From a virus, in the IMG/VR virus record IMGVR_UViG_3300036851_000636, positions 1 to 40,824 of that record: a DNA stretch of 40,824 nt; one strand, 5' to 3'. Positions 1-40,824 of the stretch are shown here, one piece after another. Both the position numbers and the translations under genes were made by a program. The notes under the pieces are model-generated. The model ran no database searches, was not told the origin of the DNA, and saw only the letters and a list, made by a program, of their open reading frames with translations. The first letter of the stretch is position 1, and each line of letters begins with the position of its first letter.

Positions 1-9
1 CCGACGGAC

Positions 10-495
10 ATGAAAAGCAGGCGTGGGCCGCGGGGCCTGCGCATCGACAAGCCCGTCGCCATCATCCATTGCACCTGCTACTTCGGTTTCCGTCGCAATG
101 CGGTTGCGGAGGACTATCAGCGCATGGTCGCCGTGGCGGGGTTCTTCTACGGGAAGTCACGCGATGGCAGAGTACCCCTGCAGGTGCTGGGCATCGAGCG
201 GGGCAAGCCCTACGTGCTCTCTGCCGACGATATCGCAACGCTGAGGAGGCTCGATCTGGAGGGGTCCCAGAAGGCGCTGACGGCCGTGCATAAGTCGATC
301 AAGCCGGGGGAGGCAGTGCGGGTATCGGCGATCTACAAGGATGGGGCTCTGGTCGATCTGATGGGACCGGACCCGGAGAAGAAGGGGCCGCCCGTGCTCA
401 TGGGGTTCGACGGCGACAAGGCGCAGATCCATGCCTGGATGATCGGGGCGCCGAGAGTCATGACGGTTCCGGCCTGGGCGGTGGAGCGGGCGTGA
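10..495 (+). CDS. NusG-like transcription antitermination protein, probably 5'-truncated by the window edge
   Basis: The C-terminal half resembles a NusG KOW domain: IKPGEAVRVSAIYKDG leads into a strand-rich segment with VLMGFDGDKAQIHAWMIG and ends at VPAWAVERA. The preceding part, GKPYVLSADDIATLRRLD, matches the stretch of NusG where a P-x-x-(L/I)-S-x-x-(D/E)-I-x-x-(L/I) pattern closes the NGN domain. The usual WYV start of NusG and about 30-40 residues are missing, and the frame is open to the window edge, so the true start may lie to the left. NusG paralogues bind RNA polymerase and let it read through terminators; a phage copy next to structured RNA and terminators fits that role. The family call is from pattern only. 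A generic KOW protein is the alternative. Confidence 0.5.
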   Translation: MKSRRGPRGLRIDKPVAIIHCTCYFGFRRNAVAEDYQRMVAVAGFFYGKSRDGRVPLQVLGIERGKPYVLSADDIATLRRLDLEGSQKALTAVHKSIKPGEAVRVSAIYKDGALVDLMGPDPEKKGPPVLMGFDGDKAQIHAWMIGAPRVMTVPAWAVERA

Positions 496-496
496 G

Positions 497-519
497 GATG
501 CGAGATCTCGCCTCGCATC
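497..519 (+). terminator. Hairpin directly after the NusG-like gene
   Basis: GATGCGAG (497-504) pairs with CTCGCATC (512-519), giving an 8-bp stem and a 7-base loop that starts 1-2 bases after the stop codon. No T-run follows, so termination by this element alone is doubtful. It could stabilise or process the transcript. Confidence 0.35.
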
Positions 520-532
520 GTCGCGCACCCTC

Positions 533-562
533 TTGCATGAAGTGGACTCCATAGGTTATACG
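533..562 (+). promoter_or_regulatory. Possible weak sigma70-like promoter in an AT-richer island
   Basis: TTGCAT (533-538) and TATACG (557-562) are 18 bases apart in a locally AT-richer stretch within a gene-free interval of about 410 bases (496-905). The match to TTGACA/TATAAT is only partial (3/6 and 4/6). If real, it would drive the untranslated stretch that ends at the terminator at 826-858. Confidence 0.22.
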
Positions 563-693
563 ATTCTGTACATGATCCGCACGTGTATTGTGCGGCATCG
601 CCGATCAGCCTGAGCGTGGCATTCCCGTTGGTGCGAGGAGCTACAAGCGCGCTGGTGTCGTAGATGCGCGTGTGCGGGACCCTGCCAGCCCAC

Positions 694-715
694 CCCGGAA
701 AGGACAATTTCCGGG
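694..715 (+). other. Perfect 8-bp RNA hairpin in the gene-free interval
   Basis: CCCGGAAA (694-701) pairs exactly with TTTCCGGG (708-715) around a 6-base loop. An outer pairing CCCTG (about 680-684) with CAGGG (717-721) and a downstream TTTTGCAGG are compatible with a larger fold. No open frame that looks coding covers 496-905. The hairpin may be part of a small RNA or a leader upstream of the terminator at 826-858. Confidence 0.4.
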
Positions 716-825
716 TCAGGGAATTTTGCAGGCGGAGTGAACCGGACACAGGAGCCCAGCCATGTAGCCCCCTCACCCTCGCTGCCCCCAGATTACCCGC
801 CTGTCAGCTCAGCTGCAGGCACGAG

Positions 826-858
826 AGCCACCCCAGTCGGGTGGCTTTCGCGTTTTCA
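826..858 (+). terminator. Intrinsic terminator
   Basis: AGCCACCC (826-833) pairs with GGGTGGCT (839-846) around a 5-base loop and is followed by TTTCGCGTTTT. It ends whatever transcript crosses the gene-free interval, before the secreted-protein gene at 906. Confidence 0.75.
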
Positions 859-905
859 GGGGCATAGGGCAACGGGAGAGGCATGCGAAGGGGAGCCTGG
901 AGCCC

Positions 906-1277
906 ATGGTCTGCACCATTTGCAGCTCATTGAAGCACGTGGCGGCGTCCTGTCCCTACCGGCCCCGGCCCATCGACCGGGTGATCGCCACGCTCGCCAT
1001 CGTGCTCCTGGTGTGGGGCTGGATCGGGCAGGCCTTCGCCCACGACGCCCACCTCTACGATCCAGAGTGCTGCGGAGGTGGTGACTGTGCTCCGGTGAGC
1101 CATGTCACCTACGTGGCAGCCAACTCGGCATCGGCTCCCGTCATGGTGGTGACGACCCCGCTCGGCACCAAGCCCAAGACGGACAAGACCACGGTGCGGG
1201 AGAGCAGGGACCACCGCATGCACGCCTGTTTTTATCAGGACCGGCTGTGGTGCCTGTACCTGCCGCCGGGGCAGTGA
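906..1277 (+). CDS. Small secreted or membrane-anchored Cys-rich protein
   Basis: A 123-residue protein. Residues about 24-45 form one hydrophobic segment (VIATLAIVLLVWGWIGQAFA) ending in a signal-peptidase-like AFA site. It is followed by HDAHLYDPECCGGGDCAPV, with four cysteines within about 10 residues, and by a C-terminal HACFYQDRLWCLYLPPG. This HD...YDPxCCxxxDC...CLYxPPG pattern is familiar from short uncharacterised periplasmic proteins of rhizobia-like Alphaproteobacteria; their function is not known to me. AAGGGGAG precedes the ATG at about a dozen bases. The gene stands alone between terminators, facing the antisense block, and looks like an accessory (moron-type) gene. Disulphide bonding or metal binding in the periplasm is an inference. 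Confidence 0.7.
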   Translation: MVCTICSSLKHVAASCPYRPRPIDRVIATLAIVLLVWGWIGQAFAHDAHLYDPECCGGGDCAPVSHVTYVAANSASAPVMVVTTPLGTKPKTDKTTVRESRDHRMHACFYQDRLWCLYLPPGQ

Positions 1278-1293
1278 TGGGGCTCCAGAAACG

Positions 1294-1329
1294 AAAAACC
1301 CCGGCCAGCGGAGGTGCTGGGCCGGGGTT
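1294..1329 (-). terminator. Intrinsic terminator for the antisense block
   Basis: AACCCCGGCCAGC (1297-1309) pairs with GCTGGGCCGGGGTT (1316-1329) with one bulged base. Read on the - strand the stem is followed by TTTTT (1294-1298). It lies about 50 bases after the end of the last antisense gene and between convergent genes. Confidence 0.78.
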
Positions 1330-1380
1330 CGATGGGGTGCAGGCGGGTAGGCGGGTCGCCCCCGGATCAGATCCTGAGGT

Positions 1381-1647
1381 TTACTTCTTCGCCTTGCGCT
1401 TCTTGGGCCGGTCGAGCTTCTCCATCACCTCGTCGAACCGCTCGTTCAGGATGTCGACCATGCGGTTCACGGCGGCGTTCGCTACGTCGGTGACGCGCTT
1501 CTCCGACTCGGCCACGGTTCTGGCGACGGCTGGGAGGATGGCATCAACCTTCTGCTCCAGCCGCGCGATGGCATTCTCACCCGTGGCCGTCTGCGCCTTC
1601 TCCAGGGCAGCGATGCGGCGCTCGTGGTCTTCGATGGTCGCAGGCAT
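1381..1647 (-). CDS. Small coiled-coil protein
   Basis: An 88-residue protein starting MPATIEDHERRIAALEKAQT. It is almost wholly helical with heptad-like spacing (IEDHERRIAALEKA, IARLEQKVDAIL, VAESEKRVTDVANAAVNRMVDILNERFDEVM split across the chain) and ends in a basic tail RPKKRKAKK. The frame stays open upstream, but that part overlaps the terminator at 1711-1745 and the neighbouring gene. The ATG at 1645-1647 is preferred, with AAGGAG upstream at a rather long spacing. It is the last gene of the antisense block. I do not recognise a family; a structural or nucleic-acid-associated coiled coil is possible. Confidence 0.65.
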   Translation of the reverse strand: MPATIEDHERRIAALEKAQTATGENAIARLEQKVDAILPAVARTVAESEKRVTDVANAAVNRMVDILNERFDEVMEKLDRPKKRKAKK

Positions 1648-1710
1648 GGGTTCAAGGTACTCCTTTGCTGTGAGATTCGGCAACACTGCCGCTCCTCGGT
1701 GCTGGTGATG

Positions 1711-1745
1711 AAAAAACCCCGGCCGCACGGGGCGGACCGGGGTTG
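1711..1745 (-). terminator. Intrinsic terminator inside the antisense block
   Basis: AACCCCGG pairs with CCGGGGTT around a 14-base loop that can itself partly pair. On the - strand the stem is followed by TTTTTT (1711-1716). It sits immediately after the gene at 1749-2555, so the last gene (1381-1647) is reached by read-through or from its own promoter. The stem core ACCCCGG is shared with the terminator at 1294-1329. Confidence 0.78.
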
Positions 1746-1748
1746 GGA

Positions 1749-2555
1749 TCAGGCCTTCCGCCTGGGGCGCATGGGTAGCACCTCGGCAGACGGGGCCTCG
1801 GCAGGCGTCGGCTTGCGAGGAGGCCGCTTCTTCTTCCGCCGCTTGGCCTTCCGCAGCGGCGGCTGGTCCTTGTGGGGCCAGGGCGCAAAGCCGAAGGCGA
1901 GAAGCGCGGGGGCTGCAAGTTCCAGCCAGATGGCTGGGGCCACAGCCATGGCCCAGTGGAACGTCTCCGCCCATCCGCCCATCACCGAGGCGACGGGGTT
2001 CTCGGCGGTCAGAGCGCCAGCTTTCACCACTTTCTGGCGGGCTGTTTCGACGCGAGCGCGCGCCTCTGTCTCCCGCTGCGTCAGGCTACTGCACCTCGTG
2101 TTCGGGATGATGAGAGTCTTCACCCCTCCCTCTTTGGTGCGCACCGCTTTCACGGTGTCACCCTTCGCGCACTCAACTGCTGCCTCGGCCGAAGCTTTTT
2201 TGAGCTCCGCCTCTGCTGCGACCAGGGCCTTGTCGGCCGCCAGCCGGGGTAGGTTACCGCTCTGCGCGCTCGCCTCGCGCTTCGCCTGGTTTTCGGCGTT
2301 GCGCTGCAGGACCACAGAGCTGGAGATGGCCGCCGCCAGGAGCCCCAGCACGCCCAAGACGCTGAAGAGCACCCATTGACGGCCTTTCGCCGCGTGCCCG
2401 ACGTAGATGAACAGCGCGGCAGCCGCGACAGCTGCAAGGGGACCGGTGAAGTCCCATGGCGAGTGCTCCCACGTCTGGTGCGCGGACCAGTAGGTGCAGG
2501 AGCCTCCCAGGACGATTGCAGAGCCACGGAGCAGGTAGTAGGAAAAGTGAGCCAT
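1749..2555 (-). CDS. Multi-pass membrane protein with central helical domain
   Basis: A 268-residue protein starting MAHFSYYLLRGSAIVLGG. Three hydrophobic segments lie in the first ~85 residues (around 8-22, 37-53 and 62-82). A charged helical part follows (AADKALVAAEAELKKASAEA), then a fourth segment near 215-235 (MAVAPAIWLELAAPALLAFG) and a very basic tail (RKAKRRKKKRPPRKP). The start is set by AAGGAGG nine bases upstream; a longer frame upstream runs through the leader hairpin and is unlikely. The layout suggests an inner-membrane protein with a soluble helical domain between TM3 and TM4. No family is recognised. It is followed by a strong terminator. Confidence 0.65.
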   Translation of the reverse strand: MAHFSYYLLRGSAIVLGGSCTYWSAHQTWEHSPWDFTGPLAAVAAAALFIYVGHAAKGRQWVLFSVLGVLGLLAAAISSSVVLQRNAENQAKREASAQSGNLPRLAADKALVAAEAELKKASAEAAVECAKGDTVKAVRTKEGGVKTLIIPNTRCSSLTQRETEARARVETARQKVVKAGALTAENPVASVMGGWAETFHWAMAVAPAIWLELAAPALLAFGFAPWPHKDQPPLRKAKRRKKKRPPRKPTPAEAPSAEVLPMRPRRKA

Positions 2556-2559
2556 GTGT

Positions 2560-2577
2560 GGCCCCCTCCTTCGGGCC
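2560..2577 (-). promoter_or_regulatory. Leader hairpin with the Shine-Dalgarno sequence in its loop
   Basis: On the - strand GGCCC, loop GAAGGAGG, GGGCC: a 5-bp stem whose loop is the ribosome-binding site of the gene starting at 2555. The same arrangement with different but still complementary stems occurs at 2970-2986 and 3230-3248. Confidence 0.55.
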
Positions 2578-2703
2578 CTTCCAAGTTCCGGTTGTGAGGG
2601 GGAAGCGGGACGCACCTTGCAGGGTGCGCCCGGCAAACATGGGAGAGGCGGCCGGGCTCGGATGCACAACCTGCTCGAGCCCGGCACGCCGGGTTGAAGC
2701 CTG

Positions 2704-2731
2704 CGGGCGCTCCCCGGGTGAGGAGAGCGCC
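2704..2731 (-). other. Intergenic hairpin after the 74-residue membrane protein
   Basis: GGGCGCTC (2704-2711) pairs with GAGCGCCC (2724-2731), 8 bp without mismatch, nine bases after the stop codon of the antisense gene at 2740-2964. No T-run follows. The rest of 2578-2703 holds two more hairpins (CGCACC/GGTGCG at 2611-2628 and GCCGGGCTCG/CGAGCCCGGC at 2651-2685) and no convincing gene. Confidence 0.45.
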
Positions 2732-2739
2732 CTCCGGCT

Positions 2740-2964
2740 TCAGTAGCGGATGTAGTAGTGGTCGCGCGCGGCTCGCCACGCCTCCCCGCTGGACTGCATG
2801 AGCAGAGGACCCAGGACAAACGCCCAGATGGTGAGGGCGAGAACCTGAGGGGTGAAGCCGTGGGCAAACAGGCTGACCGTGAACAGGGCGCCAGTGAGCC
2901 AACAGCCGACACCAGCCAGCAGGAAGAACAGCGACACGAGCCTGTAGGTAAAACGTGCGATCAT
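2740..2964 (-). CDS. Small two-helix membrane protein (holin-like size)
   Basis: A 74-residue protein with two hydrophobic segments: about 8-30 (LVSLFFLLAGVGCWLTGALF) and about 38-56 (PQVLALTIWAFVLGPLLM), followed by a short tail with SGEAWRAARDHYYIRY. The ATG at 2962-2964 is preceded by AAGGAGG in a hairpin loop. Size and two membrane segments fit a small phage holin, but no endolysin gene is adjacent, so function is open. It sits in the antisense block with a hairpin on each side. Confidence 0.65.
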   Translation of the reverse strand: MIARFTYRLVSLFFLLAGVGCWLTGALFTVSLFAHGFTPQVLALTIWAFVLGPLLMQSSGEAWRAARDHYYIRY

Positions 2965-2969
2965 GAGGT

Positions 2970-2986
2970 GCCCCCTCCTTCGGGGC
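2970..2986 (-). promoter_or_regulatory. Leader hairpin with the Shine-Dalgarno sequence in its loop
   Basis: On the - strand GCCCC, loop GAAGGAG, GGGGC. The loop holds the ribosome-binding site of the gene starting at 2964. The stem differs from that at 2560-2577 by paired changes that keep it closed. Confidence 0.55.
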
Positions 2987-3022
2987 TTTCCGATGTGTCC
3001 GAATGGTGGAGGGGAGGCCGTC

Positions 3023-3044
3023 GGGCGCCCTGTGAGAGGCGCCC
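3023..3044 (-). other. Intergenic hairpin after the 57-residue gene
   Basis: GGGCGCC (3023-3029) pairs with GGCGCCC (3038-3044), 7 bp, eight bases after the stop of the antisense gene at 3052-3225. No T-run follows. Confidence 0.45.
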
Positions 3045-3051
3045 TCTGGCG

Positions 3052-3225
3052 TCACGACGTGATCGTCAGGCCATCGGACCGGATGCTTGCGACGATGCTC
3101 GCAAGGCCGTCGGGGTCGAACTTGGCGAGAACGGCGCCGTGACGAATGAGCCAGTTCAGGGCGGTGTCGTTGAGCGGGAGTAGCCCGTAGACATCGCCGA
3201 TCTTGATGATGGTGAAGTCTGTCAT
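3052..3225 (-). CDS. Small soluble protein of unknown function
   Basis: A 57-residue protein starting MTDFTIIKIGDVYGLLPLND and ending IRSDGLTITS. It is preceded by a perfect AAGGAGG in a hairpin loop at good spacing from the ATG (3223-3225) and followed by a GC hairpin, like its neighbours, which supports a real gene despite its size. It appears to mix short strands and helices (LNWLIRHGAVLAKFD, GLASIVASI). No family is recognised. Confidence 0.6.
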   Translation of the reverse strand: MTDFTIIKIGDVYGLLPLNDTALNWLIRHGAVLAKFDPDGLASIVASIRSDGLTITS

Positions 3226-3229
3226 GCGA

Positions 3230-3248
3230 GCCCGCCTCCTTAACGGGC
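3230..3248 (-). promoter_or_regulatory. Leader hairpin with the Shine-Dalgarno sequence in its loop
   Basis: On the - strand GCCCG, loop TTAAGGAGG, CGGGC, just before the ATG at 3225. It is the third member of the set with 2560-2577 and 2970-2986. All three also share an upstream GGAA(A/G) stretch. Confidence 0.55.
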
Positions 3249-3284
3249 CTTCCTGGTGTGTCGAGGAGGCGGAGAGCCCGAGAG

Positions 3285-3309
3285 GGGCAGGCCCTTGCGA
3301 GGCCCGCCC
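3285..3309 (-). other. Intergenic hairpin, better paired on the - strand
   Basis: On the - strand GGGCGGGCC pairs with GGCCTGCCC through nine pairs including one G-U. On the + strand the same position would be an A-C mismatch. It lies a dozen bases after the stop of the gene at 3321-3494. Confidence 0.42.
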
Positions 3310-3320
3310 TTCCAGGCAAG

Positions 3321-3494
3321 TCAGACGCGGTGTGGTTTGTGCTTGGGCAGGAAAGCGAGGGCGATGAGCCCGCTCACAACGTCGCCGATGGCCACCAGGT
3401 ACTCGCCCGCCACAACGTTGAGCAGGGCGAACACCAGCATGTTCATGGCGAAGAAGATGAGCAGCGCAATGCCGGCCCGGGTCGTGAAGAGCAT
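3321..3494 (-). CDS. Small two-helix membrane protein
   Basis: A 57-residue protein MLFTTRAGIA... with two hydrophobic segments, about 7-28 (AGIALLIFFAMNMLVFALLN) and about 30-50 (GEYLVAIGDVVSGLIALAFL), and a basic tail KHKPHRV. The ATG at 3492-3494 is preferred over an upstream in-frame ATG because the extra residues are Arg/Pro-rich and overlap the next leader region. The ribosome-binding site is weak (GGGTGAT). Topology and size are holin-like, yet it could equally be a membrane modifier of the host. It is the second such protein in this block. Confidence 0.55.
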   Translation of the reverse strand: MLFTTRAGIALLIFFAMNMLVFALLNVVAGEYLVAIGDVVSGLIALAFLPKHKPHRV

Positions 3495-3583
3495 GAGATC
3501 ACCCGTTTCTGTTGAGCGATCGCCTCGCGGACGATCCATCCGTTGGGTCCGGCGAGGCAGAGGTAGGGCCAGCGCCCTCAAGG

Positions 3584-3603
3584 GCAGCCGCCGAAGCGGC
3601 TGC
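3584..3603 (-). other. Intergenic hairpin with UUCG tetraloop on the - strand
   Basis: Read on the - strand it is GCAGCCGC, loop TTCG, GCGGCTGC. That is an 8-bp stem closed by C(UUCG)G, an exceptionally stable tetraloop. On the + strand the loop would be CGAA. The hairpin sits five bases after the stop of the antisense gene at 3609-3800. Confidence 0.5.
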
Positions 3604-3608
3604 GCCGG

Positions 3609-3800
3609 TCACTCGATACGGGTTGGCGGCGGGTCCACGACCTCGATCGACCAAAGCCATGCGTTGAGGCGCACGACCTTGCCATCCATCTCGTCGCGGA
3701 CCGTGACGATGCCGTCGAGGTCTTCGTGGTCGCCCACGAGCGGGCCGGACACGTCGTACATGTCGCAGCTCGCGTAGATCTCCGTCCCGTCCTTGTACAT
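3609..3800 (-). CDS. Small acidic protein of unknown function
   Basis: A 63-residue protein starting MYKDGTEIYASCDMYDVSGP and ending IEVVDPPPTRIE. It looks like an all-beta domain (EIYASCDMYDV, GIVTVRDEMDGKVVRLNAWLWSIEVV). I chose the ATG at 3798-3800 because GGAGG lies about seven bases upstream. The ATG four codons earlier has no usable ribosome-binding site. The net charge is strongly negative. It belongs to the antisense block and is followed by the UUCG hairpin. Confidence 0.6.
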   Translation of the reverse strand: MYKDGTEIYASCDMYDVSGPLVGDHEDLDGIVTVRDEMDGKVVRLNAWLWSIEVVDPPPTRIE

Positions 3801-3859
3801 CGGCTCCTCCATGGTTGCTGCCCATGAAGACGCTGGTAGCTCGTCCGGCTCTCCTGTAG

Positions 3860-3877
3860 GGCGGCCCGAAAGCCGCC
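3860..3877 (-). other. Intergenic hairpin after the first gene of the antisense block
   Basis: On the - strand GGCGGC, loop TTTCGG, GCCGCC: 6 bp, five bases after the stop of the gene at 3883-4083. No T-run follows. Confidence 0.42.
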
Positions 3878-3882
3878 GGAGA

Positions 3883-4083
3883 TCAGTAGTGATGGCGGCT
3901 TCCGACGTAGTTGAAGTCGTCCATCAGCTCTGAGGCCCACCGCTTGAGCACCTCGTTGTTGAAGTGCTCGCTGAGAACCTCGTAGACACCGGGGATCGTC
4001 AGTAGAGCGCTCGCCTTGCCCTCGTCGAGGATTTCGGCAAGCAGCTCGTCAAACTTCTCCGTGGTGATCTGAGCGGCAGTCAT
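3883..4083 (-). CDS. Small helical phage protein (YEVLSEHFNNEVL motif)
   Basis: A 66-residue protein starting MTAAQITTEKFDELLAEILD. The segment IPGVYEVLSEHFNNEVLKRW is typical of short uncharacterised proteins found in many phages and plasmids; their role is unknown to me. GGAGGA upstream of the ATG (4081-4083) sets the start. It is the first gene of the antisense block, immediately downstream of the promoter at 4222-4249, so it is probably expressed early. Confidence 0.65.
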   Translation of the reverse strand: MTAAQITTEKFDELLAEILDEGKASALLTIPGVYEVLSEHFNNEVLKRWASELMDDFNYVGSRHHY

Positions 4084-4221
4084 GCTGTCCTCCGTTGGTT
4101 GTGAAGTCGCCCAACAGAAGAGCCGGTAGTCTGTTTCGGCCCGCCGTCTCGCCCTATGGCCCCGATTTGAGAGGTGCTCCCCCCGGTAGCGTCGGCTGCG
4201 AGATCGTCGCCTGCTGATCCT

Positions 4222-4249
4222 AAGATAGCACATCGCGTGATCATGTGAA
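4222..4249 (-). promoter_or_regulatory. Sigma70-like promoter for the antisense block
   Basis: On the - strand TTCACA (4249-4244, 5/6 to TTGACA), a 16-base spacer, then TATCTT (4227-4222, 4/6 to TATAAT) preceded by TG at the extended -10 position. It faces the first antisense gene at 4083 and leaves a leader of about 130 bases. A TGATCA palindrome abuts the -35 box. Confidence 0.5.
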
Positions 4250-4299
4250 CGCCCCATAAGGGCGTCAAGTAGTGGCTTTTGATCAAATCTTCGTGATCA
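4238..4299. promoter_or_regulatory. Three TGATCA palindromes in the divergent intergenic region
   Basis: TGATCA occurs at 4238-4243, 4280-4285 and 4294-4299, with the second inside a longer palindrome TTTGATCAAA. A 6-bp site three times in 62 bp is unusual in such GC-rich DNA. The cluster lies between the divergent genes starting at 4083 and 4345 and touches the promoter, so an operator role is plausible. A hairpin ACGCCC/GGGCGT lies between the first two sites. Confidence 0.38.
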
Positions 4300-4344
4300 G
4301 GCGGCTACTGGATGCGCAAAAGTGCCCGTGCTACGTGATTACGC

Positions 4345-4533
4345 ATGGGAAACATCGCTCCGGTCCGGTTCACCGACACGCTGCACATGCGCTGCGATGA
4401 GGAGTTCCTGGCAAAGCTCGACGATCTGCGAGTGTTGGAGCGGCCGGTGCTGACCAGGGCTGAGCTGATCCGCCAGCTCGTTGACGCTGCGTGGAAGGCG
4501 AAAGCCGAGAAGCCCAAGCGTAAGCAGGCATGA
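4345..4533 (+). CDS. Ribbon-helix-helix-like small DNA-binding protein
   Basis: A 62-residue protein. VRFTDTLHMRCDEEFLAKLDDLR followed by RAELIRQLVDAAWKA (quoted in parts) fits the ribbon-helix-helix plan: a short strand, then two helices, with a basic C-terminal tail (KAKAEKPKRKQA). Arc/CopG-type proteins of this size bind palindromic operators as dimers. Its position next to the TGATCA cluster makes it a candidate regulator of the divergent promoter. No clear ribosome-binding site precedes the ATG. Its stop overlaps the next start (ATGATG). Confidence 0.6.
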   Translation: MGNIAPVRFTDTLHMRCDEEFLAKLDDLRVLERPVLTRAELIRQLVDAAWKAKAEKPKRKQA

Positions 4534-4865
4534 TGCGCGGGGCGCTCGCAGCACTGCCGCCCTGGGCATGGAAGGCTAGCGTCGGCGTGCTGCTGGGTGT
4601 CGCCGCCCTCTGGTACTGGACGCAGCCCAAGTCCTTCGATGAGTGCATGGTCGCAGAGTTGCGCAACGGGCCGCGCCACATCTATGCGCACGTGGAGAAG
4701 GTATGCCTGAGGCGCTTTCCGGAACCGAGCGCACAATTGCCCGACATCGACTTTACCGATCGGCGCCAGACCGCAGCCGAGCCTGATGTGCCGTGGGCAC
4801 CGGCATCGGCGGGTCTCCCGCCAGGGTTCGTGCTCGATCCGCAACCGGTGTCCGGCACCAAGTAG
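4530..4865 (+). CDS. Single-pass membrane protein with a DVPWA motif
   Basis: A 111-residue protein. One hydrophobic segment at about 16-30 (ASVGVLLGVAALWYW) is followed by a soluble part with FDECMVAELRNGPRHIYAHV and a second Cys (VCLRRF), a Cys pair seen in short phage membrane proteins with one N-terminal TM helix. The C-terminal part is Pro-rich and contains DVPWA at residues 86-90. The same pentapeptide occurs four times in the giant protein starting at 35354. It overlaps the upstream gene by four bases, implying translational coupling. The function is unknown; an i-spanin-like topology is possible but unproven. Confidence 0.65.
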   Translation: MMRGALAALPPWAWKASVGVLLGVAALWYWTQPKSFDECMVAELRNGPRHIYAHVEKVCLRRFPEPSAQLPDIDFTDRRQTAAEPDVPWAPASAGLPPGFVLDPQPVSGTK

Positions 4866-4893
4866 CCGCACGCTACCGTTCAGCCCGAGTCCC

Positions 4894-4922
4894 AGCCGGC
4901 CGCATCCCGCGTGCCGGCTTTC
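4894..4922 (+). terminator. Weak hairpin between the membrane protein and the Pro-rich protein
   Basis: AGCCGGC (4894-4900) pairs with GCCGGCT (4913-4919), followed by only TTTC. It may attenuate transcription before the packaging genes or merely shield the ribosome-binding site. Confidence 0.3.
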
Positions 4923-4958
4923 ACGCGTTCACACCATCCGTGAAGGAGCCGCTTCCCC

Positions 4959-5075
4959 ATGGCCAAAGGCCCCAAGTCGTATCCCAAGCCCCCCAAGGTG
5001 CCGGACACCTACCCGCCGAAGAAGCAGCCCACCCCGCCGCCCAAGCGCGAGAAGCCGCTGGGCAGGGGGTACTGA
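4959..5075 (+). CDS. Tiny Pro/Lys-rich protein
   Basis: A 38-residue protein starting MAKGPKSYPKPPKVPDTYPP and ending REKPLGRGY. About one third of the residues are proline and nearly one quarter lysine. AAGGAG lies about ten bases before the ATG, which supports translation. It has no fold to predict; such basic Pro-rich peptides occur as short phage proteins just ahead of terminase genes. The role is unknown. Confidence 0.5.
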   Translation: MAKGPKSYPKPPKVPDTYPPKKQPTPPPKREKPLGRGY

Positions 5076-5089
5076 GCAGAGGCGGTATC

Positions 5090-5881
5090 GTGGCCAAGCG
5101 AGACCAGGGGAGCGCCAAGCTGCGCTCCAAGAAGCAGGAGGCATTCGCCCGCGCAGTGGCGGTGGACGGGCTCGGCATCTCCGCCGCCTACCGAGCCTCG
5201 CGTGACTGCTCGCGTATGAAGGCGACAGCGATCAATGCCAACGCCAAGCGGGAGATGAAAGCGACTCCCGTCCGACTCCGCATCGAATGGCTCAAGGCGC
5301 ACGGGCTTGCCGAGCAGGAAGGACCGGGGAGGCCGACCGCGTACCGGGATGAGTTCTGCTCGCAGGCGACGCATCTTTGCAAGCTGGGCGCCAAGGACAA
5401 GGACTTGGCCGAGTTCTTCGACGTTGACGAGAGCACTATCAACCGCTGGAAGGTTGATCACCCGGAATTTTGCGAGTCCATAAAAGAGGGCAAGATCGTC
5501 ACGGACATGGCCGTGGCTGTGAGCCTCAATAAGAGGGCGACCGGCTACGACTTCGAGGAGGAGGTGCCGATCAAGCTCAAGGAGGTGACCTACGCCGACG
5601 GCAAGAAGGTCTCCGAGATCGAGAAGATCGAGATGGTGAAGGTGCGCCGCATCCAGCCGCCCGATACGGGGGCCGCCATCTTCTGGCTCACCAACCGGCA
5701 GAAGGACAAGTGGAAGCAGCGGGTGAACAACGTGGTCACCGGCGAGGATGGCGGGGCCGTGAAGGTCGAGGACGTGACCCCGCAGCGTCCGGAGGATGGC
5801 CGCTTGGCCGAGGTCCTGTCCCGCTATGAGGCCGGCGCCCCGAGGGTGAACGGCCACGCCAACGGAGCCGCGAAGCAGTGA
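5090..5881 (+). CDS. Terminase small subunit
   Basis: A 263-residue protein beginning at GTG (5090): AKRDQGSAKLRSKKQEAFAR then VAVDGLGISAAYRASRDCSR, the N-terminal helix-turn-helix of Terminase_2-type small subunits. A second DNA-binding segment follows around residues 85-125 (GRPTAYRDEFCSQATHLCKL, DLAEFFDVDESTINRWKVDH). The C-terminal part has RIQPPDTGAAIFWLTNRQKD, the usual end of this family where it meets DNA or TerL. Small subunits recognise the pac/cos site and load TerL. The frame is open upstream to 4793, but that part overlaps the Pro-rich gene. GTG after GAGGCGG is the most likely start. Confidence 0.8.
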   Translation: MAKRDQGSAKLRSKKQEAFARAVAVDGLGISAAYRASRDCSRMKATAINANAKREMKATPVRLRIEWLKAHGLAEQEGPGRPTAYRDEFCSQATHLCKLGAKDKDLAEFFDVDESTINRWKVDHPEFCESIKEGKIVTDMAVAVSLNKRATGYDFEEEVPIKLKEVTYADGKKVSEIEKIEMVKVRRIQPPDTGAAIFWLTNRQKDKWKQRVNNVVTGEDGGAVKVEDVTPQRPEDGRLAEVLSRYEAGAPRVNGHANGAAKQ

Positions 5882-6219
5882 TGCCGAGGAACAGCGAGAC
5901 AGGCCCCAACGCCCACATCGTCTTCAAGCTCCCCGCGGAGTTCATGTCCCTGCACGGCGACACCCTCCGCGCCTGGGACTGGCGCCGGTTCCCGGTCCTG
6001 GCGCTCAAGGAGGTCCTGCCCGACATCCCGGCGCTCGATCACGTGCGCCTGGAGCTCGCCGCCTCCGGCTCTGCCCAAGTCGTGCGCCCGCTGGGCGGCG
6101 GCTCGGCCAACCGGCTGAGGCGCTACAACGACACCCTCCCCCAGTTCCCCAAGCCCACACGGGAGGAGGTGGCCGCGGTGCTGGCGGAGCGCAACAAGCC
6201 CAAGGACGAGCAGGCATGA
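5881..6219 (+). CDS. Conserved phage protein of unknown function
   Basis: A 112-residue protein whose ATG shares its first base with the TerS stop (TGATG); a GTG one codon earlier is an alternative start. It has a mixed fold: HIVFKLPAEFMSLHGDTLRA and PALDHVRLELAASGSAQVVR, then a polar tail GGGSANRLRRYNDTLPQF. I do not recognise a family. The coupling to TerS suggests co-expression with packaging genes. Confidence 0.6.
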   Translation: MPRNSETGPNAHIVFKLPAEFMSLHGDTLRAWDWRRFPVLALKEVLPDIPALDHVRLELAASGSAQVVRPLGGGSANRLRRYNDTLPQFPKPTREEVAAVLAERNKPKDEQA

Positions 6220-6410
6220 CAAGCGACGGGCCGCCCGAGTGCGAGTGCCTCAACTACGGCCGCGACAGTTCCAAGTGCCGGCTGCACTGGTATCGCGAGA
6301 TGGATGTGCGGATCGCGGCGGAGAAGGCGGCCGACATCGTGATGCAGCGGCTCGATGCGGCCAGTACGGCCGCACCCAAGCGCAAGTCCCGGAAGGACGC
6401 TCGGCAGTAG
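6216..6410 (+). CDS. Small Cys/His protein, possible zinc-binding
   Basis: A 64-residue protein starting MTSDGPPECECLNYGRDSSK. The first third carries C-x-C, then C-x2-H-x3 (CRLHWYRE), a set that could hold one zinc. The rest is a helix (EMDVRIAAEKAADIVMQRLD) and a basic tail (PKRKSRKDARQ). It overlaps the upstream gene by four bases (ATGA). The function is unknown. Confidence 0.6.
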   Translation: MTSDGPPECECLNYGRDSSKCRLHWYREMDVRIAAEKAADIVMQRLDAASTAAPKRKSRKDARQ

Positions 6411-6412
6411 CG

Positions 6413-6652
6413 ATGCGCGACCTCACCATCGAGGAAGCCGCCATGGCCTTGTGGGTGATGCGCTTCGGCTCGCATGCAGCCGCCGGCAGGCAGCGGTCGC
6501 AGGGCGAGGTCGAGCAGGGCTTCGACCCCAAGTGGCTGATCCCCACCCCTGACGGGCGCTTCGCGCAGCCCAAGCCGGAGGAGGTGGCTGTGCTCGACAC
6601 CCCGGCCGCACGCGACGAGCGCATCGCCGCACGACAGAGAATCGAGACGTAA
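6413..6652 (+). CDS. Small protein of unknown function
   Basis: A 79-residue protein, MRDLTIEEAAMALWVMRFGS followed by a loop-rich part with FDPKWLIPTPDGRFAQPKPE and a helical end (RDERIAARQRIET). The start lies two bases after the previous stop. There is no family match that I can see. Its codon use matches neighbouring phage genes, and the tight spacing supports a real gene. Confidence 0.55.
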   Translation: MRDLTIEEAAMALWVMRFGSHAAAGRQRSQGEVEQGFDPKWLIPTPDGRFAQPKPEEVAVLDTPAARDERIAARQRIET

Positions 6653-6660
6653 GGAACCCC

Positions 6661-6933
6661 ATGTCCCAACTGCCCCACCTCTACCGCAGCATGATTGCCA
6701 CCCTCTACGAGGCCGGCGGAGCGGCCAAGAAGCAATTGGACGGGCGGCTCAAGGTGCCGTCCACCATGAAATCCGCAGAGCATCTCCTCGTCGGCAGCGC
6801 CAACGACTGGCTGGGCGTAGCAGAGCGCGGGATGATCGCCGGCAACGGGGAGCACTTCGTGCTCACCGAGGCCGGTCGCGCCGAGGCGGAGGCCATCGTT
6901 GCCGGTCGCACCAGGACGGCGGCAGGGTTCTGA
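6661..6933 (+). CDS. Small protein with a winged-helix-like end
   Basis: A 90-residue protein preceded by AAGGA at good spacing. The C-terminal half reads like the wing and last helix of a winged-helix domain (WLGVAERGMIAGNGEHFVLT, EAGRAEAEAIVAG). The N-terminal half is helical (LYRSMIATLYEAGGAAKKQL). It may bind DNA, but the family is not identified. Confidence 0.55.
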   Translation: MSQLPHLYRSMIATLYEAGGAAKKQLDGRLKVPSTMKSAEHLLVGSANDWLGVAERGMIAGNGEHFVLTEAGRAEAEAIVAGRTRTAAGF

Positions 6934-6976
6934 CCCCCAGCGGTCCGACAAGGGTTGCGACGAGGGAGGCCGTGCG

Positions 6977-7180
6977 GTGTCGATGGACCGCATCTCCTGC
7001 AGCACCGGCAAGGTCGGCCATGAGACGCGCGGCCAGGCCATGACGGTGCTCAAGCGCGTCCTGCGCTCCGCCAAGAAGAGGAAGCCCGAGGGCCTGGAGG
7101 CCTACCGCTGCAAGCGGTGCGGGCTCTGGCACATCGGCAATTCGGGCATGAAGCCCCGCAAGGCGTTCCGGTCGCACTAG
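6977..7180 (+). CDS. Small zinc-finger-like protein (CxxC...WH)
   Basis: A 67-residue protein starting at GTG (6977) seven bases after GGGAGG; the ATG two codons later is an alternative. CSTGKVGHETRGQAMTVLKR, then AYRCKRCGLWHIGNS, matches a widespread class of short phage and bacterial proteins with C..K..(A/T).. helix..YRC..C..WH. The C-x2-C-x2-W-H cluster probably binds zinc together with the N-terminal Cys. These proteins have no assigned role. It sits just upstream of TerL. Confidence 0.65.
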   Translation: MSMDRISCSTGKVGHETRGQAMTVLKRVLRSAKKRKPEGLEAYRCKRCGLWHIGNSGMKPRKAFRSH

Positions 7181-7219
7181 CCCGCGCGCGCCACCGCAAC
7201 CACATCCGCTTGAGGTTCC

Positions 7220-8944
7220 ATGTCACGCCCGTTGCGCGGCGAGCGCTACCTTGCCAAGGGCGCCCGCCCCGAGATTGTTCGCTACATCACCAATCTGATC
7301 TGGTTCTCGTTCGAGAGGGCCCAGCACTTCTACCGCGAGGTCGTTCCCGCCATGAACGGCGCCGAGATGGCGCTGCTGGGGTGCAATGACCGCTTTTTCC
7401 TGCTGACGGGGCTGTGCAACCGCCGCGACATGATCCACCCGTGGCTCTATGAGCGCTGCAGGGAGGTCGAGCTGAACCCCGACGGCCACCTGGACCTGTG
7501 GGCCCGCGCCCATGGAAAATCGTCCATCATCACGTTCGCCGGCGTCATCCAGGAGATCCTCTGCGACCCCGAGGTCCGCATCTGCATCTTCTCCAACACC
7601 AAGGACATGGCGCAGCCGTTCGTCTCTCAGGTGAAGGAGGAGTTGGAGGGCAACGACCTCCTGATCGGGCTCTATCCCGACGTGCTGTGGAAGGACGGCA
7701 AGGAGCGCAAGCAGGCTCGCTCCTGGGCGGTCGGGGAAGGCATCACCGTCAAGCGCCAGGGCAACCCGCGCGAGGCCACGCTGGAAGGCCACGGCCTGAT
7801 CGAGGCGCTGCCGACCGGCAAGCACTTCAACCTGCTCGTCTACGACGACGTGATCAACGAGCGCACCGTCACCAACCCCGAGCAGGTCAAGAAGGCCATC
7901 GAGCGTACGCAGCTCTCCTTCAACCTCGGCGTCGGCGACGGCACGCGCAAGTGGTTCATCGGCACGCGCTACCATTACGGAGACCCATACGCCTATCTGC
8001 TGGACCCGGCGCGCGCCATCGTCATCCCGCGCGTGTACACGGCCACCGACGACGATACGCTCAACGGCAACCCGGTGTTCGTCTCGCCCGAGACCTGGGC
8101 GCAGGTGAAGCGCGAGCAGCGTGCCACGGTGTCGGCCCAGTACATGCAGAACCCGATGGCCGGCGAGGAGAACACCTTCCTCCCCAAGTGGCTCCGATCC
8201 TACTACGTCCGCCCCTCCATGATGAACGTCTACATCATGGGCGACCCGAGCCACGGCCACAACAAGACCTCCGACCGCACGGCCATCGCCGTGATCGGCA
8301 TCGACACGCTGGGCAACAAGTACCTCCTGGACGGCTTCTGCCACAGGATGGCGCTCTCCGAGCGCTGGGAGCGCCTGCGCGACCTCTACAAGCGCTGGTC
8401 GAACATGATCGGCGTGCAGATGGTCAAGGTGGCCTGGGAGAGGTACGGCATGCAGTCGGACCTCGACTACTTCACCGAGCGCCAGCGGGTGGAGAAGGTC
8501 TACTTCGGCATCGAGGAAGTGAACTGGACCGGCGAGCGGGGCGGGGAATCGAAGAAGAAGCGCGTCGGCCGGCTGGAGCCGGACTTCCGCGGCGAGTCGT
8601 TCTTCGTGCCCTGGAAGGTGTCGCATCCAGCGCTGGGCGTCGCCCGCTGGCAGATCAAGGAAGGGTCCGACGAGATCGCCTACGAGGCCGTGCGCGGTCC
8701 CCATGCCGAGGAGCGCAGATGCAAGGCGAACAGTGAGCACTACCGCATCATGGACCCTATCCGCAGGGTCGATGAGGACGGCAACATCTACGATCTTACC
8801 CGTGTATTCTTCGAGGAATTCTGCCTCTTTCCTTTTGCACCCCACGACGATCTGATAGACGCGGTGAGCCGGATCTACGATATGGACCCGCAACCGCCTA
8901 TGTCGTTCGAAGCGCCGCCGGTGCCGGACTACCCGGATAGCTGA
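7220..8944 (+). CDS. Terminase large subunit (TerL)
   Basis: A 574-residue packaging motor. The ATPase P-loop is at about 95-102 (ARAHGKSS, a variant Walker A of the kind found in TerL), with Walker B at 204-211 (NLLVYDDVI). The C-terminal RNase-H-like nuclease follows: first acidic residue D342 in YIMGDPSHGHNKTSDRT, and the last acidic cluster HDDLIDAVSRI with D543, D544 and D547. TerL cuts concatemeric DNA and pumps it through the portal. The length is normal for the family. The nuclease half looks like the Terminase_6C type used by many podoviruses. Confidence 0.93.
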   Translation: MSRPLRGERYLAKGARPEIVRYITNLIWFSFERAQHFYREVVPAMNGAEMALLGCNDRFFLLTGLCNRRDMIHPWLYERCREVELNPDGHLDLWARAHGKSSIITFAGVIQEILCDPEVRICIFSNTKDMAQPFVSQVKEELEGNDLLIGLYPDVLWKDGKERKQARSWAVGEGITVKRQGNPREATLEGHGLIEALPTGKHFNLLVYDDVINERTVTNPEQVKKAIERTQLSFNLGVGDGTRKWFIGTRYHYGDPYAYLLDPARAIVIPRVYTATDDDTLNGNPVFVSPETWAQVKREQRATVSAQYMQNPMAGEENTFLPKWLRSYYVRPSMMNVYIMGDPSHGHNKTSDRTAIAVIGIDTLGNKYLLDGFCHRMALSERWERLRDLYKRWSNMIGVQMVKVAWERYGMQSDLDYFTERQRVEKVYFGIEEVNWTGERGGESKKKRVGRLEPDFRGESFFVPWKVSHPALGVARWQIKEGSDEIAYEAVRGPHAEERRCKANSEHYRIMDPIRRVDEDGNIYDLTRVFFEEFCLFPFAPHDDLIDAVSRIYDMDPQPPMSFEAPPVPDYPDS

Positions 8945-8993
8945 GGCCGGCCGTGCCGTTCGAGACCGTGGAGGTGCTGGACTATGTCGACTC

Positions 8994-9248
8994 GTGAGCG
9001 CCATGTGTGACTGCGAGTTCACCCCAGACCCCGACGAGCCCGGCGAGGAGCCGTGGCACTACTTGCGCACGTGCCCGCAACCCGAGTGCGGGAAGGAGTG
9101 GTGGGGGCTGCACTGCCCGCATGATGGGGTGCAGGCATTGTGCCCGCATTGTCACCACATGCCCAAGCCGGCGAGCTACGCCATCGAGCAGCTGGAGAAG
9201 CTGGTTCCGCCGGAGTGGCGGATTACCCGTGGGGGACGCACGATTTGA
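8994..9248 (+). CDS. Small zinc-ribbon-like protein
   Basis: An 84-residue protein from GTG (8994; an ATG three codons later is possible). It has nine cysteines in CDCEF, TCPQPECGKEWWGLHCPHDG and LCPHCHHMP, which form two or more CxxC-type knuckles typical of zinc ribbons. A short helical end follows (YAIEQLEKLVPPEW). Its stop overlaps the TTG start of the next gene. It could bind nucleic acid or protein in packaging; no function is assigned. Confidence 0.6.
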   Translation: MSAMCDCEFTPDPDEPGEEPWHYLRTCPQPECGKEWWGLHCPHDGVQALCPHCHHMPKPASYAIEQLEKLVPPEWRITRGGRTI

Positions 9249-9619
9249 CCCGCACCACCTACACCTACGCCGGCCTGGAAGTCTCCGCCGAGGCCTACGA
9301 CGAGATCGCCGGCAAGCTCAAGGCAGCCGGGTACGGTCACGCGTTCATGCCGGATGGGGCGATCGACATGCACGGGATCGGGCTGATGAAGCCGCTGCCG
9401 CCAGCAGCGCGCCCCGAGGATGAGGTGCACGCCATCTTGCCAGACGGGTACGCGCAACGCGGGCTGCCGCAGGTGACCGTCATACCGAACCCGTTGGGCG
9501 AGGATGCGTCCAGCGAGCGCCAAGCCACGGTCGAGCGGGTGGAGCGCCTTGCTGAGGGAATAGACACCGGCGGCGGTATCGACCGCGAGACGCAGCCCCT
9601 TTGGAAGGGACCCCGATGA
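9245..9619 (+). CDS. Protein of unknown function with TTG start
   Basis: A 124-residue protein if it starts at TTG (9245), which overlaps the previous stop (TTGA). It reads TRTTYTYAGLEVSAEAYDEI then AGKLKAAGYGHAFMPDGAID, a plausible small alpha/beta domain. A second part has EDEVHAILPDGYAQRGLPQV and a disordered end. The frame is open further upstream but would overlap the zinc-ribbon gene fully. No family is recognised. Confidence 0.55.
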   Translation: MTRTTYTYAGLEVSAEAYDEIAGKLKAAGYGHAFMPDGAIDMHGIGLMKPLPPAARPEDEVHAILPDGYAQRGLPQVTVIPNPLGEDASSERQATVERVERLAEGIDTGGGIDRETQPLWKGPR

Positions 9620-10848
9620 CCAAAGACGACAGCCTCGCCCTGGCCGACAAGGTTCTGGCCCTCATCAACTCCTCTCCGAGGACGCCATCGAGGGAGGAGA
9701 TTGCGGGGCTGCTGGGACCGGATGTGTGCTCGTGGGAGACGCCGGCCGGGTCGGGCAGTCTCCGTGTTGGCGAGACGGCGCCGTGCGGCTGCAGTCTGGT
9801 TGAACGGACCGTCCACCGTGGCGGAGGCGGGAAGCCGGGAGAGACCTTCAAGCGCATCGAGTGGGAGAAGGCGACGGCCGAGGCGCGTGCGCTGTCCGGT
9901 CAAGTGTGGCATCAGGGTATGGCGCGCCCGGCGCCAGCGCCCTCGCCACCGGTGGACGAATTGGCCGTCTCGATCCTCACCGACTGCGGCGGTGTCTACA
10001 TCATGGGCGCGGTCTATGGTTTTGAGCCCACCGAGCAGTCCGCCGAACTGGTGCAGAAGTTTCTGTCCGAGCTGTTCAAGGGTATCGCGCAGGTAGGGGT
10101 GGCGGGGCCGAACGCGGCCGCAACTGAACCTGTCTGCGGGAAGACAGTTCCGCGGGCGGTGGCGGATGCGACGCTCAAGGCGCGCGCTCACCTCATTCTG
10201 CCCGAGGATGCCTGGAAGCCCGGCCCCTGGACCCCGGCCCCGTTTGCGGACGCCGGCCGTATGAAGCCGCGCGCCTTCCGCTACGATCTCCCCGGCGCGT
10301 TCGTGTGGAAGTACCGCGACATCCTCAACGACGAGTACCTCGCCCCGAAGGTGAAGGCCGGCGAGACGTTCCTCTTCCATGTTGGCGATCCCGCCCCAGG
10401 GACCGATCATCGTGGCCCTGTGCGTCCGGTCGTGAGACTCAAGGTCACCTCCGAGTCGGGGGGCTTCCTGCTGCTGTCCCCGGCCGATGACGAGGCCTCT
10501 CGCCTTGTTGCCGCGGAGGTGGAAGCCATCACGCTGCGGTCGCGGGATGCCGACCCCTGGAGCTTCCGCCCCTGGCACGACCCGACCCACAAGACGCGCC
10601 CCGTCTGCGATCTCCCGGCCGGGTTCCTGCAGGCGTATGGGCACTGCATCGATGCGTGGCTCGGGTCGTGCCCGGCGCCAGGAGATGGCCTGCGCATCAA
10701 CCTTGCGAGCCGCGAGCCGACGGTGGTGGATTTGTCCCTCACCATCGACGCTCAAGGCGTCACGGGCCTGGCGCCAGCGTCGACCTTGGATCGCAAGCTG
10801 ATCCAGGAGCACGCCGAGGACATCGGCAAGCCCATCCTCTTGGAGTAG
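9616..10848 (+). CDS. Protein of unknown function (410 residues)
   Basis: It starts at ATG 9616 overlapping the previous stop (ATGA) with GGAAGGGA upstream. The N-terminal part is short and helical (DDSLALADKVLALINSSP). The middle has a helical stretch (DELAVSILTDCGGVYIMGAV, ELVQKFLSELFKGIAQVG). The C-terminal half is beta-rich (RPVVRLKVTSESGGFLLLSP, RINLASREPTVVDLSLTIDA). Scattered cysteines are not in an obvious metal site. No family is recognised. It is the longest non-terminase gene of this block and follows TerL at a distance of about 0.7 kb. Confidence 0.6.
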   Translation: MTKDDSLALADKVLALINSSPRTPSREEIAGLLGPDVCSWETPAGSGSLRVGETAPCGCSLVERTVHRGGGGKPGETFKRIEWEKATAEARALSGQVWHQGMARPAPAPSPPVDELAVSILTDCGGVYIMGAVYGFEPTEQSAELVQKFLSELFKGIAQVGVAGPNAAATEPVCGKTVPRAVADATLKARAHLILPEDAWKPGPWTPAPFADAGRMKPRAFRYDLPGAFVWKYRDILNDEYLAPKVKAGETFLFHVGDPAPGTDHRGPVRPVVRLKVTSESGGFLLLSPADDEASRLVAAEVEAITLRSRDADPWSFRPWHDPTHKTRPVCDLPAGFLQAYGHCIDAWLGSCPAPGDGLRINLASREPTVVDLSLTIDAQGVTGLAPASTLDRKLIQEHAEDIGKPILLE

Positions 10849-10853
10849 GCCCC

Positions 10854-11057
10854 ATGGCTGGCCGCGTCCGCACTCTCCTCGACCTCGTGATCCAGGCCGA
10901 CCCCGACTACGTGCGGGAGAGGAACTACGTCACCGAGTACGAGGTGTCTGCCCCTGGCCGGCGCCCGACAGGACGTGCAGGGGAGTACATCGACGAGTCG
11001 GGGCGGCGGGTGTTCAAGGCGTACGAGCCGCAGCGGGGGGCGTATTCGGATGACTGA
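10854..11057 (+). CDS. Small protein of unknown function
   Basis: A 67-residue protein MAGRVRTLLDLVIQADPDYV followed by ERNYVTEYEVSAPGRRPTGR and a Gly/Tyr-rich end (RRVFKAYEPQRGAYSDD). It overlaps the next gene by eight bases. Start and spacing are good but no family is recognised. Confidence 0.55.
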   Translation: MAGRVRTLLDLVIQADPDYVRERNYVTEYEVSAPGRRPTGRAGEYIDESGRRVFKAYEPQRGAYSDD

Positions 11058-11316
11058 GCGCGGCAGCCCGCTTCGGCGCGCCCTGGTGCGCAAGCACTTC
11101 GCCATCACAACCGCGGCTCTGTCCACCGCGCCATCGGCCCCACCCGCCGATCATCCGCCGCTCGGGTTCGGCCAATGGTGCAGGCTCTACAGCGGCGGCC
11201 CGGCTATGCTCGTGGTTGACGTGGAGCCCGAACACGTGACCGCAGCGTGGGGGCCTGGGGAGACGGACGAGTATCGCTTCCCGCGTGCGTGTGTGAGGCG
11301 GTGCGCTCAGCCATGA
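11050..11316 (+). CDS. DUF2158-like small protein
   Basis: An 88-residue protein. GFGQWCRLYSGGPAMLVVDV then VTAAWGPGETDEYRFPRACV follows the DUF2158 (YodC) pattern: a beta strand with a basic residue before SGGPxM, a short valine-rich strand, a C/A-x-W strand and a closing F-x-x-x-x-(L/V). The family is small and beta-barrel-like, and its function is unknown. The first 30 residues are extra. The stop overlaps the next start by four bases. Confidence 0.58.
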   Translation: MTERGSPLRRALVRKHFAITTAALSTAPSAPPADHPPLGFGQWCRLYSGGPAMLVVDVEPEHVTAAWGPGETDEYRFPRACVRRCAQP

Positions 11317-11600
11317 TCGGCAAGCAACCTGCGCGCGGTTCTGATCGCGTCGTGATCCGCGCCGCCAGGGACGACGGCGTTACCCGCGTGCGGCTGGCGT
11401 ATTTGGCCCACCTGATGGGCGACAACTTCAAGCACGTCGATATCGAGCTTGTGCCGCCTAAGGTTGAGCCCAGCCTCGACGAGGAGGATGGCCGAGCCCG
11501 GTTTGGGTGGAGCCTCGGCGGCGAGAAGGGGATGCGCTACTGGGTCCGCGACCGTGTCCGCGTGCCGCGTGGCTGCTACCCCATGAGATGCCACCCATGA
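11313..11600 (+). CDS. Small protein of unknown function
   Basis: A 95-residue protein starting MIGKQPARGSDRVVIRAARD. It has strand-like segments (RVVIRAARDDGVTRVRLAYL, KHVDIELVPPKV, GMRYWVRDRVRVPRGCYPM). It overlaps both neighbours by ATGA junctions, which supports translation as part of the coupled series 11050-11908. No family is recognised. Confidence 0.52.
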   Translation: MIGKQPARGSDRVVIRAARDDGVTRVRLAYLAHLMGDNFKHVDIELVPPKVEPSLDEEDGRARFGWSLGGEKGMRYWVRDRVRVPRGCYPMRCHP

Positions 11601-11908
11601 GCGAGATCGACCGCCGCACGTTCCTGACCGGCGCTGCGGCCGTCAGCGTCGGCGGCCCGGCGGCGTTGGCACCGTGCGCGGATGCCACTCTCACCGCAGC
11701 TCCTGCACGCTTCTACGAGCAGAGCATCGCCGATCTCATCGTCGAGTATCTGCATCCAGGCCCTGGGTATCTGATTCAGCTCACCCCCAAGCAGCGCTGG
11801 AAGATGCGCTACCGCGAGGAGCGCATGGCCCGGAAGGGCCGCAAGGACCCGGTGATGGAGAGCCGGGTTGGGACTTGGCAAGGCGTTCGGTTCATCGAGG
11901 AGGGGTAA
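11597..11908 (+). CDS. Small protein with a twin-arginine (Tat) signal-like N-terminus
   Basis: A 103-residue protein beginning MSEIDRRTFLTGAAAVSVGG. The RRTFL motif plus a mildly hydrophobic stretch (LTGAAAVSVGGPAALAP) and a possible A-x-A cleavage site near residues 27-30 look like a Tat signal peptide. The mature part is basic and helical (QLTPKQRWKMRYREERMARK). Tat export of a phage protein of this size would be unusual, so a chance match is possible. The ATGA overlap with the upstream gene is clear. Confidence 0.55.
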   Translation: MSEIDRRTFLTGAAAVSVGGPAALAPCADATLTAAPARFYEQSIADLIVEYLHPGPGYLIQLTPKQRWKMRYREERMARKGRKDPVMESRVGTWQGVRFIEEG

Positions 11909-11913
11909 GACCC

Positions 11914-12102
11914 GTGCGGTTGATGCGCGAGCCCGACATCCCTGCCGCGGTCCGCGCCGTTCTGGCTAGCCATCCCCACGAGAAGGCCATCGACCGACTG
12001 GTCGGCGCGGTGATGGCGCAGACGCACGGCACGGCCAACCCGACTGCCGTCCGCGCCGAGATTGCCCGGCAGATTGCCGCCCGTTCACAAGGCAAGACCT
12101 GA
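11914..12102 (+). CDS. Small helical protein resembling the GatB/YqeY tail domain
   Basis: A 62-residue protein from GTG (11914), downstream of AGGAGG; the ATG three codons later is possible. KAIDRLVGAVMAQTHGTANP followed by TAVRAEIARQIAAR matches the last helices of the GatB/YqeY tail domain, whose consensus ends GxVMxxTxGxANPxxVxxxL. In GatB that domain contacts tRNA during amidation. Here only the tail is present without a catalytic part. A tRNA-like element lies about 500 bases downstream. The match is by eye and short. Confidence 0.55.
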   Translation: MRLMREPDIPAAVRAVLASHPHEKAIDRLVGAVMAQTHGTANPTAVRAEIARQIAARSQGKT

Positions 12103-12536
12103 TGCCCCTCGCCCCTGAAACCCAAGCCGCCATCCCCGCCTGGAACCTGCGCAAGCAGGCCCAGTGGGAGCGCATCGCCTCGGCAATGCCGGGGCTGCAG
12201 CTCGTCACCTCGGGCGAGAAGGGCTCCAGCTACATGCTGGTGTGCTCGCAGACCCGAGGCCCTGATTTCGACCACGATGGCGCGCCCGGCTTCTACGAGG
12301 GCGTCGTGTTCGGCCGCCTCCCCCAGGTGATCGTCGAGCACAAGAAGGGACGGGCAGGGCAGCGCATCTCGGTGCCGGTGCCGGAGCACAAGAAGCCCAT
12401 CGAGAAGCGGGCCATCGATCTGAGGGATGGCGCCATCGACGAGATCGTCGAGGGCTGGAAGGCGGGTCGGAGCGCGCTGGAGCTGCCCTTCGTGCTTGCC
12501 GTGTGGGGCAGGGACGGGAAGATGAGGGCGCGGTAG
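12102..12536 (+). CDS. Protein of unknown function (144 residues)
   Basis: The ATG shares a base with the previous stop (TGATG). The N-terminal part has WNLRKQAQWERIASAMPGLQ. A beta-rich middle follows (SSYMLVCSQTRGPDFDHDGA, GVVFGRLPQVIVEHKKGRAG), then a helix (DLRDGAIDEIVEGWKAGR) and a short end. It is the last gene of the packed packaging block. I do not recognise a family. Confidence 0.57.
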   Translation: MPLAPETQAAIPAWNLRKQAQWERIASAMPGLQLVTSGEKGSSYMLVCSQTRGPDFDHDGAPGFYEGVVFGRLPQVIVEHKKGRAGQRISVPVPEHKKPIEKRAIDLRDGAIDEIVEGWKAGRSALELPFVLAVWGRDGKMRAR

Positions 12537-12598
12537 GCGGGCGCTGCGAGCCCAGCCCCTGCATCGCTCACCGCGAAGCGGTTGCACGCCTCACAGCT

Positions 12599-12669
12599 AC
12601 TAGAGATCGGCATCGAACCGACAGGCACCGGGTGCAACCCCGATCGCGTTTCCACGTCGCAGCACCTGC
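12599..12669 (-). tRNA. tRNA-like element, degenerate or non-canonical
   Basis: On the - strand there is a textbook T-arm (GTCGG, TTCGATG, CCGAT), a D-arm-like GCG/CGC with loop ACGTGGAAA, and an arm ATCGG/CCGGT with an 8-base loop containing TTGCA. The acceptor strands GCAGGTG and CTCTAGT pair at only five of seven positions and no CCA follows. An alternative class-II fold uses GCCGGAG (12682-12676) as the 5' acceptor (6/7 pairs) with T8-A9 after it and treats the ATCGGG/CCCGGT stem as a long variable arm. Neither fold is clean, so this may be a decayed tRNA or a tRNA-derived site. Confidence 0.28.
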
Positions 12670-12672
12670 AAT

Positions 12673-12879
12673 CTACTCCGGCTCGCGCACCACGTACACC
12701 CGCTTCCTCTGCCACGCCTCGGTGATCCCGTACTCCCTGCAGGCCTCCTCGATCGCTTGCGTCTCGGAGGCTGCATAGACGTAGCCCAGCCTCTGAGCGC
12801 GCTTGCCGCGCATCACATAGGCCGCCCAGCAGGGTGGCCGTCCATCATCGCGCGAACCTTTGCGTACGCTCCGGGCCAT
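12673..12879 (-). CDS. Small antisense protein of unknown function
   Basis: A 68-residue protein MARSVRKGSRDDGRPPCWAA followed by YVMRGKRAQRLGYVYAASET and a helix (TQAIEEACREYGITEAWQRK) ending RVYVVREPE. The strand-helix plan with a final basic strand is common in short proteins of rhizobia-like bacteria. It lies antisense between two + strand blocks. The ribosome-binding site is poor. It may be an accessory gene with its own promoter in 12880-12959. Confidence 0.6.
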   Translation of the reverse strand: MARSVRKGSRDDGRPPCWAAYVMRGKRAQRLGYVYAASETQAIEEACREYGITEAWQRKRVYVVREPE

Positions 12880-12959
12880 CCCTGAGAGCCTACCGTCCTT
12901 TGTGCCGGCGTCCCACCCCCTCCCCGAAAAGAAGAGCAAACCAGGAGCTTTGACATCCC

Positions 12960-13478
12960 ATGTTCGCAAGCAAGGACACCGTCTGGATCTCGCCGGACCG
13001 CCGCACCCGCATCGCCTACGACCAGGGTACCGGCGAGTGCAGCCTCTACGTCGATGACGTGCAGGTGCTCAAATCCACCGCCAGCCTGTTGACGGCGTTG
13101 CTCGGGCTGCTGTCATCGAGCCCCACCCTCGGCATCGGTTACAGCACGGGCGCCGGCGGCGCGGTCACCCAGCTGACCAACCGGACGACCGGTGTCACCC
13201 TCAACAAGATCAGCGGCCAGATCACCACCGCCACCGCGTCTCTTGCCGCGGAGGCAGCGGCCCAGTTCACGGTGACCAATTCTGCGGTAGCGGCCACCGA
13301 TACGGTCGTCGCATCAATCGCGTCGGGGGCGAACGGCGGCAACACCGACGTGATCGTCTCCGGTGTGGGGGCAGGCAGCTTCAATCTGAAGGTCTGCAAC
13401 AACAACGCCGCCGCCGGTGCGGCCGAGACCGGCGCCATCGTGATCAACTTCGCCGTCATCAAGGCGGTTGCCGCGTAA
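12960..13478 (+). CDS. Probable virion surface (decoration or head-fibre) protein
   Basis: A 172-residue protein. The second half, GIGYSTGAGGAVTQLTNRTT then GVTLNKISGQITTATASLAA and a strand-rich end (GSFNLKVCNNNAAAGAAETG, VINFAVIKA), matches a beta-sandwich module found in many phage structural proteins, usually near capsid genes. The repeated Thr/Ala/Val composition and lack of charged patches fit an exposed virion domain. A strong terminator follows directly, so it ends a transcript unit. Confidence 0.6.
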   Translation: MFASKDTVWISPDRRTRIAYDQGTGECSLYVDDVQVLKSTASLLTALLGLLSSSPTLGIGYSTGAGGAVTQLTNRTTGVTLNKISGQITTATASLAAEAAAQFTVTNSAVAATDTVVASIASGANGGNTDVIVSGVGAGSFNLKVCNNNAAAGAAETGAIVINFAVIKAVAA

Positions 13479-13500
13479 CGCTGATCGCACGGCTTTTGCA

Positions 13501-13538
13501 GAGCAAGGCCCGCAAGCTAACGGGCCTTGCTCGCTTTT
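13501..13538 (+). terminator. Strong intrinsic terminator
   Basis: GAGCAAGGCCCG (13501-13512) pairs with CGGGCCTTGCTC (13521-13532), 12 bp without mismatch, with an 8-base loop and GCTTTTCG after the stem. It separates the surface-protein gene from the portal cluster. Confidence 0.88.
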
Positions 13539-13554
13539 CGAAGAGACAAGCCCC

Positions 13555-14184
13555 ATGCCCATCACCGCCGACGGCCTCATCGTCCCCAAGGGTGGCGTTG
13601 CCAGGAAGGCCGCTCCCCCGATCCTGCTCCCCAAGCGCGCGCCCAAGCAGGCCGTGCGCGTGGGCGACAAGGCCGTCAGCACCTCGCTGGTGCGGGCCAC
13701 CACCGTGCCCCCGCTGGCCTCGCCGGGCAGGCGGCCGGCTGCACCGGCGCGCCGTCCAGGCCGAGGCGTCGGCATGCCCAACGTCAGTGCCAGGCGCCAA
13801 TATGGCGCCACCGTCCCGGTCCGGCGCGAGGACACCATGGGCGGGGCCTTGAGCCCCATCGAGAAGGCGGACCTGGCGCTCACCAAGAAGATCGCGGCCG
13901 TGATCCAGTCCCACTACTACGGCCACGCCTGGGCCGTGCAGGTCAAGCACGAGCAGGGCATCGTCGCCATCAACATCCCCCTGTTCATGGGCAACAACTA
14001 CTACACCATCCCTCTTCGCCTGTTGAACAGCGATCCTGGGCTGCGCCTGGTGATCCGCGCCTGCGGGGAGATCCTGGAGCGCTACAACATCCCGCGCTGC
14101 GGTTGGATGCCGGACCGCTTCGTGGAGGCGGTGAACAAGATCCCGGCCTGGAAGCGGGCGCGCGTCGGGCAGATCCCGGCGTGA
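13555..14184 (+). CDS. Phage protein of unknown function upstream of the portal
   Basis: A 209-residue protein. The N-terminal ~95 residues are low-complexity, basic and Pro/Ala-rich (RRPAAPARRPGRGVG). The C-terminal half is ordered: IEKADLALTKKIAAVIQSHY, YGHAWAVQVKHEQGIVAINI, PLFMGNNYYTIPLRLLN and a final helix. The join looks like a disordered tail on an alpha/beta domain. It may be a minor virion protein given its location. No family is recognised. Confidence 0.58.
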   Translation: MPITADGLIVPKGGVARKAAPPILLPKRAPKQAVRVGDKAVSTSLVRATTVPPLASPGRRPAAPARRPGRGVGMPNVSARRQYGATVPVRREDTMGGALSPIEKADLALTKKIAAVIQSHYYGHAWAVQVKHEQGIVAINIPLFMGNNYYTIPLRLLNSDPGLRLVIRACGEILERYNIPRCGWMPDRFVEAVNKIPAWKRARVGQIPA

Positions 14185-14543
14185 AGAAGCCGTTGGCTCT
14201 CTCCGAAAAGGAGAGGAAGCGGGCCGCTCGCCGGCTGCTCGCTCTGTTCCGGGTGAGCCAATGCCCGGCGTGGCATGACACTGTGCTGCGGGGCTGGGCC
14301 AAGCGACATGGCATCGATGTGGAGCGAGCAGCCGGCTATGCCGGCTGGTCTTTCTATGTCGGTGCCGGTCCGATGGCGTTCGTCGTGGAGCACCGCGGGC
14401 CGGGCTTCCCACCGTTCCGCCATGAGTGGCCGTTCGAGAACGTGCCGCGGTGGCATCCAAATTCCCGGCGTGAAGCGTTCGCGCGGGCGAGGGCCGTCTT
14501 CGAGCGTTTGACTGGCCGGGCGGCGACACCAAGGAGCCAGTAG
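14181..14543 (+). CDS. Small basic protein of unknown function
   Basis: A 120-residue protein from GTG (14181) overlapping the previous stop (GTGA). It begins with a basic helix (ALSEKERKRAARRLLALFRV), then HDTVLRGWAKRHGIDVERAA and a mixed segment (FYVGAGPMAFVVEHRGPGFP), and ends in a helix (REAFARARAVFERLTGRA). No family is recognised. GC-rich codon use matches neighbours. Confidence 0.55.
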   Translation: MKKPLALSEKERKRAARRLLALFRVSQCPAWHDTVLRGWAKRHGIDVERAAGYAGWSFYVGAGPMAFVVEHRGPGFPPFRHEWPFENVPRWHPNSRREAFARARAVFERLTGRAATPRSQ

Positions 14544-14544
14544 C

Positions 14545-14785
14545 GTGACACCTCCCACCTTCCTCACGCCGCTTCCTCACGCCGCCCTCTGCCTTCCCGT
14601 CCGACCTGGGCTCGGAGAGGCTCGGCCCCGGCCGCTACGTGGTGTGGCGCCGCCTTGTCATCGGCGGGGACCTGCACGGGAGGCGCATCGAGTGCTCCAA
14701 CCCTGCATATGCCTTCAAGGTGATCGGCGATTGGGAGAAGGCGTTGCGGTGCGAGGCCAAGGCTAAGGTGCAAGGACGAGTCTGA
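14545..14785 (+). pseudogene. Small gene broken by a 13-bp tandem duplication
   Basis: GTG at 14545 follows AAGGAG at ideal spacing and opens TPPTFLTP. The coding-looking sequence further on lies in the next frame (DLGSERLGPGRYVVWRRLVI, RIECSNPAYAFKVIGDWEKA, to TGA 14783-14785). That frame has no good start of its own; GTG-GTG at 14639-14644 is the first. The two frames meet exactly if one copy of the duplication at 14560-14585 is removed, giving a protein of 75 residues. The restored product looks like a small basic alpha/beta domain. It could be a recent inactivation, a reversible length switch, or a sequencing or assembly artefact. Confidence 0.55.
14560..14585. repeat. Perfect 13-bp tandem duplication
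   Basis: TTCCTCACGCCGC occurs at 14560-14572 and again at 14573-14585. Thirteen is not a multiple of three, so the second copy shifts the reading frame of the gene at 14545-14785. Confidence 0.9.
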
Positions 14786-14788
14786 CCG

Positions 14789-17710
14789 ATGGCCTCAACC
14801 TCCTCCCGCTTCGATCCCCAGCCCCCCAACAGGGACGCCACCATTGCGGGCTCGTCCTGGGGCGGCGCCGGCCGCACGGGGGCCTTGAGTCGCGGCGCAG
14901 TGACGGCCCAGGCGCGAGGTGCTGCCAAGGGGGCGGACCTCACCTATGCCGAGCGCGCCAATCCGCCGCTCGATCTGGCGGGCCAGCCCATCGACATGCT
15001 GGGCCTGATCGGGGAGGCGGAGCGCATCTCCAGGGACTACATGGCCCGCACCGTGGAGCAGCCGCTGGCCCGTGCCTACCGGGCGTGGCAGGGCATGCAC
15101 CCGGAGGGTTCCAAGTACCTGGGCACCGCCTGGCGGGGGCGCTCGCGGCTGTTCGTGCCGAAGACGCGCGCGGCGGTGTACAAGAAGCTCGCGGCCGCGG
15201 CAGGCGCCATGTTCGCCACCGAGGACGTGGTCAACATTACCGCCGAGTTCGAGGACGACCCTATCCAGCGCGCCACCGCCGCCTCCATCAAGGGCTGCCT
15301 CGACTACCGGCTGAGCCGCTCGCATCCCAAGACCGGAGTCCCGTGGTTCCGCATCGCCATGGGCGCCTGCCTCGACAGCCAGGTCGCCGGCGTGTGCATC
15401 TCCAAGCAGTCCTGGGAGCACATGGAAGTCGAGGTGCCGGGCAAGTTCGAGCTGGCCATGGTGCCCTATCAGGACCCGGAGACCGGCGAGTACGAATTCG
15501 ACGAAGCCGACAACCCCGTCATGGTCGAGGGCAAGGTCCCCGTCATGCGCACGGTGGTGGACAAGCCCAACATCAACCTGTTCCCCATCGAGAACGGCAT
15601 CATCGACCCCGGCGCCCCGTGGTTCGATCCGGTCCAGTACGGGCGCTTCTTCGCCATGCGCTATCCGATGGGGCTCTCCGACTGCCGCGCCTGGCTCAAG
15701 TCCGGCGCCGACAAGGGCTTCATCGAGGTCGCCGATGCCCTCCTCATGAAGGGGCGTGTCGACGACGACCGCCAGGGCGTGCGCTACGCCCGCGAGGGCC
15801 GCGGCTCGGACCGCTACGAGGACGGCAAGGCGCCCGGCGAGCTCGACATCGTGTGGGTGCAGGAGAACTTCCTGCGCATCTCCGGCATCGACTGGCACTG
15901 GTGGAGCGTCGGCCGCTACGGGTACTTGAGCGAGGTGCGCGAGACCCGCGAGGCCTACCCCGAGCTGGACGGCGAGCGCCCCTACGTCATGGGCGTGTCG
16001 CAGATCGACAGCCACCGCGTGTTCCCGCAGTCGCCGGTGGACAGCTGGCAGCCGCTGCAGCTGGAGCTGAACGACATCACCAACCTGCGGCTCGACACCC
16101 TCAAGCGGTCCATCGCGCCCTTGCCCATCGTCAAGGCCGGCAAGAACGTCGACCTGGTGGCCCTGCAGCGCCGCGGCCAGCCCGATGCCATCCTGATCGC
16201 CCATGACCCCTCCGACATCTCCTTTGCCTCCGTCCCTCCCCCTCCGGGCCAGGGCTACACGGAATCCTCCGTCACCAATGCCTCCTTCGACGAGCTGGCT
16301 GGTGTGTTCTCCACCTCCTCGGTGCAGACCTCGCGCCAGTTGAACGAGACCGTGGGCGGCATGCGCCTGATGGCGGGCTCGGCCAACGCCGTGGGCGAGT
16401 TCGACCTTCGCACCTGGATCGAGACCTGGGCCGAGCCGGCGCTGCGCCAGACCGCGCACATGGTGCGTTTCCACGAGAGCGACCCCAAGATCCTCGCCAT
16501 CGCCGGCTCCAAGGCCCGCGTCATCGACCGCTTCGGCTACCAGCCCGACTTCTCCGACTTCGACCGCACCGACCTGTGGCTGCGGGTCAACGTCGGCATC
16601 GGCAACGCCGACCCCATGCAGAGCCTCGCCAAGCTGCGCATGACCTTGGAGATGCTGGCGCCAATGTATGAGGGCATGCGGGCCCAGGGCATCGATGTGG
16701 ATTACGAGGCCGTCATCGAGGAGGTGTTCGGCAAGGCCGGCTTCCGGGATGGGCGGCGCTTCTTCAAGTGGGACCAGGAGGCTCCGAGCCAGGGCGACGG
16801 TGAAGGCCAGGCCGAGATGATGAAGGTCATGGAGGAGCTGAAGCTCAAGAGCCGCCAGCTCGACCTCAACGCCGAGAAGATGCAGCTCGACTTCCAGAAG
16901 GCGATGATGCAGCTCAAGGCCCAGATGGCCGAGGGGGCGGCCGAGCGCTCGACCAAGCTCCAGCTCGAGAACGTCAAGGGTCAGCGCGAGATCGCCAAGA
17001 CGGTGGTGAGCGCGCAGGTGGGCGCCCAGGTGAGCCGGCAGGAACGGCTGGAGCAGGCGGCCATCGACGGCCGGACCAGGGCCGAGGAGCGCCAGCACGA
17101 TTCGAGGGCGCGCGCCGAAGAGCGCGCACATGGGGACCGCGTCAGGGCCGAGGACAGGGGCCACACCGACCGCACGCGGCGGGAGGACCGTGCCATCGAC
17201 GTGCTCTCCAAGCGCGAGGAGCGCTCCCACGGCGACAAGGTGCGCAAGGAGGATCAGGGCAACGCCCGGCGCTCGGAGGTGACGAAGTTCCTGTTCGGCC
17301 AGGGAGCCAAGCAGGGGGCCAAGCATGGAGCCGGCCAGAGAGCGGGGGAGAGAGCCGGCCAGGGCGCAGCCACGCGCAGCGGCGGGTCCGGTGCTGCAGC
17401 GCCCGCGGACTCGCACATGGCGCGGGCCATGCTCCGGGTCGCCGAGGAGATGCGCAACGCCAACGCCAAGCAGGGCGCCGCCCTGGAGGCGATCGCGCGC
17501 CATCTGACCGCGCCCGCCGAGATCGTGTTCGGCGCCGACGGCAAGGCCACGGGCGTGAAGAAGGGCGCTCTGACGCAGTCCATCAAGCGCGACGGCGGAC
17601 GCATCACGGGCACCGAGTCGCCAAGGGCGGGGGCGGAGGCGAGGCAGCCCGGACGGCTGGCGCCTCCGCCCAACCGTGAACCGGCGTCTCCGGCGACGAT
17701 GGGGCGCTGA
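14789..17710 (+). CDS. Portal protein with a long charged C-terminal extension
   Basis: A 973-residue protein. Residues about 70-650 carry the portal body: RAYRAWQGMHPEGSKYLGTA, SRLFVPKTRAAVYKKLAAAA, then SWEHMEVEVPGKFEL, NINLFPIENGIIDPGAPWFD and SVTNASFDELAGVFSTSSVQ, which fits large podovirus portals. From about 680 the chain is a coiled coil (MMKVMEELKLKSRQLDLNAE), and near 750-830 it becomes a run of short charged repeats built on R-x-E-(E/D)-R (RARAEERAHGDRVRAEDRG). A Gly/Ala-rich linker and an ordered tail follow. The portal forms the dodecameric DNA gate at one capsid vertex. The extension is unusually long and may reach into the capsid or contact ejection proteins. Confidence 0.85.
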   Translation: MASTSSRFDPQPPNRDATIAGSSWGGAGRTGALSRGAVTAQARGAAKGADLTYAERANPPLDLAGQPIDMLGLIGEAERISRDYMARTVEQPLARAYRAWQGMHPEGSKYLGTAWRGRSRLFVPKTRAAVYKKLAAAAGAMFATEDVVNITAEFEDDPIQRATAASIKGCLDYRLSRSHPKTGVPWFRIAMGACLDSQVAGVCISKQSWEHMEVEVPGKFELAMVPYQDPETGEYEFDEADNPVMVEGKVPVMRTVVDKPNINLFPIENGIIDPGAPWFDPVQYGRFFAMRYPMGLSDCRAWLKSGADKGFIEVADALLMKGRVDDDRQGVRYAREGRGSDRYEDGKAPGELDIVWVQENFLRISGIDWHWWSVGRYGYLSEVRETREAYPELDGERPYVMGVSQIDSHRVFPQSPVDSWQPLQLELNDITNLRLDTLKRSIAPLPIVKAGKNVDLVALQRRGQPDAILIAHDPSDISFASVPPPPGQGYTESSVTNASFDELAGVFSTSSVQTSRQLNETVGGMRLMAGSANAVGEFDLRTWIETWAEPALRQTAHMVRFHESDPKILAIAGSKARVIDRFGYQPDFSDFDRTDLWLRVNVGIGNADPMQSLAKLRMTLEMLAPMYEGMRAQGIDVDYEAVIEEVFGKAGFRDGRRFFKWDQEAPSQGDGEGQAEMMKVMEELKLKSRQLDLNAEKMQLDFQKAMMQLKAQMAEGAAERSTKLQLENVKGQREIAKTVVSAQVGAQVSRQERLEQAAIDGRTRAEERQHDSRARAEERAHGDRVRAEDRGHTDRTRREDRAIDVLSKREERSHGDKVRKEDQGNARRSEVTKFLFGQGAKQGAKHGAGQRAGERAGQGAATRSGGSGAAAPADSHMARAMLRVAEEMRNANAKQGAALEAIARHLTAPAEIVFGADGKATGVKKGALTQSIKRDGGRITGTESPRAGAEARQPGRLAPPPNREPASPATMGR

Positions 17711-17715
17711 CGGGC

Positions 17716-18639
17716 ATGCCCATCTCCGCCCCCACCGATATCCCAAACCTTGCCTTGTGGCTGGATGCCGCCGACCTGACGACGCTGTGGCAGGAGATCG
17801 CCGGCACCACGCCCGTCAGCGCCGATGGGCAGGCGGTGGGCAAGTGGGACGACAAGTCGGGCAACGGTTTCCACCTGACGGCTACCGCGGATAGCGGTGT
17901 CAGACCTGTCTATAACACAGACGGCGACGGCCCGCGGGTCACGTTTGACGGCACCGACGCGGTGCTCCGGCGCACCGCAGACCTGGGGCTCTACGCAGCC
18001 GGCGCAGCCAGCCTGTTTGTCCGGCTGCGCGCCAATCCTGGCGGAGTCTTTGCCACGTTCGATTCAAGCGGCAATACCGCTGACGGCGACGTACTCTACT
18101 CGCTCATGGTCGCTGACAACCCGACCGTCGCAAACGCGACCGCAGCCATCCGCAATACCGCGAACACGAACCTGTTCACCATCGGCACGGACCTGCAGGC
18201 CGGGGCTTTCGACAACACCGACCATGTGTATGGCGTGATCGACGACGGGTCCTCGCTTACGCCGTGGCTGGATGGGGTGGAGGGGTCGCCCGTCGGCTAC
18301 ACCCGCTCTGGCTCGGTAGCGTCCGACATCTTCGGTATCGGCGCCCTCGTGCGCGCAACTATCGCCAACTATTTCGCTACCCGCCTCTATGGGTTGGCGG
18401 CCTACACCCGCGCTCTCGACGACACCGAGGCCGCCGATATCAGCGACTGGCTGGTGAACGGACCGGGCGGGGGCGCTCCTGAGCCAGCCTCGCGCCGCGG
18501 TGCAGGCGGGATGAACAGGATGACTGGCGGAATGCAGGCAAGGCGCCGCAACAGCGGGCTCTACGTGCCTGAGCGCCGCGTGGTCGTGCCCGGCTGGCAG
18601 GCGCCGAAGCGGCAGCCCATGCGACTGGAGATGCGCTGA
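17716..18639 (+). CDS. Virion protein with LamG-like (concanavalin-type) domain
   Basis: A 307-residue protein. Residues ~10-245 read as a Laminin-G-3-type jelly roll: LALWLDAADLTTLW, then VGKWDDKSGNGFHLTA, PRVTFDGTDAVLRRTADLGL and the closing GLAAYTRALDDTEAADISDW. Such domains usually bind carbohydrate. The C-terminal ~60 residues are basic (RRGAGGMNRMTGGMQARRRN). Location after the portal suggests a structural or adsorption role on the virion. The stop overlaps the next ATG (TGATG). Confidence 0.68.
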   Translation: MPISAPTDIPNLALWLDAADLTTLWQEIAGTTPVSADGQAVGKWDDKSGNGFHLTATADSGVRPVYNTDGDGPRVTFDGTDAVLRRTADLGLYAAGAASLFVRLRANPGGVFATFDSSGNTADGDVLYSLMVADNPTVANATAAIRNTANTNLFTIGTDLQAGAFDNTDHVYGVIDDGSSLTPWLDGVEGSPVGYTRSGSVASDIFGIGALVRATIANYFATRLYGLAAYTRALDDTEAADISDWLVNGPGGGAPEPASRRGAGGMNRMTGGMQARRRNSGLYVPERRVVVPGWQAPKRQPMRLEMR

Positions 18640-19655
18640 TGCTGGTCCTGGCAGGGTCGACGGACGTCACCACCTATTTCCAGTTGCGCAACCTGGATGG
18701 GACGGACGCCACGGGAAAGACCATCTCCGACTTCGACATGCAGTACACGCGCTCCGGCGTTGCGCCGACTGCCAAGGTCGATGCCGTGGCGCTGGCGGCG
18801 GCCGATACCGCCCACACCGACAACCGCGGATTTGAGATCGACGGCACCGACCAGCCCGGCGTTTACCGTTTCGACTGGCCGGACGCGGCGTTTGCTGCAG
18901 GCGTGCGGGAGGTGATCGTGACCATCAAGCATGTCGAGTGCCTCACGGAGTCGATACGGGTGCAGCTCACAGGGTTCGATGTCGGCGCTGCGGTTATTCC
19001 CGCCAACGTCACCCAGTTCGGCGGCTCCAACGGATCGTTCGCGAGCGGGCGCCCCGAGGTCAACTCGACACATTGGGGCGGCACAGCGGTCGCCTCTGCC
19101 AACGTGCTGATCGACGGCGCCATCACCGACGCCAAGGTCGCCGACGGGTTCCTGACCGCCGCCAAGTTCGCCTCCGGCGCCTTCAATGCGGTGTGGTCGG
19201 TCGCGACCCGGCTGCTGACCGCCGGCACGAACATCGTGCTCGCCAAGGGCACGGGGGTGACGGGCTTCAACGACATCTCCAGCGCCGACGCTCAAGCGGC
19301 GGCAGAGGCCGCCCTTGCAGCGCAGACGGACCCGCTACCCGCCAACATCGAACAGATTGGCGGCGACGCCACTTCCGCCGCCAACCTGGCCAAGACCACG
19401 CGCGCCATCGGCCGCGGCACTGTAGATAGCGGTGCGTCCACCACCAGCGTCCCGACCAGCGCGTTCGCCCCGGCCGGCGCTGCCGAGGACCAGTTCAAGG
19501 GCAGAATCATCACCTTCGACGCCGATACCAGTACGGCGGCGCTCCGTGGCCAGTCCACGGACATCACGGCGAGCTCCGACGATGCGGCTCCGAGCTTCAC
19601 CGTCACGGCCCTGACCACGGCCCCGTCGAGCGGGGACACGTTCTCGGTGACATGA
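18639..19655 (+). CDS. Probable phage structural protein, beta-rich with trimeric-fibre features
   Basis: A 338-residue protein. The N-terminal ~110 residues are a beta domain (TTYFQLRNLDGTDATGKTIS, FEIDGTDQPGVYRFDWPDAA, VREVIVTIKHVE) of a type seen at the start of virion proteins in many phages and prophages. The middle has alternating short strands and Ala-rich stretches (WGGTAVASANVLIDGAITDA). The C-terminal domain is again beta (QFKGRIITFDADTSTAALRG). It probably forms a surface appendage together with the LamG-like protein. Confidence 0.6.
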   Translation: MLVLAGSTDVTTYFQLRNLDGTDATGKTISDFDMQYTRSGVAPTAKVDAVALAAADTAHTDNRGFEIDGTDQPGVYRFDWPDAAFAAGVREVIVTIKHVECLTESIRVQLTGFDVGAAVIPANVTQFGGSNGSFASGRPEVNSTHWGGTAVASANVLIDGAITDAKVADGFLTAAKFASGAFNAVWSVATRLLTAGTNIVLAKGTGVTGFNDISSADAQAAAEAALAAQTDPLPANIEQIGGDATSAANLAKTTRAIGRGTVDSGASTTSVPTSAFAPAGAAEDQFKGRIITFDADTSTAALRGQSTDITASSDDAAPSFTVTALTTAPSSGDTFSVT

Positions 19656-19686
19656 GTTGCCCTCGGAATCGAAAAACGGGGGCAAC
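19656..19686 (+). other. Intergenic hairpin, copy 1 of a pair
   Basis: GTTGCCCTCG pairs with CGGGGGCAAC (10 bp including one T-G wobble) immediately after the stop codon. No T-run follows. The same outer stem recurs at 24766-24796, also directly after a stop codon. Confidence 0.6.
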
Positions 19687-19713
19687 CCGCCTGACGTGAC
19701 GGAGTGATCCGAC

Positions 19714-20424
19714 ATGGCCGTCACCCGCTTCGGCCCTGAAGGCTATGGCGTCCGCCGGGCCGGCTCGTTCGCGGACAAGGCCCAGAGCGAGGTCCAGCCG
19801 CCCCTCGTCGTCGACCGGCCCGGCTCCTACGCCGGCCGGGGCACGCTGGCCTACGCCGACGATCCGCAGGTCCAGGAGCGGCTTGCAGAGGAGCGGCGCC
19901 TACGCAAGATCAAGGAGGAGCGCGACCGGGCCCGGCGGCGCTACTACGAGCGCATCGCCAAGGCCGAGCGCGAAGCGGTTGCGGTCAGGACGGCCCAGGC
20001 CGAGCGGCGTGCTCGGGAGGCGCGAGAGGCTCAAGCCGCAGCGCGGGAGACACTCGACGCAGATGGCGGCGCACGCCGGGCCGCCGGGGCGATTGATACC
20101 GCGGAGGACGCAGCGGCGGCACAGGCGGCGGTAGCGGCGCTCGTTGCCGATCTCAGTGCACGTCAGGCCGCCGCTGACCTGGCGGCGCGCGAGGAGGCCG
20201 ATGCACGGGCACGCGCGGTCGAGGCACAAGCCCGAGTCCGGCGCGAAGCCGAACGGGCGAGCATAGAGGCCGAGCGCCTCGCCGAGGAGCAGGCAGCCCG
20301 CGAGAGGACCGACGCGCTGGCGACCAGGATCGCCCAGCGGGATCGACGCCGGGCCGAAAGGGCGGCCCGCATCGAGGCGCGCGAGGAGGAGGAAGCCCTG
20401 CTGCTCCTCCTGCTGGCGGCCTGA
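19714..20424 (+). CDS. Long-helix, Ala/Arg/Glu-rich virion-associated protein
   Basis: A 236-residue protein. The first 45 residues form a short conserved head (MAVTRFGPEGYGVRRAGSFA), a pattern found in small structural proteins of phages of GC-rich hosts. From about residue 50 on it is one continuous charged helix (ERLAEERRLRKIKEERDRAR, ARERTDALATRIAQRDRRRA) ending EEEEALLLLLLAA. A long coiled coil next to scaffold and capsid genes fits an assembly or internal virion protein. No precise family is assigned. Confidence 0.58.
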   Translation: MAVTRFGPEGYGVRRAGSFADKAQSEVQPPLVVDRPGSYAGRGTLAYADDPQVQERLAEERRLRKIKEERDRARRRYYERIAKAEREAVAVRTAQAERRAREAREAQAAARETLDADGGARRAAGAIDTAEDAAAAQAAVAALVADLSARQAAADLAAREEADARARAVEAQARVRREAERASIEAERLAEEQAARERTDALATRIAQRDRRRAERAARIEAREEEEALLLLLLAA

Positions 20425-20467
20425 AGCCTGCCACCGCGACAACACCGACCAACTATTGGAAGACCGC

Positions 20468-20887
20468 ATGGCCCAACGGCGAACAGCGGGCGTGAGGCGC
20501 CGCTCCGACGATCTGGAGAGGACGGCCGAGTTCCTGGGCGAGGAGCTGATGGAGGACCTGCTCAGCGAGGGTGAGCAGCGGGCCATTCTCCAGCAGGCCG
20601 GCGAGGACGCAGCGGCCATCGTCATCGACCTGGAGACCGGGGGGCTCCTCTCCCAGGTTCTCGCCGACCTGCGGCCGGTCGCACGCACGGCCTACGGCGT
20701 GCTGGCCCAGACGAGCCCCACCGACACGGCCACCATCGCCGCCGCCCAGGTCGAGGTGCGCGCCTACGAGATGGTGCGCGACTTCGTCATCAACCGACTG
20801 CTCAAGGCGCACACCGCCGAGCAGATCATCGACGAGCAATACCAGCAGAAAGACGGACACACCCATGCCACGCATGACCACGAATAG
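20468..20887 (+). CDS. Small helical protein upstream of the scaffold
   Basis: A 139-residue, mainly helical protein: RRSDDLERTAEFLGEELMED, REAILQQ-like GEQRAILQQAGEDAAAIVID and VEVRAYEMVRDFVINRLLKA. It ends in a His-rich tail (GHTHATHDHE). It overlaps the scaffold start by 23 bases. Its order before scaffold and capsid suggests a head-assembly role, but no family is recognised. Confidence 0.58.
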   Translation: MAQRRTAGVRRRSDDLERTAEFLGEELMEDLLSEGEQRAILQQAGEDAAAIVIDLETGGLLSQVLADLRPVARTAYGVLAQTSPTDTATIAAAQVEVRAYEMVRDFVINRLLKAHTAEQIIDEQYQQKDGHTHATHDHE

Positions 20888-22529
20888 CCGCGCCGCGTCG
20901 GCTGGCGCGCAGAATGCCGAAGCCACCGCAGGCATGGTGCCCGCAGAGCGGGAGAACCTGATTCCTGCCGATGACGACGCACCGGTGACGGCGCCCGAGC
21001 AAACCGCTTCGCGAGTCGAGGCCCCGGACGAACCAGCGGTGCCGGCCGAGCGCGTCGAGCCCGAGAAGGTGGCCTCCGAGCAGGAGGCCAAGCGCGCCGC
21101 ACTGCTGGTGCGCTACCGCGAGAAGCAGGCCCAGGACCGTGCCGCAGCCAAGGGGAGCGTACGCAAGGTCGGGGCTGTCGGCCCGGCGGGCGACTCCGAT
21201 CCGGATGGAGAGGACGGTGCCGGCGAGGACGATGGGGCGGCCGCCGATGCCGACGCCGGGGAGACCCAGGACGACATCGAGGAGGAGCGCCGCGAGCTGG
21301 CCGAGCGTGCGGCCAACGCTCGGGGAAAGGGCGGTAAGTCCCCAGAGCAGTCCGACGCGCGTCCGCAGGGACGTGCCGAGGCGCGCGGCAAGGGCGCCAA
21401 GGTCGCCCCGCAGGCGGAGGACGCCGCCGACGAGGAGGCTTCCGTCCCCGACCATGTGGTGCTGGTCGTCAACGGCAAGCCCGTAAAAAAGACGTTCGCT
21501 GAAGCAATTGCGCTTGCGCAACAGGCCGAAGCAGCTCAGAGTATTGTCGAAGGCGTCAACATCGTCGATCTGGCCAAGCGCCATCGCGATGCTGCCAAGG
21601 CCGCTCCCGTCTCGGAAAACCAGCGAGGCGACGCCGACCCGGAACACCAGCGGGGCAAAGGCAAAGGGGCAAAGGCCGGCGGCGCCAAGCCTGCCAGCAA
21701 GGCATCTGCCGACTCTGACGGGTCCGACCCGGAACACCAACCGGCCGAGGACGATCCCGAGCTTCTCCAGGAGATGGAGGAGCTGACCGATCAGATCCAG
21801 ATGGGCGACAGGTCCGAGGGTGCCAAGGCGCTCGTGCGGGCCTTCGAGCGGCTGCAGAGCCGCGACCAGGGCCAGGGCACACCCACCCAGACCGCACCCG
21901 CCGAGATCGAGCGGATCGCCGTCACAGCCCTCAGCAAGCAGCGCGTAAATTCCGAGATCCAGACTGCCCTTACGAGGTTCGGGGAGGACTACCCCGACAT
22001 CGTCAACGACGAGCTTCTGGCTGACGCCGGCATTGCCGCGGTCAGGAAGGAGATCGAGAAGGACCTCAAGGCGCTGGGCGTCACGGAGGAGGCCATCAGG
22101 CCCGTCACCCGCGATACCGCGACCATGATGAAGGCCTACGTGGACCTGCGGCTCGCAGGCCACAAGGTCAGGACCCCCGATCAGATCTTCGGCGCCGCCG
22201 GCAAGACGCTCACCGACAGGTTCGGCTTCAAGCCCAGCGCAGCCGCCCCCGCCGCCACCAATGGCGCGGGCCGCAGCAACGGGGCCGGCCGCAACGGAGC
22301 CGGGGCAGGCAACGGATCTCAAGCAGACACCGACACCGGGCGCAGCACCCGGTCTGACCAGGCCCAGCAGGATGCCATCAGGGCCAGGACCGACCGCAAG
22401 CGCGCGCTCACACCCCAACCCCGGGCAGCCGGGGTGCGGTCGCAGATGCCCCAGGCTCCCAAGCCGCTCACGGCGCGCGAGATCCTGGAGAGGCAGCGCG
22501 TGAGGCAAGGCTACCAGCGCACGATGTAA
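20865..22529 (+). CDS. Scaffolding-type head assembly protein
   Basis: A 554-residue acidic, low-complexity protein directly before the major capsid gene. There are long Ala/Glu/Asp/Lys-rich segments, a small ordered element DHVVLVVNGKPVKKTFAEAI (about residues 200-220) and a helical region (ELLQEMEELTDQIQMGDRSE). A conserved-looking part follows (INSEIQ-like QRVNSEIQTALTRFGEDYPD, IVNDELLADAGIAAVRKEIE), then a Gly/Asn-rich linker and a basic helical C-terminus (LTAREILERQRVRQGYQRTM), the usual capsid-binding end of scaffolds. Position and composition give the call. Start ATG 20865; ATG 20874 is an alternative. Confidence 0.7.
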   Translation: MPRMTTNSRAASAGAQNAEATAGMVPAERENLIPADDDAPVTAPEQTASRVEAPDEPAVPAERVEPEKVASEQEAKRAALLVRYREKQAQDRAAAKGSVRKVGAVGPAGDSDPDGEDGAGEDDGAAADADAGETQDDIEEERRELAERAANARGKGGKSPEQSDARPQGRAEARGKGAKVAPQAEDAADEEASVPDHVVLVVNGKPVKKTFAEAIALAQQAEAAQSIVEGVNIVDLAKRHRDAAKAAPVSENQRGDADPEHQRGKGKGAKAGGAKPASKASADSDGSDPEHQPAEDDPELLQEMEELTDQIQMGDRSEGAKALVRAFERLQSRDQGQGTPTQTAPAEIERIAVTALSKQRVNSEIQTALTRFGEDYPDIVNDELLADAGIAAVRKEIEKDLKALGVTEEAIRPVTRDTATMMKAYVDLRLAGHKVRTPDQIFGAAGKTLTDRFGFKPSAAAPAATNGAGRSNGAGRNGAGAGNGSQADTDTGRSTRSDQAQQDAIRARTDRKRALTPQPRAAGVRSQMPQAPKPLTAREILERQRVRQGYQRTM

Positions 22530-22648
22530 CAGCGTTCGAAAAGCCAAGGGAGCCCGCCACACAAGCGACGAACCGCACCATGGCCCGCCCGAAGCGGCAG
22601 AACGCCTGAAAGGCCGAATGCCGCCGACGTGCAAAGGAACGGGCGGCC

Positions 22649-23647
22649 ATGACCGCGATCGTATGGGAAGACCAGGGCGAAGGCTTCTGGTACAACGACG
22701 AGCTCTCCGACTATCTGCGCACTGCTCTGCAGCCGGCGGTCAAGTTCCGCCAGCTCTGCGAGCCCGACCCCGGCGCCATGGAGAAAGGCCTCCATGTCGG
22801 CGAGCGCTACCGCTGGAACAACTACGGCAACGTGTCCCAGCAGGGCCGCAAGCTCGTGGAGACGGCCCCGGTGCCGGAGGCCAACCTCACGGTCAGCCAG
22901 GGCGAGCTCACCATCACCGAGTTCGGTCTGTCGGTGCCGTACACGGGCAAGCTGACCGCGCTCGCCAAGCACGATGTCATCCGCATCATCTCCAAGGCGC
23001 TGAAGAACGACGCCCGCAAGGCCTTCGACATCGAGGCGTTCCTGCAGTTCAAGGCGACCCCGATCCGGGTGGCCCCGAGCGGCGGCACCTCGACCACGGC
23101 GGTCACCATCACGGAGAACTCCGCCACCGCCACCACCAACAACGTGGCGCTGGGCACCGGCCACGTGAAGGCCATCGTCGATGCCAAGCGCGAACGCAAC
23201 ATCCCCGGCTACGTCGAGGACGACTACGTCGCCATCTCGCATCCCACCACCTGGCGGCCGTTCAAGAACGAGTTGGAGACCCTGCACCAGTACACCGACC
23301 TGGGGCTCAACAAGATCTTCAACGGCGAGATCGGCCGCTACGAGGCCACCCGCTTCGTCGAGGAGAACTTCATCCCGAAGGGCGGCGCCAACGACGCGGC
23401 GGTCTACGACCCCTACACGGGTACGGCGGAGGCCTGGGACACCGGCAAGTCCTCGTGGGCCTTCTTCTTCGGCGGCGACACCGTGCAGGAGGCGGTCGTC
23501 ATCCCCGAGGAGATCAGGGCCAAGATCCCCGGCGACTTCGGCCGTGCCCGCGGCATCATGTGGTACGCGATGACCGGCTTCGGCATCACCCACGACGCCG
23601 ATGTGCCGTCGGAAGCCCGCATCACGATGTGGGATAGTGCTGCATAA
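22649..23647 (+). CDS. Major capsid protein, N4-gp56-like
   Basis: A 332-residue protein. VKFRQLCEPDPGAMEKGLHV, LTVSQGELTITEFGLSVPYT, the central DDYVAISHPTTWRPFKNELE and the stretch IFNGEIGRYEATRFVEENFI match the N4-gp56 family of HK97-fold capsid proteins. AAGGAA lies upstream of the ATG. The length is close to family norms. It is flanked by scaffold upstream and by decoration-type genes downstream, with a homing endonuclease gene now lying between them. No N-terminal cleavage is obvious. Confidence 0.88.
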   Translation: MTAIVWEDQGEGFWYNDELSDYLRTALQPAVKFRQLCEPDPGAMEKGLHVGERYRWNNYGNVSQQGRKLVETAPVPEANLTVSQGELTITEFGLSVPYTGKLTALAKHDVIRIISKALKNDARKAFDIEAFLQFKATPIRVAPSGGTSTTAVTITENSATATTNNVALGTGHVKAIVDAKRERNIPGYVEDDYVAISHPTTWRPFKNELETLHQYTDLGLNKIFNGEIGRYEATRFVEENFIPKGGANDAAVYDPYTGTAEAWDTGKSSWAFFFGGDTVQEAVVIPEEIRAKIPGDFGRARGIMWYAMTGFGITHDADVPSEARITMWDSAA

Positions 23648-23706
23648 GTGGTCTTGACGATGCGAGGCGGTTCGCATAGGTCGCGGGCTCCATCTGGAGC
23701 TAAGCC

Positions 23707-24345
23707 ATGCGATACCGCCCCATCGAAGAGCGCTTTGCGGAGAAGTACGTGATCGACGCTGAGACAGGATGCTGGAACTGGACCGGGGCGAAAATACCCG
23801 GCGGGTATGGCCATCTCCACCAGTACCGTGGAAACGATATCCCCGCCCATCGCTTCTCGTACGAGTGTCATATCGGTCCAGTGCCGGCAGGCATGATCGT
23901 TCGGCACACCTGCGATAATCCGGGTTGCGTCAACCCGAATCATCTCTGCCTCGGCACCCATGTCGACAACATGAAGGACATGGACCGTCGAGGTCGCGCG
24001 CGGGTCCTATCTGCCGAGCAGGTCTCCGCCATCTTGTCAATGCTCGAGACCAAGAGTCAAACGGCAGTGGCAGAAGAGTTCGGCGTCAACCGGGCCACAA
24101 TCCAGCGAGCTATCAACCACGCGCGAGCAGGCGATTATGGCCCATCGCTCGCAATCTCGGCTGGAGATAAGCCCCACATCTCTCTGTCTTCCGAGCAGCG
24201 TTCCGAAGCCATTTGGATGCTCGAAGCGGGTGAGCGCGTCATGACGGTGGCGAAGCACTTCGGCGTCGATCGCAAGACTATCCGCAATCTCCGACCCAAG
24301 CATGTCGCGCCACCGCCCATGGGGCGGCCCAGGCGGGGACACTGA
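23707..24345 (+). CDS. Free-standing HNH homing endonuclease
   Basis: A 212-residue protein. Residues ~20-90 form an HNH domain of the HNH_3 type: GCWNWTGAKIPGGYGHLHQY, AHRFSYECHIGPVPAG, then VRHTCDNPGCVNPNHLCLGT with H67, Cys69/Cys74, N78-H79 and H85. The C-terminal half holds two helix-turn-helix-like repeats (QTAVAEEFGVNRATIQRAIN and VMTVAKHFGVDRKTIRNLRP), which would read target DNA. Its codons look less GC-biased than the capsid gene. Such genes invade intergenic DNA next to conserved virion genes and cleave alleles that lack them. Confidence 0.85.
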   Translation: MRYRPIEERFAEKYVIDAETGCWNWTGAKIPGGYGHLHQYRGNDIPAHRFSYECHIGPVPAGMIVRHTCDNPGCVNPNHLCLGTHVDNMKDMDRRGRARVLSAEQVSAILSMLETKSQTAVAEEFGVNRATIQRAINHARAGDYGPSLAISAGDKPHISLSSEQRSEAIWMLEAGERVMTVAKHFGVDRKTIRNLRPKHVAPPPMGRPRRGH

Positions 24346-24361
24346 GAAAGGAACCGGACCC

Positions 24362-24760
24362 ATGTACGACAACCCCAACCGCATCAAGTACGCGTTCTTC
24401 TACGATGCCGGCAACACCGCCAACGAGACCTGGTCCTTCACCGGACCGAAGGGCAAGGCCGGCCGCCTCTACGACTACGGCGTGGAGGGCATCACGGAGG
24501 TCTTCACCACGGGGGCCTCCCTCGCCATCGGCACCGCCGCCGACCCCGACCACTTCGGCGAGGAGCTCTCCTTCGCCGCCGCCGCGGTCGACACCGACGT
24601 GAAGCTGAGGGACCTCGACCCCATCGCCGACAAGGCGGCGTTCGACGCCCTGCTGGTGATCCCGGAGATCCCCGCCGGCACGCTGGTGCAGATGACGCTG
24701 GTGGACGACGCCGCCACCGGCATTGGCGTCTTCTTCTGCGTCATCGACTGGGACGATTGA
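24362..24760 (+). CDS. Putative capsid decoration or head-accessory protein
   Basis: A 132-residue protein starting MYDNPNRIKYAFFYDAGNTA. It looks wholly beta with WSFTGPKGKAGRLYDYGVEG, ITEVFTTGASLAIGTAAD and an end TGIGVFFCVIDWDD. It stands right after the capsid gene (separated by the HNH gene), the usual place for a decoration or head-stabilising protein in this type of phage. A conserved hairpin follows its stop. Family not named. Confidence 0.6.
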   Translation: MYDNPNRIKYAFFYDAGNTANETWSFTGPKGKAGRLYDYGVEGITEVFTTGASLAIGTAADPDHFGEELSFAAAAVDTDVKLRDLDPIADKAAFDALLVIPEIPAGTLVQMTLVDDAATGIGVFFCVIDWDD

Positions 24761-24765
24761 CGACT

Positions 24766-24796
24766 GTTGCCCTCGGATCAGGCATCCGGGGGCAAC
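24766..24796 (+). other. Intergenic hairpin, copy 2 of a pair
   Basis: GTTGCCCTCGGAT pairs with ATCCGGGGGCAAC (13 bp with one T-G wobble) around a 5-base loop, starting five bases after a stop codon. It shares the outer stem with the hairpin at 19656-19686. No T-run follows. Confidence 0.62.
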
Positions 24797-24818
24797 ACCG
24801 ACAGACCTGGAGCAGGCC

Positions 24819-25079
24819 ATGCACTTCCGCGACCCCAACCGGCCCGAGTATGCGGGCGATCCCCGCCCCGTCGAGCGGGACTTCGGTCCTGAAGGCACAG
24901 GCAATGCGGGGGTGGACGGCTACACCACGGTGGCCCGGGTTCCCAAGGTGCCGCGCGCTGCCATGCCGCCGGCCGGCTTCGGTCCCCGCTACCGCGAGGA
25001 GATGACGCCCGTTCCCAGGGCGGAGCGCATCGAGGCCATGTTCGACGAGTTCCCGCCGATGTCGCCCGACGCGTACTGA
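24819..25079 (+). CDS. Small head-region protein of unknown function
   Basis: An 86-residue, Pro-rich, probably extended protein, MHFRDPNRPEYAGDPRPVER then DFGPEGTGNAGVDGYTTVAR and a helical end (PRAERIEAMFDEFPPMSPDA). The ATG is preceded by TGGAGCAGG. It sits between the conserved hairpin and two further small genes in the head cluster. It could be a minor virion protein. No family is recognised. Confidence 0.55.
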   Translation: MHFRDPNRPEYAGDPRPVERDFGPEGTGNAGVDGYTTVARVPKVPRAAMPPAGFGPRYREEMTPVPRAERIEAMFDEFPPMSPDAY

Positions 25080-25154
25080 GCCGCGTACTGACACGAGTCG
25101 AACGGCCAAACGTCAACCCCAAAGCGCCCGATGGGTGCTGCGAAAGGAAACCAT

Positions 25155-25358
25155 ATGCGCAAGACCGAATCGGCCGTTCGCGGCCAGACCATCATCACCG
25201 AGTCCAGCCCCGACCGCTCGTCCCACACCGTCAAGGACACCATGGGCCGCAAGTGCGGCGGCGGGCCGATGGACGTGTCCCACTCCCTGTCGGGGGCGGG
25301 CCAGGTCGAGGACTACAACGACAAGAAGTCCGGCAAGAAGGCGTCGAGCGGCTACTGA
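25155..25358 (+). CDS. Small polar protein of unknown function
   Basis: A 67-residue protein MRKTESAVRGQTIITESSPD followed by RSSHTVKDTMGRKCGGGPMD and a Lys/Ser-rich end (DDKK-like YNDKKSGKKASSGY). AAAGGAAA precedes the ATG. It has a Gly/Ser/Lys-rich, probably flexible chain. It lies in the head gene cluster and ends before a terminator. Confidence 0.55.
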   Translation: MRKTESAVRGQTIITESSPDRSSHTVKDTMGRKCGGGPMDVSHSLSGAGQVEDYNDKKSGKKASSGY

Positions 25359-25393
25359 GCCCTTCGTCGTCCCGAATGCCCTCAGCGTCTCAC

Positions 25394-25430
25394 GCGGGCG
25401 CGGCCGTCAGGGCTGCGCCCGCTCCCTTTT
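25394..25430 (+). terminator. Intrinsic terminator
   Basis: GCGGGCGC pairs with GCGCCCGC (8 bp, extended by GCC/GGC across a G-T step) with a short GTCA-type loop, then TCCCTTTT. It separates the capsid operon from the next head gene. Confidence 0.8.
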
Positions 25431-25447
25431 GCACAAGAGGCAGCAGC

Positions 25448-26146
25448 ATGCTCAAGATCGATGTGAAGCGGCGCGACGTGGGAAAGATCGGGGGACACTA
25501 CCAGCCCGACGACTTCGACCGCCCGGCCCACTACGAGTGGGGTGGCAAGTTCTTCGACACGCACGGTTACCAGATCGTGCCCGGCCAGCCCTTCGTCCCG
25601 GAGGAGGTCGCCGGCCATGAGGATGATGGGGATGGCGAAGCGTTCGCCGGCGCCCTCACCCCGGCGTCCCTGCTGGCGCAGGCCGACGCCCTGTCATGGC
25701 CGCAGCTGAAGGCCGCGGCCCAGGCGATCCTGGGGAAGGACGCGCCTAAGAGCAAGTCCGGCATCCTGGCCCAGCTCAAGGTCCTTGCCGAGGGCCGGGT
25801 GCTGAAGGCCGTGACGGTGAAGCGCGAAGTCGCCGTCATCAACGACCCGGCTGCCAAGCCCGCGAACGGTGCGGCCGCGCCCGGCAAGGGCGGTCCGAAG
25901 GCCTGGCCGCCGAAGATCGAGGAGAAGCCGGCAGGCGCCAAGCCGGCATCTGCGCCGGCCGTCGGCAAGCCCGGAGCCATCGACCTCGCAGCGTGGGGCC
26001 GGGGCGAGGTCAACCTCCTCAACGGCCAGATCACCAAGGCCGCCAAGGACCAGTACGGGCTGGACTTCACCGAGCGCCGCGATGTGCTTGAGATGCTGGT
26101 CGAGACGGGCGTGGTGGCGGCTGAGGAAGCGCGGGCGGACCTGTGA
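25448..26146 (+). CDS. Head-region protein with a SAP/HeH-like segment
   Basis: A 232-residue protein. The N-terminal ~50 residues are polar and aromatic (KIGGHYQPDDFDRPAHYEWG). Residues ~70-115 (SLLAQADALSWPQLKAAAQA, ILGKDAPKSKSGILAQLKVL) follow the helix-extended-loop-helix plan of SAP/HeH modules that bind nucleic acid. A low-complexity Ala/Lys/Pro linker follows, then a final ordered part (AIDLAAWGRGEVNLLNGQIT, KAAKDQYGLDFTERRDVLEM). The gene is between terminator and adaptor. An internal head or completion role is an inference. Confidence 0.58.
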   Translation: MLKIDVKRRDVGKIGGHYQPDDFDRPAHYEWGGKFFDTHGYQIVPGQPFVPEEVAGHEDDGDGEAFAGALTPASLLAQADALSWPQLKAAAQAILGKDAPKSKSGILAQLKVLAEGRVLKAVTVKREVAVINDPAAKPANGAAAPGKGGPKAWPPKIEEKPAGAKPASAPAVGKPGAIDLAAWGRGEVNLLNGQITKAAKDQYGLDFTERRDVLEMLVETGVVAAEEARADL

Positions 26147-26189
26147 TCCCGCCTGGCGGTTCCTCTCTCCAGTCTGAGGGTTTTCGGCC

Positions 26190-26807
26190 ATGGCCACCTG
26201 GACCACGCTGACCGGGTCGAAGACGACCGAGGGCTCCATAAGGAACTGGCTGAACAGGGGCGACATACCTGTAACGACCATCCTGGAGGAGGCGGAGGCC
26301 TGGATCTACCAGCGTCTCCGGGTGCGCGAGATGCACGCCGACGAGGCCTTCGTGTTCGATGGCGGGGAGTATCAGGAGCCGCTGCCCGAGGGTTTCCTCG
26401 ATCCGATCTCGTTCAAGCCCTACGCCTGGGGCGGCACCCCGCTCCGGTTCGAGCACGAGGACACCTTCCGTGCGTCCAGGGACCCGGACGGGGAACTGGC
26501 CGAGGGCACGCCCTCGCAGTGGCGCATCGTCGGCGAGACGGCCGAGGTGAACGTGATCTGCGCCGACGATTTCGGGGGGCGGCTCCTCTACTACAAGCAG
26601 CCCGCGCCGCTCTCCTCGGGCAACCCGACCAACTTCCTCACCTCGCGCTATCCAACGCTGCTGCGCACCGTCTGCATGGGCAAGGGCTACGAGCACATGA
26701 AGAAGGGTCAGGACGCGGTTGCCTACCTGACGAAGGCTGGGGCCGACATCGCCGAGGCTGCGCAGACCAACGAGATGTTCCGGCGCGCCCAGTACGTGGG
26801 CTCGTGA
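26190..26807 (+). CDS. Head-tail adaptor protein, SU10-adaptor-like
   Basis: A 205-residue protein. The N-terminal helices (GSIRNWLNRGDIPVTTILEE, AEAWIYQRLRVREM) and the late pattern GGRLLYYKQPAPLSSGNPTN then FLTSRYPTLLRTVCMGKGYE match the SU10-type adaptor family, where a YY..P..LS....N.....P.L screen precedes the final helices. Adaptors dock under the portal and connect it to the tail. Location between head and tail genes agrees. Confidence 0.72.
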   Translation: MATWTTLTGSKTTEGSIRNWLNRGDIPVTTILEEAEAWIYQRLRVREMHADEAFVFDGGEYQEPLPEGFLDPISFKPYAWGGTPLRFEHEDTFRASRDPDGELAEGTPSQWRIVGETAEVNVICADDFGGRLLYYKQPAPLSSGNPTNFLTSRYPTLLRTVCMGKGYEHMKKGQDAVAYLTKAGADIAEAAQTNEMFRRAQYVGS

Positions 26808-26839
26808 CGCTGCCGGCGGCCGAGATGGAGGGCTGACCC

Positions 26840-28132
26840 ATGGTCGACACGATCACCCCCAACACCCTCCTTACCAACCAGACGGAGGGGGGCAACGATA
26901 ATACGTGGGGCGTCATCGCGGACGCGAATTTCGAGCAGATCGACGACAAGTTCGGCGACACCACCTCCGTCGTCACCACCGGCGGCACCACGGTCCTGAC
27001 CGACGAGCAGGAGCTCGTCGCCGCGGTCGATGTATCGGGTACGCTGGTCTCCAATGCCACGATAGAGTTCTCTGGCCGCGGCGGCTTCTGGATCGTCGCC
27101 AACCTGACCACTGGGGACTTCACCCTCACCGTGAAGGTGACGGGGGAGACGGGCATCGAGATCGCCCAGGGCGCCACGCTGCTGGTGTGGTGCGACGGGG
27201 ACGACATCCGCTCCGGCCACTTCGAGCCCGCGGAGGATGGCGCGGAGGTGACGGTCGCCAGCGCGGCCACGACGAACATCCTGGGCGCGGCGTCCGAATT
27301 CGTCGCCATCTCCGGCACGGGGACCATCACCTCGTTCGGCACCGGGGCCAGCGTCAAGCGCTTCTGCCGGGCAACGGGTGCCTTCACCATCACCCACAAC
27401 GCTGCGTCCCTGATCTGCCCCGGCGGGTCCAGCATCGTTGCTGCGGTCGGCGACACCTTCATCGTCATCTCGGATGCGTCGAGCAATGCGCGCATCATCA
27501 TGTACCAGCGCGCGGCGGCGCCGCCCCAGGCCGTGCCGATCGGCTTCGTGGGCGACTATGCGGGCTCTGCTGCCCCTGCCTTCTGGCTCCTGTGCTTCGG
27601 GCAAGAGGTCAGCCGCACCACCTATGCGGCGCTGTTCGCGGCTATCGGGGTCACCTACGGGGCGGGGGACAGCACCACGACCTTCAACCTGCCTGACTGC
27701 CGCGGGCGCGTGGTGGCCGGCCAGGACGATATGGGCGGGAGTAGCGCGAACCGGCTGACAGGGCAAACGGGTGGGGTCAACGGCGACACGCTGGGCGCGA
27801 CGGGCGGCGTCGAGACGCACGCGCTGTCATCGGGCGAGATGCCAGGCCACACGCACAGCTTCTCGGCTACGACATCGTCGGACGGGTCGCACACGCACGG
27901 ACCTGGAGCCGCAGAGAATTTCGTCACCTCTCAAGTGGCCGAAACCGGTGACAACATGCACATCACCGGGTCCAGCGACAATTTGAACGTAGCCCAGCCG
28001 ACGGCAACCGCCAGTGCCGGAGCCCACACCCACACCGTCTCCGGCACCAGCGGCTCCACGGGTTCTGGATCGGCGCACAACAATCTGCCTCCCGTCATCA
28101 TCCTCAACAAGATCATCTTCGCGGGGGTGTGA
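26840..28132 (+). CDS. Tail collar fibre protein
   Basis: A 430-residue protein. The first ~225 residues are beta-rich (NTLLTNQTEGGNDNTWGVIA, RGGFWIVANLTTGDFTLTVK). Residues ~232-290 carry the Phage Tail Collar signature: VPIGFVGDYAGSAAPAFWLL, TYAALFAAIGVTYGAGDSTT, FNLPDCRGRVVAGQDDM. The tip has HxH motifs (GHTHSF, SHTHGP, AHTHTV) of the kind that bind metal in trimeric short fibres such as T4 gp12, and ends LPPVIILNKIIFAGV. It likely contacts the host surface. GGAGG lies upstream of the ATG. Confidence 0.82.
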   Translation: MVDTITPNTLLTNQTEGGNDNTWGVIADANFEQIDDKFGDTTSVVTTGGTTVLTDEQELVAAVDVSGTLVSNATIEFSGRGGFWIVANLTTGDFTLTVKVTGETGIEIAQGATLLVWCDGDDIRSGHFEPAEDGAEVTVASAATTNILGAASEFVAISGTGTITSFGTGASVKRFCRATGAFTITHNAASLICPGGSSIVAAVGDTFIVISDASSNARIIMYQRAAAPPQAVPIGFVGDYAGSAAPAFWLLCFGQEVSRTTYAALFAAIGVTYGAGDSTTTFNLPDCRGRVVAGQDDMGGSSANRLTGQTGGVNGDTLGATGGVETHALSSGEMPGHTHSFSATTSSDGSHTHGPGAAENFVTSQVAETGDNMHITGSSDNLNVAQPTATASAGAHTHTVSGTSGSTGSGSAHNNLPPVIILNKIIFAGV

Positions 28133-28149
28133 GGGGAGATCAACGTCTG

Positions 28150-28364
28150 ATGTGGCTGTGGCGGCTGATCCAGTGCTGGGCCTACCGACGCGCGAAGAGG
28201 CGTTTCCTGCGGCAGCATCTGACACCTGACGAATATCGTATGAGATGCGGCGAGGGGCCGCCGCGCTACGTGAATTCGAGGTGCACACCTATCGGCCGGG
28301 CGCCAGCCCCAGCTCGGTGCACGTCGACGCCGGCTTCTCGTTCGCCGTGTTCGGCGACATGTGA
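28150..28364 (+). pseudogene. Small gene with an apparent frameshift
   Basis: The first frame from ATG 28150 reads MWLWRLIQCWAYRRAKRRFL then RQHLTPDEYRM, which looks like a real small basic protein. At about 28240 the coding signal moves to the preceding frame, where MRRGAAALREFEVHTYRPGA continues to SSVHVDAGFSFAVFGDM and TGA 28362-28364. The two ATGs overlap (ATGAGATG at 28240-28247). This could be one gene with a single-base deletion, a programmed shift, or two overlapping genes of about 36 and 39 residues. The first part runs on open into antisense sequence of the next gene. Confidence 0.42.
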
Positions 28365-28369
28365 TAGCC

Positions 28370-29029
28370 CTAGCCGAATAGTCGGCTCAGCGCGTACCGA
28401 ATCCCGCGCACTTTGGTCACGCCATCGTTGCCGGCCCCCAGATGGATGATGGCAGCGCCGGCGCATTCGTCGTCCATAGAGCCCCATTCCGGACCGAGGT
28501 GCGAGAAGCTGACGCCGGGAGTTCTGCAGAGCGTCGTCACGAATGTGGTCTGGTCGATGGTGCCGTAAGGGGTGCTCTTTGAGGCGTCGCGCCATGCGCT
28601 GACAAACCGGCGGGCGGCGTCGGTCGGGCGGAACACCATGGTGCTCGACCGGGGCGTCATCCACATCCGGTTGTTGCGTGCCTTGGGCCGGAAGCGGATG
28701 GCGATGTCGCTCCCGACGCTATCGACGAGCGGTGCGAGATCGCCGACCGCCCGGCAATCCACGTCCAGGAAGATGATCGTCTTGGCGGGGTGGCGATCCA
28801 TGGCGGTGAGGACATGGCCCGGCTTGGCCATCGTGTTGGCCTCCCAGCCGCCTGAGAGGGGCGGTGCCGCCACCAGATCGTAGGGCGCACCAATCTGCTC
28901 AAGGCTTTCGGCGAGCTGCTTGGCCAGCGGGCGGTATTTCTCGTCCTCGGTGAACCAGCCGCAGACGACCCAATCCTTGTCCGCGTGCACGTCTCGAATG
29001 GCCGCCTCAGGCGCAGCTGCATCCAACAT
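28370..29029 (-). CDS. Glycosyltransferase-like protein, antisense in the tail region
   Basis: A 219-residue protein from ATG (29027-29029); a TTG five codons upstream is possible. WVVCGWFTEDEKYRPLAKQL then AESLEQIGAPYDLVAA opens a Rossmann-like GT-A fold. The DxD-type motif is in TIIFLDVDCRAVGDLAPL (about residues 90-105). RSSTMVFRPTDAARRFVSAW and QTTFVTTLCRTPGVSFSHLG follow the acceptor half of small GT-A enzymes. GT-A enzymes move a sugar from a nucleotide sugar with a metal held by DxD. Antisense orientation suggests separate expression, perhaps for surface modification of host or virion. Confidence 0.68.
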   Translation of the reverse strand: MLDAAAPEAAIRDVHADKDWVVCGWFTEDEKYRPLAKQLAESLEQIGAPYDLVAAPPLSGGWEANTMAKPGHVLTAMDRHPAKTIIFLDVDCRAVGDLAPLVDSVGSDIAIRFRPKARNNRMWMTPRSSTMVFRPTDAARRFVSAWRDASKSTPYGTIDQTTFVTTLCRTPGVSFSHLGPEWGSMDDECAGAAIIHLGAGNDGVTKVRGIRYALSRLFG

Positions 29030-29107
29030 CGCTCTTAGCCCCAATCAGATCTCTGACAAGACGCCCACCACACCATGGGCTGGGCGCCACAGTCAAGTGC
29101 GGACGCC

Positions 29108-30913
29108 ATGTCCAACCTCCCCCTCGAAATCCCCCCCGGCATCGTGCGCACGCGTTCGGAGAACGCGGCCAAGGGCCGCTTCACGTCCGCCGATCACATC
29201 CGCTTCGTCAACGGCCTGCCCGAGAAGTGGAAGGGCTGGCGGAAGCTGATCGCGGAGCAGATGCTGGGCAAGGCCCGTGGCGCCATCGGCTGGTCCAACG
29301 CCTTCGGCAACCCCAACGCCGCCTTCGGCACCAACCTCAAGCTCTACGCCCTGCTCGGCAACGATACGCTGCAGGACATCACGCCGCTCGTGGCGTCCGG
29401 GACGCTTGGCAACGATCCCTTCGCGGTGGTGGAGGATTCCACCACCGTCACCGTCACGGACACCGCCCACGGGCGGGCCGAGGGGGATTTCGTCACTTAC
29501 GACGGGGCCACGGCCGGCGGGGGCATCACGGTCGACGGCGAGTACCCGGTTGCGACCGTGATCGATGTCGATCACTACACCATCGAGCACTCGGTGGCCG
29601 CCACCTCCACGGACTCCACCACCGGCGGCAACGCCGTCACCTACGAGTACCAGATCAACGTCGGGCTGGCCGACACGGTGGCAGGCCTGGGCTGGGGTGC
29701 GGGCGCCTGGGGCGAGGGGGAGTGGTCCACCCCGCGCGCGGAAGGCATCCCCCTGGAGTTCCGCTACTACTCGCTCTCCGAGTACGGCAACGAATTGCTC
29801 GCCAATCCCTCCACCTTGAGCCTCTATCTGTGGGAGGAGGCGACCGACGCGCGGGCCGAACTGGTGACCAATGCGCCCGCCAATATCCGGGCCATGTTCG
29901 TCACCGGCGAGCGGTTCATCTTCGCGCTGGGCTGCCTCGACGTGTCCCCCATGACGGTCAAGTGGCCGGACCGGGACGACCTCACCGACTGGACGCCGAC
30001 GGCCGCCAACACCGCCAATGAGAGGACGCTGCAGTCGGGCTCCAAGCTGATGGGGGGCTGTGCGCTCACCGACGGCATCTCGCTGGTGTGGTCCGACACC
30101 TCGCTCTATGTGTTCCAGTACACCGGCGACGAGTTCATCTACTCGGACCGGCTGGTGGCGACGGGCTGCGGGCTGGCTGCTCCTCTTGCCTTCTGCAAGG
30201 TCGGGGGCATGGCGTTCTGGTTCTCGGGCCGGCAGCTGTGGATGTATGCGGGCGGGGCGGTCCCGATTCCCAACTGCGGCGACCAGCTCGACGTGATGCT
30301 GGAGGAGATGGACCCCGCCCAGACCGCCAAGACCTGGGCCGAGTTCGACCAGTTCAACCATCAGGTGCGGTTCCACTACTGTGCGCTGGGCAGCACCGAG
30401 CCGAACCGCTACGTCGACGTGAACCTGCCCGAGGAAGCGTCCGCCAACGCTGACGACTGGGCCTGGACCAACGGCACCTGGCCCGACCCCCGCACCACCG
30501 GCTGCATCTTCCGCCACGAGGCCGGGGCCTCGATCCTGGTGGATGACGACGGCTTCCTCTACTCGCACAACGACGGGCTCGACGACGACGAGGACGCGCT
30601 CGACTGGCACCTGACCTGGGGCTTGTACGCCTTGAGCCGGGGGGAGCAGAACGTCGACGTGTTCGACATCATCCCCGACACTGAGAGGCAGATCGGCGCC
30701 GTCACCTACACGGTCTTCACCAAGGACCGGTCGAACGACGCCGGCAACCTCGACGAGATGGCCGTTACCGCATCCCCGACCGAGGGGAGGGTCGAGGCCC
30801 GCGTGTCGGGGCGGCACTTCTCCATGACCGCCAGCCAGTCGGGCGCGCGCGGCGGCGACGTGCGCTTCGGCATCATGAACCTCAATGTGCAGGATGCGGG
30901 TGAGCGGCCATGA
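29108..30913 (+). CDS. Tail nozzle/stopper-type protein (P22 gp10-like)
   Basis: A 601-residue protein. It starts MSNLPLEIPPGIVRTRSENA then RFTSADHIRFVNGLPEKWKG, a conserved opening of podovirus tail nozzle or head-closure proteins (P22 gp10 type). The rest is a run of beta repeats with W/F/Y blades (SLVWSDTSLYVFQYTGDEFI, GGMAFWFSGRQLWMYAGGAV) that suggests a propeller-like body. It is expected to follow the adaptor in the tail and gate DNA exit. The exact homologue cannot be fixed without a search. Confidence 0.66.
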   Translation: MSNLPLEIPPGIVRTRSENAAKGRFTSADHIRFVNGLPEKWKGWRKLIAEQMLGKARGAIGWSNAFGNPNAAFGTNLKLYALLGNDTLQDITPLVASGTLGNDPFAVVEDSTTVTVTDTAHGRAEGDFVTYDGATAGGGITVDGEYPVATVIDVDHYTIEHSVAATSTDSTTGGNAVTYEYQINVGLADTVAGLGWGAGAWGEGEWSTPRAEGIPLEFRYYSLSEYGNELLANPSTLSLYLWEEATDARAELVTNAPANIRAMFVTGERFIFALGCLDVSPMTVKWPDRDDLTDWTPTAANTANERTLQSGSKLMGGCALTDGISLVWSDTSLYVFQYTGDEFIYSDRLVATGCGLAAPLAFCKVGGMAFWFSGRQLWMYAGGAVPIPNCGDQLDVMLEEMDPAQTAKTWAEFDQFNHQVRFHYCALGSTEPNRYVDVNLPEEASANADDWAWTNGTWPDPRTTGCIFRHEAGASILVDDDGFLYSHNDGLDDDEDALDWHLTWGLYALSRGEQNVDVFDIIPDTERQIGAVTYTVFTKDRSNDAGNLDEMAVTASPTEGRVEARVSGRHFSMTASQSGARGGDVRFGIMNLNVQDAGERP

Positions 30914-31866
30914 GGATCGTCGCTCTCGGCCAGAAGCCGGGGCCGCAAGCTCCGGCGGACGCCAAGATCAAGTGGTGCATGGATGCGGTCGAGAAGATCG
31001 CCAACGCCAGCCATATCCCTGAGCCGGTTTCAACTGCGGTCGCCGATCTTGCCGCACACCTCGCCGATACATCGGACGCGCACGATGCCTCGGCAATCTC
31101 CTATGCCGGCGGCACGGGCATCTCGGCAACCAATGTCGAAGCGGCAATCGACGAGCTGGCAACCGAGAAGCTGAATACGGCTGATCTGCTCGCCGCCATC
31201 CTGGCGGTGGACGGCTCGGGCTCTGGCATCAACGCCGATCTTCTAGACGGACAATCCTCAGCGGCATTCGCGCTCTCGGCGCGCAACCTCACGGCGGGCA
31301 GCGGTCTGACGGGTGGCGGCGATCTTTCCGCTGATCGCACATTCAATGTGGGGGCTGGAACGGGCATCTCTGTAGCAGCCGACACCGTCGGGCTCGACAC
31401 CGCGCACTCGCGCAACACCGACCACGCAGTCACCCTCATCGCCTCGGGTTCGCTCCCGGCCGCAGCGGCGCTCGACATCACCAACATCCCGCAGACGTTC
31501 AGCTATCTGGCATTGAGCGTCACCGGAATGTCTTTCAATGCAGATGCCGCACTCCGCATTCAGGTCTCGATTGATAACGGCGCGAATTTCGACACCACAG
31601 CTGCCAACTACAGTGCAAATACCCCGTCGATTGCCGCCGGACAGACGATCCCCGCAGCCAATGTCGAAGACAACTCGATCCTCATATTTGGATATCGTGC
31701 CGGGACTGTGCCCTTAGCGATTCGGAGCAATCGTCGTGCCGGCCTAGCCGGGTCTCCTTCGGAAGGTAGCTATTGGGGCTCCACTGCAGGTGTCAACGCT
31801 CTGCGGCTCACTAGCGCCAGCGCCAACTTCGATGCCGGTACCTACGCACTCTACGGGGTCGTCTGA
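30910..31866 (+). CDS. Tail fibre protein with variable-looking tip
   Basis: A 318-residue protein overlapping the nozzle gene by four bases. The N-terminal part is helical (DAVEKIANASHIPEPVSTAV, VEAAIDELATEKLN). A fibre shaft follows: ADLLDGQSSAAFALSARNLT, then AGSGLTGGGDLSADRTFNVG and AGTGISVAADTVGLD. The C-terminal ~120 residues form a beta tip (YLALSVTGMSFNADAALRIQ, NSILIFGYRAGTVPLAIRSN). The tip uses visibly more A/T-ending codons than the shaft, as in exchanged receptor-binding tips. Confidence 0.7.
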   Translation: MRIVALGQKPGPQAPADAKIKWCMDAVEKIANASHIPEPVSTAVADLAAHLADTSDAHDASAISYAGGTGISATNVEAAIDELATEKLNTADLLAAILAVDGSGSGINADLLDGQSSAAFALSARNLTAGSGLTGGGDLSADRTFNVGAGTGISVAADTVGLDTAHSRNTDHAVTLIASGSLPAAAALDITNIPQTFSYLALSVTGMSFNADAALRIQVSIDNGANFDTTAANYSANTPSIAAGQTIPAANVEDNSILIFGYRAGTVPLAIRSNRRAGLAGSPSEGSYWGSTAGVNALRLTSASANFDAGTYALYGVV

Positions 31867-31872
31867 GCGGAC

Positions 31873-32406
31873 ATGTCCAACCGCACCCACCCCACCGTCT
31901 CTGCGCCGCCCTTCACCATCGAGGTAGCGGACGCGGACGACGAGGCCGCCTTCCTGGAGATCGCCGGGTTGGCCGAGGCCCTGCAGAAGCAGGGGGGCTA
32001 CGCGCCGCCGGACTACAAGAAGATGGCGGACGACATCTACGCGACCATGAAGCAGGGCATGACCTGGCTGGCGCGCGCGGCGCCGGACGCGCCCAACGCC
32101 GGCGAAGCCCTGGGGGCGCTGGGCCTGGAGGAGGTTGCCTTCCGCTACAGCCGCGAGACGTACCTGCAGGATGTGGGCTTCTACGTGAAGCCGCAGTCCC
32201 GGGCCAGCCAGGTCGGGGCGGCCCTGATGGCCGAGGCCTGCAAGGAAGGCGAGCGGCGGGGCAAGATCGTGCTGATCGAGATCACCAGCCCGGACCGGAG
32301 GCGCAAGGCGTTCCATACCGAGTCCGGTGTCGTCACCCAGATCGCCGGGTTCGTGCCCGTTGGATACGTGCTGCGCCTTGGCGCGCGCGCCGCCAGGAAG
32401 GATTGA
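31873..32406 (+). CDS. GNAT-family acetyltransferase in the tail module
   Basis: A 177-residue protein. The acetyl-CoA-binding motif A is at about residues 101-135: VGFYVKPQSRASQVGAALMA then EACKEGERRGKIVLIEIT, with an SxxxGxxL variant of the usual R/QxxGxG/A loop. N- and C-terminal parts (DADDEAAFLEIAGLAEALQK; TQIAGFVPVGYVLRLGARAA) fit the GNAT fold. GNAT genes occur among structural genes of podoviruses; whether the protein is packaged or active as an enzyme is unknown. Confidence 0.72.
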   Translation: MSNRTHPTVSAPPFTIEVADADDEAAFLEIAGLAEALQKQGGYAPPDYKKMADDIYATMKQGMTWLARAAPDAPNAGEALGALGLEEVAFRYSRETYLQDVGFYVKPQSRASQVGAALMAEACKEGERRGKIVLIEITSPDRRRKAFHTESGVVTQIAGFVPVGYVLRLGARAARKD

Positions 32407-32411
32407 GGGCC

Positions 32412-33656
32412 ATGGCCAAGCAGCAGAAGACCACCCAGAAGACCGATGTGCCGGAGTGGCTCGACGCCTACGGCGAAACCGCCTTCGGCAAGGCCAAGGA
32501 GGTGGCGGCGGACTTCCCGACGGAGTTCAAGGCCTACGAGGCGCCCAGGGTGGCGGACTTCTCGGGCGACCAGACCAACGCCTTCCAGCAGCTGCGCAAC
32601 CTGATCGCCGGCGCGCCCCAGATCGGGCCGGAGGCGATGGGCATGGTGCGGACCGCGGCCAACGCGCCGGCCCAGGCCGTCTCCACCGAGCGGGTGGTGG
32701 ACGAAGGTGGCAAGCTCGGCACCATCGCGTCCTACACCGACCCCTACATGAAGGCGGCGGAAGGGCCCGTGCAGGCGGCCATCCGCAAGATCACGGAAGC
32801 TGCGGACGCCACCCGCAAGAAGGTGGGGGCCGGCGCCACCATGGCGGGGGCCTTCGGCGATGCCCGCCACGGGGTTGCGGAAGCGGAGAACGAGAAGAAC
32901 CGCGGCCTCGCCATCGGTGAGACGGCGGGCAACCTCTACTCCAAGGCCATGTCCGACGCGATGGCAGCGCGCACGGGCGACCTCAACCGCTTCGGGGCGA
33001 CCGATACCGCCAATGCCCAGTTCAACGAGACGGCGCTGGGGAGGCTGTTCAAGGGCGCCACCGACCTCACCGGCACGGCCCAGGCCGACCAGCAGCGGCT
33101 GCTGCAGCAGGTATCCGCCCTGCTCGAGTCGGGCGGCAAGCAGCAGGCCAACGAGCAGCTGGGCCTCGATCGTGCCTTTGAGGAATTCATCCGCGAGTAC
33201 GGGCACGACTTCAACGTACTCAACGCGCTCACGGGCGCTGCCAAGGGCACGCCCACCGACTCCACCACCACCTCGAAGGCACCCGACAATTCCTGGATGG
33301 GCGCCCTGGGCTCCATCGCCGGCGCGCTGCTGGCGCCCGTTACCGCCGGGGGCAGCACGGTGCTGGGCTCGATGCTCACCGCGTCCGACGCGCGGGTCAA
33401 GGACGACATTACGCCTGTTGGCACACTCGACGACGGCAAGACCGTCTACCGCTTCCGCTACAAGGGCGACCCGTCCGGGCGGACGCACATCGGCCTGATG
33501 GCGCAGGAGGTCGAGCAGAGCAAGCCGGAGGCCGTTGTCGAGATATTCGGGGTCAAGCTCGTCGACTACCGGAAGGCGACGGAGCGCCCGATCTTGATCG
33601 ACCGGTTCAGCGTTGCGACGCACGCCGCGACCGCGCCGGCGGCAGCAGCCGCGTAA
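32412..33656 (+). CDS. Virion protein with C-terminal S74 self-cleaving chaperone domain
   Basis: A 414-residue protein. The first ~300 residues are mainly helical (WLDAYGETAFGKAKEVAADF, DADATRKK-like EAADATRKKVGAGATMAGAF, QQRLLQQVSALLESGGKQQA), with a hydrophobic Gly/Ala stretch at about 298-320 (GALGSIAGALLAPVTAGGST). The end is a Peptidase S74 / endosialidase-type chaperone: SDARVKDDITPVGTLDDGKT with S325-D326, then THIGLMAQEVEQSKPEAV. Such domains help trimers fold and usually cut themselves off just before the Ser. A helical body with S74 is rarer than a beta fibre and suggests an ejection or needle-like protein. Confidence 0.75.
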   Translation: MAKQQKTTQKTDVPEWLDAYGETAFGKAKEVAADFPTEFKAYEAPRVADFSGDQTNAFQQLRNLIAGAPQIGPEAMGMVRTAANAPAQAVSTERVVDEGGKLGTIASYTDPYMKAAEGPVQAAIRKITEAADATRKKVGAGATMAGAFGDARHGVAEAENEKNRGLAIGETAGNLYSKAMSDAMAARTGDLNRFGATDTANAQFNETALGRLFKGATDLTGTAQADQQRLLQQVSALLESGGKQQANEQLGLDRAFEEFIREYGHDFNVLNALTGAAKGTPTDSTTTSKAPDNSWMGALGSIAGALLAPVTAGGSTVLGSMLTASDARVKDDITPVGTLDDGKTVYRFRYKGDPSGRTHIGLMAQEVEQSKPEAVVEIFGVKLVDYRKATERPILIDRFSVATHAATAPAAAAA

Positions 33657-33666
33657 GTGGCGTCAT

Positions 33667-33690
33667 CCCCACTCCCCACTCCCCACTCCC
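33667..33690. repeat. CCCCACT tandem repeat, G-quadruplex motif on the - strand
   Basis: Three copies of CCCCACT followed by CCC. The - strand reads four runs of three to four G separated by AGT. It lies between the S74 protein gene and the internal protein gene, 30-50 bases before the start codon at 33719. Confidence 0.7.
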
Positions 33691-33718
33691 TATACCCCTT
33701 GAAAGAGGACGCAGCGTC

Positions 33719-35266
33719 ATGGCAGCGACCCTTGGCGAAATCTTGCCCCAGCTGCTCCAGCAGGTCCTGGGTGTCCCGCAGGCGGCAGCGGCGGGCCCAG
33801 GCCCCGGCCCTGGCGGCGGCCCCGGTGCCGGGCCGGCCTTCGAGCCAGACGATATCAGCGAGCTTCTGCAATCGCTGCAGTTCAAGGGGTCGCCCGCCGC
33901 ACCTCCGACCGGACCGGGCGGGATGCTCGAGCATCTGCAGAAGGCGATGGCGCCGATGGTGCCGGGCACCACATCGGTTGCCCGGCAGGGGCCGGCCGCA
34001 CCGCCGCTGCGCCGCATGCCTGGGACCGGCTCCGATTATGCGGCGTCGCCGCCGGCCGCGCCCCCAGTTGCGCCCGGCACGGCGGGTCCCATGCTCCCCG
34101 GCACGGCGGGCTCGGCGCCGGCCAGCGGCGGGCTCGCCGATCAGTTGCGTGGGCTGGTCCAGCAGCTGCTCGGTGGCGCACCGACCGACTTCGCGCGCGG
34201 CAACCAGGCCAACGAGCGGCCGGCCGTCGATCTGGCGCGCACGCCCGCAACGGGCGTGGTCCGCACCGATCCGACCGGAGCCGCGAGGCGCCCGACCGAC
34301 TTCGCGGCAGGCACCGAGGCCAACGAGCGCCCGGGCGTTCCCGACGGCATGCTCGCCCAGCTCCGCAACGCCATGTCGGCGGCGATGCCGGGGCCTGCCG
34401 GCGCGCCGACCAACATCGACGGCATGGACCAGCGCCCGGCCCGTCAGGTCTACGAGGGCGGCCGTCTGCAGCCCAACGTGCCGGCCTTCGGCCGCCCCCG
34501 GACACAGGTCGCCACCGACCAGGACGCCCCCCTCGCCGAAACCATCACGCGCGGAGCCGAGCAGGCCCAGGCGGGACGGGCGGCGGCCAATCCCTGGAGC
34601 GGGGACAACGCACCCAATACCATCATGACCCTCCTCGCGCGCGCGCTGCAGGGCATGGGGCAGGTGGACTCCAGGCAGCCGGGACTGGTCGCCGCGGGCC
34701 AAGGGGCATCCGGCGCCATCAGGGCCGGCACGGAGGCGCAGGACCGCGAGCAGCGCCGCAAGCTGGCCGAGTCCCAGAGCACCAGGGCGGACCGGGCCGA
34801 TACGCGGGCCGACCGGGCGGACATCCGCGCCGAGGAGACGCACGGTCTCAATCTGCAGAAGCTGGAGGCGGAGGTGCGCCGCCTCAACGGCGGGCCTCTC
34901 ACGCCCGATCAGAAGCTCAAGCTTCAGCAGGTCGCGGCAACGCTCTATCGCTCGGGTCGTGGCGGCGCGGTGCGCGCGGCAACGGCCGAGGAGATCAACC
35001 GGGACGCCGACGCCATCTATGGCAACCTCGCGCAGCGGCACGGGCTGCCGGGTACGGCTCCGGTGGGCGGACTGCCGGCACCGGGGGCACCGGCTCCGGC
35101 ACAGAGCGGGGCGCCTCGCGCGGCGGCGCCGGCACCCTCTGCTGCATCGGGCGCGGCCCGCGGCGCCGGCGTGCCCATGAACGGCACCTACACCGCTGCC
35201 GACGGCAAGACCTACAAGCGCGTCGGCCCCGGCAATACGCAGGCCGACTGGCAGCTCGTCCAGTAA
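33719..35266 (+). CDS. Low-complexity internal virion-type protein
   Basis: A 515-residue Pro/Ala/Gly-rich protein. An internal repeat is visible: PTDFARGNQANERPAVDLA at 155 and PTDFAAGTEANERPGVPDG at 192. Further on, a helical part carries RADRAD-type repeats (SQSTRADRADTRADRADIRA, about 350-370) like those in the portal extension. Late ordered parts (PDQKLKLQQVAATLYRSGRG and EINRDADAIYGNLAQRHGLP) and a final TYTAADGKTYKRVGPGNTQA follow. Order after the tail genes and before the giant polyvalent gene fits an ejection (internal head) protein. No family is assigned. Confidence 0.6.
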   Translation: MAATLGEILPQLLQQVLGVPQAAAAGPGPGPGGGPGAGPAFEPDDISELLQSLQFKGSPAAPPTGPGGMLEHLQKAMAPMVPGTTSVARQGPAAPPLRRMPGTGSDYAASPPAAPPVAPGTAGPMLPGTAGSAPASGGLADQLRGLVQQLLGGAPTDFARGNQANERPAVDLARTPATGVVRTDPTGAARRPTDFAAGTEANERPGVPDGMLAQLRNAMSAAMPGPAGAPTNIDGMDQRPARQVYEGGRLQPNVPAFGRPRTQVATDQDAPLAETITRGAEQAQAGRAAANPWSGDNAPNTIMTLLARALQGMGQVDSRQPGLVAAGQGASGAIRAGTEAQDREQRRKLAESQSTRADRADTRADRADIRAEETHGLNLQKLEAEVRRLNGGPLTPDQKLKLQQVAATLYRSGRGGAVRAATAEEINRDADAIYGNLAQRHGLPGTAPVGGLPAPGAPAPAQSGAPRAAAPAPSAASGAARGAGVPMNGTYTAADGKTYKRVGPGNTQADWQLVQ

Positions 35267-35353
35267 TCCGGGCGGTAACCCGGCCGCTGACGCGGGCCAC
35301 TCGCCCATCGCCACCCTGATCCACCCCCGGCTTCACGCAGGGCCTTTCACGCC

Positions 35354-38300
35354 ATGACGACGGACGACCCGTTCGACGACCTGGGCGCAGACGTGCCGTG
35401 GGCAGCCGACGTGCCAGCGGGCGCGCCGGCCGCCCCGACTGTCGATGCCGATGTGCCGTGGGCGCTCCCCGGCGCGTCGCCGACGCCGGCCGCGCCGAAG
35501 GCGCCAGCGGCCGCCCCAGCGGCTGCCGATGCGTCAGCATCCGAGGCGGCACCCTTCCCCGGCCGCATGGACCTGGGCCGCAACCAGCGCCGGCAAGACG
35601 CTGGGCAGGACCAGTCCGCCTCGTTCACCAGTACGGTGCCGAACCCTGAGAACTGGTGGGAGCAGTCGTTCGGGACAGGCGTCCAGCCGGTGGAGCCCGC
35701 ACCCGTGCCGGCTCCTGTCCCGGCCCCACGCCGCCGTCAGCCGGCCGCGGCTCCCGCACCGACCGCCCCACAGCCGCAGCCGGCCGCAGACCGGCCGTGG
35801 GCACCTGCAGCTCTCCCGCCGCTATCGGAGCTTCCCGGCCGTGCTGCCCGCCAGTTCGGGACGGTCGCGCGCGGAGTAGGCACCGCCGCGCTCAACGTCG
35901 GTGAAGCGATCGCCAACATCCCGCGTGCGCTGGGAGAGCTTTCCGCCCGCTATGAGTCCGGGGGACGCGGCGTCGGCTTCATCTCCACCGGCCGCGACGA
36001 TCCGGGTGGGCAGTCCTACGGGGTGCACCAGCTCTCCGGCAACTACTCGATGGGGGCGTTCCTGCGCTCCCCTGAAGGGGCGCCCTACCGCAATGCGTTC
36101 GGCGGCACCCGGCCGGCAACGGACTCGTTCAACCGCATCTATCGCGATGTCGCCGCCCGCGACCCGGAAGCGTTCGCCGAGGCGCAGCGTGGCTTCTACC
36201 ACCGCACGCACTATGAGCCGGTACGTTCGGTCGCTGAGGCGCGCGGGTTCGACGTGAGAAACCGGGGCGTGCAGGAAGCCCTGTTCTCCATCTCCGTGCA
36301 GCACGGCGGCGCTGCCAGGATCGTCGGCCGTGCCGCCCGCATGCTTGGTCCCAACGCCAGCCCCGAGGACCAGCTGCGGGCGCTCTACCAGGCACGCTCC
36401 AACTACGTCTCCGGCTTGCGCGATCTGCCAGGCCGCACGAGGGGCGCCGTGCTCGATCGCTACCGGCGCGAGATGGGCGACGCCATCGCGCTGGCGTCCG
36501 ATCCGGCGGCCGTTCCCGCCTCCACGACCCCCGCCCCCGCGAACATGCTCCCCACCTCCCAGGCGCCGGAGCTTGTCCGTGCGATGGGCCAGGAGCCGCC
36601 GCCCGCACCGGCCCGCATGCCCACAACCGATACGGCTCGCATGGGGCTCGGCATGGGCGGGGTGCTGGGCGCCCTCGACGATGACGGCGATGGGGATGGC
36701 GAGGACCGGCTCGATACCGAAGCGGGGCCTGCCGATCTGCCGGCCGCGCCGGAGGAGGTGCTTGCGCCGACACTGGTGGCGGACAGGCCCGCAGCAGGAG
36801 CGGACGTGCCGTGGGCGGCAGGGCCGGCCGCGCCTCCCGCTGCAGCGCCCGCCGGACAGCGGCAGGCGGACGTGCCGTGGGCACCGGCCGCCGCACCCGT
36901 CGCGCCTGCCGCGCAGTCGGAGGCGACGCAGGCCGGCAATGCCCGCCTCTTCGGCCTCAACGTGCCGGCGGGGAGCCTTCCCGGCCTGCTTGCCGGAGCG
37001 AAGCCGACCCAGCCCGCACTCTCGCCTGAGGAGGCGCAGGCCGCAGGGCAGGCCGAGCTGCAGACCGCCGAGTGGTGGGCGCCGGTGTGGCGCCGGGTCG
37101 CCGATCTCATCCCCGAGGGCTATCGCGAGAACCCGGAGCTCAAGGCAGCGGCCGCTGCGGCCGCCGAGGCGGCCGACAGCGGTGATCGCGAGGCCTACCG
37201 CGCTGCCATGCGCGAGGCACGCAAGGTTGCCAGGTCGATGCCGTGGGCAACCCAGCTTCCCGTAGTTCACGGCTTTACGAGCCAGCTGCAGCGCGCCCTC
37301 GATTCCCAGGCGCGCCAGGCCGAGGAACGGCTCGACCGCGCCCGCAAGATGATGCGCGGGGAGTTGGACCTCCCCTCCCAGACCTACGGCCAGAACCTCG
37401 CCAACACGGTCAACCAGACCATCGCCGAGTCGTTCACGTCGTCGTGGCTGCAGTATCTCGGCATCCTCCAGGGCCACGCCCAGGAAGCTGCCGGGCTCGG
37501 GGATGCCGACGACACCACGCTCTACCGCTTCGGCCAGCAGGTAGAGCAGTGGATCAAGGAGATGTTCCCCAACGACCCGGCCCGCCAGCAGGAGTTCTCC
37601 ACCGCGCTGGCGCAGGGCGCGGCGTCGACGACGGCGTTCCTCGGCCAGGGCATGGTGGCGGGGCTCCTCAAGGCCGGCACGGCAGGCCAGCTCGCCGTGA
37701 TGGGTCTCTCGGGCGCTGCCATGCAGGTGCCCGACGAGTTCGAGCGGGTCAGCAAGGCAGTCCGCGCTGGCACCGCGACCGAGCAGGACCGCCGGTGGGT
37801 CACCACCCTCAATACCGTCGGCGGCCTTACCGAAGCGCTCCCGTTCGTGCGGACCTTTGCCGGCCGGGGCGCACGTGGCGTGCCGGGCGCGCTGGCGCGC
37901 GGCGCCGAGCAGGCGACCGAGGAGTCCCTGCAGGAGGTCACGCAGACCCTCATCCAGAACAACGCGCGGCTGATCTACGATTCCACCCAGGACCCCTACG
38001 AGGGTGCCGTCCAGGGCGGCTTGATCGGCCTCATCACCGGCGGCATCTTCGGCGCGGGGATGTCCCAGGCCCAGGCCAACGCGGAAGCGCGCGCCGCAGT
38101 GGAACGCGGTCGTGCGCTCGGCTTCGAGGTGGTGCAGTCCGCCAACGACGGCCGGATGAATGCCGGCGTGCGCGGTGGCCGGACCGACACCGCCCCGGCG
38201 CCGCAACCGCCAGCCCAGCCGCAGCCTGTGCCGGTCCCCGCTGAGGCGCCAGCGGGCGCACCGCCGCCCGACCAGGCTCCGCCCACGCTCCAGCCCTCCC

Positions 38301-40824
38301 CGCAGTTGCCGGTCGATGAGGCCCCCGCCGTCGGCTCCGACATGCCGATCGAGCCGGTGGAGGATCTGATCGCTGCGGCCCAGGACCTGGCCGACCCTGA
38401 GAGCCAGCGCCGGGCGCTGTTCCTGTCCGGCGCCCATCTCGATGCCCTTGCCGACAACCCGGACGCGGCCATCGCGCTGCGCCAGGTGCTGGAGGAGATG
38501 GCCGTCGACCACGGCCAGATCGCCCACGACTTCGACGGCGAGGGCGGCATCCTGGTCGGCCAGACTCCGGCGCTCAGGAAGCGCGCGGAGCGCCTGCGGG
38601 ACCGGGGCGTGCCGATCGAGGAGATCATCTCCACGCTCACCGGCCGGCCGGTCGCGCAGGCCGGCGCCGCACCGGTTGCAGAGGCCCCGGCACGTGTAGA
38701 GGCACCTGTAGAGGCGGCGGTTGCCCCCCAGGTCCAGGAGCCGCCCGCGGGATCGCCAGCCCCACCGGCGGAGCGCCCCGACCCCAACGCCTTCTCGGTC
38801 CTGAAATCCCTGCGCACGCAAGGCGAAGAGGCTACGCGTGAGCGCCTTGCAGCCCACGGCGACCTTGCCGACCTGATCGCGCTCGGCAAGGCCCAGGCCG
38901 GGTTCACCCAAGCCAACCCCCCCGCCACAGTGGAAGACGCCATCGAGCGTATCGTTGCGGGTGCGCGCCGGCGCGATGCCGACATGGCCGCAGCGACCGG
39001 GCGGGAGAGCGACCTCGACTTCTCCAACGCCGCCAAGGGCCCCGGGTCTCCTGGAGCGCCCATCAAGGCGGCGACCCCGGAGGATATCGAGGTCGGGGCA
39101 CTGCGCGTACAGCAGCCCAAGAGCCAGCGGCAGGCGGAAGCGGGGACCTACCGCCAGGCGCACATCAAGTTCGACCGCTCAACCCCGCTCTACGGCCTCG
39201 CTGTCACCGTCGAGACGCCCAAGGGCGAGCCGCGGCAGAAGCTCGACGATGAGACCAACGAGGTCGAGTGGCGTCTTGAGAAAATGCCGGCGCATTACGG
39301 CAAGTTCGTGGGACCGGGCGTCAAGATCCGGGCGCGGGACGGCGAGCATCCGGACGTGTACGTGGGCGACAACCCCATGTCGCCCCGGGCATTCATCGTC
39401 GACCAGTACGAGCGCGGCTCCGACGAGTTCGACGAGCCCAAGGCGTTCGTTGCGGTCGATTCTCTCCAGGACGTGCTCCGCATCTACGACGCCGCCTTCT
39501 CCGACGGCTCAGGCTCGGAGCGCCGCGGCCGCGTCACGGAAGTGTCGGTCCAGGAGATCAAGGACTGGCTCCGGGACGGCGACGCCACCAGGCCCTACTC
39601 CGACCTGACCGAGGAGCAGATCGACAACATCCTCGACCTGACGGACGAGGACATCGACAACATCGTCACCGAGTGGCGGACGGCGCGCGCGGTCATCGCC
39701 GAGCGCACGCGCGACCGCCTCAAGCTCGCGGCCGCGGCCGAGCTCATCGAAAGGCATGGGGTAGACTATGGCATCACCGACCGTTTCACCGACGAGACCG
39801 CCCTCCGTCGACACCTCGGCCAGGACCTTGAAGCTCCTGCTGAAGGGAGCGAAGGCACGCTCGAGCAGGCACAAGCGGGCGAGGCGGGCACTGCAGACCG
39901 GGGAGGCGCTGCAGCCGGAGAGCCTGCCGGCGGCCCTGTCGAGCTCCCCGACGGCAGCCCCGAGCCAGCCGCAGAAGGCGGCGCCCCTGCAGAAGCAGCC
40001 CAAACGCAGCCAGTCGCGGCAGATGCCGGTGCCGTCGAGCGTGGCGAGGGAGCCCGACCGGGTGAGCGCGAAGACGGAGGACCAGAAGGTGCTCGATCGG
40101 ATGAACGAGCAGATGCGGTAGCGGAGGAGCCCACCGGCACCAGCGGTGAGGCCCCGGCCGATGCCAGCGCCGATGTCACACTCGCCCACGCGCTCCTCAA
40201 GCGCATCAAGGCCGGCGAGCGCATCACCAACAAGGTCCTGATCGACGAGGCAGCCAAGGCCTACGGCGGCACCCTGGCGGAAGGGAAGTTCGACCGCAAG
40301 GACGCCTATGACGCCCTGGAATTGGCGGTCAACCTGGCCGTCAAGGGGAGTTGGGATTACCGCCTCACCCCGATGGATCTGGACTGGAACGGACCATTCA
40401 AGGCGCTCGACAAGCTCCTGACCGGCCTGCCGACGCAGACTGTGCGCTCCGAGGAGCAGGTTGCCTTCCAGCAGTTCTCGACACCGCCGACCTATGCGCT
40501 GGCCGCAGCCTATGCTGCGAACGTGCGTTCTGGGGATGCCGTTCTCGAGCCGTCCGCCGGCACCGGCTCGCTGGTGGCAGCCGCCTCGCGGCCCGGCGTC
40601 ACGATCGTCGCCAACGAGCTTTCCGACCGTCGCGCCGCCCTCCTCAAGGAGCTGATCGGCAAGGACGGCGAGGTGTTCCAGGAGGACGCCGAGCAGATCG
40701 ACAACATTCTCCCCGACCGGGTGAAGCCCACCGTCGTCATCATGAACCCGCCCTTCTCCCGGGCGGGGGCTCGCATGGGCGACAAGAAGCTGCCCATGAC
40801 GGCCGCCAAGCACATCGAGGCGGC
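35354..40824 (+). CDS. Giant polyvalent protein: lysozyme-like, InPase-like and DNA-methyltransferase-like domains (continues beyond the window)
   Basis: One frame of more than 1,820 codons without a stop, open at the right edge. In order: acidic N-terminus with DVPWA at residues 13 and 33; Pro/Ala linker; lysozyme-like domain at about 190-380 (YESGGRGVGFISTGRDDPGG with E201, then FSISVQHGGAARIVGRA); a D-rich loop DDDGDGDGEDR near 440; DVPWA again at 484 and 506; helical region; hydrophobic Gly/Ala segments at about 755-905 (FLGQGMVAGLLKAGTAGQLA, GGLIGLITGGIFGAGMSQA); Pro-rich linker; InPase-like domain at 1265-1410 (MPAHYGKFVGPGVKIRARDG, HPDVYVGDNP, FIVDQYERG); acidic linker; and an N6-adenine methyltransferase-like start with EPSAGTGSL at 1732 and NPPF at 1798. 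Polyvalent proteins of this sort are packaged and injected; anti-restriction is a usual inferred role. An SNF2-type helicase part may follow outside the window. Confidence 0.82.
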   Translation, partial: MTTDDPFDDLGADVPWAADVPAGAPAAPTVDADVPWALPGASPTPAAPKAPAAAPAAADASASEAAPFPGRMDLGRNQRRQDAGQDQSASFTSTVPNPENWWEQSFGTGVQPVEPAPVPAPVPAPRRRQPAAAPAPTAPQPQPAADRPWAPAALPPLSELPGRAARQFGTVARGVGTAALNVGEAIANIPRALGELSARYESGGRGVGFISTGRDDPGGQSYGVHQLSGNYSMGAFLRSPEGAPYRNAFGGTRPATDSFNRIYRDVAARDPEAFAEAQRGFYHRTHYEPVRSVAEARGFDVRNRGVQEALFSISVQHGGAARIVGRAARMLGPNASPEDQLRALYQARSNYVSGLRDLPGRTRGAVLDRYRREMGDAIALASDPAAVPASTTPAPANMLPTSQAPELVRAMGQEPPPAPARMPTTDTARMGLGMGGVLGALDDDGDGDGEDRLDTEAGPADLPAAPEEVLAPTLVADRPAAGADVPWAAGPAAPPAAAPAGQRQADVPWAPAAAPVAPAAQSEATQAGNARLFGLNVPAGSLPGLLAGAKPTQPALSPEEAQAAGQAELQTAEWWAPVWRRVADLIPEGYRENPELKAAAAAAAEAADSGDREAYRAAMREARKVARSMPWATQLPVVHGFTSQLQRALDSQARQAEERLDRARKMMRGELDLPSQTYGQNLANTVNQTIAESFTSSWLQYLGILQGHAQEAAGLGDADDTTLYRFGQQVEQWIKEMFPNDPARQQEFSTALAQGAASTTAFLGQGMVAGLLKAGTAGQLAVMGLSGAAMQVPDEFERVSKAVRAGTATEQDRRWVTTLNTVGGLTEALPFVRTFAGRGARGVPGALARGAEQATEESLQEVTQTLIQNNARLIYDSTQDPYEGAVQGGLIGLITGGIFGAGMSQAQANAEARAAVERGRALGFEVVQSANDGRMNAGVRGGRTDTAPAPQPPAQPQPVPVPAEAPAGAPPPDQAPPTLQPSPQLPVDEAPAVGSDMPIEPVEDLIAAAQDLADPESQRRALFLSGAHLDALADNPDAAIALRQVLEEMAVDHGQIAHDFDGEGGILVGQTPALRKRAERLRDRGVPIEEIISTLTGRPVAQAGAAPVAEAPARVEAPVEAAVAPQVQEPPAGSPAPPAERPDPNAFSVLKSLRTQGEEATRERLAAHGDLADLIALGKAQAGFTQANPPATVEDAIERIVAGARRRDADMAAATGRESDLDFSNAAKGPGSPGAPIKAATPEDIEVGALRVQQPKSQRQAEAGTYRQAHIKFDRSTPLYGLAVTVETPKGEPRQKLDDETNEVEWRLEKMPAHYGKFVGPGVKIRARDGEHPDVYVGDNPMSPRAFIVDQYERGSDEFDEPKAFVAVDSLQDVLRIYDAAFSDGSGSERRGRVTEVSVQEIKDWLRDGDATRPYSDLTEEQIDNILDLTDEDIDNIVTEWRTARAVIAERTRDRLKLAAAAELIERHGVDYGITDRFTDETALRRHLGQDLEAPAEGSEGTLEQAQAGEAGTADRGGAAAGEPAGGPVELPDGSPEPAAEGGAPAEAAQTQPVAADAGAVERGEGARPGEREDGGPEGARSDERADAVAEEPTGTSGEAPADASADVTLAHALLKRIKAGERITNKVLIDEAAKAYGGTLAEGKFDRKDAYDALELAVNLAVKGSWDYRLTPMDLDWNGPFKALDKLLTGLPTQTVRSEEQVAFQQFSTPPTYALAAAYAANVRSGDAVLEPSAGTGSLVAAASRPGVTIVANELSDRRAALLKELIGKDGEVFQEDAEQIDNILPDRVKPTVVIMNPPFSRAGARMGDKKLPMTAAKHIEA

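Follow-up and report, generated by a model that had tools for sequence, protein, structure and literature searches.

A giant polyvalent, probably ejection-type protein of a short-tailed phage joins a VgrG3-type wall enzyme, a pyrophosphatase-like domain and a strawberry-notch-coupled DNA methyltransferase

The stretch of DNA analysed here (the window) is the linear IMG/VR record IMGVR_UViG_3300036851_000636 at its full length of 40,824 bp, and it holds the late region of a podovirus. Besides the genes listed below, the window encodes a small terminase, a phrog_2941 virion protein, a collar-type fibre and GNAT.

7220–8944, plus strand: terminase large subunit
14789–17710, plus strand: portal protein
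22649–23647, plus strand: major capsid protein (N4 gp56-like)
29075–30913, plus strand: virion structural protein (phrog_3287), with a homologue in L026
32403–33656, plus strand: DNA-ejection-protein homologue with a C-terminal S74 chaperone domain (phrog_4287, E 6e-30)
33719–35266, plus strand: Pro/Ala/Gln-rich protein without a family match, encoded after the ejection protein and before the giant
35354–40822, plus strand: giant polyvalent protein of the ejection type, visible over 1,823 aa, with its 3' end outside the contig

The 3' end of the window thus reads ejection-protein homologue, 33719–35266 protein, giant. At the other end, many small ORFs without a family match surround the terminase genes (positions 30–12,900), and the small and large terminase genes are 1.3 kb apart. 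Neither a tRNA nor any Rfam family at gathering score was detected in the window.

The giant ORF (35354–40822) shows no stop up to the contig end, and since the record is linear, the gene is truncated. In this DNA of 67–75% GC the minus strand, too, has a long ORF here (1,113 aa), so an open frame alone is weak proof of coding. GC at codon position 3 is 0.72–0.96 throughout the giant frame and, together with the domains and their homologues, supports the frame as coding. An earlier note on this DNA, made from the letters alone, had described a frame open over 5.47 kb with segments of three unrelated enzymes; Pfam and PHROG matches bear out all three, among them HMM matches to both the pyrophosphatase-like (InPase) domain and the DNA methyltransferase (MTase), and every motif that it quoted is present (YESGG at aa 200, SVQHGGA, HPDVYVG at 1332–1338, IVDQYERG at 1348, EPSAGTGSL at 1732 and NPPF at 1798). 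The first two domains also have PHROG matches to large phage proteins of unknown function. With at least two domains of disparate activity in one chain and a gene that sits among late and virion genes, the giant belongs, as the note had proposed, to the polyvalent phage proteins, a class published in 2017 (PMC5512222). Direct single-sequence searches of viral contigs with the whole giant, and with the product of the 29075 gene, gave no matches; alignments of single domains worked. From the N-terminus, the order of its parts is a repeated motif, a VgrG3-type muramidase, a helical module, the InPase domain and the MTase:

35387–35464, plus strand: repeated motif ADVPWA (aa 12, 32), its copies written in different synonymous codons
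35930–36469, plus strand: VgrG3-type peptidoglycan hydrolase domain (PF21277, T6SS_VgrG3-like_C; aa 193–372, Pfam E 1.3e-34)
36800–36883, plus strand: two more ADVPWA copies (aa 483, 505), C-terminal to the wall enzyme
37511–38077, plus strand: Gly-rich helical module common to sister giants (aa 720–908, hhalign)
39128–39571, plus strand: InPase domain (type I pyrophosphatase-like, PF18823; aa 1259–1406, Pfam E 2.3e-24)
40181–40822, plus strand: helical N-terminal part and N6-adenine DNA MTase of the strawberry-notch-coupled type (aa 1610–1823)

The wall domain had been taken for a lysozyme-like one; it is indeed a wall enzyme, but of the VgrG3 type with a chitosanase fold (PF21277) and not a classical lysozyme. 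Residues 193–372 match the C-terminal domain of Vibrio cholerae VgrG3 (PDB 4noo/4nso, E 6e-25). E201 and D216 are invariant across the phage homologues and also present in 4noo, and we take them to be the counterparts of the VgrG3 catalytic residues; the profile match and this Glu/Asp pair together assign the domain to PF21277 as a putative wall hydrolase. The giant resembles the V. cholerae VgrG3 effector domain and phage 'putative VgrG' proteins in its PF21277 domain with invariant Glu and Asp, but the domain is internal in the giant and elsewhere belongs to a T6SS spike tip or a myovirus tail-cluster protein. Its nearest homologues (60–67% identity) are separate ORFs of 636–933 aa in uncultured phages (L102–L104), the one in L102 being open to its locus end. 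The gene just downstream of the VgrG3 protein in L103 encodes a DarB-type MTase protein.

Among the loci examined, we found no second one in which a VgrG3-type enzyme is fused to an InPase domain or to an MTase of the strawberry-notch (Sbno)-coupled type: PF21277 occurred in 0/50 contigs carrying the giant's MTase type, and an MTase or InPase shared the ORF of the VgrG3 domain in 0/80 VgrG3 loci. A fusion met once could suggest that metagenome assembly had wrongly joined the VgrG3 part to the giant in frame. We consider such an error very improbable, since the frame is open with high codon-position-3 GC through the junctions, ADVPWA stands on both sides of the VgrG3 domain, which would be unexpected from a random join, and in related giants the corresponding slot is occupied by other wall enzymes. 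In Atu_ph08 and POI1126 this N-terminal slot holds Hydrolase_2 plus Peptidase_M15_3, and in Microcystis phage Mwe-JY07 it resembles a soluble lytic transglycosylase by eye, with no Pfam match; no recognisable wall enzyme was found in the slot in L017, L020 and L026. Because other giants have different wall enzymes or none at this place, the wall-opening part of giant ejection-type proteins looks like a swappable slot.

The MTase core spans about aa 1624–1822, with PHROG DNA-methyltransferase matches at 1700–1804. It contains, in order, TP (1705–1712), EPSAGTG (1732) and NPPF (1798), with STP, EPSAGTG and NPPF lying within aa 1709–1801, and the order TP, (D/E)PxxGxG, NPP(Y/F) defines the gamma-class N6-adenine DNA MTases in PMC5512222. 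The earlier note had also invoked DarB-like proteins. No BLAST match was found between this MTase and those of three DarB-like giants (P0002–P0004); the MTase part (METHYLTRANSFERASE) is 46% identical over 201 aa to a Methylomonas plasmid strawberry-notch polyvalent protein, aa 1605–1822 are about 45% identical to plasmid proteins, and the MTase region is 60–70% identical to uncultured phage giants. Judged by these relatives, the MTase is of the Sbno-coupled and not the DarB type, so 'DarB-like' is an analogy for this part. With the DarB/SNF2-type proteins (Bcep22 gp75 family) the giant has in common an N-terminal wall hydrolase and an InPase upstream of the MTase, but it does not fit their arrangement of a DarB-type MTase ahead of SNF2 and LPD39: its MTase gave no BLAST match to those of P0002–P0004, and the relatives of that MTase have Sbno in place of SNF2.

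This MTase type was detected in 185 viral contigs, 80 of which were fetched for analysis. Where 900 aa or more follow the MTase in a distinct homologue, the helicase domains AAA_34 and Helicase_C_4 come next in 54/56 and a DarB-type SNF2 in 0/56. This makes the missing part of the giant predictable as an Sbno helicase: the helicase is predicted to start beyond the contig end, about 180–510 aa (median 257) after the MTase, and would be the second half of a methylase–helicase dyad whose MTase half is present. InPase lies in the same ORF as the MTase in 13 of the 65 homologues with a complete N-terminus. The plasmid protein of Methylomonas sp. LL1 (WP_230874547.1) has a related MTase directly before AAA_34 and Helicase_C_4, together with ArdcN and MPTase domains of its own, and Pfam detects no wall enzyme or InPase in it. 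In the bacterial genome collection, the closest relative was found in a Rhodospirillales MAG (60%, InPase–MTase–Sbno), which gives a weak hint of the host.

The InPase domain matches the PF18823 profile and has the conserved acidic metal ligands of that family. The acidic positions E, D, D, D, D are invariant or nearly so; the giant has E for the central D, as well as a local insertion, and both features make its activity uncertain. It is homologous to the InPase of Bcep22-like giants at 27–31% identity. When an AlphaFold model (pLDDT 79.8) was compared with PDB entries by Foldseek, the top 20 matches were all inorganic pyrophosphatases, but the TM-scores were modest, at about 0.38, and no more than three matches reached E ≤ 0.001. 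Among solved structures, the best sequence match is to a phage portal, in its C-terminal tail (PDB 9b41, E 4e-40); we take this entry to be the Pa193 portal from the matching protein name and length. Residues 529–765 of the Pa193 portal have no density in the map (PMC11042391), and InPase fused to a phage portal also appears in PMC5512222. In other phages the domain therefore travels with virions, and since the best solved match is a portal tail without density in the Pa193 map, the InPase of the giant could have a structural role instead of an enzymatic one. In L018 and L019, a 422-aa ORF separates the gene for InPase from the one for MTase–Sbno, a split that would reflect either gene fission or the unfused state.

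Residues 720–908 aligned with the same region of the giants of L016, L017 and L020 at an hhalign probability of 95–96% over about 170 columns, with L026 at 86%, and with the P0004/P0002 group at 91% over 56 columns; shuffled controls stayed below 1%. A jackhmmer search from this module found no relatives, and profile–profile comparison alone detected them. The hydrophobic stretches reported by the earlier note are of moderate hydrophobicity but not of transmembrane grade: no 19-residue window exceeds a Kyte–Doolittle value of 1.5 (maxima 1.40 at 885–903 and 1.31 at 767–785), and no clear transmembrane helix was found in the giant. What lies there instead is a conserved module of Gly-rich, only moderately hydrophobic helices, which does not have the predicted transmembrane helices of an inner-membrane channel. 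Its AlphaFold model is all-helical, unreliable (pLDDT 43.6) and too poor for a structure search. From the position of the module and the example of T7 gp16 (PMC8954989), we infer that it may have a membrane role. The C-terminal 900 aa or so of P0002–P0004 contain LPD39 and, after it, strongly hydrophobic stretches (about 4340–4730), which make a better case for a membrane region than does the middle module of the giant.

The hexapeptide ADVPWA, present at four places in the giant, has one near copy, ADRPWA, at aa 145. Sister giants repeat other motifs in their first 60 aa, including LD(V/I)(T/S)GLxP, DDWIVP, YLSTDPxFGL and LDYDPFED, and the L026 giant repeats DLSQYG slightly beyond the first 60 aa. 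Repeats within the first 130 aa were seen in the giants of L016, L017, L020, L026, L041, L083 and others. Over the first 60 aa, 15/65 non-redundant giants had a repeat score of 40 or more, compared with 7/975 random segments of the same proteins, 11/520 linker-like segments and 4/270 N-termini of other genes; a first, looser test over the first 130 aa, with shuffles, gave 30/68 giants against 13/60 controls. As the sequences that first drew attention to the feature are also those on which it was tested, this enrichment is a lead and not a formal test. We also considered whether giants in general have tag copies beyond aa 60, and rejected this because only 3/19 tagged giants do. Other proteins of the same phages did not convincingly share the tag, with one isolated DVPEW near the N-terminus of the ejection protein.

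On the simplest reading, the N-terminal repeat is possibly a docking or packaging tag, which makes it a concrete lead on how giants could be loaded into virions. A fuller version of this idea, which we offer tentatively and would not bet on, is that private acidic–hydrophobic repeats (2–5 copies) act as multivalent docking tags that load giants into their own virions, and that the present giant arose by fusion of a wall enzyme with an Sbno-type giant, each already tagged, and kept both tag sets; the ADVPWA copies after the wall enzyme would fit such a fusion of two tagged proteins. The same placement, with the copies at aa 12 and 32 on the N-terminal side of the wall enzyme and those at aa 483 and 505 on its C-terminal side, might also mark a polyprotein that is cleaved in the virion or the host into a wall-enzyme piece and an InPase–MTase–helicase piece, each with its ADVPWA tag. 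Processing of polyvalent proteins by MPTase has been proposed by Iyer et al. (PMC5512222), and the separate genes for the VgrG3 and MTase proteins in L103, where they adjoin, and for InPase and MTase in L018/L019 would suit it. Against this, Pfam finds no peptidase domain in the visible part of the giant, and the second set of copies is a rarity (the 3/19 above); we regard cleavage as unlikely.

T7 gp16 and P22 gp16 resemble the giant only in how they work, with an N-terminal peptidoglycan hydrolase (T7), a membrane-active middle and a DNA-handling C-terminal part. To our knowledge, T7 gp16 has no methyltransferase, helicase or InPase. The order of cell-wall enzyme first and DNA enzyme last, which the earlier note had read as mirroring the path of ejection, is the same as in T7 gp16 (PMC8954989). 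The Bcep22-like giants (JC1 gp69, POI1126 gp30, Atu_ph08 gp21 and that of Mwe-JY07) are like the giant in combining a wall hydrolase, a helical module, InPase, MTase and (helicase), in their slot after virion proteins and in a related helical module (P0004/P0002 group), but they have wall enzymes of their own (Hydrolase_2 plus M15, or an SLT-like region) and a DarB-type MTase with SNF2. By annotation, the late-gene layouts around the DarB-like giant are similar in Ochrobactrum phage POI1126 and Burkholderia phage JC1 (JC1, PMC9144972). The candidate assignment of the phage itself as Bcep22-like by gene order was dropped, as PHROG families and phmmer searches of the neighbours did not support common descent. 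The neighbour genes belong to other PHROG families than those in POI1126, Atu_ph08 and Mwe-JY07, so the resemblance is one of layout and not of proven descent, and a virion location is carried over to the giant by analogy. The comparable giant JC1 gp69 was detected in CsCl-purified virions by mass spectrometry with 51 unique peptides (PMC9144972).

We think it likely that the giant is an ejection protein of a short-tailed phage, one that is packaged, passed through the tail, and cuts the wall before it acts on DNA; its late position after the ejection-protein gene and the presence of JC1 gp69 in virions support this reading, though they do not prove it. By analogy with JC1 gp69, the giant would be packaged in the phage head and, on infection, would traverse the tail in unfolded form. 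The muramidase would then act in the periplasm and the helical module would sit at or in the inner membrane, leaving the InPase–MTase–helicase part to meet the incoming DNA in the cytoplasm and act on it. In this compartment, the helicase may translocate on DNA, the N6-MTase may modify the DNA or guard it against restriction, as DarB is described to protect P1 DNA in cis (PMC5512222), and the InPase may remove pyrophosphate or an infection-induced nucleotide. Packaging of the giant is argued by analogy, and the VgrG3-type domains of other phages adjoin annotated tail or baseplate genes and are not found in ejection proteins, both of which would also suit an antirestriction or DNA-modification enzyme that is made in the infected cell and never injected, its wall enzyme being a fused lysis or tail module. 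We find this quite unlikely, as the giant gene follows ejection-protein and virion genes, a comparable giant is present in virions by mass spectrometry (PMC9144972), and wall and DNA enzymes in one chain would be hard to use from the cytoplasm alone.

The polyvalent class and most of these domains were already known. In Iyer et al. 2017 (PMC5512222), polyvalent proteins likewise combine disparate enzymes in one chain encoded beside virion genes, InPase occurs along with an MTase that has an N-terminal helical cap, and lysozyme-type domains occur as well. The available part of that text does not name a VgrG3-type wall enzyme, and the paper gives the Sbno ATPase in only 'a few instances' of polyvalent proteins; the strawberry-notch dyad is best known from plasmids, whereas in uncultured phages its helicase is the usual partner of the giant's MTase type. 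New here are the VgrG3-type wall enzyme in the slot, the finding of how often the Sbno dyad occurs in uncultured phages, a helical module common to several giants, and the repeats at the N-terminus. No second case of the combination of the giant's parts was found among the sequences searched, and within the open-access literature only the 2017 paper was relevant to this domain combination. These observations show that a second methylase–helicase dyad, of the strawberry-notch type, is widespread in uncultured phages and suggest that the wall-opening part of giant ejection-type proteins may be exchangeable.

The closest related phage is IMGVR_UViG_3300047409_000266 (G011, containing locus L026; 96.5 kb; TerL 50%, portal 38%). 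It shares with the window the gene order TerL, portal, capsid, phrog_3287, ejection protein and giant, allowing for a permuted contig start, and its giant of 4,831 aa has InPase, Sbno helicase and LPD38 by Pfam as well as a homologous MTase. The major capsid gene of G011 (L097, G011:C1:83501-96528, about 8,600–12,200) is broken into three coding parts, two of which are separated by an HNH ORF, and this region has three group I intron matches (E 1.9e-9, 2.9e-7 and 2e-5) below the Rfam gathering score. No group I intron match was obtained at 23707–24345 of the window, where a free-standing HNH endonuclease gene directly follows an intact major capsid gene. This HNH gene is homologous to the HNH ORF inside the capsid gene of G011.
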